Positions 1-64,000 of a stretch of DNA of 64,000 nt are shown piece by piece; within the stretch, counting starts at the first letter, position 1, and the number at the start of each line of letters is the position of its first letter. The stretch is from Sphaerolaimus hirsutus (lineage: Eukaryota; Nematoda; Chromadorea; Monhysterida; Sphaerolaimidae). Both the position numbers and the translations under genes were made by a program. The notes under the pieces are model-generated. The model was given only the letters and a program-made list of their open reading frames with translations, was not told the DNA's origin and ran no database searches. Location: positions 2,311,855 through 2,375,854 of the forward strand of contig OZ038455.1 of assembly GCA_964036195.1 (NCBI GenBank), written 5' to 3'.

Positions 1-153
1 TGGATACGGCCCTGGTTCCGCTGCCTTTCTGCATGCACGTTTTTCAAGGGGTTGTACATTGAAATCATGAATATAACCATGGAGGGGGCATTTGAATTGA
101 ATAGACACACATGTTTAGAGGGACTGAAAAATTACTTGGTTAATCGCCCTGTA

Positions 154-336
154 CACACTAGTTTTCACACGAAATTTCGAAAAATCATAAATTAGCTTTA
201 AACGTGTTTGAGTTTTCTACAATGAGTCATTTTTGATCTCTGCCAACTGTAGTTGACGGCCACGTCAATGTAGAAAACTCAAATGCGTTCTAAGCTGATT
301 TGTGAGTTTTCGGAATTTCCTGTGAAAACTAGTGTG
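154..336. mobile_element. MITE family A (CACACTAGTTTTCA hairpin)
   Basis: Near-palindromic, about 183 bp. Ends CACACTAGTTTTCAC and its complement; arms carry a TTTGAGTTTTCTAC..GTAGAAAACTCAAA inverted pair. Related copies lie at about 3688-3870, 5076-5245, 6966-7125, 20897-21090 and 56462-56642. Confidence 0.75.
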
Positions 337-1259
337 CGCAGCCACAATAAAAACAGAACTCATGCAAGTCAAATTTTTGGGGTCATTTCTTCTTTGCGTG
401 TGACCACTAATTATACTGCATATGTAAACATATGCCAATTTCCCCAGTGTGCTTTTCTGTTGTTGTTACTTACTTCCCTATGTTTTCTTTTTTTTTGGAT
501 TGTCAGTGGCATTCTGAATTCATTTAACTTATGTGCATCTGAATAGATCACACTCCAGCCCCTGGTTGTACAAAAATATTTATTTATGCGCGAAAATGTA
601 TGGTGAATATACACAGTATGTATTACAGAAATGCCTGTATAAATGGGTGCTTGAATGAAATTGATTTTGTAGCCATAGATCAAATAAAAAACAGATTTGC
701 AGAAATGAAAAACTCCATTTTTAGAATAAATAGCGATCTGTTCAGCCCATACCCCTAACATGAATGTAATGAAGCCAAGAAAGGGGATTTGGTTCAGGTC
801 AAATTATGTCTTTTCACATCATGCATGCACCATATCACGCATAAGACATTGAAATGCATGAAAATCGGTCATGGACCATAATGCCATGTTTCTGTATTGT
901 AGATTTACAATGAAAGAGGGGGAGCTTTACTGTAATTATTATGGTTGACTCCAATTCATTATTGTTGTTTTATGTAAATGTATGCTCCATTTCATACATT
1001 TAAAAATAAAAGTGACAATTTAGAAGTCTACACAAACACAAACATATTTACACATAGAAACTCAGACAGACATGCAGTGTTACTTTAATTAAAAATGCAT
1101 GCATCCCAAAACACAATGTGACATGCACATTTCACTCTGAATATGTTTTGCTCTGGTGCCAGTTCTACTGGTTTTCAAGTGACAACAAAAGTGGCAAGTA
1201 AATTTCTAAACACAAATTTTGCACTCAAATATGGATGACTGAGATTACCTGCAACTTGA
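337..1259. other. no gene seen
   Basis: AT-rich sequence with short ORFs only, without splice-bounded coding segments or clear repeats. Confidence 0.6.
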
Positions 1260-1267
1260 CCCTCAGC

Positions 1268-2161
1268 CAAGGACGTAGCCAGGGGGGGGGGCGGGGGGGG
1301 CGGCCGCCCCCCCCCCCCCCTTCCCGGGTCGGACAAGAAAATATGCCCGAAATGGCACTTCCGTAAAGCGAATTGGTCGGCTGTTCGAAAAAAATTTGCG
1401 CGCAAGCGCGCATTTCGGCGCCGCACAGTATATTTTAGTCATAACTGTGGTTTTGGACCAAAAAAGCACTCAAAATGTGCCCCCGTCGCTATATATGTAT
1501 GTAAATTACATACAAGTACAGCACCATTGGGCGCGAATGCCAACGCCAATGACGCCATGGCGTCGCGCCTACGAATGGCGCTGGCGCCAAGGCGCCATTC
1601 CTTTACCACAGGGGTCAAGGACGTATCCAGGGGGGGGGCGGGGGGGGCTGCAGCCCCCCCCCCTTCCCGCGGTGAGACATGAAAACCCCCCGAAAATGCC
1701 ACTTTTAGTACAAATTTTCGACGGTGTATGCAAAAATTTTGCGCGCAAGCGCGCATTTGCCCCCTATACACATGGTATTTTCAGCATATCGGTCCCTGTG
1801 GCACACATACCAGAAAATGCACCCAATGATGTACCTTTCGCTGGGAATGTACGTATATTTACATACATTTACAGCGCTTTCTGGCGCTGGCGCCAACGCC
1901 AATGGCGCCATGGCGTGGCGCCTACGAATGGCGCCAGCGCCATGGCGCGATTCCGTCACTGTACAGGCAAAATTTTAGGGGGGGGGGCTGAGCCCCCCCC
2001 GTTCGCCGGGCTCCGTAAACAAGCAGCCCCCCCCGCTCAAAAATCCTGGATACGTCCCTGACAGGGGTCAAATTTTAGGGGGGGGGCGCCGCCCCCCCCC
2101 GTTCGCCGAGCTCCTTATACAATCCGCCCCCCCCCGCTCAAAAATCCTGGCTACGTCCCTG
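1268..2161. mobile_element. hAT-like element with 8-bp target duplication, host to a nested relative
   Basis: Ends CAAGGACGTAGCCAGG and CCTGGCTACGTCCCTG, flanked by CCCTCAGC at 1260-1267 and 2162-2169. The interior has long G/C runs, a GCGCGCAAGCGCGC palindrome and GGCGCCATGGCGCC-type arrays. Eight-bp duplications and CA(R)GG ends fit hAT transposons. Confidence 0.85.
1616..2060. mobile_element. nested hAT-like element of the same family
   Basis: Ends CAAGGACGTATCCAGG and CCTGGATACGTCCCTG, flanked by ACAGGGGT at 1608-1615 and 2061-2068. Inserted inside the 1268-2161 element. Confidence 0.85.
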
Positions 2162-2169
2162 CCCTCAGC

Positions 2170-2891
2170 TATCATGTAACGTTGTCACTTATCCACAAAT
2201 TGGAATTGCCCCCTGCCCTCTGGCACACTCACTCTGTGTGTGAATGTGAACGGGCGTGTACTAGGGAAAGCATAGCTGCCAGATATTTAGTCATGTTATG
2301 TTAGAGATGCTTTGTGCATTTTGAGCATGGCTGGGAAATTTGGAAGAGCAGTGTTTGGAAATTTACTTGTTTTTTTAAAAACTTCTTATTCCTAGCCAAA
2401 TTGGTGTTCAAAATATTATAAGAGAAAATCTCTACAAAAATTATAAATGCTATGCACCCATAAATATCACAGCCATCACTCTTCATATTTCCCATGAGTT
2501 GTAATGGTATTTCCATCCTGAATTTTTGCCCTGACATTTATTCCAAATTGGGTGACCCCCCTGGAGATCCCATGACCCCACATTGGTTTTTAAACCAATT
2601 TCATTGCAACCCTAATTATACCTGTGCACTTTTCCAGCAATGTCGCACCTCGTTGGTGTGAGCGGGTGTGCATAGTGCTTTTTCCTGTCTGCAGCACGTC
2701 AAGTGAACACGCCCATTTTGCTTGGGGGGCCGTTTTTCTGAATATTTGCGAAAATGTAAATTCATGGGGGTCGTATTATTTGTGTATGTAGATATTTTTG
2801 TGTTGAATGGATGTCTTTGGCCGCCTGGATGGCGTTTTTTTTGCATATTTCAGTACATTGTCGTTAATGTGCTTTGGGTTTTTCACGTGTG
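2170..2891. other. no gene seen
   Basis: Unique-looking AT-rich DNA between two transposons; no supported coding segment. Confidence 0.5.
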
Positions 2892-2899
2892 ATCATGAT

Positions 2900-3563
2900 T
2901 AGGGTTGGCCGATGTTTTTTTTTAAACGTTTTTTTAAAAAAAACAACGTTTTTTTAAAAAAAAAAACATGACGTCCGAAATGTTTTTTTTTTAAAAAAAA
3001 CATCGGCCGAAATTTTTAGTACTAAGCACTAGGTATTTTGCAAAATTTTTGCGCGCAAGCGCGCAATTTCACACACAAATTGACATTGGTGGTTGTTTTC
3101 ATTGGTTTTGTTGCATTTTTAGTATCAAAACATCCATTTCTATGTGCTACCATGGGTGAATAAGCCGACATATGTTGCTGTAATATATAATATTGAGGTA
3201 ATGTGCTTCCATGTATTTCCACAGTGTGTAACTTCACTCCCAAAGTAACAACCTCCTTTTATAACCTTGTTTGATCACCATTCCGTGCCAAACTTTACCT
3301 GATGTCACAAACATTCGACTATAAGGCGATATACGAACGATATGTCGACGAAAAATGGATATTTTTGACACAAATCACCACTTATAATGCTATCCCATGG
3401 CTCCACAGCCATTATATGGTCATATTTAACATCACAGAGTATTGCCAGTGTCTGATATACCTATATATGTTGACACTAGGTCATATCTGGGAGCTTTTAA
3501 AAAAAAACGTTTTTTTTAAAAAAAAAACATCGAGTTAAAAAAAACGTTTTTTTTCCAACCCTA
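2900..3563. mobile_element. hAT-like array element TAGGGTTGG, copy 1
   Basis: Starts TAGGGTTGGCCGATG and ends CCAACCCTA, flanked by ATCATGAT (2892-2899 and 3564-3571). Both ends are arrays of AAACGTTTTTTTT-type units around a unique centre that includes GCGCGCAAGCGCGC. Confidence 0.88.
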
Positions 3564-3687
3564 ATCATGATGATGTTTATGTGCTCTTTCAACCTTTAAA
3601 AAAACAAAAAAATCAAACCTTATTTTCGGAACGAACCCCCCCCCCCCGGAATATGTTGTTGAAAAACGTCAAAAATTATGGCCCTAC

Positions 3688-3870
3688 AAACACTAGTTTA
3701 CTACCGAAATTTCACTGAGATTTGAGCTTTGCACGCATTTGAGTTCACTGGAATGAAGTTTCTACAGTTGATTTAAAATCACTCATTCCGGGATACTCAA
3801 ATGCGTTCAAAGCTTAATAGTGAGATTTCCGAAATTTTTGAAATTTCTGTAATTAATAAACTAGTGTTTA
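3688..3870. mobile_element. MITE family A, diverged copy
   Basis: Ends AACACTAGTTTAC and AAACTAGTGTTT around the GCATTTGAGTTC / CTCAAATGCGTTC inverted pair. Confidence 0.65.
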
Positions 3871-5075
3871 ACAAAGTGTTTAACTTGTCGATAACAGTTT
3901 TTTATCGACCTTCAATTATTCAGAAAATTGATCGAAAATCAGCGTGAAATTGGTCGAAATAAACGGACAAAATAAAAATGAAAATTGATCGACCTTGGAG
4001 GTGTCGAAATGCGCTAAATGCATCTGCGATCGAAATGCGTCTGCAAATCAAATTTTATTTAAATTCGCCAAATTGCATGATTATAACGTGATTTATGCCG
4101 CATGGGGGGCTTGGAAAATGGCAAAAATTGCACAGAAATTGAACAGAAATCAGTTTTGACCCATTTGAAGGGGGCGTATAATTCACATTTTTATGTTGTT
4201 TGACTGTATGCTTGTTCGTATGCATTTATCTATGTAGTCAGTGTGAAATAAATATAATTTTAATGGAAGCTTTCAAGTGAGTTTTATTTCTGATGAGCGT
4301 CGAAAAGGGTATTTTTATGCCGTTCATAGTATTTCTGTACAGCTATGATTTTGCACAACCTAATTTGAAATGGAAAGTGTCCTGCATAAACAATAAAACC
4401 TTCAAAGGGGGTGCATTTCTGGCTGCATAACAATGTGTGTACAATTTGGAAATAAATTACACATTGATTCAGTATGGGTAAATAGATACACGTCATTTAT
4501 AGTGAAAATGTGTTTGTATGGAACATGAGAAATTAAAATTGACTTACAATATGTAAATATTGTAACTCAGCACCACTGGTAAAGTGTTTCTGTACTTGCA
4601 CTAGTAAATATTGGGATATAGTGCCTGCTTATTTTTATACACCAATATTTGAATACTATTTACCTTACTGGACTTACTTTGATTAATTTTTTTGAATATT
4701 AAAAAGTTAATTTTTCACTTGACAAGACATTTTCGACTAAAATTGCCACTTGACAAAGCACCTTCAACTAAACCTGTAACTTGACAAGGCATTTGCAAAT
4801 CACTTGTCACTTGACAAATCACAATAGTTACACAACCCAAGAACCATTCGGGAAGGCCGGTGCCACAAGGTGCCGCCTTCTCAGGGCGAAACTAAAAGCT
4901 TATCACTTAATACCACCGAGCACATGCACGCGTCTCCATGCGTCATTGCATGAGCTATCCATGTGCATCCACCCTGCATGTGCATGTAGCATTTCGCTGG
5001 CATTAGTCACCCGATTTGGGGGCTGGGGGCAGATTCAATGAGAGTGTAGGGCGCCCGACAATCGAGGTAGGGCGT
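3871..5075. other. no gene seen
   Basis: AT-rich DNA with TCGA-rich short repeats near 3890-4060 and CACTTGACAA repeats near 4715-4830; no coding support. Confidence 0.5.
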
Positions 5076-5245
5076 GAAATTTTGAAAACTCGAAAATTTG
5101 AACATTTTATATCAGCTTTGAATTCATTTGTGTTTACCTGAATGAGTCATTTTAAATTACCGTCAACTGTAGCTCATTATGGAGAACTCAAATGCATGTA
5201 AAGCTGATTTATGAGTTGTCAAAATTTCACTTAACAACTAGCGTG
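5076..5245. mobile_element. MITE family A, diverged copy
   Basis: Carries the ATCAGCTTTGAATTCATT / GCATGTAAAGCTGATTTATG inverted pair and the right end ACTAGCGTGTG; the left terminus is degraded. Confidence 0.55.
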
Positions 5246-5717
5246 TGTAGTGCCAATTTCACACTGTTACTCAAGTGTCGGACCTCTTAGTGCGGCATAC
5301 CTTCAAATTGAGATTGGGCCCTGCATTTAATGCGCTCAGTAAACAATGGCACATGGACGGGGGCATATTTGAAAGTGAAGTGAACGCGTTCTCTGCAATG
5401 GCGTGCTAATGGCGCTTGATCGTGGCATTTTAATGTCACTCTCACACAATATTGGATGGGAATAAAGAAATGGGCTGGAATTTTGAATGGAGTCGGGATG
5501 GGATGTTAGCAAATTCTGCTGGTTGTTTAGTGACAACAATGTGATAGGACGAGTTAATGTGTTTGAGTAAAGGTGACAAATAAATTTGTCAGTGACACGT
5601 AAAATACAAATTTATACACTTGACTCATCACGTCAAACCTCATCCCCACTTGACACTTTTATCATCGCTCCCCAACCTCCAAAATCACCCCTCAAACACC
5701 CTCCCCCAACCCCTCAG

Positions 5718-5993
5718 ACTCCACCCCTTCGCCAGAAGCCCCCTCAGCAACTGCACAAGCAGCGGGGGGCTCCCAGGGGGGTGCGGTGGCCCCCTCGATC
5801 CAGGAGCACCCCCTCGATGTGACAGTGCCCAGAGACGACCCGGTGACCCTGAATTGCAAGGCGGATGGGCACCCCCCGCCTACGGTGGCCTGGTACAAGG
5901 ATGGGGCCCCCGTGAGCACTAGCTTTGAGCAGACTAATAGCCATCGGGTGCTGTTGCACACTGGGAGCCTGTTCTTTTTGAGGGTGCAGCAGG
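5718..5993 (+). CDS. robo: robo exon 1 in window: first half of Ig1
   Basis: Encodes [14 protein letters not shown], the first Ig1 cysteine (TLNCKAD), the VAWYKDG strand and the Robo-typical [15 protein letters not shown]. The donor GTGAGC at 5994 leaves phase 1. The acceptor is uncertain: CTCAG at 5717 has the best pyrimidine tract, but CAG sites up to 5776 are possible. The Ala/Pro/Gly-rich stretch before VAPSIQ may be linker or intron. Confidence 0.85.
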
Positions 5994-8900
5994 GTGAGCT
6001 TGGGGGTTTTTGAGGGATTTTTTGTGTGTGTTTTTATCGCGACGAATCGTAACTATTATAAAAATACATCAATATCTTAGCGCAAGTATTCAAAAACGGA
6101 CCAAAATTAAGAAAGGAATGAATTCTCCCGCGTTGAATTTTTTTTCCAAAATGGTCCTAATATGGGGTATTGTACTCTTCTTTCTTGCCGTTCCTTCTAA
6201 AAAAAATCAGTAAAAAAAAAAATCAGTAATATCATTAAAAATAAGGTTCCACCACTAACCCCAGAATTTCATTTTTCAATTTTTATTTCCCTTTTTTTAA
6301 ACCGTTTTTTAAAAAAATCCCCCCCCCCTCAGGAAAGTCCCCCCTGGGCGACGCGGGCACCTACTGGTGCGTGGCTCGCAATTCCCACGGGGAGGCCCGC
6401 TCCCGCCCCGCTCAACTGCGCATAGCCATGCTCAGGGACGATTTCCGAACTAGACCCAGAAACGTGCAGGCGGTCGTGGGGGAGCAGGCCATTTTGGAGT
6501 GCGCACCCCCCAGGGGGTACCCGGAGCCCGTGGTTGCTTGGAAGAAGGTTTGGGGTGGGGGTGGCTTTTTTTTTGGGGGGGGGGGTTAATGAGGGGGTGG
6601 TAGAGTTTACCGGGCTTTTCAGCGTGGAATTGAAGATAGATTTATAGGACCCCCCGGTAAAAATTGGCGAAAAGCAGCATGCTAAATTTTCACCGGGAAA
6701 CAACCGATATAGTGTGTTACATTCTACAACCCTACTTCACAAATTTTGTGTCGTTTCGACATTATCATCGACACTGAAAAGTGTTTTACATCTAATTTTA
6801 ACCCTTTTTATATGGGGGTGCTCAGGTCCAAGGGGTCTCCAAAACACACATTGATCTCATTTTGCCCTGCAGGACAACAAGGAAGTGCGGCCGGATGAAG
6901 ACAGCCGTGTTTCCGTGCAGCCCAGCGGGAATCTCATTATTAACAATGTACGTTTGGAACCTTTCCTTGATTGTTTGCTGATTTGGAAAACTCTTAAATC
7001 AGCTTTGACTGGTGCGGAATAAGTAATTTTTAATTTCCATCAACATTAGTTTACATACACCCTATTCTGAACAACTCGATCGCGTTCAAACGCTGATTTA
7101 TGCATTTCCTAAATTTTTCCAAAATTGCTGTAAAAAGTACTCAGTGAGTCTAATTATGTCTTCCACAAGTACACTTTTCACTTAACTTACAAATTCACAA
7201 CTTCACTTTTCCTGTCACTTAAACACTTGACACACCACTTGATCACGTTCGCAGGTGCGCCAGTCGGACTCTGGGTTCTACTCGTGCGTCGCCCGCAACA
7301 TGGTCGGCACCAAGGAGTCCAATGCGGCCAGGCTCTCCGTCTACCGCAAGCCCGACTTCGTGCCCGACGGAAGGTCGGATTTGGGGCGACTGCGGTTGTG
7401 CAGTGGACGTTTTTTGTGACACGCGTTTTGGTGTCTCTTTGGTGCCAAGTGCAACTCACAGAGCCTGTAAAATGACATGTCATGCAAAGTGTCTAAAGTC
7501 ATGTAAAATGCGCTGGAAAATGGCAAACGGAAGTTGCATGACAGTTGCCATTTTGCAGCGCATTTCGATAAATAGCTGTAAATGCTAAAAATATGCCGAA
7601 GGGATGCTACAAAACTAGATAGGCTGCAAAATCACTGGTCATCCCTTGCAATCCCTGCAAAATCCCTGGTCATTCTCCAAGTGATTCTGCGTCGGTTTTA
7701 AAAAAGCTCGTAAATATTTTTAAAACAGAATCAGCTACCTACCCCAGGACACAAATACCGTAACTGCCCACCCTCCGGTGCCCCCTTTCCGGTCCGGTAA
7801 ACCCCCCACCCATCCACCCCCGCAGACCGAGCGACGTGACGAGCGAAGTAGGTGCCGACGTGCAATTCACGTGCCGCGTCGCCGGCGATCCGGTACCGGT
7901 AATTGTGTGGCGCAAAAGACACGGAAAAATGCCATTTGGGAGGGCCCAGGTCTTGAAGAATAAGAGTTTGAGAATTGAGAGGTGAGGGGTTGCGTTTTTT
8001 ATGGGGGTTTTCGGAGGGTGGGGGTGAGGGGGGGGTTTCATTGGTTTTGATTTGAGGTATTTGTGATTTATCAGATAGTAAAAGAGTTCGTTCAATGTAA
8101 TTGTATGATTATAAAGTTATTTTTAACCCGTTTTGCCGCCAAGTTTACACCACTGATGCATGTGCATAATTGGGACGAAATAAAAACGTTGCCAAAATAT
8201 TTTCGCGAAAATTCAAAAAAAAATCAATTCACTGTAGACATTTGGTGAGATGCTTCTGCGCGATAAAAACTATTTTGTATCTTATAAATCGTGTTCACAT
8301 CACGCGAAATCTGTTTCACATACCCTTCTCGAGAACTATTTTCCATCCGACTTTCGGCCGGGGAATTATGCAAGGGTCATTTATTTTAACAAATTAAATG
8401 TATACTAAATAGTTTGGCTCATTCCAAATACATATCCACACAACTCTCAGGTGGGGGTTCCATTCAAGCAGGGCCCTTCACCCCCTCAACACCCAACCCC
8501 CCCCCCCCCTCTCAGAGTGGTGCCTGGGGACGCGGGCGAGTACGTGTGCGGCGCCAAGAACCCCGCCGGCGCCGTGGAAGCGTCCGCCACCCTGACGGTG
8601 CACGCGGCGCCCACGTTCACGTTGAGTCCGCAGGATGCCGCAGCCCAGTTGGGGGGTGCGGCTGAGTTTAGGTGAGGGGGGTTGTAATTAGGGTTCAAAC
8701 GGGACCAGTTTTTCAGACCGGGAACGGGACCGGGACCAGAAATTTTCTAATGTCGGGACCGGGACCGGGACTGGGGGGTCGGGACCGGGTCCGGGACCGG
8801 GACTGGCTTTTTTCAATTGTCGGGACCGGGACCGGGACCGGGACTGGGGGGTCGGAACCGGGACTGGGATTTGCCGAACCATGTACCGGCACCGCGGTCT

Positions 8901-11900
8901 TGTTTGAACCTTAGAATTTGAATTGTTTGAATCATTTTGGGGACCTTTCTTACGCTGCTGTTACATTACAGAAAAATACATAGTTATCATTGGGTGGGTA
9001 TTGGCGCACTCGCGCGCAAAAAAGTTTTATATGTGCCCACAAAGTCTTTAGAAAATGGCCATTTCTGGCAAAAAAAATTTGAAAAGGTAATTGAAAATTA
9101 CGTTTTTTCTATCCCTTGTCGGGACCGCTCTAAAATTCCGGGACCGGGACCGGGACCGGGACTGGGTGGTCGGGACCGGGACCGGGACCGGGACTGGCTT
9201 TTTTATTGTCGGGACCGAGACCGGGAGTGGGGTGTCGGGACCGGGACGGGGACCGGGACCGACCCAGTCCCGACTTTTTGCCGAACCATGTACCGGGACC
9301 GCGGTCCCGTTTGAAGCCTAGTTGTAATGGGGGGGGGGGGGGTACTGCACTGCGAATACGGCGGTATGCGTCCAAAATTATGTATTGATGTGTTCGTCGA
9401 TAACGCAAGAGAAGAAAGAAAAGAACAGAAAATATTTAAAAAAAGAAAAAGGCGTAGACTAACGCATGATTTTTTTTCCCGAAACGGTTTTTTATTCTTT
9501 TTTTTGAAATTTGTTATTATTATTGGGCCAAGCCTATTGCGCATGTAAACCCATCCCGCATGTAGACCCATTATAGACGCATTATACCCGCAGGGGTAAG
9601 AGAGAGGGGTGGGTGACCCCTCCCCAAACCTTCATGGGACAATTTTTTGGAAACTATACCATGAACAACCCCCCCGCGGTTTGCCAAGCTATCTAGCTAA
9701 CTGGAGCACTTTTGAGCAATTTTACCCTAATTTTCTCCCAAAAATGTCTAATTTTCATACTTATTATAAATTTTCACCTTCAAAATCATTAAGACATACG
9801 TTTTATTGCTTTTTTTCCGCATGCCGAGTATAATTTTGTGTGCCGTGTGACATGCGTGAAATGTTCAACATGCGGGATGGGTTTACACGCGGAATAGTGC
9901 AGTGCCATTATTATTAACGATGACATCATGACCGAGTCTTTCTTTCAAAAAAAACTTATAGCGTGCAATCCGCGTAGTATACTTTATTCAAACTAAAATG
10001 CATTCGACAACCTTCCCCCAAAATCCCAACCCCCCAGATGCGAGGCGTCGGGCAACCCCCCGCCAGCCAAGTTCTGGTCCCGGGAGGGCGACCAGCAGTT
10101 GCTGTTTCCCGAGCACGTGAGCGCAGATGGGCGGTTGAGGGTCACCCCCCAGGGCACCCTCGCCATCAGCCCTGTCAGAGCTGACGATCAGGTTGGGGGG
10201 GGGGGGGGGTGCTGGGGTGCAGTCCCGGACCCTGTAAAATGTCAAGTGTCAAAAGTCATGGAAAATGCCCTGCAAAATGGCAGCCGAGTTGCCATTTTGC
10301 AGGCACTTTCCATGACTTTTGACACCTTGCATGACATTTGACATTTTCAGGGCATTTTACAGTGTCTGGGAGTGGCACCTGGGGTTTGTGTTGGGAGATT
10401 TTGGTAGTGGGGAATCTGGCGGTCAGGTCAGGTGAATGTGAAGTGCGCCGGTTCGAATCCCGCCGGTGATAGTGCATCTTTTGCACCATTTTTGTCGTGT
10501 ATTCGTTTGACAAAGGTGTGGATAAAATAGTTTTTTTTTGTGAGCGGGCTGCAGTTCTGAATCATGGATTGTTCATAAATAGCAAGCTATTTGAGGTTTT
10601 CTTGCGAGAGTGGTTCTGAATAACAGCATGGTTAAAAAATTTTACGTGGAAAGTCATTCTCACGTCGAAATATGTAAATTTTTGTGGTGCATATCTTAGA
10701 GGTAGATATCTCGACTGGGCAGATGTCCAGTGGTGGTGCCTTCAACTTTGGCCATTTCATTTGTAACCTTATTGATTTTGAACGATCGAAACTATAAAGT
10801 TGCCAGTTATCTCTTGTTTTCTGATCCGTCTCGAGTAGGGTTGGCCGATGTTTTTTTTTAAACGTTTTTTATTATAAAAAAACGTTTTTTTTAAAAAAAA
10901 AACATGACATCCGAAATGTTTTTTTTTAAAAAAAAACATCGACCGAAATTTTTAGTACTAAGCACTAGGTATTTTGCAAAATTTTTGCGCGCAAGCGCGC
11001 AATTTCACACACAAATTGACATTGGTGGTTGTTTTCATTGGTTTTGTGGCATTTTTAGTATCAAAGTATCCATTTCTATGTGCTACCATGGGTTAATAAG
11101 CCGTCATATGTTGCTGTAGTATATAATATTGAGGTAATGTGCTTCCATGTACCTCCACAGTGTGTAACTTCACTCCCAAAGTAACAACCTCGTTTTATAA
11201 CCTTGTTTGATCACTATTCCGTGCCAAACTTTACCTGGAGTCACGAACATTCGACTATAAGGCGATATACGAACGATATGTCGACGAAAAATGGATATTT
11301 TTGACACAAATCACCACTTATAATGCTATCCCATGGCTCCACAGACATTATATGGTCATATATAACATCACAGAGTATTGCCACTGTCTGATATACCTAT
11401 ATATGTTGACACAAGGTCATATCTGGGAGCTTTTAAAAAAAAACGTTTTTTATTTAAAAAAAACGTTGTTTTTTTTAAAAAAAACGTTTTTTTTAAAAAA
11501 AAAACATCGAGTTAAAAAAAACGTTTTTTTTCCAACCCTAGTCTCGAGTTCAGTGTGTTTTGCAGAAATTCTTCACAAACTTTTTGAGGCAGCTTTCAGA
11601 ATGCGACCGCGTCGACCAAACTGTACCGTTTGCCATTGTTCGATCTGTGACCAATCCCGCACCCTGTAAAAACACTTTTTACTTTGTCAAGTGTCATGTA
11701 TAATATCCCTTTGCTCATCTTACATCGTACATAATTCGCATTGGCAATATTTCTGACTTGACAATTGAATTCTTACATATCAGACAAAGTGCCACATTTC
11801 AAACAATGTTTGAAGTTCAAGTTATCTTTAAGTGCGGGGAAACTTTAATATTCACTTGACACTTGACGCAAACTCCCAGGGCTACTACGTGTGCTCGGCT

Positions 11901-14900
11901 TTGAATGCTGCCGGGTCGAATATCGCAAAGGCTTACCTCAAAGTCGCAGGGGCCGCTGCCACATTGAGTGCCCAGCCCCCGCCCATTATCACCCAGGTGA
12001 GCATTATAAGTTGCGTTTTGATATCGATAATCGGTCGATAATTGGTCGATTGAGAGGTATCTAAGTGTGGACATTGTGTCGATATATTGTGCGACCAGGA
12101 AAATCTAAACTGGATCTGCCCACCTACACTCACAAGTTTACTACCGAAATGTCGAAAAAATTGATGATTGGACCCAAAAATATTTGATTAAAAAAAATTT
12201 ACAAGTCTTTTTACAGGCACCTTATCGCAGGTAAATACTTTTAAATACTTTTTAATACTTTTTTAAAACACAACCCCCCCCCCCCCCAGGGCCCGGCCAA
12301 CCAAACAATAGCACTCAATTCACTGGCGATTCTTCCATGCCGCGCAGTGGGCCACACTACCCCCACATATTCCTGGCTCAAATCTGGGGAACCCCTCATG
12401 GAGACCCTCCCCGAGGGTGATCGGGGTCGCTTCACAATTATAAACTCAAGCGGGGGTGCCCTCAAAATAGATCAGTTGAAAAAACGCGATTCCGCCGTTT
12501 ATACCTGCGTGGCTAGCAATTCTGATGGGCAGAGCACTTGGTCCGCGCAGCTGAGGGTCGAGGGTTCGTTTCCGGGTGTTTTTTTGCATTTTTTGGTTGT
12601 GACGTGTTTAGCGGAAAACGGAAAAGTGAGACGGAAATCGGAAGATGTAATTAGTGTGAAGAATATTTTGCACGAGAGAATGTGGAAGTGTAAAAGATCA
12701 GTGTAAAAATGTGCAAGTTTCAAAATTATGTAAAACACCGTTTAAAGTAAAAGTCGTCGTCAAAAGTCATCTAAAGTCATGAAAACTGGCAAACGTCCCG
12801 TACAAAAATAAAATAAAATTTGACATTTTACAGTGTCCGAAATTGACGCCTGGTCCCAAACCAACCAAACACCCCCCCCAAATCGCAGCGCACACATCCC
12901 CATCAGTAGTATTCCGTCGAATGCCGGAGCCATCCGCGTTCCCTTCGGCGCCCTCAAAACCGCGCGCGGTAAATGTCACCCGCACGAGTGTCACCATCGA
13001 GTGGAGACCCCCCGTGAATCAGGGGGCCTCCCCCGTGACTAACTACTTGGTGCAGTATTTTAGCCCTATGGTTGGGCAGGTGAGTGCTGATATACTTTTT
13101 TGGGTGTGTTTTTTTCAAATGTTGGATGGGTATTACTGGGGAAAATATTTGGGCGGAGATTTTTTCTGGTTCTCAATGATTTTCTGTCTAATTTGAGGTA
13201 TAGGTATTTAAGGAGTTTTACGTCTTTCAGCTGTGTTCCGCCACAGGGGATTATTGAAGGGTGTAGTATTCGATTTTTTTTGTAAACGTAAAATAACTAG
13301 GTAGAGCTTGTCGCATCATATAGGCGCTGATATTTACTTGAGTCCACCCATCACACAAAATTGAATGGCGCCATTTATCCCTGCTTTTTCCACCACTAAC
13401 CACCAGTGGTACCCCTGGCGCAATCCGTCCTCCACTGGTTCGATTCCCACCTTCCACATTGCACTTTTTGCACTACCCCCCCCTCCCCCCTACACAGACG
13501 TGGCTGAACGCAGCGGACGTGACGGCTCGCAACACTCTACTCGTGTCTGGATTGCGGCCGGCCGCCTTGCACACGTTCATCGTGCGCGCAGAAAATCAGC
13601 ACGGCATTGGCGAGCCCAGCGCAATGAGCAGCGTTGTGAGGACTGCGGGGGAGGGTCGGTCATTGGGGGCCCTGTGCCCGCGGCCATGTGAACCCGCTGG
13701 GCATGTAGAGCCGGCTGTCATGTAATTCCACCCGCTGGCCATGTAGCCATGACGTTTTTTGTCACTTTTCAATTTTTGCCAAAGTGCTGGACACATTTGA
13801 ATAAAGCCAAATGTGATAAGTAATGGCATTTCTCATCATATTTGACATTACTCAAATGTGTTAATCTATAACACTTTATAATGTGAAAAGTCACAAAAAA
13901 CGTCAAAAATGCCATTTTTTACGGGTTTTTTTTGTCACTTGATACCTGATAAAGTGAAGATATTCCTTGAATAAAGTAAAAATATAATAAGAAATGTCCT
14001 TACTCATTATATCTGGACTTTATTCAAGGAATATCTTAACGTCATCAAGTGAAAAGTGACAAAAAACGTCATGGCTATTGGCTACATGGCCAGCGAGTAG
14101 AATTACATGGCAGCCGCGTCGACATAACCAACGAGTTTACATGGCTATTGAGTCTACGTCGATTGGGGGGGGGATTGGATCGGTTTTGGAGTGCTCTACG
14201 CACTGGGTGTCAACTGGTTTCTGTGTCAATTCAGATTTCATTTGACACGTCACGTGAGAATTTCTAAGCGCTTAAATATGTGGCAATGTCGAAAAGGAAT
14301 TCATATTGGTGCATTTCAACATTTTGGTTGCATTTATTGTGCATTTTAACATCTGAAATCTGAATAGAAACCAGTCGCCCAGTTGACACCCGATGTCATT
14401 GTCAACTAGTGTGTAAATATATGGTCAATGTTTGTTTTTAAATAAAACGTGTTTTTGAAAAAAACGAGGATTTTCTTTTTTCGGATTGAAAATTGTTGCC
14501 GACTGGTTTTCGTCCCAGTTGCCACATTTATTCGCCGGCCAATTTCTTTGTTCAAGTGAAGCCACTCAAATTTCCCTTTTAGACATCATTCACAAGAACA
14601 CCTCGCTCATATTCAACTCAGACGGGGCGGCGCCCAATTTATTCCCGATTGACGCCGACGGAAGTTCGTTCAACGTCGACTTGGCCCGTTCTCGTTTGGG
14701 CACGGAGCAATTGGTCAAGTTGCAACAAGCCAAAACTGTCAACTCGACCGCAGTTCAGCTGTTTTGGAAGGTGCAACGGGAGGAGCCCCTCATCGGGGGG
14801 TTCTATGTCAAGTGGCACGGACCCGAGGGGGGTGCCGGGGGTGCCCAGAGCTGGCTGAATGTCACCCAGCCCAAGGCGACTAAGGCGCTCGTGACCGGAC

Positions 14901-17900
14901 TCAAACCGTTCACTACTTATACGTTTTTCCTGGTGCCTTACTACAGGACTGTTGAAGGTTGGCCGTTTTTGAATGTGATGATAATGTTAAGAAATATGAA
15001 TGTGAAAAATCGATTAATTAAATTTATTTAATTAATCAATTACCGCAGTTTTGTGATGTATCTTATCGCATCGTTTACCGCAACGTGAAACATAGTACAC
15101 CTGAAAAGTGTTGGCTGAAAAATAGATACACTATACCGTTTACCGGAAGATGAATATACACCGTACCGCATCATTTACCACAAAGATGAGCGTACTCCGT
15201 ACTGTACCGTAAACCATCCAAACCGTACCTTATAACCGTCCCACAACCCCCAGGCATCCCCTCAAACTCCCTTGCGGGTGCCACGGGGGAGTCCGTTCCC
15301 AGCGCGGCTCCCAGGGACGTGCGCGTGCGTATGATGAACATGACCACGCTGCGCATCTCGTGGAGACCCCCGCAGCCCGACAAACTCAATGGGGTGCTGC
15401 AGGGGTACAGGTGGGTGCAGGGGGGGTTGGGGGTGGTGCTGGGTTGACTGGGGTGGGTTTTCAGTCGGATGGGGATCTTGTTTTGTATTGATTTTGAGTG
15501 TAGACGGGTTGAAAGTGTTGTTTTGTTGTTGTAAAGATCAATCAATGTATTATTATTTTTTAAATTGGAATACCGATCAAATAAAAAAGCTTTAGGCCGC
15601 GTTTACACGGATTTTTTGTGACGACTCAACATCACTAAAAAGTTCAATAAATTGGGTAAAAAAGTTCCAAATTCATGAGAAAAAGTGGTCAATTGTACAT
15701 TCAACCTAGGCGAATCTACATGTCAAATTGCAGAATCGTGTTTATAGCTTAGACCTATATACGTTTGAAACCATTTTTCTGTTGTCGCTGGCTGTCGGGA
15801 GACTGTCCGACAACAGCAAATTCTTTTCAAACGTCGATAGGCCTAAGCTACAAACACGATTCTGCAATTTGACATGTATATTCGCCTAGGTTGAATCTAC
15901 AATTGACCACTTTTTCTCATGAATTTGGAACTTTTTTACTCAACTTATTGAACTTTTTAGTTATGTTGAGTCTTCACAAAAAATCCGTGTAAACGCGGCC
16001 TAATGAAAGTGAAGTTCAATATCGGTATTGAGCAACTATATAAATTCGATCCCGATATCTAAAAGTGTCATCCCAGACACACCGCCCTGGATTTCGCTAT
16101 TGGGGACCGTAAAAAAAATCTATTTTCTAAAATAAAAACTAAATTCTTCAAATTTAATATCAAATGTCTCTCAAATCAGAATCACATCTCAAAACCATAT
16201 ACCCGACCCCCTAAATACCCCCCCCCTCTCCAGAATCCTAGTCCTCTCAAACACGTCCTCAGCTGCGCGAAACATCAGCACCTCCGAGCGGGCGGCCTCG
16301 GTGACCCTGTTCCACCTGACCCCCGGATACACGTACAGGGTGAAGGTGGCCGCGGCCACGGGCGCGGGGGTGGGGCCCTACCACGGCACCAACGTGCTCA
16401 CTATGAGTTGGTGGGGGGGGGGGGTTGTTTCACAGCAAAACATGCGCTGGTGATCTGCCGTTATCTGCGGTGAAATGGCTTCACGCAGACGCTCGCAGGC
16501 ACTTTAACGCACTTCGCGAATTTCTGATTTTTTCTGTAAACAATTTGGTGATAAAATGCGTGAAGTGTCGGTGAAGTGCATTCCATCGGTGATCAAGCGT
16601 GATCAGGCTCTGAAGTGTGATCACAAGGGGCACTTCAAAACACTTCAGTGCACTTCACGAGCACATTATTTACTGTGTTTGGGTGGGGGGTGAACCTTTT
16701 TTGTGGGGGGTGCCCATTTGGATTGGGGTCGCCCATTTCTTTGGTATGACATTTGACACTTTGCATGACATTTTACATGACATTTGATACTTGACTTTAC
16801 ACTTTACAGGGTCTGGGGTTGGCGGCAGTCCCCCAATAAATACCCAAAAGGTGTTAACAGAAACGGTTTACAAAATAAAATCAGCACCCCCTCGGTAAGG
16901 TTCAAACGGCGCTGAGCCGGTGCGCAAGTAAAACCGGTGCCCAAGTGCGCCCGGTGCCCAAGTATAATTTCCGGTGCGCAAGTACGCCCGGTGCCCAAGT
17001 AAAGTGTCCGTACTTGGGCACCGGGCGGCTCTTTACTTGGGCACCGGGCGGATGTTTACTTGGGCACCGGGCAGGTGCAAGCGCCCTGCCCGGTGCACAA
17101 GTATGGGAGCTATAGGGGGGTGATAGCGTATGGGTGCGATGGGAGCGGTGCAGATCACATACCCGCCCAGCATTGCTATTCTCATACAACATACCCCTAA
17201 ACACGCAGATGTCAAAAGTCAAAGTGTCAAAAGTCATGAGAAATGCCCTGCAAAACGGCAATTCAGTTGCCATTTTGCATGGCATTTTCCATGACTTTTG
17301 ACACTTTTCATGACATTTGACATTTTACAGGATTTACGACTGGACCCAGGGGTTATTTCGAGAAAATTCAACTTCAATTCAACTTCGCAGACCCTGTAAA
17401 AAGCCCTGTCAAATGTCAAATGTCATGAAAAGTGTCAAAAGTCACGGGAAATGCCCTGCAAGATGGCAATTCAGTTTCCATTTTGCATGGCATTTTCCAT
17501 GACTTTTGACACTTTTCATGACATTTCATGAAACTTCCAATTCCCCAGAAAACAAAATTCCCAAATTTCAATTCAAGTGAACCCGGCCCGCCCGGCCCGA
17601 CGCAACCGTGCCCAAGTAATGCACAAGTGTTGCCCAAGTAAACAGTCGCTCGGTGCACAAGTAAAGTGCACAAGTACAGGCACTTTACTTGGGCACCGGG
17701 TGTACTTGGGCACCGGTCTTCATACTTGGGCACCGGGCGTACTTGGGCACCGGTTTTACTTGGGCACCGACCCACGCCCGTTCAAACAGGATTGACAATC
17801 GGGATCACGATTGTTTTTTTGAGATTTCGGGATCGGGGTCGGGATTGGCCTTTCGGGATCGGGATCGGGATTTAGGCCTAAAAATTGTTTTTTTAAAGGT

Positions 17901-20900
17901 TTTTTTACCTGATATTTCACAAAATGACCCAAAACACCAAAAAACAATGGATGCCACAAACATTGGATTAAATTGGCATACAAAACAATGCTATAGATTC
18001 ATTTAGGCACTGCGCAATGGGCTGCCTGGCATTGTCATTCACACCACTCTACACTATATTCATGTGTATTAACCTTAAACTATGGTAATGGGCACTGTAT
18101 CGAGTCCTTTTGTAGTGGTGCCCATGCCCATGGAACAGAGATAGGGAGGGAGCTGGGGAAATGTGCTCTTGCGTGCAATTTTTTTGCAGACTGCATACAA
18201 AATGGTCCTTTAAAAGTGCCATTTCTGGCACCTTTTGTGTCTGTGAATTTTTCCGGGATCGGGATCGGGATTGGGGCATTTTCTTCGGGATCGCGGGGTC
18301 TCGGGCTTTTCAAAATCTCGGGATCGGGATCGGGATTGGCTTTTTCAAATTTCGGAATCGGGATCGGGATTGAGGTTTCGGGATCGGGATCGGTATCGGG
18401 ACCACAAAATCCCGAAATTTCTCGGGATTCGGGATCCCGTTTGAATCTCGTTTGAACCGCTCGCCTCGGGGGGAAGGGGGTCTTACTCTTATTCGAGCAT
18501 CCCCTACTACACCCAAATCCATGTTTCCCACGCAGACAAGGCGACATTGTCTCGACACGTGAGTCTGGAGGGCGGGCGGGAGGGCGGCGGGGGTCTGATG
18601 CAAGTCGCCTCCAATCCCTACTTCATCGCGCTGCTGGGCGCCCTACTCTGGCTGCTCATCATGCTGCTGATTGTTGTCATTTGGTTGGTGCCCGATGTGT
18701 CGTTGAAGGGTTTTTGTCGGGTTGCCCGATGTAGTGGGGGGGCCTGGTTATTGGTTAGCGATGAAGGGGGTGCTCCGAGAAAACTTTTCGGGCATAAGAT
18801 ATCACCAAAATGGGTGAGCCGGTCACTGAGGGCACACGGTCAAGTGACGAGTACAGGCTCAAATAGTTCAGTAGCCAAAAAAATATCCTGGGGTAGATAA
18901 ATGACTGAGGGGCCTCCTGGATAATGAGATTGGGCGATTTGGGGGGGGCCTCCCATGGGACCCCCTTGGGAGACCCCTCCTCTACAGCGTTGTATCCACG
19001 TAAGGCAACCGCCCGTTTGTATTTGCAGGTACAACAAATGGCGGCGCGGCAAGAAGGCGCCCGCGTCGCCATTCATCAAGATCAACGACGGGTCAGTGAT
19101 GACCGCCAGGGACGCGCTCTGGATGGACCCCTCCGCACCCGGCTATCCAGGTGAGAGGGGGTTGGCTCGCTGGTCATGTAAACCGACCAGGTCATGTAAA
19201 CATCGAAAGTTTTCCATTGTCGACCCGATAAATTTTCTTTTAGGAGCAATTCATGCACTTATCGACATGTAAACGGAGCGTCACACGTGGACAAAACATT
19301 TCTTCCATTTCCCCCCGCAAAATCAGTCGACTTATCGACACTTTATCTCGATATACTGCATCACATAAATGGAAAAAGTTTTTGTTGTGTGAAAGTAAAC
19401 TTAAAAGATACTTTTTGCAACAAAAAATTGTACTAAAATAATGAAAAATATCCTCCGAAAATGTATCCAAACTTAATAGGTCACAACTCCCCGCCCCCAA
19501 AATACAATCCAAATGTACCCCCCCCCCCTAGGCAATGCTCAACAATCGATGCTGGCTGCAGCGGTGGCCAACTACTCGGGCAGCACGGCCGACTACGGCG
19601 AGCACGGCGACGCCAACCTCATGGACGGCCCCCCGCCCGCCTACCCCGGCCTCGCCCAGCCCATGGTGCCCCTCGCTAATGGTTAGGGGGGGGGGGTGTT
19701 TCCGGGGGGGGGGGGGGCGGGGCTGGCGCCCCTTTTGCGTTGTTGATGCATAAAGAGTGTCGTCGTGGCAACTTATCGAGTCTAATAAAGACGCTGTGGC
19801 GCTAGCGTTAAAATGGAACGCGCTTGGCACTATTTCTTGTGGCGGCATTGGCGCTTGGTGCCATTGGCGCTTGGCATTGGCATGTAAAAAACAATGGCGC
19901 TTGGCGCAAAAGTTTTGTTTTTAACATTATGAATTACTTCATTTACAAAACATCTAATAAAAGTTGTAGGATAATCAGAATGGCTAGAATAGGACGAAAA
20001 GAACGTTTGTCAGATACATCTAACCATTCAAATCAACTTAAATCCCCCCAGGCGCCAGTGCGGCGACCCTGTCCCGTTCGCACCCGCACCAGTACGCGCA
20101 CCTGTGCTCCAACGGCAACCTGACCACTTTCCACCACCAGCAGCGCTCGTGTGCCCCGGGGGAGGCGGAGTCTAATGCCAATCCTTATGCCACTACTACC
20201 TTGGTTATGGCCCAGCATCATAGGTACGGTTTTGAGGGGTTTTGGGGGGTTTTAAGTGGCTGTTTAAGTGACAAGTGAAGAAGTGACAATCATGGTTGTT
20301 TAGTGTGAGTGAAATTGTGGGCGGTAAGTTCAATGATCAGTAAACTTGAAAGTGTCCAGTATTTTTATCAATTTACAAATTCGCTTATACAAATTAAATA
20401 CAAGTATTTTTTGCCACTTACCACTATTTCATTGTAACTCTCCATGTGCGGGAATCGGCACCGAACTGTTTGCGCTTTTTAAAAACTCAATCCTTCAAAA
20501 ATCGTTTTAAAAAAACCCAACCCCAGGTACGTGTACGGGGGTCGGCCGCCCCCCAAACAGCCGCCACCCCCGGCACCCAACGACCCCCTGGAGGCGGGGC
20601 TGAGCTACGGGCCCCCCTACCCGACCAATCAGCGAGGACAAAGGGCCGCCCGCCCCGCCCTGGCCGACTTCCTGCCGCCGCCCCCCTTGGAGGCTCCGCC
20701 CCCCGCACCTTTGAATCACTGTGGGGTGAATGGGGTCGATGTCAGGAGTGCGCCCTTGCATAGGAGGTGCGTTTTTGGGGGCCCTCGGCGTCGGCACCCC
20801 CCCCCCCCTTTTGGTGATGAAATCGTATCTGGTTTTGGGACCCTGCCAGTTTTCACACAGTGAGGAAACAAGGGCAATGTCATTCGTGCTAAACATACTA

Positions 20901-23900
20901 GGTTTAAGCTGAAATTTCAACTGAACTCGTTTATCAGATTTGAACGCATTTGAGTTTACAAAAATGATGTGCCCGTCAAGTACAGCTGACAGAAATTGAA
21001 TACAACGCGTGTCAGTACACTCAAATGCGTTCTAAGCTGATGTATGCGTTTTCCTTCATATAAATTTTATTTAAAACTAGTTTGTGTGGACACATTTCTG
21101 AATCCTGTAAAGTGTCACGTGACAAAAAGTGTCAAAGGTCAAGTTTCACGTGTCACTTGACATGGCACATGCATCATCCAGCCCCAAGCGCACAATATAC
21201 CACGCATTCCACCCCTTCTCAGGCACCAAGTGGGCGGGGCTTCAGCGCGGGGGGGTCGGCCGGGGGTGGAGCCGGGGGTGCCCCTGAGCGCGGGGGCGCA
21301 GCAGCGCAACCAGTCGCAGCAGGACGAGTACGACTACGAGACGCTCAACGACTACTTGCTGCGGTCCATGAAACGGACGCACCCCCCGCCCCCGCACAGG
21401 GGACACAAGCACAATGGTACGGGCATGGGGGCACTTTTGAGAGGGGGCTTTTTGGCATTGTGCCAGCTGGAAATCAATCCTAATGCTGATTTCGTATTTC
21501 AAAATGTAGGTCAAATGGTTGACTTGTTGATAGCGTAGGGGTTGATACCGTAGGGGTTGATACCGTAGGGTAGAACTGGATGGCTGGAATGAGGTGTACG
21601 TTAAATGCAGTTGTCTGAAGTTAAAATGACTCATTCCGGTCATCTCATACTCTTTCAAGGCTCAATACTGAACTGTGCGTGCACAGAAACGTGTCTGCAT
21701 CTCTAGTCAAGTCCACGCGTGCAATTGCCAGATGTCCACGGGGACTCGTGCGCAGCGGCGGGCCCGTCGGATGTCCAGCGGGCAGAGTGCAGCTCGGCGT
21801 GCAGCGGCAGCGAGTCTAGCAGCGCGGGCGACCAGTGCGCCAGCGGCGGCACCGGCGACCCCCTGGACGAGCAGCTGGAGCCCGGCGACGACGGCCACGT
21901 GCAGCTCGACTTGGAGCACGCCTCCGTTGGCTCCGCCCACTTGCAGACCAATGGCAACGGGTTGGTTGAGGGGTGACTTCTGCATGTGGAGAATGGCAAA
22001 AACCTATTTAGAGGTGGAAAGTAAAAGTTTCGAAGCGTGGTGAAGTGACGAGTGAAATGAGAAGTAAAAAAGTTTACCATTCTCAATGTGTATCAGGGGT
22101 CTCGAATGGGGGGTTGGGGGGGGGGGTTACCCCTCCCCCCAAATCGCTCAGCTATTTACCTATCTGGAGCGATTTTTGAGCAACTATACACTAATTTTCG
22201 CTGAAAATCGCTGGGCTCATTTTTAACCTTATAGATTTTGGACGATCAAAAGTATAAAGTTACCAATAATCCCTAGTTAATGCCCATATCTCAACTAGTT
22301 TGAGTTTCTTGCATTGTCCGAAATATGTAAGTAAATCAATATTGTTTCAATAGCTTTGAATAGGTTTCTTTTTAAGGAATAAGTTTTTTTTGCAGCAGCT
22401 TTCAGAAACAGATCGTGTTGGCAAAAATTTACTGTTTGCAATTGTACGATCTGTGACCAATCCCGCACCATGTAAAATGACGTTTTACTTTGTCAAGTGT
22501 CATGTAAAGTATCGTTTATAATATCCCTTTGCTCATCTTACATTGTACATGGCATTGGAAATATTTCTGACATGACAATGGCTATTCAATTCTTACATTT
22601 CAGACCATGTTTGAAATTAAAGTTATGTTTAAGTGCAGGCAGGGGTCTCGAATGGGGTGGTTCCCCCCCCCCCAACCGCCCAGCTAAACCCCTGTTTACC
22701 TCGATCCGGATGGTTGTGAATTTTTTAAAAACGTTTTGTTCACGCCCCCCTGTAAAGTTTTCGGGAAAATTGACCCGACTTGAAAAATAGCCCAAAGAGT
22801 TGTCTACATGATGTGCGGATCGCCCCCCAATATAACGCCGCGTGGCCCGCTTACACGGCCCACGCGACGTTATATTGGGGGGCGATCCGCACATCATGTA
22901 GACAACTCTTTGGGCTATTTTTTGAGTCGGATTTATTTTCCCAAAAACTTTACAGGGGGGCGTGAACGAAACATTTTTAAAAAATTCACAACCATCTGGA
23001 TCGAGGTAAACAGGGGTTTATCTATCTATCCCGGAGGCCGCTCAGCTATCTATCCCGAATGCAAAATGTTGGGCTACTACCTCCTTAAACCCCCCCCCCC
23101 CAATGGCTCAGCTATCTGGAGCGCTTTTTAAGAAACTATACCCCATTTTTTGCTCAAAATCGCTTTTTTCATAACTTTTTTATATACATTTTCACCTCCA
23201 AAATACTGTTGTTCATATTTACTAGGGTTCAAACGATATGACTTTTCGATATCGATATTCGATATTCGATATTGAAAAATGGTCGATATCCGATATTCGA
23301 TACGATACGATATATCGTTTGAACCCTAATATTTACCCATTTTCAGCTATTTTTAGTACTATATGCTCTTGTATACCCATTTTGAGCTATTTTACACCTA
23401 CTTTTAGCGATTTTTCTCCCTTTTCTTCTACACCCTGAAATAGCCTATTTATCGAACCACCACAACCCCCCCCCCCAAACCCACCCAAACCCCCAAACTT
23501 TTTCCAGCTATCTAAATATCTATACCGACGGCCGCTCAGCTATATATCCAACCACTCGGAGGGTCAAAATTCAAGATACCCCTGATGTGTATCATGTACA
23601 TTTTAATTTTTTCTTGTTCATTGTTAAATCTGACAATTTTTCAACAAACTTGCAAAATACCAAATCACCAAAATTGCTTCCACCCCCATTCCACCCCCCC
23701 CCCACACGCAGCTACATGTACAGCGGGGAGTCGGGGCGGGGGGACGCAGCCAAGGGGTCCGACCTGTGCACCGGTTCCAGACCCCCGCAGCCGTGCATGG
23801 GCGTCAGCGCCAGCGCCCTCACCCAGAGCACTCGTGAGTACACTTTGGGCTATTTTGGCAACCGCGAATTGAGTCAACTGAGTGCTTTGGGGGTTTCGGC

Positions 23901-24551
23901 AATTAAATCGAAATTAATTAGCAATAGAGCCGATTAACAATCAGCAATTTTAATTTTTACTCATACAGAAGGGACGACCTATTGCGAAAACGCGAAATGC
24001 GAAATAAATTGCGAAAACGCATTTTCTATTGAATCGGTTCGATGCATTTTTTTGTGCGGGCGGTGTGAAGATTTTACCAAAAAATGCGCTGTCCGACGAA
24101 ACTGATTCCAGAAACGAAAAAGGAGACACAGCAGTCGGGGGTTGGTGGGGGGGGGGTAATCATCATCCTCACTGAAAAAGTAGGTGGAAAGGCCCCACAC
24201 ACGCTAGTTGACGTCGACACTAAATGTCAACTGGTTCTGATCCCGATTCAAAGCTTGCTGACGAGCCGACGAACGACGTTCAAACGCAAGCTTTGAATTG
24301 GGATCGGACCCAGTTGACATTATGTGTCGATGTCAACTAGCGTGTGTGGGCCCAAAATGGCTAAAAATACCCCGTTCCTACCCCTGGTTGGCTCCGCCCC
24401 CAATCACACCCACTCAATGTGCCCCCCCCCCCCCGCAGACGGCGACCAGCCCTCGGGGGGTGGCGAGGGGGTGCTGCAGCAGTCGAGTTCCGGCTCGAGC
24501 AGCTCCCGCCTCCGCTCGCTGCCCAGACGCAACAGGAGGGACTTCGTGTAG
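5718..24551 (+). CDS. robo: Roundabout (Robo) axon-guidance receptor, 23 exons, 5' end missing
   Basis: Single-pass receptor of the Robo family, which binds Slit and steers axons and migrating cells. The joined exons give about 1,365 codons: Ig1-Ig5 (exons 1-9), three FN3 domains (exons 10-14), a membrane helix (exon 15, about residues 892-913) and a roughly 450-residue tail. The order and motifs match Robo closely: EHPLDVTV and [14 protein letters not shown] in Ig1, [17 protein letters not shown] in Ig2, PPPIITQGPANQT at the start of Ig5, PSAPSKP opening FN3-1, PYATTTL (CC1) and LADFLPPPP (CC2). Every donor and acceptor is GT-AG and all 22 junction phases agree. The signal-peptide exon lies upstream, unseen or outside the window. 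No clear CC3 was found. The stop is TAG at 24549-24551. Paralogue (Robo1/2/3 type) cannot be assigned. Sequence, family knowledge and splice phase all support the call. Confidence 0.95.
6333..6547 (+). CDS. robo: robo exon 2: end of Ig1, start of Ig2
   Basis: Acceptor CTCAG after a C tract. Encodes [18 protein letters not shown] (second Ig1 cysteine), the LRDDFR linker and Ig2 with its cysteine in [11 protein letters not shown], ending VAWKK. Enters in phase 1 and ends in phase 0 at GTTTGG. The exon is much more GC-rich than the flanking introns. Confidence 0.93.
6873..6947 (+). CDS. robo: robo exon 3: middle of Ig2
   Basis: A 75-bp phase 0-0 exon between CTGCAG and GTACGT. Encodes [15 protein letters not shown] and PSGNLIINN, corresponding to the C'-E strands of Robo Ig2. 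Confidence 0.92.
6966..7125. mobile_element. MITE family A remnant in robo intron 3
   Basis: Inverted pair around AAATCAGCTTTGACTGG and CGTTCAAACGCTGATTTATG; termini not intact. Confidence 0.5.
7255..7373 (+). CDS. robo: robo exon 4: end of Ig2, start of Ig3
   Basis: Starts after CGCAG in phase 0 with [18 protein letters not shown] (second Ig2 cysteine), then the RKPDFV linker into Ig3. The donor GTCGGA at 7374 is weak but its phase (2) agrees with the next exon. Confidence 0.92.
7826..7981 (+). CDS. robo: robo exon 5: first half of Ig3
   Basis: Encodes [19 protein letters not shown] and PVIVWRK, then [17 protein letters not shown]. The first Ig3 cysteine and tryptophan are present. Phase 2 in and 2 out, donor GTGAGG. 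Confidence 0.92.
8516..8671 (+). CDS. robo: robo exon 6: end of Ig3, start of Ig4
   Basis: Encodes [16 protein letters not shown] (second Ig3 cysteine), then [20 protein letters not shown] of Ig4. Phase 2-2. A hAT-like element sits 9 bp downstream of the donor (target duplication at 8681). Confidence 0.92.
8689..9320. mobile_element. hAT-like array element TAGGGTTCAAAC with GGGACC arrays, robo intron 6
   Basis: Starts TAGGGTTCAAACGGGACC and ends in a degenerate complement (GTTTGAAGCCTA), flanked by GTTGTAAT at 8681-8688 and 9321-9328. Two blocks of CGGGACCGGGAC repeats surround a unique centre. Confidence 0.85.
9540..9895. repeat. inverted-repeat element in robo intron 6
   Basis: GCATGTAAACCCATCCCGCA at the left pairs with TGCGGGATGGGTTTAC at the right. 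Includes a G/C-rich left part related to 22094-22150. Confidence 0.6.
10038..10191 (+). CDS. robo: robo exon 7: core of Ig4
   Basis: Encodes [20 protein letters not shown] and [17 protein letters not shown] of Ig4. Acceptor CCCCAG, donor GTTGGG, phase 2 in and 0 out. Confidence 0.92.
10207..10372. mobile_element. MITE family B (CCTGTAAAATGTCA hairpin) in robo intron 7
   Basis: Near-palindrome with CCCTGTAAAATGTC at one end, ACATTTTACAG-like and TGGCACCTGG at the other, and a CAAAATGGCA/TGCCATTTTG core. Same family as the MITE introns of the minus-strand gene, but here it lies inside a larger intron. Confidence 0.75.
10836..11540. mobile_element. hAT-like array element TAGGGTTGG, copy 2, robo intron 7
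   Basis: Starts TAGGGTTGGCCGATG and ends CCAACCCTA, flanked by GTCTCGAG (10828-10835 and 11541-11548). Close to the 2900-3563 copy but with longer AAACGTTTTTT arrays. Confidence 0.88.
11549..11800. repeat. intronic repeat shared with robo intron 21
   Basis: The segment with GCTTTCAGAA, CGATCTGTGACCAATCCCGC and TTTACTTTGTCAAGTGTCAT recurs at about 22395-22620, so two robo introns carry the same older repeat. Confidence 0.6.
11880..11996 (+). CDS. robo: robo exon 8: end of Ig4 and linker to Ig5
   Basis: A 39-codon phase 0-0 exon. [20 protein letters not shown] holds the second Ig4 cysteine. It ends PPPIITQ, the conserved opening of Robo Ig5. Donor GTGAGC. Confidence 0.93.
12290..12563 (+). 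CDS. robo: robo exon 9: Ig5
   Basis: Encodes nearly all of Ig5: [21 protein letters not shown], a YSWLKSG strand, and [20 protein letters not shown] with the second cysteine. Acceptor after a long C tract; the donor GTTCGT leaves phase 1. Confidence 0.94.
12889..13079 (+). CDS. robo: robo exon 10: first half of FN3-1
   Basis: After a short linker it encodes the Robo-typical [24 protein letters not shown] and [14 protein letters not shown]. Phase 1 in and 0 out, donor GTGAGT. Confidence 0.93.
13498..13654 (+). CDS. robo: robo exon 11: second half of FN3-1
   Basis: Encodes [20 protein letters not shown] and [18 protein letters not shown], the F-G strands of FN3-1. The donor GTCGGT at 13655 was chosen over an internal GTGAGG because only it gives the phase (1) required by exon 12. 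Confidence 0.9.
13683..14160. repeat. compound inverted repeat in robo intron 11
   Basis: Outer arms contain GCTGGCCATGTAGCCATGAC and its mirror near 14065-14100. Inside are two further hairpins built on TTTTTTGTCAC / GTGACAAAAAACGTC. Confidence 0.7.
14190..14400. repeat. inverted-repeat MITE in robo intron 11
   Basis: GGGTGTCAACTGGTTTC pairs with GAAACCAGTCGCCCAGTTGACACCC; shares GTCAACTGGTT with the 24191-24352 element. Confidence 0.65.
14583..14957 (+). CDS. robo: robo exon 12: linker and FN3-2
   Basis: The longest exon (375 bp). A linker of about 55 residues precedes FN3-2: [46 protein letters not shown]-glycosylation sequons include NTS, NST and NVT. Phase 1-1, donor GTTGGC. Confidence 0.93.
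15254..15410 (+). CDS. robo: robo exon 13: first half of FN3-3
   Basis: Encodes [33 protein letters not shown] and VLQGYR, the A-C strands of FN3-3. Phase 1 in and 2 out; donor GTGGGT at 15411. Confidence 0.92.
15596..16002. mobile_element. long palindromic MITE in robo intron 13
   Basis: Two arms of about 190 bp, ends GGCCGCGTTTACACGGAT and its complement, flanked by TTA/TAA (TA target). The loop is centred near 15800. Confidence 0.85.
16234..16406 (+). CDS. robo: robo exon 14: second half of FN3-3
   Basis: Encodes [19 protein letters not shown], then [20 protein letters not shown] and TGAGVGPY. Acceptor CTCCAG. The donor at 16407 (GTTGGT) is preferred to GTGGGG at 16411 because the next exon needs phase 1. 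Confidence 0.9.
16899..17775. repeat. compound array of CCGGTGCCCAAGTA units in robo intron 14
   Basis: Blocks at 16915-17100 and 17600-17770 repeat a 14-15 bp ACTTGGGCACCGGG unit in both orientations. GTTCAAACGG and CCGTTCAAAC flank the whole, and two MITE B copies (about 17216-17332 and 17392-17537) lie between. Confidence 0.7.
17776..18460. mobile_element. array element with GGGATC repeats in robo intron 14
   Basis: GTTCAAACAGGATTGAC at the left and CCCGTTTGAATC at the right bound GGGATCGGGATCGGGATT arrays and a unique centre. Same terminal motif as the 8689-9320 element with a different internal unit. No clean target duplication found. Confidence 0.65.
18536..18683 (+). CDS. robo: robo exon 15: juxtamembrane stalk and transmembrane helix
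   Basis: A Gly/Arg-rich stalk (GGREGGGG) is followed by about 21 hydrophobic residues beginning [10 protein letters not shown] and ending VVIW. Exon 16 continues with YNKWRRGKK, a basic stop-transfer motif. Acceptor ACGCAG, phase 1 in and 2 out. Confidence 0.92.
19029..19150 (+). CDS. robo: robo exon 16: start of cytoplasmic tail
   Basis: Begins [20 protein letters not shown] immediately inside the membrane, then [12 protein letters not shown]. Phase 2 in and 1 out, donor GTGAGA. Confidence 0.92.
19532..19681 (+). CDS. robo: robo exon 17: CC0-like tyrosine motif
   Basis: Encodes [17 protein letters not shown], in the position and with the acidic tyrosine context of the CC0 motif of Robo tails, followed by PPPAYPGL. 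Acceptor CCTAG, phase 1-1. The CC0 assignment is by resemblance. Confidence 0.88.
19795..19905. repeat. GGCGCTTGG array remnant in robo intron 17
   Basis: Short ATTGGCGCTTGG repeats as in the TAGTGATGG elements, termini absent. Confidence 0.5.
20052..20223 (+). CDS. robo: robo exon 18: CC1 motif
   Basis: A His/Gln-rich stretch ends in [24 protein letters not shown] corresponds to CC1 (PYATTQL in vertebrate Robo1), a tyrosine site known in the family to be phosphorylated and to bind netrin-receptor tails. Phase 1 in and 2 out. Confidence 0.93.
20527..20766 (+). CDS. robo: robo exon 19: CC2 poly-proline motif
   Basis: Proline-rich ([10 protein letters not shown]) and contains [15 protein letters not shown], the CC2 motif, which in the family is a binding site for Ena/VASP and srGAP proteins. 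Phase 2-2, donor GTGCGT. Confidence 0.93.
20897..21090. mobile_element. MITE family A copy in robo intron 19
   Basis: CGCATTTGAGTTTAC pairs with CACTCAAATGCGTTC; right end AACTAGTTTGTGTGG. Confidence 0.6.
21223..21416 (+). CDS. robo: robo exon 20: cytoplasmic tail, Gln/Tyr/Pro segment
   Basis: Encodes [20 protein letters not shown] followed by a THPPPPHRG proline run. Phase 2 in and 1 out. It may replace CC3 functionally, but no clear CC3 consensus is visible. Confidence 0.85.
21732..21972 (+). CDS. robo: robo exon 21: acidic, serine-rich tail segment
   Basis: Ser/Cys/Gly/Asp-rich ([21 protein letters not shown]). The donor GTGACT at 21973 is used because the frame otherwise stops at 21974 and the phase (2) fits exon 22. 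Ending here at that TGA is the alternative. Confidence 0.78.
22683..23019. mobile_element. near-perfect foldback with TA target
   Basis: Ends AACCCCTGTTTACCTCGATC and its complement; arms of about 160 bp meet at about 22850, where GCGGATCGCCCCCCAATATA is mirrored. Flanked by TA. Confidence 0.8.
23223..23328. mobile_element. 106-bp hAT-like array element TAGGGTTCAAACG with CGATAT units
   Basis: TAGGGTTCAAACGATAT to ATCGTTTGAACCCTA, flanked by ATATTTAC at 23215-23222 and 23329-23336. The interior is CGATATTCGATATT-type repeats only. Confidence 0.9.
23712..23833 (+). CDS. robo: robo exon 22: tail segment
   Basis: Acceptor ACGCAG after a C tract. Encodes [15 protein letters not shown] and [10 protein letters not shown]. 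The donor GTGAGT at 23834 is strong. Phase 2 in and 1 out. Confidence 0.82.
24191..24352. mobile_element. MITE in robo intron 22
   Basis: Ends GCCCCACACACGCTAGTTGA and TCAACTAGCGTGTGTGGGC; the centre pairs TTCAAAGCTTGC with GCAAGCTTTGAA. A diverged copy lies at about 24572-24800, just after the robo stop codon. Confidence 0.75.
24439..24551 (+). CDS. robo: robo exon 23: C-terminus and stop
   Basis: Encodes [36 protein letters not shown] and stop TAG. The Ser/Arg-rich end resembles the tail end of other Robos. Enters in phase 1 after CCCGCAG. Confidence 0.85.
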
Positions 24552-24805
24552 ATACAGAGTGCATTACATTGGCCCAGTTGACATACTAGTTGACGAGGAC
24601 TCCACATGTCAACTGGCGCCGTCCCAGTTCGAAGCACTATACTGCGCGTTGTGTACTCGTATACTTGATTTTTTGAACATTACTGCCTCATTTGTGACAT
24701 AACTCGACACTTTGCATTCGAACGTAGTTCGTCGGCTCATCAGAAAGCTTTGAATTGGGATGGGAACCAGTTGATATTTGTTTCCATTGTCGAATAGTGT
24801 GTATA

Positions 24806-26250
24806 GCATGTTGAAATGCAAGTCGTGCAGTAGTTGTTGTGGTATATACGCTGTAATCTTTAACATTTTACACCCATGGCTTAGCCATAAGTTTGTGTGT
24901 TTGATTGGCAAAAGTGAGAAATCTGGTGACCCGGCGCAATGTCTGTACGAAAGTTTGATAAAGATGAAACGTTTTGGGTAATTCAATTTTTGGTTGTCAA
25001 ATTATCAACTTTGGATTTGTAGAATTAGGGATAAGTTCCATGATCTGTAAATGATGGGAAAAGAAAGAACTATTTATGTGATACGAAAAGTGACTATTTA
25101 ATTAAAAGGATGATTCAACTATTTGATGAGAATTATTGTGAGTAACAAGGAATTTGTGATGTACTTATAATTTACAATTTTACTTATCACTTTTCTAATC
25201 AATCGTTTTTTCGCATCCCTTGGCAAGGTTGAGTTTCCAACATTTTGAGTTTCCTGATCGTTTCATTCTTTAGCAAATGCCAACTTAATATCTAAATAAT
25301 TTGCATAGCAAAACTTTCTAGTGGTTTGGGTATTTATTCAATTTTGACGCTATTGTGCTTCATTTCAATTCCAGCAAAAAAATCATGGTCGCGTAGCTTA
25401 GTTTCTCCTGTTTGGAAGAAAACTGTGGCCAGTTCCAGTATTTTGACAAATGACAAGAAAATGGTAAGTAATAAATAAAGTCTTAAAACGTGACTCAAGT
25501 GACAAGTAAACTCATAGTGACAAGTGATTTCATTTGGAAATTTACTTGTCACTAACATATGCTTACTTGTCACTTGAAGCACCACTTTTTGCTTTATTTT
25601 TTTTCTTACCACTTTTTGTCACTTGCCAATTTTTTGTGGGCTTATCATTAAGATCTGGATATTCAAGAGACAAGTTTACTTAAATAATTGCTTGTTTCTC
25701 TGGAAAAATTATCACTTTTCCATTTTCTTGTTTTTTTTTGATGAAAAATGTACATTTTTATACATTATTTCATATTTGTATGTATTATTGTAGTATTTAT
25801 TTCGAAGCAGTCAATATATAATATTTACTTTTTTATTATGCTGATAGCCAGTGAATTCATCTGGGGAGAAATTCAATTGGCCAGACACATTTTTTGGGCA
25901 ACCAAATTAATTTCCCACATACAAAATAAATTTTATAATGTCCTAATCATTTTTCAGCTTCGAAAAAATTGGATTGTATTATTAAAATTAAAATTTATCG
26001 GCTGCCCGAGAAATGGGTGGGTTAATTGAATTTCGTCACTGGTGTTTATTAGTAAATAGTTTACATCCTTGGTCAGTTATATTTCATCAGTGCTGCTTTT
26101 ATACTTTTTTGTTCTGTCTACAACAGCTCAGTAAAAATAAAAAAAATGTGTGGATGTAAATATTTTCTTACGAAGTCATCTTTAGCTCGGAATATTTTTA
26201 TGAAAAGCAAAATCTATTAAATATAATAGGCGCCATTGCGTTTACGTATA
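24806..26250. other. no gene seen (robo 3' flank)
   Basis: AT-rich DNA with CACTTGTCAC short repeats near 25490-25630; candidate AATAAA at 25470. No further coding support. Confidence 0.5.
25470..25479 (+). promoter_or_regulatory. candidate robo polyadenylation signal
   Basis: Two overlapping AATAAA hexamers lie about 920 bp after the robo stop. The intervening sequence has a MITE (24572-24800) and no gene. Position only; no transcript evidence. Confidence 0.3.
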
Positions 26251-26258
26251 TTCCTGAT

Positions 26259-26401
26259 TAGTGATGGAAAAGCGCCATGGCGCTACTGGCGCTTGGCGCC
26301 ATTTTGCTCTGGCGCCATTGGCGCTTGGCGCCGGGTTGTGGAAAAGCGCCATGGTTTTTTTGGCGCTTGGTGCCAACGTACTGGCGCTTTTTCCATCACT
26401 A
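26259..26401. mobile_element. hAT-like array element TAGTGATGG (GGCGCC), copy 1
   Basis: TAGTGATGGAAAAGCGCC to CCATCACTA, flanked by TTCCTGAT at 26251-26258 and 26402-26409. The interior is GGCGCTTGGCGCC-type units. Confidence 0.9.
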
Positions 26402-26409
26402 TTCCTGAT

Positions 26410-27054
26410 ACTTTTTCTGCGTTGCATTCTGTGTTTTTCTCTCGAGTTTTATCAATTGACGTTTTCCGTGTCAGAACTTGGAGATGTACCCAGTTAAGTA
26501 AAAAAATCGAGACGAGTTTTAAAGTCTCAGTAAAGTGTCAGTAAAATGTTTCTAACGTAATGTCAAGTGACAAGTGTTACAGTGTGCTCATTGAACCTGT
26601 GAAATGCCCTGTAAGATGGCAAACTGGGAGTGGCACCAGGTTGAAATGTTGTCATTTGACAGAATGGGGAATTGCCCCCGGTTGGCATCATTCCAAGTTT
26701 CACATAATTTCTGCAATCTTCAGTCATTGTTCACGTGTGTTTTTGATCTGCCACCAAGCGACAGATGCCTAAAATATCAAGTCACATTATACATATTTCA
26801 TGTTATCGCAGTGTAAATATTCATATTCGATAATTTTTATTTCTTTTTGTCGTTTTGTTTACTGATTTTTGTCTCGTGATTTCTGAGCGTAAATATTTAT
26901 CAAAAATATTCTGCCCTTTGCAACTTGCTCATTTCCGCGCTGAAATGAACCTATGAATGTGAGAAAATGCAGTATCTCAGAATTAATTTGGATAAAAATG
27001 ATATGTCACAGTTAATTAGTCTTTATAAAAAATTTTTCTGGGTATTTATAGATA
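26410..27054. other. no gene seen
   Basis: AT-rich; a MITE B end (GGGAGTGGCACCAGGTTG) near 26625-26643. Confidence 0.45.
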
Positions 27055-27537
27055 CCGTATTTCTTCTAATAGAAGAGCGCCGTGCTATTTTTTTCGTCAA
27101 CTTTTTACCTGCTGTTCTATTAGAGGTGCCGTTCTATTGGAGGCTGCCGTTCTATTTTTTCACCAATATTTTTCAGACATTTTTCATTTGAACATAGCGT
27201 TTTTAATCAAAAATGAACAACATTTTACTATCAGAGCATCAATTCAAACAAAACTAAATGTGAAAATAACCCTAAATCATAATTCTGAACAGCTTGGATG
27301 TTCTCACCACCCATTTTTCTTATATTTGTGTGTTCTGGCACTCTTCCAACGTAATTTCTACCTGCCGTTCTATTAAAGGTGCCGTTCTATTGGAGGCTGC
27401 CGTTCTATTCATTTCGTGAGTGCAAAAAAGTGCCAAAACCTGCCGTTCTATTGGAGGTGCCGTTCTATTGGAGGTGCCGTTCTATTGGAGGTATGCCGTT
27501 CTATTAGAGGTATGCCGTTCTATTAGAAGAAATACGG
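27055..27537. mobile_element. TA-flanked array element, CCGTATTTCTTCTAATAGAA type
   Basis: Ends CCGTATTTCTTCTAATAGAA and its complement, TA on both sides. The right half is an array of GCCGTTCTATTGGAGGT units echoing the subterminal TTCTATTAGA. Confidence 0.8.
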
Positions 27538-27663
27538 TAGCCGGGCGGTATCTGACAATAATAGCTATCAGGAGGGGTTTTTTTGGGAGGGGGGAGGGGG
27601 TAGTGGGTGGTGGTTTTCTTCAACTCCTGCTGCAAGCCAAGCGTCAGCACGATGGCGCTTTTA

Positions 27664-27885
27664 TGACTAGTGATGTTAAAGGCACCGGGAAAAATGTAAC
27701 CGCACCGCACCGGCACCGTTGCCAACGCATGGAAAGGGCACCTGGCACCCTGGGGCACCGGCCAGAAAATGGCACCGCACCGCACCGGCACCGGTGCCTT
27801 TTGGAAAAAATGGCACCGGCACCGAAGGGCACCGGCGGGTTGCCGGTGCTAGCACCGAAAGGCACCGCACCGGGCTGGAATTTCT
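27664..27885. repeat. GGCACCG array with one TAGTGATG end
   Basis: Begins CTAGTGATGTTAAAGGCACC and continues as CGCACCGGCACCG repeats in both orientations. The right terminus (CATCACTA) is not present. Confidence 0.6.
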
Positions 27886-28175
27886 GATAGAAATATCGGG
27901 CAGTTTCTCAGTGGTCTCACCTTTGTAAGTGCATATTTCCATGAATTTTCAACCGATTTTGATGGTTGAGCACTTGATTGCTTGATTTTTCTTTGTCTCA
28001 GTATGTGGAATGTCACAAAATTTCTGGCTAAATAACAGACCCCCCTCGAATTAACCTCACAAACATTTTTCTGGTGAAATAATAAATCCCCTGGGGGTAT
28101 TTCAGGGTAATACGGTACTTATTAAATGATTTACAACAAAGCTCTGAAATGCATCATATATGCACCAAGTGGCTA

Positions 28176-28408
28176 CCGTATTTTCTCGAAATACCCCCCC
28201 CCCCCTCAAAATGGGCACTATGAATTTGTGGTCCGGGAAATGCATAACAGACGTTCAAAACACTTACTGTGTTACGTTAGAAATCTACATCCTTATATAA
28301 GGCTGTAAAAACTTATAAATGGTGGTTATTGTTGCATTTTTCACGTTTTTCTCTCAAAATTTTCACTCTGAAAAATAAACCCCCCAGGGGTAATTCAAGG
28401 AAATACGG
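28176..28408. mobile_element. CCGTATTT element, TA target
   Basis: CCGTATTTTCTCGAAATACC to GGAAATACGG, flanked by TA. Unique centre (AAAATGGGCACTATGAATTT) shared, inverted, with 28760-29087 and 58075-58334. Confidence 0.75.
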
Positions 28409-28492
28409 TATATTAATATTTGAATACAAGAATCACACAATGGCCAGTAACCATGTAAAAAGCATGATCAAATAAATGTTGTGAAATGCAGA

Positions 28493-28710
28493 CTAATTCA
28501 CATTTTCCATATCTTTGTGTTCTTCAATATACTTGAGCAGTTTATCCACAATCTGTGTGCTCCCCTGCCTCTCAGCAATTGCCAGCAGTGCCTCAGCACT
28601 GTTCCCTTTCTGCATCAGATCAACTCCAGGTGCTGCCAGCAGCGAGTCAAAGGCATCTTTGTTACCCATCCAGGCAGCCCACATGAGTGCAGTGTATCCA
28701 TTGTCAGCCA
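28493..28710 (-). CDS. ankyrin exon A4: terminal exon with stop
   Basis: Reads VADNGYTALMWAAWMGNKDA, LLAAPGVDLMQKGNSAEALL, GSTQIVDKLLKYIEEH, ending MENVN and TAG at 28493-28495. Acceptor ATGCAG, phase 1, joins A3 in frame. Confidence 0.85.
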
Positions 28711-31700
28711 CTGCATTAGTCAATGTTCACAATGATAGGTTTATAAATATCTTAACCTACTATATATATCCTCGAATAAAATCCCCTGGAGTTATTTTTG
28801 CATCAGAGATTTTTGAGGGTGGAGTTATTTTCCCTCAGAATTACCCCCTGGGGTTTATATTTCAGAGTGAAAATTTTGAGCGAAAAACGTGAAAAATGCA
28901 ACAATAACCACCATTTATAAGTTTTTACAGCCTTATATAAGGATGTAGATGGTATAAACGATGTTCTAACGTAACACAGTAAGTGTTTTGAACGTCTGTT
29001 ATGCATTTCCCGGACCACAAATTCATAGTGCCCATTTTGAGGGGGGGTATTTCGATGGGGGGGGGGGGGTATTTCTAGGAAATACGGTATCTGTTGTCGC
29101 TGCTGTACGCTATTATTGCTTTGCATTTGTCATTTCACTTGGTGCACTGCATTGATTGTTTCTTAACCCGACCCATCATATTTTCCACCTATCACGGAGG
29201 GGGGAGTTACTCAAGTGTGGGGAGGAGTTTTTCAAGGTGGGGTCTTATTCGAGGATGTACAGTATCCTAAATGGTTGATGACACAAAAGACACAACAGCA
29301 CCTGCATTGACATTGTCTGCTGGCAGCAACTTGAGCAGTTTGTCCACAATCATTGCATTACCGCCAACTGCAGCAGCCATCAGCAGTGTTTCACCACTCT
29401 TGTCTCTGTGTGTCAGATCTGCACCAGGTGCTGACAGCAGTGATTCAAATACATCTTTGTGACCTTGATCTGCTGCCCACAGCAATGCAGTGAATCCATT
29501 GTCATCCACTGTGTAGTACATTTTCATATTATATGTATATATTTATACCTATATATATGTATTGTAATAGACCATATTTCCTCGAAATGCCCCCTCCGCC
29601 CAAAAAAAGTTGAGTGTATAAAAAAATATAGACAACATGGGTAAATACCAAAAGCAGTGGTTTGTGATCTGGGGGCACTCCCCCCAGACCCTGTAAAGTG
29701 CCAAATGTAATGCAAAGTGTAAAAGAAATTGTAAAATGACATGTGTCATGTAAAAGACCCTGTAAAGCGTCATGTGTAGTGATGGAAAAAGCGCCAGACT
29801 TTTGGCGCCAAGCGCCAAAAGCGCCATGGCGCTTTTCCGACCCCCAGCGCCAAGCGCCAATGGCGCCAGAGCAAAATAGCGCCAAGCGCCAAGAGCGCCA
29901 TGGCGCTTTTCTGGACCTCAGCGCCAAGCGCAAATGGCGCCAGAGAGTGATGGCGCCAAGCGCCAATAGCGCCAGCGCCAAAAACTTTTCTTCTGCAATT
30001 CGTTTGTAGAATAATCAATTCGTAATTGTGACATACCGCTGATGTCGCAATAGTCAATTTAACTTTTGCCATTAAAGTTCAATCAACCACTACATCATTA
30101 AAATCCCAAGGGATACACCTATTTTTTAGCCAAACAGCTGTACGATGATAGGTCCTAAATATTATATCCCATTTAGTCATGTTTATTACCAGTTATGAGT
30201 ATGTAAATACTTATTCTTTACGTGATACTTTACGAAAATTCCTGGCGAAATAATAAACCCCTTGCTCGAAATACCTCCATCAAAATTTGCACTCGGAAAA
30301 AATAAACCCCTGGTGGTATATCGAGGAAATACGGTATATTCATTTGCCCCAAATATTACCTAATCAATATTTAATTAATATAAATGTCCCATTACACCCT
30401 TATATTTATCAATATTTATTCAGTTAATCGCAAAATTTATCAACTGGCCTGTCCATTTTCACTGAATCATAAGAATTTTATAATGATGGTTGGCGCTTTT
30501 TTGGCGCTATTTAAAATGCCGGCGCCAGGCGCCAATAGCGCCACCAGAAAATGGCGCCAAGCGCCAAAAGCGCAATGGCGCTTTCTCAGATGACAGCGCC
30601 AATGGCGCCAGAGCGTTTTAGCGCCAAGCGCCAAAAGCGCCATGGCGCTTTTTGTTTTGGCGCTAGCGCCAGGCGCCAGCGCCATGGCGCTTTTCCATCA
30701 CTAGTCATGTGACTTGCAAAAATATAAAAATCACTTAAAAAATAATAATAAAGAACGATACGGGACTCGGCAGCCGGCCAAATTTTCGAAATCGTTGTGT
30801 GGACGGGTTGAAAATAGCCAAAATAGATTTAAAAAATAGGCATATAACCATGTATTTAGACGAAAATACCGATAGAGCGGCCTCTGCGATAGATACCTAG
30901 ATAGTTGGCCCATTCCGGGGGGGGGGGTAGCCCTCTGCCCCCACTCATTAGCGACCCTTCCCGGTTGCTTACTTGCATTCCGCAGCCATTAGCAGGGACG
31001 GTTCACTCGTTTGTACAAAACGCAACTAGAAGGTGGACGCGGGTCAAAACTAAATACGTGCACCGATCCGAATTTTATCCGAAAGTAGAAATGGACTCTG
31101 ACTTGGATAATGGCGATGCCGAGCCGGGGATACACCTATTTTCAATTTATTTTAGCTTTTTTCGACCCTTTTAAAGTCAGCAGACGTATCGGGGGTGCAC
31201 TGATACGCACATCTGCCAGATACCGTATTACCTCGAAATACCCCCAGGGGGTTTATTATTTCGCCAGCAAAATTTGAGGGGGGGATAATTCGAGGGGGGG
31301 GGTTATTCGAGGGGGGGTCTATTATTCCGCCAGAAATTTTCGGAAATTCCCCATACGCAGACGTAGAAAAGTCGAACAATCACATAGATTTATATGTGTT
31401 TATAGGCATATATTACTATATACCGTATTACCTCGAAATACCCCCATGGGGGTTTATTATTTCGCCAGCAAAATTTGAGGGGGGGTTAATTCGAGGGGGG
31501 GGTTTATTCGAGGGGGGGTTTTATTATTTCGTCAGAAATTTTCGTGAAATTCATAGTAAAGAATACGCTTTTTCATACACAAAACGGGGAAAAACGTGAG
31601 AAAATAGGTCATATCTGGGCTATAGGTGTACATCTGTACACAAATGAGCGTATAAGTGTAACTGCAATGCAAATTAGTAGTAATAAATACATCATGTACA

Positions 31701-34700
31701 TTGCATACATGATGTTCATCATTCAGGAGGGGGGGTATTTCGAGGGGGGGGGGTTTATTATTTCCCCAGCCCATTTTGAGGGGGGGTTAATTCGAGGGGG
31801 GGGTTAATTCAAGGGGGGGATAATTCGAGGTAATACGGTATACACAAAAACCCTTCCCTAACGTCACTTAATCATCAGTTTTACCGTGTGTTCTGCATAG
31901 TACAGATCACAAACTGCGGTATTTGTCATGTACGTTCATGTTACACTCAATTTTAGAGGGGGGTATTTCGAGGGGGGTTTATTATTTCCTCAGCCGAAAT
32001 TTAGGGGGGGTATTTCGAGGGGGGGTTAATTCAAGGGGGGGATAATTCGAGGTAATACGGTACCACATTTGCCCGTTTTTTCACTCGACACTTTTTAAAG
32101 TGATTTTCAGATATGAGTGAAGTGAAAAACGCTGCGCAATGACATTAGTGAACTTTTTACACTTCACTCATATCTGAAAATCACTTGAAAATGTGTCAAG
32201 TGAAAAACAGTGAAAAACGGCTATTTTTCACTGTTTTTTTCACTTGACACTTTTTCAAGTGATTTTCAGATATGAGTGAAGTGAACAAAGTTCGCTAATA
32301 TCATTGCGCAACTTTTTCTCACTTTACTCATATCTGAAAATCACTTGAAAAAGTGTCAAGTGAAAAGAACGGGCAAATGTGTGTATCGGGCAGATGTGCG
32401 TATCAGGCCTGCCCCGACGTATCGCCCTACAAACATTTGTGTCAATCTCTCCAGTGGAGAGTGAATGACAGCATTAGGCAGGCCAAGCCCGAACGGTACC
32501 GGATACCTGGCAAGACTTATGGCGAGGGAGATCGTGCTGGCGCTGTGGAACAAAGGGAAGCCGACTCTGAACTGGTGGGTGCAAAACGATGGTGGCAGAG
32601 AAAAAAGGGTTAACAAAGACACCTATTCCACTCGACATGACATGACACTTTACAGAACTACAACTTTTTGCATTAAGTGTAGGCACGACTTTGAAGTGCC
32701 CCGCCTTTGCTCTTTTATGGCGAAAAGGCAGGGTGCTGAGAAGTCAATCCAGAAAGGACATGACATGACACTCAACAAAACCACAATCTTTGGTAGTAAA
32801 TGTGGGGAGGTAGGAGCTGGAATGACATCGCATGACAATGATTCAATTACCGAAAAACACAAGAACCAAGAGAGCACGACTCCAGGAAAAGCTCCAAGCA
32901 GCCGCACGCTGAGCGAGGACGCAGTGATTCGCGGAGATCGAAAGATCGCAAGACTTCTGGCAAAGATCGGGATACTCGGCGCAAAAGATCTCATCATGTC
33001 TCCGGTGGAGACAGTGGCCGCCGTAGTGGCCGGTCAGAAACCAAAAATTCGGAGGGCGGCGCTGGAAACTCGTGGAGCTACCGTGAGCGGTGAGATGGGG
33101 GGATGTCACACGCACGCCTTTTCACACCAATTTATGCAATTTGGGGTTGATCGACGCGAAACACTTTTTGCGGTTCTACTATGCATATTTACGGTGTTTA
33201 GGAGCATGATACCGAAGTCAAAGCGAATATGCGCAAATGTTACTCTCGATATGGCCCATAAGAATCCTGCTCTTGCCTTTTGGTGGCAAATGGATGGGTT
33301 TCTTACGGGCTATATTGGGGGAGTTGTAGGCAGGTTGGGGATAGCGCAAATACGCAACTATTTCATGCACGGAACGCAGCTACGGAGAAAATCGCGGCGG
33401 GTTCGGGCAGGCACGTGGTCGAGGTGGGTACGGACGCGGAGAGTTCACATGATATACATTACGATTCCAATACGACAAATCTCGGTGCTAGCTCTTCTAG
33501 CAGGAACTGGTACGTGTATATGGGTGTCCTCAACATTGATAGGCCTTGAAACAAATGACCAAGGGGCAAAAGTGATTAGGCTCAATCTAGGATATCTTGT
33601 ACGCGGTAACACAAATGCGCTATCCCTATGCAGATGCGGATTTGGAGTGTGTGGGAGGCTGATGGAAGTAGGCAGAAAATGGGCAGTTGCAGTAAGGCGG
33701 CAGGTTTCTAGAGTTCGTGATATCTTTTTGCATGCGGGAAACTGTCTCACAATGCTATGGGGGCTGAGAACATGGCTATGTCGCAAAAAACGCTTGGGTA
33801 AAAACCCACACAAAAAAAAACAACACAAGCGCAAAACTGAGACACACCAATGCACCACACATTACATGACAATCACAACAGACCAGAGTGGAAGCACCAG
33901 CAATCCACAAGCTGGAGGTGCAAATCACGAACGTGGAAAGGGAACGCAAAAACAGCATGAAATTGGTAGAATCATGGGGATACCAAAAAACAAAAACCTG
34001 AACCAAAAATAGGGGGAACAAAAGGGACAAATAGGGATGCAATGAAGCGGGCAGTGCGATGGGGGAACAGAATGACAATATTCTTTCAAAATGTGAGATC
34101 TGCACGGAAAAAGCATGAGCAAATTGCAGACATGTTAGAAGATGGACGCTACGATGTGGCCATCCTCGGGGAAGCAAATGTCAGAACGCGGTTGGAAACT
34201 GTGGAATCACCCGACTACAACCTAACCTTGATAAGAAAGCCACAATCGAACAACGGTGGCTTCCTAGTGTATATAAAGAAATCAGTTTCTTCATATATGC
34301 AGGGTCCGATTACAACAGGGGACACGGAAAGCAATACGGTGGCAATGACAATTTCCACTCTGGCAGGGAAACTTGACATTGTTGCTGTTTACCTTCTGGA
34401 TCAAGGGCAGATACAAAGAGATAGAGAACTAAGGGATGTCAACTCGCAAATCTTGGACACTATCGGAAACAGGATTATATGCAATCGCAGTTCGGGGAGG
34501 GATACAATCGTAATCGGTGATTTCAACGGAGCCTTAGGACAAGAGCACTTTGGGGCGGGTCGATGTACTGCGGCACCAAACCGTAACGGGAGGCTTCTTA
34601 AAGGCTGGATTTCTGCAATGGACATGGCAGTTTTGGACGACAAAACAGGGCAGTGGTGGACTTTTGAATCGGGACACACAAAGACGAGAATTGACCATTG

Positions 34701-37700
34701 CTTAATGGACAATCAAGCGGACATGGCGACGGCGACGATCAAAAACTTAGGACATGGAAACAGTCCCTTAGCGTCTGATCACAGTGGATTGGTAGTGGAA
34801 ATATCCGTGGAGTCAGGGGGAGTAGGGGAGGAAAAGACAAGGCCTACATCTAAGGGATGGTCTATTAGAGGAAAGGATAAATCCACAAAATTTCTGCAAG
34901 AGATCGAGAACGTCATTGATCCAAGTGATCCCCCATCCAGCTATGACGCCCTGCTCGAATTTTTACAGCAATGGGCGAAGTGCTGGTTTGGGGTGAAACA
35001 GTGGAAAAGGAAAGAAACAAAGTATGGCAAGAAGATACGAGAGATCAAACGAATGCTCAAGCAAAAGAGACGAGCACTGCATGAAGGTAGACTTGGTATA
35101 TTAGAATACCGAGAATACCGGAAAAGGGGACTTGGAGACATCAGACAACAAGAGATAGCCACACATGACAACAAACTGAAGCAAATAATGGAAAATGAGC
35201 TGCAGTACGGAATCGAGAACACTAATCTGTACAAAATGGCTCAGAAACTACGAGAGGCTGATGTTAAGTACCCAATGCTCAAAATCAGAAATAGACCATG
35301 CAAAGATGACACGGAACTGAAACACGTTCTAAACGAATTCTGGAAGAGAATACAAGCACCAAATCCAGCAAAAAAGAATTTCAGAACCGACAGTGGAATG
35401 ACAGGAATTATTGACAAAGCCATGGCTGACAAATTGGACATGGAAATTTCGACAACAGAAACAAGAGAAGCATGCAGGCGACTTAAGCTGGGGAAATCGG
35501 CTGGCACAACAGGGATATCGCACGAGATGCTAAGGATGCCGGGATAGAACCTAGTTGTCATGCTGAAAAACCAAATGAACCAGTGATTTAGTGGACAGGA
35601 AAAAATACCAAGACGGGCACAAACATGCAAACTGGTCATGCTACACAAAAAGGGCTCAAAATCAGACGTTAATTACTACAGAACAGTTGGGATACAATGC
35701 AACATCCTAAAGCTGTACTGTTCAATCCTTTATAAACGACTGATGGACGGATTTGAATGCAACAATGCCTTTGGTGATATGCAAGCAGAATTCAGGGCGA
35801 ACAGAAGAACAACAGACAACCATGTGATATTGCAGGGGTGCTTGGCGGATACAAACCGGCTGTCAGCGTGTTTCATGGATGCAGTGAAAGCTTTTGACAG
35901 GGTAGAACGGGGACGCCTATGGGTGAAACTAAGAGACTATGGATATGGCAAAACTCTGTGCAAGGCAATAGAAAGCACCTACATGGATCAAAAATGCTAT
36001 CTGCAGTATAACGAAGTCTGCACGGATGAACTTGACTACCCACTAGGGGTGCGACAGGGATGCTGCCTAGGTCCAACACTATATGTGCTGTATATGGCGC
36101 ACCTAAGAACAAAACTGGAAAGAAGCGGATTGGGGGCCAAGCTAGGAAATGAGAGAATACCGGCTGGGTTCTTTGTAGATGATGTGGTGCTCATGGCAAA
36201 TAACGACGTGGATCTGCAGAAGATAATGGACATTTTCACAGAGTGGAGTCATGAATGGGGGATCGGGATCAGTGAACAAAAGAGCATGATCCTGCACGTC
36301 AGAAGGAGAGCGGATGCAAACAGAGAGTGGTACCTGGGGATCGGGGCAGATGGAAAGAAGCAGATCATAAGAGAGTGTGACAAGACTAAGTATCTAGGCA
36401 TCCTTCTGTGCAGCGGTCATGACCCATTTCAAAAACAAAAAAGCGGATACATGGATAAGCTAACAAAAGGGAAATTCCTCACAAAAGAGGTAACAAAACA
36501 CAGTCGAAGACAAATGTGGGTGCTTAATATGCTTTGGGGGGCATATGTGGCCATTACAGTGATGTATGGCGTTGAGATAACAGGACTCTCAAAATCTGCA
36601 CTAAAACAAATGACGGCGTCACAGATGGGACTCTATCGACAGGTGGGAAATGTAGGGAAACACATCTCAAACAAACTGCTGGGAATAGACTGGAATATTA
36701 GGACAATGGAATGCTGGTACAAATACAGCATTATTAGATACAATGACTACCTGAAATCTGAAAAAGCCTTGAAAACGACCAAACTAGCAGCAAAAATCTG
36801 GGGGGAACAAAAAGGGTCAGCGGGGGCAACACGCAAAAATTCACCGGAGGGGTGGGCAAAAATGGCAAAATCAGAAATGAACCTAGGAAACACGCAAATG
36901 CTAGGGAAAGACAAAATCCTAACTGCCTGTAAACACTATGGATGGGAGATTAGACTGAAACCACAAACACAAACAACGCGAAGTATACAAAAAGAAAACC
37001 AAGTAATAAAAGAAATTACACCTCTATTGCCAGAGACCCTACAGGTGTCGGAGCATAGATGGTTTGCCGGGAGACATGGCTGGTTACCAAATATACAGCA
37101 AATACGCTTTTGGCAAAACAATATAAGACAATGGAATAACTGTCCGTTATGTGAATCGCTGGGGTGGTCATTTTGGATGACAATGTCCCATTACATGGAA
37201 CAATGTCAGCATCCGATGGTGACACTCTTGCGCACAGCGTGGGCTAGGTCGATTAGTGAAGACTGTTGTAGCCGACGGTGTGGCAAAGATATTGCTGCGC
37301 CCGAGGCGGAGGCAGCATTAGTGACGTGACAAATTAGCCATAGCATTGTGAGACAGATTCCATGCACGGTCTTTGATGCCGCAGTATGCCATAAAATGCG
37401 TATTGATGCGTCGCAACACCTGGGTAATCTGGCCAGAGTACTGGAAAACTGGGGGGAACGCAGCGACGGTTCATTGTTCGTGAGCGGGAACCCTGGTCAG
37501 CCAGTACGCTGACTCTGGATAATTAGAAGAACAATGTATACCTACACTGTACAAAACTGTATTAATTTGCAAAGGTTTTTACAATTCTGAGGTTTTTAGT
37601 GTGCGACACAACAACGCGCAATGTTGATAATGCTTTTCTGGTAATGATGGGAGTGATGGAAAGTGAAAAAGGTGATAAATGTGACACTTGGAAAGGTCTG

Positions 37701-40700
37701 ATGAGTAGCAAACTGAAGTAAGAGACGTCGAGCAATTGAGAAATATTTCACTTAACAATTCAATCCTGGGAATCAAGCATTTTGCAAACCAGTTCTCAAT
37801 AATGTCAAACACACCAAATAGTTGGAAAAACTCTGGAATAGTAAGAGGAAAACTCTGCATGAAAATTGGACTTTTGTGACTAATGAGACTTTCTAATGAC
37901 GATTATGATTTTCACTTAACATCAGACTATAGCTTGTTGATTTTTCTTTCCTATTTTTGTTATTTTTGCTCAAACGCTGTCAATTGTTTTAAGCGTGGAC
38001 AAACCCGGGTTGTGGGGTGCTAGAGTGTTTTGTTTTTCGGTGTTTTTGGCGATGTTGTCTGCCGCTCACTCCATAGTAAGGTAGTAAGTAGATTAGGTGT
38101 TTTCTCTATATTTTCCCCCGCCAACGATGTTTACAATGCGCACGAAAACTCACCTAGTAGGACCGCAACTAGGAGTAGTCGATGGGTATGTATTGTGTAT
38201 TTTACTTGCATTTGGCTTTTGTGGTCTGAGACAAGTAAACCTATTTGATTGATTTTGATTAGGTATTGTGACACAATATTTTTACGATTGTAATAGATCG
38301 GGTCACGTATGAAAACTTGGCCCTTATCCCAGTTTCCAGTTGCGTTGTATACAAATGAGAGTTAAAACTGAAAGTTAGCTAAAAATCGTTAAAATTTGCT
38401 TCGCTTTGCCCATTTCCACCTTCATAATCGCTATTTTTGTTTATATACATGGTTATATAGCTATTGTGAGCCTATTTTTTCATATTAATAGCGGATTTCG
38501 AAATTTTGGCTGTCTGCCAAGTTCTTTTCTGTTGGAACGGAGCCAACGAATGAAAAATGAAATAAAAACAAAAACGGTAGTTTGAATGGTAAACCGGTAG
38601 TTTGAACGGTCAAATTCTTTACGAGCAACGTTGAAAATGTAGATACCGTATTTCCTCGAAATACCCCTCCCCCTCGAAATACCCCCCCACCCTCGTTTGA
38701 CCCCCCCCCCCTCTCGAGACCACTATGAAACAATCACCCCCCCCCCCCCTCGAAATACCCCCCCCCAGATTTAGTGTAAAGAGAACGTACATAACAAATA
38801 CTGCAGTTTGTGTTCTGCGTAGTGCAGAACACACGTTAAAAACAATGTCGGAATCACGTTAGAACAGTGTTTATACCATCTACGTACTAATATTAGTCTA
38901 CATAACCTTATAAATGGCGGTTTTTGTTGTATTTTTCGACGTCTGCGTACGTTTCAGACGACAATTTCGTACTGGGATTTGAAAAAATTTCTTGTGAAAT
39001 AATAACCCCCCCTCGAAATACCCCCCCCCCTCGTTTAACCCCCCCTTCCCTCTCGGGACCACTATGAAACAATCACGCCCCGGGGGGTATTTCGAGGAAA
39101 TACGGTGACTAGGGCGTGACACGCACGGACGCAGCGAAACGTCCATTTTTCTTTTAATATGATTTTCTTTTTCAATTTCTAGCGTCCGCGTGGGACACAA
39201 GTTTCGTTGTTCGCTCTATTCACGAGCGAATTCTAACTCTCCGATTTTATAGGGTGAAATGTCCGCCGACTTTACAGAACGATTTTGAAATTTTGGCCGG
39301 CTGCCAAGTCCCGTATCGTTCTTTTATTCTATTTTTTAATGCGATTTTTATTTTTTTGCAGGACACATGATATTTTACAGGGCCTTTTACCGGGTATTTT
39401 ACACTTTTCATGACATTTGACACTTTACAGGGTCTGGGAGTGGCACCTGGGCAATGCAGTACAGACGTTAAAAACAATGGCTGTGTTTTGGGTTTTTTTT
39501 CATCTACATACTAATGTGAGTCTAAATAATCTTATACATGGCGGTTTTTGTTGCATTTTTTACATCTGCGTATGTTACAAACAACAAATTAGTACTGGGA
39601 GTTCAAGAAAAACTACTGAAATTTCCACTGAAAAAAATTTACTCCCCGGGGGGTAATTCGAAGAAATACGGTATATAAAAATAAATATCATCTATGATAC
39701 AAAATGATCGAATGTATTAAAAAACAGGGAAATACGGTATCTGTTGTCGCTGCTGTACGCTATTATTGCTTTGCATTTGTCATTGCACTTGGTGCACTGC
39801 ATTGATTGTTTCTTAACCTGACCCATCATATTTTCCACCTATCACGGAGGGGGGAGTTACTCAAGTGTGGGGAGGAGTTTTTCAAGGTGGGGTCTTATTC
39901 GAGGATGTACAGTATCCTAAATGGTTGATGACACAAAAGACACAACAGCACCTGCATTGACATTGTCTGCTGGCAGCAACTTGAGCAGTTTGTCCACAAT
40001 CATTGCATTACCGCCTATTGCAGCAGCCATCAGCGTTGTCCTACCATCGTAGTCCCTGCGAATAGGGTGTCAACAAGTTTTTTATGGCAGACAGAAACGG
40101 AAATTTTGCACTTGCAAGAAAAAGGAATCAGAAATGGGATTTTTTGCACTTGCTGGAAACTGGAAAAATGAAAGACTGGGAAATGGAACAATTGCAGAAA
40201 TTTTGCTGTAAACTGAAAAAAATTGCTGAAATTTTGGCAGATACTGGAAAAAATTTGCCTGCAGAAAGCGGAAAATGAAACATGGAAAACGGAAATTTGA
40301 AACACTACCTGTGAATCACATCAGCACCAGGCGCAGACAGCAGTGAGTCAAATGCAGTTCCATTACCTTCCTCTGCAGCAATCATCAATGCAGTGTTTAC
40401 ATCATGCTCTGTGTTAGTCATTGTTTAATATATACCATATTTGCATGAATAATCCCCCTGGGGGATTATTATTTCGTCAGACATTTTTGAGGGGGGAACT
40501 ATTCGAGGGGGGGAATTATTCAAGGGGGGGGGGGAATTGTTATTCCGTCAAAACTTTCAAGCATGTTTCCATCAACTCATTTCACAAAATATGCCTTATA
40601 AACACAATAACGTGCCGTTTTTGTTAAAATTAGGTATAACAAATTAATCAAATCTTTAAAGGGGGGATTATTCGATGGGGGAACTATTATTTCTCACTCG

Positions 40701-43700
40701 TCTTACAGGGCGGGATTATTCGAGGGGGGAATGATTCAAGGGGAAACTATTCAAGCAAATATGGTAGATATACGCAGCGGACATCACACTTTGTATGAAA
40801 ACATACCACAACCCATCTGAATAGTGAACCAAAATTATACAGTTTTTCCATCATAATATTTCGTTTTTACTATGGAAAAATTTATTAAGAAATTTATCAC
40901 AACATTTTATTCATTTAATTATGGTAGGTGTGCTGTCCGCCGAGTATACCTAGGTATATCGGTTTTTCATTGTCTACCTAATCATTGATGATGCAAAGTG
41001 CAAAGGTCACCTGCGTCGGCAGTGCGCACATGCAGCTAACGATGGCAAAAAAGATTCAAAAATTCGAAAACATTTTCGAATTTTGTCATAATTTTCGAAT
41101 TTTTATTTCACCCCTGGAACAAAACACATAAAAATCGATTTTTTTTTCAAAAAATTCAAAAATTCGGAAATTCGAAAATATTTTTCAGAGAATTCCAGGA
41201 CACAACACATTAAACATGATAAATCGATCGATAATTTATATGCGCTGTGTCTGAAAAAGCGTAAAATAATGGAAAAAATGTCAAAAAAACGTTGAAATGG
41301 CGGAAACCATTTAGGAATGCACTCAGCAACCTGAATTATTGCAATCATGGTTTGCAGTATTATCACTTATTTCCACTTTTTTATGTATGATTGTTTGTTT
41401 AGTTAGCCCATTGCTGGGCATCAATCGCGGTTTGAAAAACATGAAATGAAATGAAATGGTGCACTATACTTCCGCTGAAACAGATTCCACTCCATCAAAA
41501 AATAGATTGCGGGTTATTGTTGAAAGTTGTTGAACAGATCCATGTCTGGCAATTCAACAGGGCCATTTCCAGACACTTTAAAATGCCCTGTAAAATGTCA
41601 TGCAAAGTGTCAAAGTCATGGAAGCTCTGAAAATTGAACATATTCATGCTAAATTCAGCTAAACTAAGGTAAATTACAGTGAAAGTAAGGTTAAAAAGCT
41701 ATCCAAAAACATTAAAACTATCAAAATACTGCTTTAAAGCTTCAAATTCAATGTTTTTTTCAAAAAAATTCGAAAATTGTTCAAAAAGATTCGAAAATTC
41801 AAAAATTAAATTCAAAATTTGAAAATTATTTTGAGGAAAAATTGGAAAATTCAAAAATTCATTTTAGAAAAAACACTTAAAAATTTAAATACTTTTTTCC
41901 GGGGGCTTTGCCATCGTTACATGCAGCACACAAAACACGCACAGCACGCAGCACAGCAAACTCCTCAATGCGATGCTCCAGTGGCGTGGCAGCATTTTGG
42001 GCACAGTGTGTAGGGTGAGCCAACGAGTTCTGCATGCAGATAAGGATTCGAGTAGATAAGGTACTTGGATTTGAGTAGTTAAAATAATGATAGTTTTGGA
42101 TATTGTTAACATAAACAATAATAAATTTTTGATGTTTCAAGTAGGTTTCTTCTTTCCTTCCTTCACACCTTCCTGCTCAAATCTGCTAGGCAATTTTTGA
42201 CTTCACTTCTGACTAGGGTGTCAACAAAATTTTTTTACGGAAAACGGAAATGGAAACAGAAAATTTTTTGCACTTGCCGGAAAAAGGAACGGAAAACGGA
42301 AAAAAATGTCGGCGGCCGTAAAACGGAACAAATTTGCCTGCGGAAAACGGAAGTTTGACACCCTACTTCTGAATAACTCTTCAAATGCTTTATGAATGGA
42401 TTCGAAATCAATTGACCAAGTTTCCTCGAATTGACACCCTTCAAAACACAGCCAGGTTTGAGCGAGCTGGGGAAATAATAATTATCCTCGAAATACACCC
42501 ACCCCAATTCAATGTGAAGTAAATACCGTATTTCCTCGAAATACCCCCCGGGGTGATTGTTTCATAGTGGTCTCGAGAGGGGGGGGGGTATTTCGAGGGG
42601 GGGTTATTATTTCACAAGAAATTTTTTGAAATCCCAGTACGAAATTGTTGTCTGAAATGTACGCAGACGTCAAAAAATGCAACAAAAACCGCCATTTATA
42701 AGGTTCTGTAGACTAATATTAGTATGTAGATGGTATAAACACTGACACCAACATTGTTTTAACGCGTGTTCTGCATTACACAGAGCACAAACTACAGTTA
42801 TTGTCATGTACACCCCCGTTCACCATGGTTGGCACCATTGAGATATTTTCAGAAAACAATTCAAAACTTTGCTATACAGAATTGTATTTGGCCAAGTGGG
42901 GTATCCCCTTGTAGGGCAATTCAAGCCCTACAAGTGCATATAGGGCACAACTGATTATCTCTTCTCTAGGGCATTTCATGGGCCAGATAAATTCTTTTAT
43001 TCATTTAAAGCTGATCACCATGGTTGGCACCCTAGTGTTTTTTGGTCTTAAATCCTGATTTTCAAGGCTGCATTCTGCAACAAATGGCAGATTTGAAGAA
43101 GTATTACACTTAGCCAGCTCTGAGTGTCAAGGCCCAGTTTGAAATGCATTTTGATGATTGTTTTCCTTCTATTTTCTGGAACATGGCAGCAGATGATAAA
43201 AATAGCTATTTTAGCCATTTCCATTGCTTTTCAGTTGCTGAAAATGCCTTGGCTGATGAATATGTCATCCACATGCTGTGGTATACCTTTGTCATGGATG
43301 CATATGTTTTGTAAATGTACTGGAGATGCCCAAGTACTGATGTTGATTTCATCAATGGCTGTTTCTCCAGACATATGGCCCTCATGTTCAAGCAGTTTGT
43401 AAAGGCAAAATCGCTGACTGTAAGAGGAATATTCAAGCTTTAAAATGAGTGCTTACATGCATTAATCTGTTCACACAAATATAAGATTGGCCATCTCAAA
43501 AATCATGTTATCACAAAAATTGTAAATTCAGTAGTAAATAGGCAAGATAATGGCAGTAACAATTTCGCTGTAGCATATCTCACATATGTGTGAACAGATT
43601 TATGCATGAAAGTACTCATTTTAAAGCTTGAACAATCCTCTTACAGTCAGATATGTTGCCTTTACAAACTGCTTGAACATGAGGGCCATATGTCTGGAGA

Positions 43701-46700
43701 AACAGCCATTGATGAAATCAACATCAGTACTTGGGCATCTCCAGTACATTTACAAAACATATGCATCCATGACAAAGGTATACCACAGCATGTGGATGAC
43801 ATATTCATCAGCCAAGGCATTTTCAGCGACTGAAAAGCAATGGAAATGGCTAAAATATCTATTTTTATCATCTGCCGCCATGTTCCAGAAAATAGAATGA
43901 AAACAGTCATCAAAATGCATTTCAAGCTGGGCCTTGACACTCAGAGCTGGCTTGGTGCCGAACTTCTTCAAATCTGGCATTTGTTGCAGAATGCAGCCTT
44001 GGAAATCAGGATTTAAGACCAAAAAACACTAGGGTGCCAACCATGGTGATCAGCTTTAAATGAATAAAAGAATTTGTCTGGCCCATGAAATGCCCTAGAG
44101 AAGAGATAATCAGATATGCACTTGTAGGGCTTGAATTGCCCTACAAGGGGATACCCCACTTGGCCAAATACAATCCTGTATAGTGAAGTTATGAATTGTT
44201 TTCTGAAAATATCTCAGTGGTGCCAACCATGGTGAACGGGGGTGTACGTTCCCTTTACACTCAATTTGGGGGGGAGTATTTCGAGGGGGGGGGGTGATTG
44301 TTTCATAGTGGTCCCGAGAGGGGGGCTAGAACGAGGGGGGGGGGGTATTTAGAGGAACTACGGTATATATGACAAAATTGCAGTTGGTGATCCACTTGAT
44401 ACAGAATACACGTTAAAAATAAAAATTAAGTTAAAAATTAATTGTATTATGACACATATTACAGTGTATATTAATATATATCATTGAATTTTGCTCCCTC
44501 TCTGTATCTGGAATTTCAGAACAATTCTGTTGAAATCATACCCCTCAAACTTTGTACTCACTGGAAAAATTTTGAAAATCCTGGGGTGTTTCAAGGAAAT
44601 ACGATGTATGTACATATTATAAAGTGATTGAATTGGAAAACTGTCATTTTCAATTGTGATTTGTGTGTAAAAATACCTACTACTAAAATTCATTTTTAGT
44701 GATATAATCATTATTTTATCTGCATTATTATGTCCACTGCAAAGTTGTGAAAACGTATTTTCGTTTACTCGATAAATACTGATACTCGAGTACTGCGTAA
44801 ATACGTTTACGTTTCCTCCCGAAAAAATACCAGTACTCACTTACTCGCGTACTTTTTGAAAGTACGCGAGTACAGAAAACGTATTCCAAGGGGGAGTTTA
44901 TTTTTTTGTCAGCTAGCTCAGACAAGGGTGTGGAGGTATTTCGACCGTGGGGGTCAGTTCAAGGAAATATGGTACTTTTGCACACATTGAAAACTGTTGC
45001 AAACAGAAATGGTGCAAGTGCTAATATTTTCATCACACTTTTCCACAGCTATACTCCGGTTACTTTACACCTTGCACGCGTGGTTCCCGCTGGACGTGTG
45101 CCAACGATGGTTAACGCGTGCGAGTTTCATAAAAAGATGACAAAATTGATTGTTGTTATAATGTGTTTCATTAACATATTCACATCGATGAATTTTTTAA
45201 ATCTTTTTACGGAAATCGCATGATTCAATAATCACTGGCACACTTCCAACACGAGACATAAATCAGTGCGAGGGCAGAGTATCATGTACGCCGAGTATAC
45301 TTATTGACAAGACTTACCTACGCCTAAAGTGTACCTGCCATAAAATCAATTTAAAATAGAATACAGGTATAAATGGTATATGGTATTTAAAATTTTAAAA
45401 ACATGATAAGAAAAAACATTCCTCATTTGTACGCGACTCCGCATTTTTCTTTATTTTAATAGTTTTATTTTGGTGAAAGTGCATATGTACATAAGTATCC
45501 AGGTATTTGGAAGAAAAAGTGATTTTAATCATATTTAAATGTCAGTGCAGCGGTTGGAAATTGCAGTATCTTCAACAGCAGTATTTTCAAGGTGTAAGAG
45601 TTCACATCACAGAAGTGCGAATTCTCCAGCCCTATTTCCCAAACCTATCTATGTTTCTTACTTAAAATTTAAAAATTTGTATTGTTGATCAATGCACCTT
45701 TGTAATTACTTTGTGGTTCTTATTAGTGATTAGGTAGTTAGCTAAATAAATACTTCTAGTTACATACAACAAGTTTTAATTGGAAAAAGAAACTATTTAT
45801 GTATGTTACCCAAAAGAAAAATCCACCAAAGGGAAGCAGTAAAATTTGCAGTGAGAAGTAACAGTTGCAAGTTGTTAGACTTTTAAGTCAAGTAACTGAA
45901 TGGTTTTGAGCCATTTTAGCTTTGGGGGTCTGGCTATGGTCAAAGTTTTTGTGTGATATCACATATATTTCTACTAATTGGAATCCAGTAGCTAAACCAA
46001 TCCAAAATTCAAATGACTGCTGTTTTTCGGTGGTCAGTTAGGTTTTATAATATTCCAATGACAATATCACTGAGCATATTGTCAGTGGTTACATCAGTGG
46101 ATCAGATGTCACAAACATTAATGAAACCATTCGTTACATGCAATACATAGGCGGTGTAAGCGCTTGTGCGCTTGTGAAAGTCACAAGCAAAATTTTCGGT
46201 GTCACAAGCAGAAATACCTATGTTACCTAGTAAAAAGTGTACAAGGTCAAATTTTTGGCAATGTGATTGTGAATGTCACAAGCACAAATTGGGACCTTGC
46301 GCCGCCTATGATGCAACAGCACCATTCATTACATGCCCAATGTGTGCAAATAGTCCAAAATCATTGCGATTGTGTAAACTGGAACATGAATCAGGATAAG
46401 CATTCCAAAAATGGGTGATTTTCAAAAAATATATAATTAAATATAATTTCAGAAAATCTCTCAAAAATAAAATATAATTAAATCCCTCTGAAAAAAACGC
46501 TGAGAAAATATAAATGAGTGATTTAATTATATTTTTTCTCATAAATAAAATATAATTAGAGCTCTCTGGAAAAATCTGGAGAAAATATAATTAAATAATA
46601 TATTTTGTTATATGTAACTTTATTTTTAAAATATAAATCTCTTTTTTATATGTAACCTCTATCAGAATCCACAGCGTGCGATAGCATGTTCAGCAACCAT

Positions 46701-49700
46701 TTTTACTAGGGTGGCGGAAAATGTTTTTATGACTGAGACTGGTCACTATGAGGGCGTGATCAGGTGCTGTTTCTACCACCCACCACTACCAGATGACACT
46801 GTCGACAATCTGGTCAACATGGGGAGAAACTTGGAACATAAATTGATATGGGAAAATATTTATTTTGGAAAAAGTCATAGTTCCATGCATCCTGGTCGCC
46901 ACCTAATTTTCAGTCGCAGTCTCCACCTAAGCCCAAAGATAAATAAATTGGAATGTGCAGTCAGTTGACCAGAAAGTCACAACACTGCGCCGACAACTTC
47001 AAAAGTGTCCGCATGCTGTCTCATGACCTTCTCAGAGAGTTATGGAATGACCCCTCTCACCTTGTGACACATGGAATGTTGCTAACATAAAAATGATAAT
47101 TAGTTACTGTATTTGCTTGAATAGTTCCCCCTTGAATAATTCCCCCCTCAAATAATCCCCCCTGTTAGACAGGTGAGGAAAAAATAATTCACCCCTTGAA
47201 TAATCCCCCCTACATATGGACTAAAAACGGAATGTAGGTAAATTCATGCATGTACACATTGTACACAATGAATATGCGCTGACGCTGATGCATTTGAATA
47301 TTAATTTAAGGCATTTGATAAATGTGTTGTGTGACATTTGAACAAAAATGTCATGTTGTCTTGTTAATAAGGCATTTGCAAAATGAATTTATAGAAACAT
47401 GCTTGAAAACATTGACAAAATAATAATTCCCCCCTTTAAATATTTTCCCCCCTCGAATAATCCCCCCTCAAAAAAGTCTGACAAAATAATAATCCCCCAG
47501 GGGGATTATTCAAGCAAATACAGTAATCTTAATTAAAAGATGGTACATTGGGAAAATTGAATTAATGAAATGGAAACATTACAGAGCACTACAACTGCTA
47601 TGAACATGGAAAACTTGGTCTGCCAGTGTAGAGGGGGGAAGATCTTGTTGCGCAGTGCTCTGTCAGGGTGTTGCACAGCCCGATTGGGATCTGCGCCTGC
47701 CGCACATGCCCCATAGACCACAATAGTCGAAGTGATGTCTGTGGGGGGGTATTCGGATTACTAGTACACAATGTTAACTATTAGTTTATGTGTCGTGAAT
47801 TACTATTGCATTTTATGTCTAAAAATTTGTGGGGTGGGTTTTTTTCTCTTGTAAAAAAATGCCTTACTTCCACTGCTTGATTGTTCTGGCAGCAGAACTT
47901 CCCGAAAAATGACATCACCCTCTGAAATCTCAGAATTCACTGGATTTTCACTTTACACCCATTTTACTATTCAAATTTTATCTCGTGTTTTCCAAAGTTG
48001 CTCAAACATATTTGTTTTCTCAAAAAAATATATATACTCAAGTTTACAGAGTTTACTGAGTAGATATGTTCACATTTGCCTGAAAAAGTACCTGTACTCA
48101 CTTTCACATATACTTCACGAAACTACTCAAGTACAGAATATGTATTTCAGACTGACTTTTATGTAAGCTTTTCAAGAGATAAAAGGAAAAAATAGCCAAT
48201 TATGGTATATATATATAAGCACATGTAATGCCAAAGATAGGGGGAAAACGCATGGATTGTTGAAGATTTGAAGGTGAAAATGGGCAAAAAGTATGAAAAT
48301 TGTAGCAAAATTTCTCAATAAGATGACTTCAGAGAGATTTTTTTATATTTTCTTCCACAGAAATAAAATATATAATTAAATCTCTCTGAAAAATTTCGGA
48401 TAAAATATAAATAAAATTAAATGGATATTTAATTATATTTTCTGAGATTTTTAAAATAACAATCTCCCAGAGATTTTTAGAACGCTAGATGTGATGCCCA
48501 GGATTGATTTGCATGTTGTGTTTTTATTTTTTTATTTTTGTTATACACCCACGATGTGGAACAATGACACTGGTATGCAGAGTTGTTAAAAGGTACGTAC
48601 GTTTACTCGAAAAATACGCGTACGCGAGTACGCGGTAAATACATTTACATATACTTTTCAAAAAAATACCGTACGCACTTGTACGCGTACACTTTCAAAG
48701 CGTACGCGTACAGAAAATGTATTTATGAAAATTCAATGTGGGACATATTTATAAAGTAACTACACCGCTATGTATTCACAGAAGTGGTTCCATTGAATAT
48801 TTGAGATATGTGGGGGTAGTGCCTTTAAAAACTTCAAAATTCGTAACCAAATCGAAATGGTAGTGGAGACAATGGATGTGGTAAACGAGTCGGGAGAATG
48901 ATCATTTTTATCTCCTAGAAAAAAGAGACCTTTAAAAACTATATAATCTGTCATTTGCTTATAGAAAAACATACGTTGTGCTGTACACGTATGAAAAAGT
49001 GCCCACTTTTACACATTCTATGTAGAAAAGAAGTCGTTTCTACACCCACAAAAAAGTACCCACATTTACGCGTACGTACGAGTAAAAAAAAAGTATTTTA
49101 CATTTTCTATACTTTGTCGTGAGTAAAAAAAAATACTTTACGTTTACATATACTTTTAAAAAAGTTCAGTAATTCTAACAACTCTGCTGGTATGATAAAT
49201 AAATTAAATGAATCACAAACAAATTCACATAAACACAAAGCAAGTATCAGATCAGATGTGCTCAAATGTTGGATTGTCTGGCTGAAATTGGAGGGTGGAG
49301 GGATTCATGCAGATTTTTGGACACCACACAATTAAGGTCATAGGCTGCGCATAGTCCCAATTTGCGCTTGTGACATTCACATTAGCCAAAATTTCACCTT
49401 GTGACACCTTTTTATCGGAGCCCTTATGTGATATTGGCAGCCGGCCAAAAATTTTGAAATCACTGTAAATATAAAAAAATTCTCTAAAAATAGGTATATA
49501 ACTACCTATGTATATAGATGAAAATGGGTATTACCGTTATTCCTCGAAATACCCCGGGGGTGATTGTTTCATAGTGCTCCTGAGAGGGGGGGGGGGTCAA
49601 ACGAGGGGGTATTTCGAGGGGAGGGGTTATTATTTTTTTGAAATTTTAGTACAAAATCGTTGTTTGTGATGTGCGCTGGGGTAGAAAAATGCATCAATAA

Positions 49701-52700
49701 CTGACATGTAAAGACTCCTGTAGACTAATATTAGTCTATAGATGGTATAAACACTGTTCTAACGTGATTCCAACATTGTTTTAACGTGTGTTCTGCAGTA
49801 CGCAGAACACAAACTGCAGTATTTGTCATGTACGTTCCCTTTACACTCAATCTGGGGGGGTATTTCGAGGGGGGGGGTGATTGTTTCATAGTGGTCTCGA
49901 GAGGGGGGGGGGTCAAACGAGGGGGGTATTTCGAGGGGGTAGGGGTATTTCGAGGGGGGGGGGTATTTCGGGGAAATACGGTATAAAGGTGAAACTTGGC
50001 GAAATGGAGCAAATTTTAGCGATTTTGAGCTAATTTTGAGCTTCACCCTCATTTGTTCAATACATGCTTGTGAATGTCACATTCTGACAGTCAAATTTCT
50101 GTTTGTGACACCAAAAATTCCGCTTGTGACATTCACAAGCGTACAAGCACTTACGCCGCCTATGATAAAGGTAATCGTTGCCACTTTGTTCATGACAAAT
50201 GTCAGGGGTCAAGTTCAAGTTTACTTTTTAGCCTTCATATGACCCTGTGCCGGTGCTCATCTAGTCCCGGTTCTCATCTAGTCCCGTCGCTCATGTAGCG
50301 CTACCCGGTGCTAACCAGCACCTCCACAGCCGTCACACACAAAATGTGCATTGAACAATTGGCAATGTGGCAGTGCACAGCAAGGAATGTGTGCCGACGG
50401 TTGGGTTGAAAAAGGTCGCATTAGAATTACGTTACATATGGCTGACCAATGGCTTTTTTTTGCCCAGTAGATTAGTGCTGCATTTGCATTGTAATGGATC
50501 CAGGCTAACGATGGCAAAAAAAAATTGAAAAAATTCGAAAATTCAAAAATTCAAAAATTCAAAAATAGTTTTCGAATTTTTCAGGGAATTCAAGGACATA
50601 CGAGACATTCTTAGGTTCTATGTGCTAAATTGATCGATAATTGATACGCGGTGCATCTGAAAAAAGTATATCGAAACGAAAAAAAACGTCAATGAACGTT
50701 GAAATGGCATCAGTGTCGGATCCATAGCTGGAATTGGGGAAGACATTTTAAGGGGTGGGTCCACCAGACTTTTGTGTCTTCCCATTATGTTGCACGTCAA
50801 CCATATTGTTTTGTTTCCTTTAATCGTCCCCCAGTTAGTGATGGAAAAAGCGCCAGGACTTTGGCGCCAAGCGCCAAAAGCGCCATGGCGCTTTTCCGAA
50901 CCCCAGCGCCAAGCGCCAAGGGCGCCAGAGCTAAATGGCGCCAAGCGCCAAAAGCGCCATGGCGCTTTTCCAAACCGCAGCGCCAAGCGCCAATGGCGCC
51001 ACAGCAAAAAGGCGCCAAGCGCCAAAAGCGCCATGGCGCTTTTTGTATTGGCGATAGCGCCAGGCGCCAGCGCCATGGCGCTTTTCCATCACTACCCCCA
51101 GTCCCAAGATAAGGTGAAACTTTCTGTGAAAGTCTGTCAAAAGGTGTTGATTTTACATGGCGGATTTGGCTAGTTGACTTTGAAGCTTAATAACTCAGCC
51201 GTTTCTTGGCCGATTTGGATCGTTAAATACTTCAAATGATCTGCACAACCTGTAGATTCCATTTTTGAGGATGGATTAGTGATTTATAGATTCATTATGC
51301 CAATTTAACCCAGTATTTCAACATGTAAAATAAATTTTTCTGAACATGCCATCGTATACTTAATAAAAATACTGTACTCAAAAAAGTCCCCCCGGGGGGG
51401 GGGGGGTTGTCAGTGATTTTTGAGGGGACTTATTCGAGAGGGAGTTATCCAAGGATTTATAGTAAATACATATACATAAATCACATAGATACAGGGCCAA
51501 ATTGACATACAATTTTTGCAATTACATAATCAGCAAATGTACAACAGAATGGAATGACACAAAAGTCTGGTGGACCCCCCCCCCCCATAACAGCCACCCC
51601 CAATTCCAGCTATGGGCGGACCTGATCACATTGAGGAATGCGCAGGAATGCACCAAGCACCCATAACTATTTCAACATAACTACTTAACAGCTTAAAGCT
51701 CTTAATTCAATATTTTTTTCTGAAAAATTCGAAAAGTATGTGAAAAAATTCGAAAATTAACCAAAAAAATTCGAAAATTGCCCAAAAAGATTCGAAAATT
51801 CGAAAATTAAATTCAAAATTCGAAAATTAATTTGAGGAAAAATTCGAAAATTCGAAAATTCATTTTGGAAAAAACACTTAAAAATTTAAATACTTTTTTT
51901 CCGATGGTTTGCCATCGTTAATCCAGGCAAAGAAACTGTCTAGATGATTAATTAAGCGGGGTGGCCGGGTGGATCAAACAAGAATAATCACAATCTGGTT
52001 GGCACACCGCACTGAACGAATATGAGCTATCGGCCACACGCACCTTGATGTGCGCTCTTAGCATAAATCGAGGGCAGCATTTTAGGATTGGGGAGGGGGT
52101 CCACCTGGTGGCAATTCCGCAAAATGAGAAGTGAGAAGTGAAATGGCAAAGGCAAAGTGAAAACGCAAAGGCGAAGTGAAACAGCAAGTGAATTGGCAAA
52201 AGCGAAGTAAAAAATAAAAATAAAAAGTAATTTCTCGTCGCTTTCGCCATTTCACTCGCCAATTCACTTCCCAATTCACTTTGCCTTTGCGCTTTGACTT
52301 CGCCTTTGCCATTTCACTTCTCACTTCTCATTTTGCGGAACTGGCACCAGATACGCATTTTGCTCCTGCTGCTACAAAAAATGCATGTGAATAATACCGT
52401 ATTTTCACGAAATATCCCCCCCCCATCGAAATACCCCCGTCTCGAAATCCCCCCCCCTCAAAATGGGCACTATGAACTTATACCCTCCTCGAAATACCCC
52501 CCCCCCAATTTAATGTATAGAGAACGTAGGTAATGCGGTTTGTGCGTGATCCGGGAAACGCAGAACACATGTTAAAAACAATGAATGTGTTATGTTAGAA
52601 CCGGCCATCTACTGTCTACGTACATAAATATATAAGTCCATAGAGTGTTATAAATGGTAATTTTTGTTGCATTTTTGACGTTTGTGTACGTTTCAAACAA

Positions 52701-55700
52701 CAATTTAGTAGTGGGATTTCGAAAGATTTCTGGCGAAATAATACCCCCCTCCTCGAAGTACCCCCCTCGTTTAACACCCCCTAAAAATTTCCAATCTGAA
52801 AAAATAATTCGGTAATTCGAGGAAATACAGTATGACGTTTTTGGTTACGTTTCCGCATTTTTACTGATTTTCACTAACAAAAAAAATCAAAAATTCGAAA
52901 AACGGTTTTGAATTTTCGAATCTTTTTTTGCCATCGTTAATGGGCACTGGGTTTAGATGAGCAGGGAGCCCCGGTCAAGCTGAAACTGCCCCTTCCATCA
53001 TGAGAACCGACCACGGCCATCCACTTGTCCACGTGGCAGTAGAGCAGCAGGGTGAGCACCTGGTCCCAGACGACACTCGGCTGCTCCTGGTGCCAATCCC
53101 AGGCCCTGTAAAATGTCAAATGGCATGCAAAGTGTAAGAAGTCACGGAAAATGCCCTGTCAAGTGTTAAATGTCATGCAAAGTGTCAAAGGTCACAAAAA
53201 ATGCACTGCAAAATAACAAACGTACATGTGCCATTATGCAGGGCATTTTACACTTTGTGACTTTTGACACTTTGCATGACATTTGACATTTTACAGGGCA
53301 TTTTACAGGGTCTGGGACTGCCACCTGGTTCGCGTAGTGCTCCAGTAGCTCCATCGGCATCACGCGCGGCAGCTGCATGCGGAGGGGGATGTGTGCTTTA
53401 ATGTTTCAGAATTTGGTTTTAAAGTTTCAGATTTCAAGGAAAAAGTCCTGTATTTGTGAGAAAAGGCAGTGAAGTATACATACTATTTACTTGATTGTAC
53501 ACACATGACATGTTTCTGAACACTTGTGCTTGTTCCTCATAAGGTATAGGCATTTAAAAAATTCCTGTTGTCGCAGCTCAGTGGTCGCAATGACAATGTT
53601 TAAGTCACTGCCTTTTCTCACAAATACAGAACATTTATCCTTGAAATAAGAAACTTAAATACATTTGTTGCTACTAAACTGTTTGTTGTTTTTGTGTAAA
53701 CACCACCCCATTTTCTAAAAAATATACAATTGCTCACCCCATTTTTAAAAACTACCGTATTTCCTCGAAATACCCCCTTGAATTAACCCCCCTCGATGTA
53801 CCCCCAGGTCTTAAGGGCTGGAAAAATACCCCCCCCCCCCCGCAAAATACCTCCCCTCATCTTGGACAAGCTGCATCATGTATGCAATGAACATTATGTA
53901 TTTAATTATTGCTGTGAATTCACATCGCAGCTATAGCTAGACTTGTTTATGAGACGATCTACGAAAATATGAGCAAAATATGTCCTATTTAGTCACATTT
54001 ATTACATTTTGGGTACATAAATACCTGTTTTACTACAACCCTCCAATAAAATTTCTGATGAAATAATAACCACCCCCTCGAATAAGCCCCCTCAAAATAT
54101 CCCCCTCAAAATTCCCACTCAGAAAATATAAACCCCCTGGGGGTATTTCAAAGAAATATGGTACACAAGCGCACATGGAAATTGGCAGTGAGCTGGCTCA
54201 TGTCCCGCAGGACATCATCCTCCTCCCCCTGCTCATCAAACATGCCCATGAAGATTTCCACGCAAGCTGTTGGCAGAATCTTCATGAAGCGGGACGTTTT
54301 CAGCTGTTTCTGGCTCATGCACGACTGCTCGAAGTGGAAAATGTGCTTCTTTTCACTGACTATGTCAACAGTGATTGTCTGTGAGGTATGAATTGTTTGG
54401 ACATTTTTGAAATGGACTTTTTTGAACCTATGTGTAGTTTTATTTATTCACACTATGTTTTCATTGGACAGACAATATAAGATTGATTTTTTTTCGTTTT
54501 GCAGAAAGCCATGAATCCGTAGAGCTTTTCAGAACCCAAGACCAAGTGCCTCTAGTCTAGTCCTCTAGTCACTTTTGTTTGCGGTGCCATGGGAAAATAG
54601 CACCAAGTGCCAGAGCAAAATGTTGCTTTTTCTGGACCGCACTGTTAATAGTGCCAAGGAAAAATGGTGTCAGCACCAAAAGCACCATGCACTGGCACCA
54701 AAAATTGACACTTTTACACCTCTAGAGTCTAGACACAAAACTCACCTGTCCACAAACAAGCCCCGGTGTGCAAGCAGCTTCAACCACTGCTCGCTTGGTG
54801 ACGTTCCACTGGGCATCCTGGGCCACTGGCCTGCTGTCCCAGTAGTTCACTGCCAGCTGGGCAGCTGTGAATGGCTGCTCTGCTGGCTGCTGCCAGTCCC
54901 AGCTGGAGCGAACCTGTGCCATGGAAAGTGCCATTTGGTGGTGATGGAAGGGTGCCACTGTGCTGCTTATTAGTGTTTCAAGAAGGTGCCTTTTTGCCAT
55001 TCTTTCAATTGCTCATGTGGTGCTTGCAACCTGTTTTTTATCTGGTTCTGTATTACAAATGACACTTTTAAGATAGCTGCCATTGTGATTTGTGCATTGT
55101 GATAAGGCTAGTGATGGAAAAGCGCCAGAGAAAAGGGCGCCAGGCGCCAATGGCGCCATGGCGCCATTCAGAAACTGGGCGCCAAGCGCCAAGGGCGCCA
55201 CGGATAAAGGGCGCCAGGCGCCAAGGGCGCCATGGCGCCATTCGTAATGTGGGCGCAAAGCGCCAATGGCGCCACAGAAAAAAAAAAGAGGGCGCCAAGC
55301 GCCAAGGGCGCCATGGCGCCATTTAAAAAATAGGGCGCCAGGCGCCAGGGGCGCCAAGCAAAATAAGTGTGTACAGTACCCTGAGTGTTCTAAAAACATT
55401 ATTCTAGCAATCTCGAGCGCACATTTACCGTATTTCCTCGAAATACCCCCCCCCTCGAAATACCCCCCCCCTCGTTTGACCCCCCCCCTCTCGGGACCAC
55501 TATGAAACAATCACCCCCCCCCCCTCGAAATACCCCCCCCAAATTGAGTGTAAAGGGAACGTACATGACAAATACTGCAGTTTGCGTTCTGTGTACTGCA
55601 GAACACACGTTAAAACAATGTCAGTGTCACGTTAGAACAGTGTACATACCATCTACATACTAATATTAGTCTACAGAACCTTATAAATGGCGGTTTTTGT

Positions 55701-58700
55701 TGCATTTTTCGACGTCTGCGTACGTTTCAGACGACTATTTCGTACTTGGTTTTCAAAAATTTTCTTGTGAAATAATAACCCCCCCCCTCGAAATACCCCC
55801 CCCCTCGTTTAACCCCCCCCCCTCTCGGGACCACTATGAAACAATCACCCCCCGGGGGGTATTTCGAGGAAATACGGTATGTGTTTTTTCACTTTCTCCA
55901 GGATGTAATTAACAAAAATGAGACTAATGAGTCAAAAACATTTAGCATAACATCATACCCATGTTACATTCAATTCAAACACGATGGGTTTGCAAGTTCG
56001 ACGGTTCATCATTCTCACCTTCTGATCAGTCAGATGCGTCTGATGAATCGATGGACGAAAAAAAATTGCACCCACTCTTAACCCTTCATCCATTTTTATG
56101 GCGATTTTCGATTATCCACGGACAGTCACCTTGAAACCATGCTGGCGCCATTTTGGCGCCCTTTTAGGGCAGGGCGCCAGGCGCCAAGGGCGCCACAGAC
56201 AAAGGGCGCCAAGCGCCAAGGGCGCCATGGCGCCTTTCAGAATGTGGGCGCCAGGCGCCAGGGGCGCCACAGAAAAAGGGCGCCAAGCGCCAATGGCGCC
56301 ATGGCGCGGCGCCCTTTGGCGCCCTCAAATGGCGCCAGCGCCATGGCGCCATTCCATCACTAGATAAGGCACAATTTAACAATGCTTTTCATTTTTTACA
56401 GTTACAACACAGCTTCATATTTCACAAACAGTACATTAATTTCATCATTGTGGCCACATAAGCTGGTTTTCAACCGAAATTTTGAAAACTCGTAAATCAG
56501 CATTGAACACATTTGAGTTTTCTAGCATGAGTCATTTTTACTCTCTGTCAACTGTAGATGAGGAGAGGCACCTCATTCTAGAAAAACTCAAATGCGTTCA
56601 ATGCTGATTTACGAGTTGTCAAAATTTCAGTTGAAAACTAAAACATTTGGTGGCCACATTAAAAAACATTCCATCAACTGACACTGGCATTCAATGGGTT
56701 GAAAATGATCGCAGGGCTGGTGAACTTGGGACACGTCTGCAATCCAGTTGACGGCAGGTCATTCAAGACATCTGGGGGCAGTCCCAAGCCCTGTAAAGTG
56801 TAAAGTAAAGTGTCAAATGTAAAGTCAAATGCAAATTAAACTGTCAATCAAAACAAAAAAGAAAAGATTTTATTACTGAACTTTGCATGACAATTGACAG
56901 TTTACTTTGCATTTGACTTTACATTTGACACTTTACTCTGCATTTGACTTTACATTTGACACTTTACTTTACACTTTACAGGGCTTGGGACTGGCACCTG
57001 CCTTGACAACTCGCTTTTTCCAAGACAGACACAGATGTTCTGAGCAGCACCAGACGGCTGCAGCGTGTTTCTTCCCATCAGCCGTGGTTGTTTGCAGCAA
57101 GACTGTCTGCGAGTGTCTTTGTTGTCGTTTTTTTCTCGCTGAGTGGTTGATGTGGAAACGCGCTGGGTGTGAAACTCGTAAATGGGTTCTCAACGCGTTT
57201 CACACTTTCCGTAAACGCGTCCAAAGAATAGCCCAGAATTGCTACGCGTTTCCCCATGTGGTCATCCGAACTCCAAAGCATGATGCAAACAAGATGGCAA
57301 ACCAACAGGCATTTTTCCCATTTTCTCAGGGCAACCAAAGTGTGGCACAGTGCCTCCCAGTGTTTTGCGCAAGTCTTTGATGCAGCCGTACCGCACCATG
57401 TCGCCGCCATACTTCCACTGCAAAAAAAACACAGAAACTATTTCCAATGTTGTTGCGGTCTAATAAGTAATGGTCACAAACAGATATGAAAAGCAACATT
57501 GAAAACTTGTTGTTGTGGTTTTTTTTTGTAAAAAATGAAAATTCAAACATTTGAAATTTTAAATACCGCATTTCCCTGAAAAATTCCCCGGGAGAATTAT
57601 TTTTTCATCAGACATTTTTGAGGGGGGAATAATTCGAGCAAGGAATTATTCAAGTGGTGGAATTATAATTTCGTCAAAATTTTCAAGCATGAATCTATCA
57701 CACTATGTTGACAAATTGTCCTTGTCTCAATTACTATAGTGCACATTCCATTGCATCTTTGTACACCGGATGTGCTGCATTTGCACTCGACGGATCAAAG
57801 CAGACACAGCTTTTTTGTTTGGTCTGACTTCATCGATTATTTTTTTTAAATATGTGCATTCACTTTATTCCATCATTTGGGGGGGGGGGGTTATTCAAGT
57901 GGGGGAAATTATTTTTTCCTCACTCGTTCAACATGGGGGGGAACTACTCGGGAGAAGGGGGTTATTCAAGTGGGGGTAATTATTCGAGTAAACACGGTGT
58001 GTTATAGGTTGAAGTATTTGATAAAAAAACATTAAATACTAGATTAAAATGATTGCTCTTAATTCAAATAAATACCGTATTTCCTCGAATTACCCCCCGG
58101 GGGTTTATTTTTTCAGAGTGAAAATTTTGAGAGAAAAACGTGAAAAATGCAACAATAACCACCATTTATAAGTTTTTACAGCCTTATATAAGGATGTAGA
58201 TGGTATAAACGATGTTCTAACGTAACACAGTAAGTGTTTTGAACGTCTGTTATGTATTTCCCGGACCACAAATTCATAGTGCCCATTTTGAGGGGGGTAT
58301 TTCGAGGGGGGGGGGGTATTTTGAGGAAATACGGTATATTGGTATTTTTCCATCAGAAATCCCACACCCATCACCAACCAAGTAGCACTGCCCCATGCAC
58401 ATAGTAACCCTCGGTTCCTGTCTCTTATCCTCTCTATGCACAGCTGGGTCAGCAGCGCACACAATCTTCCCACCAAAAGTTGGCTCATTGCCAAGTGCAG
58501 CCAAACTGTTGCAGCCATCAGTCTCACTGGGGCAGTCCCAGACCCTGTAAAAAGCCTTGTAAAATGTTAAATGTCATGCAAAGTGTAAAAAGTCATGGAA
58601 AATTCCCTACAAAATGGCAGCTAGGTTACCACTTTACAGGACATTTTACATGACTTTCAACACTGCGTGACATTCTACATTTTACATGGCATTTTACAGG

Positions 58701-61700
58701 GTCCGGGACTGGCACCAGGTGGCATTGATGAGTGGCTGCACGCTGGCCATGTTCTCCAGCAGTGGAGCGACTGCGGCGCGCCGGTCCAATTTGCTGGCGC
58801 AGCTGCCCTCCCAGCGGAGAACTGCCACCATGCCGCCGCTGAAGCCGAACCCCAGGCTGCCCGGCTCCTCGTAGGACATCGACTGCAGGGTTGGGGTGGG
58901 TTGAGAGCATGTGCAGAATATCTAGTCCTGAAAAGTTCATACCAATGCCATCAGTGTGGCTTGTACAATTCAGTGTATACAAAGAAATGCAGCATTCCAT
59001 TGAACATAAAAATAAAGTAGGTGTCATTGATTTAAATTCAGAAATGCAATGCACAGGCATTTTTTAAGGTGAGAATGAAACATCTTATCACATGTTTACC
59101 GCTTCTAAGGAGCCTGAAGTTTTGTAAGATAACTTCAATTTCCATCTTTGCCAGAACGTCAAATCTATTTAGTATAAGATGCACATTCTGCCCTCACAAC
59201 ACCAAAACCAGTGTCTCATATTGTGAAACTGCTTCCCCACTGGTGCAGCCACAGTCACAGTGAACTGACCATGATGCACTTGTCATCTGGCACTGAGCAG
59301 AACTGCTTGAAATGCGGTGGGTTGCGCATGGTGTCCATCCAGTGCACCACATCTTCTTTTGCATCCACTGCCCACCTGCAACCAATCAAGCCTGTTAAGC
59401 GGGAATTAGAGCTCAGCGTCGATTCGACGTGAAATGACGACGTGAAATGACGACGTGAAATTAATTACACGAGTGTGGATCATGCTACGGGTCTACAATT
59501 TTCTAAGGATAATATATGAATCAATACCTTAATCGTGTCCAATTGCAAGCAACCGTTGACGTGAAACGTAAAGTTAGTTCCCTGACGTAAAATGATGACG
59601 TGAAATGATAAAAATTGAATTTTTCAATTCGCTCTAGTTGTGGCTGATAACACTCAGTATTGGACACGATTAAGCTATTGATTCATATATTTTCCTTAGA
59701 AAATTGCAGACCCGTAGCATGATCCACACTCGTGTAATTAATTTCACGACGTCATTTTACGTCGTCATTTCACGTCGAATCGACGCTGAGCTCTAATTCC
59801 GGCTTTACAATTCACCAGGGTTCACAAAGAATAGTGTCACAATTAGTGTGGTCAAATGTGCCAGGTAGTGATGGACTGCCGCCACGACACCATTGGCGCT
59901 TGGCGTCCTCATTCTGTGGCGCCCTTGGTGCCTGGCGCTCAGTGCGGAAAGGGCACACGATGGCACCAACACTGTTTCAGGGTGTTTGAAAATCCGATGA
60001 AATAATAAAAATGAGTTCATCGCTACCAGACTTTGACCGAAAACCAGGCACCAAAAGTATACTCGCGGATATGCGCAGAATCCTACCATAATTGAATGAA
60101 TAAAAGCTCGTGGTAAATTTTGTAATGCTATAAATTTCGTAATTATTTGCTCCAAAGTAAAACCGAAATATTATGCTGAAAAACGGTATAATTTTAGCTT
60201 CATTATTCCGATGGGTAGGCCGGAATTAGAGCTCAGCGTCGATTCGACGTGAAATGATGACGTGAAATGTCGTCGTGAAATTAATTACACGAGTGTGGAT
60301 CATGCTACGGGTCTACAATTTTCTAAGGATAATATATGAATCAATACCTTAATCGTGTCCAATTGCAAGCAACCGTTGACGTGAAATGTAAAGTTAGTTC
60401 CCTGACGTAAAATGATGACGTGAAATGATAACAATTGAATTTTTCAATTCGCTCTAGTTGTGGCTGATTACACTCAGTATTGGACACGATTAAGGTATTG
60501 ATTCATATATTATCCTTAGAAAATTGTAGACCCGTAGCATGATCCACACTCATGTAATTAATTTCACAACGTCATTTTACGTCGTCATTTCACGTCGAAT
60601 CGACGCTGAGCTCTAATTCCGGCTTTACAATTCACCAGGGTGCACAAAGAATAGTGTCACAATTAGTGTGGTCAAATGTGCGAGGTAGTGATGGACTGCC
60701 GCTACGACTAGCATTCGAAAAATAACCCGTGATTTATATTTTCGAAAATCACAATAAATATAAATAACCCGTGATTTATATATATTAATATTTTTTCCAA
60801 ATTCTGAGTGATATATTTTCTAAATTTGAAAAAAATCACTGAGAAAATCACTCATACTTGATACATTGTGGTGCAATTATTGTGCTTTATGACTAAAACA
60901 TGTAATCTGTGCAAGAGAAATTTGCGAGTGATTTTCTCCAGAAAATCTCTCTGTTCATGTAGAGCATCATTGGATTAAAATTGTATTTGAAGCAGGTAAA
61001 CATTGTGCCTACACACTAGTTTTCACCCTGACTTTTTGAAAACTGAAATGGCCAAAAATGGTGACATGTTTCCATCAAGTTTTCCACTACTGAAAGCTAT
61101 ATACAGGGTGGCGCACGTCAGGCGCACGGTTTCAATCTGCAGTCAACAAGTCAATGTTAAATGAAACCTGTTTAAATTTGGTATGGCAGTAGATAAATGC
61201 ACCCCATTTAGTATGTTAAGAGCACATAGCAAAATTCTTATGTCGGAACGTGTAGCACATTGAACGGATGTTTTCCTTTGGAGTTATGTGAAGGAGAAGG
61301 TCCACAGTCCACAGTTGCCCAAAATGATGGACATTGAGCAACATTGACGTTGAAGCATCTGATGGTCCAGCAGTTAAATGAAATTTTGCTTAGCATGCGT
61401 GTGAATGTTGTGGTTGAAATTTTTAATCATTTGGGTATTGTCATATTGCAATAATGGCGGTGGTTCTGTAGAGTGATGTTCATATGGTTTGATGTATGTG
61501 AAAATTTAGCGATATGAATGCGTGCTCTTAACATACTAAATGGGGTACATTTATCTACTGATATACCAAATTTCAGCACTTTTCATTAAAAATTGACGTG
61601 TTGGGAGCAGATTGAAACTGTGTGTCTGACGTGCGCCACCCAGTATGTTCTGTTTTCACAAATGGCATGAATTTTGGTGGGTGGTGTTGGCAAATAACTA

Positions 61701-63207
61701 GTTTGATTACAGCTCAAACTCAAATGATGACAAATGGTGACATCACCATCAATTAGTTTTCATTTTGTATGTGACAAAAATGTAAACTGTTTTAGTAACT
61801 TTTTATTTATGTCATGCTGCTATGAATTCTATGGTTATCTCTTAGGTATAAAGCATCTCTCTATCTTATAACATACTTTCCTGAAATAAAACATGACTTT
61901 GAACCAAAAAATACCAATTTGATGTGATCAAAATTTATCTACAGTAATTGAAAGCTCAGTTTACCATTTTTGAAAACTGATGATGCTTGGTGACATGCAC
62001 CAATGTGAGCTGTTTTCAAATATGGGGAACAATTGTGGAAAACTGTCACCATGGTGTCAACAGTGCCACTAGTGTCATCACAATGTTGCCTAAATGTAGC
62101 CATGTGTCCAAAAATGAGTTTTCACAGCACATCACCATTGAAAAAGTGCTGAGCATGAGCACCTATTTAGTCGAACATCCATTGCCACAACCAGGTGCTA
62201 TAGGTTGAGTGCTAAATATTTGCAGTGCAAAATATTTTTGAAGTTTTCATTGAGGTTGAACTGAAGGTTGAATTTTTCTGTGATATTTGCTTGATGTTTT
62301 CACTTGTAAAATATTGTATAACTGAATACTGCTTGTGGAATAATAATAAATGGACTGTGGTATATTAGAGTACATTTTTTTGCTTGCAAATGGTAAATAA
62401 AGCCCAGAATATTGCTTGAAATTGAAATAAAGCGCAAGTGATTTTTTGAGATTTTTTTCGAGCTTAGAGTTATTTTTTCAGTAATTTAATTATATTTTCT
62501 GGAGACCTAGAGTGATTTATATATATTTATATTTTTTCAATATTGGAGTGATATATTTATATATATTTTCCAAAAAATCGGTGATTTTTTCGAATGCTAG
62601 CTACGACACCATTGGCGCTTGGCGTCCTCATTCTGTGGCGCCCTTGGTGCCTGGCGCTCAGTGCGGTAAGGGCACATAATGGTGCCAACACTGTTTCAGG
62701 GTGATTGAAAATCCGATGAAATAATAAAAATGAGTTCATCGCTACCAGACTTTGACCGAAAACCAGGCACCATAAGTATACTCGCGGATATGCGCAGAAT
62801 CCTACCATAATTGAATGAATAAAAGCCCGTGGTAAATTTTGTAATGCTATAAATTTCGTAATTATTTGCTCCAAAGTAAAACCGAAATATTATGCTGAAA
62901 AATGGTATAATTTTAGCTTCATTATTCCGATGGGTTATGGTAGGTTTCCATACTAAGTGTGATGTCCGCTGAGTATACCACACTAAATGTCACGTTGTCA
63001 CTAGCTCCATGCACCAGCACCATGGCATTTCACCATGCCCAGTGCCAATCTGCACACGACCCACCTAAACTGCCACTGCCAGCACCAGGTGTGCGCAGCC
63101 GCGGTGAGCTGGGCCACGGCGTGCCTGCCAGCAGCCACCATGCCAACTTGCACCACGGCCGTGTGGTGCTGCACTTCGGTCACTCGGTACACTGGCACAC
63201 CGCTTGG
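28493..63207 (-). CDS. unrecognised multi-exon gene with C-terminal ankyrin repeats (about 15 exons seen, N-terminus missing)
   Basis: Fifteen minus-strand segments with GT-AG ends join in phase from 63207 to the TAG at 28493-28495, giving about 649 codons. The first about 430 residues match no family I recognise; they include YRVTEVQHHTAVVQVGMV, VVHWMDTMRNPPHFK, CYLWKYGGDMVRYGC and MKILPTACVEIFMG. The C-terminal part holds four to five ankyrin repeats (NGFTALLWAADQGHKDV, SGETLLMAAAVGGN, NGYTALMWAAWMGNKDAF). The join between 53008 and 40408 crosses 12.6 kb and is supported by phase only, so the two halves could be separate genes. Several introns are complete transposons. Upstream exons probably lie beyond 64000. 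Confidence 0.7.
28760..29087. mobile_element. CCGTATTT element in the ankyrin gene intron
   Basis: Same centre as 28176-28408 in inverse orientation, right end GGAAATACGG then TA; left end degraded (TCCTCGAATAAAATCCCC). Confidence 0.65.
29087..29370. repeat. segmental duplicate, copy 1 (with part of exon A3)
   Basis: From TATCTGTTGTCGCTGCTGTA through exon A3 to CATTGCATTACCGCC, nearly identical to 39738-40015. Confidence 0.85.
29302..29508 (-). CDS. ankyrin exon A3 (two ankyrin repeats, uninterrupted)
   Basis: Phase 1-1, 69 codons: VDDNGFTALLWAADQGHKDV, LLSAPGADLTHRDKSGETLL, AAAVGGNAMIVDKLLKLL. Acceptor CACAG, donor GTGCTG. It is the intron-less paralogue of A1 plus A2. Confidence 0.85.
29777..30703. 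mobile_element. hAT-like array element TAGTGATGG (GGCGCC), copy 2
   Basis: TAGTGATGGAAAAAGCGCC to CCATCACTA, flanked by GTCATGTG (29769-29776 and 30704-30711). GGCGCC arrays at both ends; the middle (about 29995-30485) is non-array DNA including a CCGTATTT-type end near 30330. Confidence 0.88.
30712..31220. other. repeat-rich DNA with a possible coding-like stretch
   Basis: Contains a repeat related to 49440-49520 (CATATAACCATGTATTTAGA). An open plus-strand stretch after CCGCAG at 30985 reads FVQNATRRWTRVKTKYVHR, but no donor or partner exon is evident. Confidence 0.3.
31423..31838. mobile_element. CCGTATTACC element, TA target
   Basis: CCGTATTACCTCGAAATACC to GAGGTAATACGG with TA flanks. 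GGGGGTTAATTCGAGG arrays near both ends. A partial copy starts at 31222 and another ends at 32061. Confidence 0.75.
32066..32384. mobile_element. inverted-repeat element adjoining the LINE
   Basis: Ends CACATTTGCCCG and CGGGCAAATGTG; the interior is two hairpins built from GATTTTCAGATATGAGTGAA and its complement. Confidence 0.75.
32465..34012 (+). CDS. LINE ORF1-like protein, 515 codons
   Basis: An open frame ending 29 bp before ORF2. No RNA-binding domain is recognised. It has a basic C-terminus (KKRLGKNPHKKKQHKRK) and an internal imperfect repeat, RHDMTLYRTTTFCIKC and GHDMTLNKTTIFGSKC, with scattered CxxC pairs. It is the expected position and size for a LINE ORF1, but an open frame by chance or a host fragment cannot be excluded. 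Confidence 0.5.
   Translation: MTALGRPSPNGTGYLARLMAREIVLALWNKGKPTLNWWVQNDGGREKRVNKDTYSTRHDMTLYRTTTFCIKCRHDFEVPRLCSFMAKRQGAEKSIQKGHDMTLNKTTIFGSKCGEVGAGMTSHDNDSITEKHKNQESTTPGKAPSSRTLSEDAVIRGDRKIARLLAKIGILGAKDLIMSPVETVAAVVAGQKPKIRRAALETRGATVSGEMGGCHTHAFSHQFMQFGVDRRETLFAVLLCIFTVFRSMIPKSKRICANVTLDMAHKNPALAFWWQMDGFLTGYIGGVVGRLGIAQIRNYFMHGTQLRRKSRRVRAGTWSRWVRTRRVHMIYITIPIRQISVLALLAGTGTCIWVSSTLIGLETNDQGAKVIRLNLGYLVRGNTNALSLCRCGFGVCGRLMEVGRKWAVAVRRQVSRVRDIFLHAGNCLTMLWGLRTWLCRKKRLGKNPHKKKQHKRKTETHQCTTHYMTITTDQSGSTSNPQAGGANHERGKGTQKQHEIGRIMGIPKNKNLNQK
34042..37329 (+). pseudogene. LINE ORF2: APE endonuclease plus reverse transcriptase, broken by two in-frame stops
   Basis: An N-terminal AP-endonuclease domain starts at FFQNVRSARKK, with GEAN, VIGDFNGA, TRIDHCLMD and SDHSG. 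RT motifs follow: SAGTTGISHEML, MLHKKGSKSDVNYYR, CFMDAVKAFDRV (motif A), GVRQGCCLGP (motif B), FFVDDVVLM (motif C, 36172-36183) and KYLGILL. The C-terminal CPLC...H...C (about 37140-37205) is a likely zinc knuckle. Stops TAG (35545-35547) and TGA (35584-35586) interrupt a frame that is otherwise continuous for about 1,096 codons. Motif C is FVDD rather than the usual FADD. Clade not assigned. Confidence 0.88.
37561..38645. other. no gene seen
   Basis: AT-rich DNA between the LINE and the next element; no coding support. Confidence 0.5.
38646..39105. mobile_element. CCGTATTT element
   Basis: CCGTATTTCCTCGAAATACC to GAGGAAATACGG. C-rich TCGAAATACCCC arrays and an ACCACTATGAAACAATCA motif occur in both halves. 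Confidence 0.75.
39106..39737. other. no gene seen; repeat fragments
   Basis: A MITE B right end (GGGTCTGGGAGTGGCACCTG) at about 39430-39449 and a CCGTATTT right end at about 39672. Confidence 0.45.
39738..40015. repeat. segmental duplicate, copy 2 (with most of exon A2)
   Basis: Nearly identical to 29087-29370, differing at few positions over about 280 bp, 10.6 kb away in the same orientation. Confidence 0.85.
39952..40055 (-). CDS. ankyrin exon A2 (second half of the split exon)
   Basis: Reads DYDGRTTLMAAAIGGNAMIV and DKLLKLLPADNVNA. Phase 2 in and 1 out. Most of the exon and about 230 bp of its downstream intron are nearly identical to A3 and its flank at 29087-29370. Confidence 0.82.
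40063..40307. mobile_element. hAT-like array element TAGGGTGTCAAC that constitutes an intron
   Basis: TAGGGTGTCAAC to a degenerate complement (GAAACACTA), flanked by CCTGCGAA (40055-40062) and CCTGTGAA (40308-40315), a 7/8 match. The interior repeats GGAAA/CTGGAAA-type units. The intron removed is 40056-40308, so splicing removes exactly one element plus one target copy. Confidence 0.82.
40309..40408 (-). CDS. ankyrin exon A1 (first half of a split ankyrin exon)
   Basis: Reads HDVNTALMIAAEEGNGTAFD and LLSAPGADVIH. Phase 1 in and 2 out. With A2 it totals 204 bp, paralogous to the single 207-bp exon A3. The split point is a transposon insertion. Confidence 0.8.
40435..40764. mobile_element. 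CCATATTTGC element, TA target
   Basis: CCATATTTGCATGAATAATC to TTCAAGCAAATATGG with TA flanks; G-rich GAATTATTCAAGGGGG arrays. Related to 47106-47523 and 57566-57997. Confidence 0.7.
41037..41919. mobile_element. hAT-like array element TAACGATGGC (TTCGAAAA), copy 1
   Basis: TAACGATGGCAAAAAAGATTC to TTTGCCATCGTTA, flanked by CATGCAGC (41029-41036 and 41920-41927). TTCGAAAATT arrays at both ends. Confidence 0.9.
42214..42365. mobile_element. hAT-like array element TAGGGTGTCAAC (CGGAAAA)
   Basis: TAGGGTGTCAACAAAATTT to TTGACACCCTA, flanked by CTTCTGAC and CTTCTGAA (7/8). The interior is CGGAAAACGGAAA repeats. Free-standing relative of the intron element at 40063-40307. Confidence 0.85.
42526..44363. 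mobile_element. CCGTATTT element interrupted by a giant foldback
   Basis: CCGTATTTCCTCGAAATACC at left, ACTACGG then TA at right. The intact relative at 49534-49981 (reading ATTTGTCATGTACGTTCCC there) shows the uninterrupted site. Confidence 0.78.
42811..44244. mobile_element. 1.43-kb foldback element with TA target duplication
   Basis: Arms of about 680 bp, ends CACCCCCGTTCACCATGG and complement, flanked by TA; the arms meet near 43530. The right arm read on the minus strand, and the left arm on plus, stay partly open as AQLEMHFDDCFHSIFWNMAA and SVAENALADEYVIHMLWYTF. Protein family not recognised. Confidence 0.85.
44366..46137. other. no gene seen
   Basis: AT-rich. A degraded TACTCGAGTACTG array at about 44740-44885 resembles the 48578-49186 element. 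Confidence 0.45.
46146..46310. mobile_element. hAT-like element CATAGGCGG, copy 1
   Basis: CATAGGCGGTGTAAGCGC to GCGCCGCCTATG, flanked by ATGCAATA and ATGCAACA (7/8). The interior repeats GTGAATGTCACAAGC-type units. Confidence 0.8.
46311..47105. other. no gene seen
   Basis: AAATATAATTAAAT arrays at about 46425-46620, then an open but unsupported plus-strand stretch near 46711-46968. Confidence 0.4.
47106..47523. mobile_element. CTGTATTTGC element, TA target
   Basis: CTGTATTTGCTTGAATAGTT to TTCAAGCAAATACAG with TA flanks; related to 40435-40764. Confidence 0.7.
47524..48569. other. no supported gene
   Basis: Holds ATATAATTAAAT arrays (48360-48480). An open minus-strand stretch near 47600-47720 reads DPNRAVQHPDRALRNKIFP, but usable splice sites were not found. 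Confidence 0.35.
48578..49186. mobile_element. hAT-like array element CAGAGTTGTTA (CGTACGCG)
   Basis: CAGAGTTGTTAAAAGGTACG to TAACAACTCTG, flanked by CTGGTATG (48570-48577 and 49187-49194). Both ends are arrays of TACGCGTACGCG/TTTACGTAC units. Confidence 0.9.
49339..50164. mobile_element. hAT-like element CATAGGC, copy 2, with nested CCGTATTT element
   Basis: CATAGGCTGCGCATAG to TACGCCGCCTATG, flanked by ATTAAGGT and ATAAAGGT (7/8). The element at 49534-49981 is inserted within it. Confidence 0.75.
49534..49981. mobile_element. CCGTTATTCC element nested in 49339-50164
   Basis: CCGTTATTCCTCGAAATACC to GGGGAAATACGG, TA flanks. Carries the GTCATGTACGTTCCC stretch that is the empty site for the 42811-44244 foldback. 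Confidence 0.8.
50505..51920. mobile_element. hAT-like array element TAACGATGGC (TTCGAAAA), copy 2
   Basis: TAACGATGGCAAAAAAAAATT to TTTGCCATCGTTA, flanked by ATCCAGGC (50497-50504 and 51921-51928 within a base). It hosts the nested element at 50836-51094. Confidence 0.88.
50836..51094. mobile_element. hAT-like array element TAGTGATGG (GGCGCC), copy 3, nested
   Basis: TAGTGATGGAAAAAGCGCC to CCATCACTA, flanked by CCCCCAGT (50828-50835 and 51095-51102). Confidence 0.9.
52108..52347. mobile_element. MITE B-like hairpin, GTGGCAATTCCGC ends
   Basis: GTGGCAATTCCGCAAAATGA to TTTTGCGGAACTGGCAC, with flanks CTG and CAG. Same GTGGCA terminal hexamer as the intron-forming MITEs; here not in an identified gene. 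A related element with a nested insertion runs from about 63255 to 63846. Confidence 0.7.
52396..52830. mobile_element. CCGTATTTTC element, TA target
   Basis: CCGTATTTTCACGAAATATC to GAGGAAATACAG with TA flanks; C-rich arrays. Confidence 0.7.
53008..53086 (-). CDS. ankyrin-gene exon M11
   Basis: Reads EQPSVVWDQVLTLLLYCHV and DKWMAVV, directly after the CACCAG end of a MITE intron. The donor is uncertain: GTTCTC (ends 53008, phase 1, fits A1) or GTCGGT (ends 53012, phase 0). Confidence 0.6.
53087..53324 (-). mobile_element. MITE B that is exactly an intron (between M10 and M11)
   Basis: On the minus strand the intron begins GTGGCAGTCCCAGACCCTG and ends CTGGGATTGGCACCAG. GTGGCA..TGGCAC are the element ends and CAG is present on both sides, so the element gives the GT and the flank gives the AG. 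Interior pairs TGTCAAATGTCATGCAAAG with its mirror. Confidence 0.85.
53325..53372 (-). CDS. ankyrin-gene exon M10 (48-bp micro-exon)
   Basis: Reads LPRVMPMELLEHYANQ, phase 0-0, acceptor ATGCAG. Its donor is the terminal GTGGCA of the MITE intron 53087-53324. Confidence 0.68.
53437..53646. repeat. inverted repeat in the M9/M10 intron
   Basis: TTGTGAGAAAAGGCAGTGA pairs with CACTGCCTTTTCTCACAA. Confidence 0.65.
53755..54161. mobile_element. CCGTATTT element in the M9/M10 intron
   Basis: CCGTATTTCCTCGAAATACC to TCAAAGAAATATGG with TA flanks; its right end is 13 bp from exon M9. Confidence 0.72.
54175..54378 (-). CDS. ankyrin-gene exon M9
   Basis: A 68-codon phase 0-0 exon: TITVDIVSEKKHIFHFEQSC, MSQKQLKTSRFMKILPTACV, EIFMGMFDEQGEEDDVLRDM. 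A TACCGTAT element ends 13 bp beyond its donor. Confidence 0.8.
54746..54913 (-). CDS. ankyrin-gene exon M8
   Basis: A 56-codon phase 0-0 exon: VRSSWDWQQPAEQPFTAAQL, AVNYWDSRPVAQDAQWNVTK, RAVVEAACTPGLVCGQ. Acceptor CACAG, donor GTGAGT. Confidence 0.8.
55109..56362. mobile_element. hAT-like array element TAGTGATGG (GGCGCC), copy 4, interrupted
   Basis: TAGTGATGGAAAAGCGCC to TTCCATCACTA, flanked by GATAAGGC (55101-55108 and 56363-56370). GGCGCC arrays at both ends. A CCGTATTT element (55428-55877) is inserted inside. Confidence 0.88.
55428..55877. mobile_element. CCGTATTT element nested in 55109-56362
   Basis: CCGTATTTCCTCGAAATACC to TCGAGGAAATACGG with TA flanks; TCGAAATACCCC arrays and ACCACTATGAAACAATCA in both halves. 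Confidence 0.8.
56462..56642. mobile_element. MITE family A copy in the M7/M8 intron
   Basis: GGTTTTCAACCGAAATTTTG pairs with CAAAATTTCAGTTGAAAAC; ACTCAAATGCGTTC core. Confidence 0.7.
56683..56771 (-). CDS. ankyrin-gene exon M7
   Basis: Reads DVLNDLPSTGLQTCPKFTSP, then AIIFNPLNAS. Found by splicing out the 56772-56997 MITE. Donor GTCAGT gives phase 0 into M8, which is open in that frame. Confidence 0.7.
56772..56997 (-). mobile_element. MITE B that is exactly an intron (between M6 and M7)
   Basis: On the minus strand it begins GTGCCAGTCCCAAGCCCTG and ends GGGACTGCCCCCAG, with CAG before the donor as well. The interior is TTTACTTTGCATTTGAC-type repeats arranged as a palindrome. Confidence 0.82.
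56998..57102 (-). CDS. ankyrin-gene exon M6
   Basis: Reads LLQTTTADGKKHAAAVWCC, then SEHLCLSWKKRVVKA. Phase 1-1. Its donor GT is the end of the MITE that forms the next intron. Confidence 0.68.
57336..57417 (-). CDS. ankyrin-gene exon M5
   Basis: Reads WKYGGDMVRYGCIKDLRKTL and GGTVPHF. The acceptor TTTTGCAG is strong; the donor GTTGCC is weak but gives phase 1, as M6 needs. Confidence 0.65.
57566..57997. mobile_element. CCGCATTTCC element
   Basis: CCGCATTTCCCTGAAAAATT to TCGAGTAAACACGG; GAATTATTCAAG arrays. Confidence 0.62.
58075..58334. mobile_element. CCGTATTT element in the M4/M5 intron
   Basis: CCGTATTTCCTCGAATTACC to TGAGGAAATACGG with TA flanks; same unique centre as 28760-29087. Confidence 0.78.
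58379..58526 (-). CDS. ankyrin-gene exon M4
   Basis: Begins CETDGCNSLAALGNEPTFG, then KIVCAADPAVHRED and RVTMCMGQCYL. The acceptor AG is the CAG flank of the upstream MITE intron. The donor (GTTGGT) was chosen to give phase 0 for M5. Cysteine-rich. Confidence 0.7.
58527..58715 (-). mobile_element. MITE B that is exactly an intron (between M3 and M4)
   Basis: On the minus strand it begins GTGCCAGTCCCGGACCCTG and ends GGTCTGGGACTGCCCCAG. Flanks are CTG and CAG. The interior pairs CATGTAAAATGTAGAATG with CATTTAACATTTTACAAGG-type sequence. Confidence 0.82.
58716..58882 (-). CDS. ankyrin-gene exon M3
   Basis: Reads SMSYEEPGSLGFGFSGGMV, then VLRWEGSCASKLDRRAAV and LENMASVQPLINAT. Acceptor CTGCAG. 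The donor GT at 58715 is the terminal GT of a MITE. Confidence 0.78.
59270..59375 (-). CDS. ankyrin-gene exon M2
   Basis: Reads WAVDAKEDVVHWMDTMRN, then PPHFKQFCSVPDDKCIM. Acceptor TTGCAG, donor GTCAGT, phase 2 in and 0 out. Confidence 0.75.
59400..59803. mobile_element. palindromic element, copy 1 of tandem duplication
   Basis: Ends GGAATTAGAGCTCAGCGTCG and complement; arms of about 170 bp with GACGTGAAATGA repeats. Confidence 0.82.
59804..60216. repeat. duplicated flank, copy 1
   Basis: GGCTTTACAATTCACCAGGG through GGCGCTTGGCGTCC to TTATTCCGATGGGTAGG; recurs at 60624-60708 plus 62608-62936. Confidence 0.82.
60220..60623. mobile_element. palindromic element, copy 2
   Basis: Nearly identical to 59400-59803. 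Confidence 0.82.
60709..62599. mobile_element. 1.9-kb hAT-like element with empty-site support
   Basis: TAGCATTCGAAAAA to TTTTTTCGAATGCTA, flanked by GCTACGAC at 60701-60708 and 62600-62607. The uninterrupted copy at about 59875-59895 reads through (CCACGACACC). Subterminal GTGATTTATAT arrays; no transposase of its own seen. Confidence 0.9.
61093..61645. mobile_element. nested mariner-type relic with inverted subterminal repeats
   Basis: ACAGGGTGGCGCACGTCAG pairs with CTGACGTGCGCCACCCAGT. Inner inverted pair around CCCATTTAGTATGTTAAGAG and its complement. The plus strand at about 61265-61345 reads FLWSYVKEKVHSPQLP, resembling the FLWGYLKDKVY motif of mariner/DDE transposases; stops flank it. 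Confidence 0.68.
63086..63207 (-). CDS. ankyrin-gene exon M1
   Basis: Reads PSGVPVYRVTEVQHHTAVV, then QVGMVAAGRHAVAQLTAAAH. The acceptor follows a pyrimidine run (plus-strand G tract) and the donor is GTGCTG. Phase 0 in and 2 out, agreeing with M2 3.7 kb away. Confidence 0.68.
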
Positions 63208-63358
63208 CTGGGGGGGGGAGGTTTGTTTGTTGCTGATTGAGTTAGGGAGACTAGGTGCCAATGAGAAGTGAGAAGTGAAATGGCAAAAGCGATGAGAAAT
63301 TACATTTTATTTGAAATTTTTACTTTGCTTTTGCCAATTCATTTGTCATTTCAATTTA

Positions 63359-63794
63359 CCGTATTACCTCGAATTATCCCCCCCCCTTGAATTAACCCCC
63401 CCCCCCCCTCGAAATACCCCCCCTAAATTTCGGCTGAGGAAATAATAAACCCCCCCCTCGAAATACCCCCCCCCCTAAAATTGAGTGTATCGTGAACGTA
63501 CATGACAAATACCGCAGTTTGTGATCTGTACAAGTCAGAACACACGTTCAAACTGATGATTGAGTGATGTTAGGGAAGGGTTTATGTGCATATACAGTTA
63601 TATATGCCTAAAAACACATATATGTACATCTATGTAATTGCTTGATTTTTCTACGTCTGAGTATGCGCAATTTCTGAAAATTTCTGGCGAAATAATAGAC
63701 CCCCCCCTCGAATAAACCCCCCCTCGAATTATCCCCCCCTCAAATTTTGCTGGCGAAATAATAAACCCCCTGGGGGTATTTCGAGGTAATATGG
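63359..63794. mobile_element. CCGTATTACC element nested in a MITE B-like hairpin
   Basis: CCGTATTACCTCGAATTATC to GAGGTAATATGG with TA flanks, inserted between AATGAGAAGTGAGAAGTGAA (63260) and the mirror near 63806-63825. Confidence 0.75.
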
Positions 63795-64000
63795 TACTTC
63801 GCATTTGCCATTCTACTTCTCATTTCTCAATTTGCGGCACTGGCACCAGACACTTTATTACTCAAAAATGATGACTTTTTACATAGAATTGTCAGAGACA
63901 TCTAGATTCGCTTTGAAATTCTGCATCTTTGTTGCGAATTGCAAGTTGTAGTTGAGAAAGTACTTGCAAACTAAACACCTTCCCATTCAAGATCAGCAGG

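Follow-up and report, generated by a model that had tools for sequence, protein, structure and literature searches.

A hAT-type transposable element in an ankyrin exon, probably removed by splicing as an intron

The window, meaning the whole 64-kb stretch of DNA analysed here, carries on its minus strand three copies of an ankyrin exon, one of which is split. The split copy consists of a 5′ part of 100 bp, A1 (40309..40408), and a 3′ part of 104 bp, A2 (39952..40055). Exon A3 (29302..29508, 207 bp) is an uninterrupted paralogue, and A4 (28493..28710, 218 bp including the stop codon), a third copy that was absent from the first-pass annotation of this DNA, is a second uninterrupted paralogue and probably the last exon. 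Both A3 and A4 are unbroken at the position that matches the A1/A2 split, and the claim in that annotation that A1 and A2 represent one exon that is continuous in A3 holds, with coordinates correct almost to the base. A1 was delimited from an Ank match in the translation of A1 plus A2 and from the alignment with A3, its borders being placed by CAG/GT and the ankyrin frame (here and below, a slash within a sequence marks a junction). The same frame (VNA/VDDNGFTAL) places the 3′ border of A2 at CAG/GTGCTG, and A3 is defined by its own Ank match and alignment.

The arrangement of these exons looks like the 3′ end of a single minus-strand gene with tandem ankyrin exons. A1A2, A3 and A4 each begin after CAG and in the same phase, with shared phase-1 borders, and the phase-1 joining of A2, A3 and A4 produces NVNA/VDDNGFTAL and NVNA/VADNGYTAL, by which the ankyrin pattern is carried on. 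In the joined protein, residues 8-104 give the best Ank_2 match, which spans the A1/A2 and A2/A3 borders. Its score of 103.8 bits, against 32.5, 38.4 and 29.3 for the separate exons, is about their sum and is not decisive, and the joined score for Ank (PF00023), 88.4, is below the sum of the separate ones (32.4, 42.9 and 29.2). A profile built from the three exons detected no further ankyrin exon of this kind when the window's 2070 reading frames were searched (next best E 0.92); therefore, the gene is incomplete within the window. Alternatively, A1A2 can be read alone, as an 83-aa reading frame that has both an ATG and a stop of its own.

A protein search with exon A3 alone yielded one candidate and no match, and a search with the joined 209-aa product returned generic ankyrin proteins among the best 120 of 220 matches. 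The best two among these 120 are 41% and 46% identical and carry PF13920, a RING family. Between A1A2 and A3 lies a LINE-type element (33970-37329) with endonuclease and reverse-transcriptase reading frames, the latter 22-30% identical to 89 remote protein matches. In addition, a 16-19 bp unit like GGGGGGGATTATTCGAG forms many short arrays, which are scattered over the whole window (for instance, at 31271-31317, 38654-38713 and 40491-40530) and also occur beside the ankyrin exons.

The break between A1 and A2 is occupied, as had been proposed, by a 245-bp element (40063..40307), a hAT-type non-autonomous element with inverted ends TAGGGTGTCAA / TAGTGTTTCAA. Its two sides are marked by copies of a target duplication. 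One of them, CCTGCGAA (40055..40062; TTCGCAGG on the minus strand), provides the acceptor CAG, and the other, CCTGTGAA (40308..40315; TTCACAGG on the minus strand), contributes its last G, which together with the T of the element forms the donor GT. The first-pass annotation had described these features as an 8-bp duplication and ends of one sequence. The duplication is indeed present but imperfect, with 7 of 8 positions identical between CCTGCGAA and CCTGTGAA; similarly, one end of this copy is TAGGGTGTCAAC, as named there, but the other, read inward, is TAGTGTTTCAAA, and the two match at 9 of 11 positions.

The predicted intron comprises the element plus 8 bp (40056..40308, minus strand, 253 nt). 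Read on the minus strand from 40308 to 40056, it appears as CAG/GTAGTG...TTCGCAG/GG, with GT-AG borders by which the frame is preserved. When the 253 nt are removed in silico, the frame and a single copy of the target are restored exactly, and the earlier description of how target and element share the splice sites is borne out in the sequence. The predicted spliced product, ...ADVIHRDYDGRT... (also given as ...SAPGADVIHRDYDGRTTLMAAA...), is stop-free. In the unspliced form, ADVIHR is followed by a stop directly at the junction, because the end of the element is itself TAG. The present donor, CAG/GTAGTG, has a T at position +5, where a TAGGG end would put a G. This position is a G in four donors, placed by hand, of a Roundabout-like gene in the window, and the putative donors of A2 and A3 (GTGCTG) likewise have no G there.

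The element has a free relative 1.9 kb away (42214..42365, 152 bp), as the annotation had also recorded, with inverted ends that match at 11 of 11 positions, a duplication CTTCTGAC/CTTCTGAA identical at 7 of 8 and four AAACGG hexamers. The intron copy and the free copy are 75-89% identical in four pieces, which cover both ends and internal sequence. The pattern of the family is TAGGGTGTCAA...TTGACACCCTA, its TAGGGTGTCAA end being of the Y-A-G type. The window was scanned for Y-A-G ends 80-800 bp apart, with an inverted match of at least 8/11 and flanking 8-mers identical at 7/8 or more. This yielded nine hAT-type elements, all at 9/11 or better. In 20 first-order Markov sequences, the mean was 0.05 (maximum 1) at that level and 0.35 (maximum 2) at 8/11 or better; such a control does not model real repeats, and the scan was devised once the element had been seen.

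The seven other short elements lie at 2900-3563, 8689-9320, 10836-11540, 23223-23328, 26259-26401, 48578-49186 and 50836-51094. Their target duplications are perfect (8/8), and those of both copies of the intron element's family are 7/8, in a scan that required at least 7/8. At 2900-3563 and 10836-11540, two elements with different duplications share 94% identity over 659 bp; hAT-type elements have therefore multiplied here. Those at 26259-26401 and 50836-51094 are 90% identical over 137 bp.

Ac/Ds elements of maize have ends C/TAGGGATGAAA and 8-bp duplications, and AAACGG is described as the hexamer bound by the maize Ac transposase (both in PMC3260210). The four hexamers of the free copy are reached by 2 of 1000 dinucleotide shuffles, and the two of the intron copy by 6 of 1000. 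CGGAAA, present six times in the free copy and three times in the intron copy, is reached by none of 1000 shuffles in either case, and three overlapping motifs, of which it is one, are enriched at least as much as AAACGG. The latter may owe its enrichment to a repeated CGGAAA unit and, as a sign of Ac/Ds kinship, the hexamers are only suggestive. Exact DNA patterns of the element had no match in viral and prokaryotic contig collections, which is little informative for an element of this kind. In general, its assignment as a non-autonomous (MITE-like) hAT element with an Ac/Ds-like look appears well supported by these sequence features, and the nine elements against 0.05 per control sequence, with the hexamers, bear out the hAT-like type first proposed. 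That a hAT element inserted into the ankyrin exon is close to certain.

The best explanation for the locus, to which we give a probability of roughly 0.68 from the sequence in hand, is that this insertion is spliced out as a real intron of a working gene. A short, non-autonomous, Ac/Ds-like hAT element entered the minus-strand ankyrin exon at the 8-bp target TTCACAGG, which was duplicated in the process, as the flanking copies show. Both ends of an intact member of the family read TAGGG inward, and a coding-strand target that ends in AGG would consequently give AG/GTAGGG at the upstream junction and AG/G at the downstream one; for the intron copy, the ancestral TAGGG end is deduced from the free copy. 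Such a target would offer a ready-made GT-AG pair, the removal of which restores the exon to the base, and this arrangement can be read directly at the site. The spliceosome would then cut out the 253 nt and the ankyrin protein would be unchanged. Thus, the insertion would have been tolerated, and it would later have decayed like ordinary intron sequence.

The best sequence argument for survival through splicing lies in the AGG at the end of the target. Among the nine elements, each considered on both strands, a GT-AG pair with exact restoration is found in 1 of 18 cases, namely in the only exonic copy, read on its coding strand. AGG occurs at 5 of the 202 positions of the spliced A1A2 exon and, with all four exon parts taken together (629 bp), 10 times. 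Therefore, survival of spliceable insertions alone would predict the arrangement; without such a filter, its chance is roughly 1 in 40 to 1 in 60.

It could also be that the same hAT element hit a copy of the exon that was no longer needed, a duplicate within the tandem array that had begun to decay. The GT-AG pair would in that case be luck, or would be used weakly or not at all, and transcripts would skip the exon or stop at the TAG of the element. Substitution counts between A1A2 and A3 (pS 0.215, pN 0.203) give a dN/dS of 0.94, near the value of 1 that such decay would favor, and purifying selection on A1A2 leaves no sign in this comparison, in which the bootstrap interval of pN/pS is wide (0.51-1.93). 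Against A3, A1 alone has a dN/dS of 0.78 and A2 alone 1.52; A1A2 against A4 has 0.85. Nevertheless, constraint is hardly more visible between the two uninterrupted exons (A3 against A4, dN/dS 0.67, bootstrap pN/pS 0.47-1.21), and divergence with little sign of constraint is the rule among these tandem ankyrin exons anyway. A dispensable copy would also fit the one-codon gap of A1 relative to A3, its lack of the DxxGxTAL pattern retained in A3 and A4 and the weakness of the present donor. By contrast, it makes the AGG-ended target a coincidence of about 1 in 40 (5/202 positions), and A1A2 has neither frameshift nor stop, although this is weak evidence in so short a sequence. On balance, prior dispensability of the exon is rather unlikely, but it is the most probable of the alternatives.

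Introns often collect transposons, and the element might, for that reason, be nested in an older spliceosomal intron, or an old intron might have been lost from A3 and A4. The predicted intron is nevertheless the element plus exactly 8 bp, with no older intron sequence left over, and the break coincides with a target duplication within coding sequence, the alignment with A3 continuing on either side of it; nesting was rejected on the former ground and loss from A3 and A4 on the latter. A gain rather than a loss is indicated because, besides this exact composition, two paralogous exons have no intron at the site, and an older intron is thus highly improbable. Least probable of all, to the point of being scarcely credible, is that the repeats arose by accident in an unrelated AT-rich sequence, or that the assembly is wrong at this place. 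The imperfect duplication (7/8) and ends (9/11) would be in keeping with such an origin, but the homology to the free copy extends over both ends and internal pieces, and the control scan, at 0.05 elements per sequence, led to the rejection of chance.

In regard to the age of the insertion, the description 'caught in the act' given in the first-pass annotation is too strong. The insertion does not look fresh: its ends match at 9 of 11 positions, its duplication carries a mismatch and A1 is about 27% diverged from A3. A2 and A3, on the other hand, share a tract that is 98.7% identical over 307 bp (39728-40034 against 29078-29384) and includes downstream non-coding sequence. Beyond a sharp edge inside the exon, about 21 bp from the new acceptor, identity drops to about 73%. 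Recent recombination or gene conversion has probably come close to the intron without crossing it. The edge of the tract stops short of the intron and, therefore, the near-identity of A2 and A3 gives no date for it; an estimate of age from the element itself is precluded by there being a single free copy for comparison.

Giroux 1994 reportedly described an sh2 case of Ds acting as an intron, and Huff et al. 2016 are said to have dealt with Introners. Ds1 is also described as an intron in maize Adh1, for example in Adh1-Fm335 (Dennis 1988 and Wessler 1991, as presented in PMC3260210 and PMC5432752). The present element resembles maize Ds/Ds1, as portrayed in PMC3260210, in being short and non-autonomous and in its TAGGG ends, 8-bp duplication and AAACGG hexamers; a further likeness is the role of an intron once the element has inserted into an exon, a role that is predicted here. 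By contrast, Ds1 uses three donors, 12, 22 or 33 bp from the terminus (according to PMC5432752), whereas the donor of the intron copy falls on the junction itself (target G plus element T) and adds no residue. Furthermore, the present case comes from an animal and does not represent a newly arisen mutant allele.

Introner-derived introns were reported in 175 of 3,325 genomes (Gozashti et al. 2022, PMC9860276). As in that account, the present intron resembles a DNA transposon with inverted ends and a target duplication, and its splice sites are split between element and duplication; mRNA length would be unchanged, as in most families there, and an 8-bp duplication appears in the Aureococcus example of Fig. 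2F. That example, however, adds 12 bp to the transcript, whereas nothing is added here, and the same source retained families with four or more similar introns in one genome, while one intronic copy is known here. The word hAT is absent from the main text of that paper. Introner elements of Amoebophrya, as described in PMC7789003, similarly combine inverted repeats close to the ends of the intron with direct repeats that span its borders with the exons, but those introns are non-canonical with direct repeats of 3-5 nt, in contrast to the canonical GT-AG and 8-bp duplication found here. A literature search for hAT intron gain gave no match for the whole-word combination with target site duplication and splice, and none by title among looser matches, which does not make animal hAT introns unpublished. 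The general mechanism has already been published for Ds and Introners, and what is particular to this case is the junction donor, the hAT type and the animal host.

As intron sequence decays, the origin of a new intron can seldom be recognized. Here, the element family, the target duplication, the uninterrupted paralogous exons and the splice sites are all legible in one 64-kb window. They suggest a simple, testable rule, according to which TAGGG-type hAT ends would generate a base-exact intron wherever the coding-strand target ends in AGG. A broader proposal, that the family with TAGGGTGTCAA ends is a hAT-derived introner in an animal, with every AGG-ended exonic insertion becoming an exactly removable intron, is doubtful at present. 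If it were true, the genome should hold many introns made of the element plus 8 bp, with their phase set by the AGG. The window has one intronic copy and one free copy of the family.

Two further features of the window may be mentioned. A large inverted repeat at 42808-44247, with arms of 546 and 134 nt at 95-96% and a centre of 89 nt, is perhaps a foldback element. The Roundabout-like receptor gene, a pointer to an animal genome, is represented on the plus strand, at 12245-15031, by Ig and FN3 exons recognized with Pfam, and the best PDB match of its Ig exon is Roundabout homolog 2.
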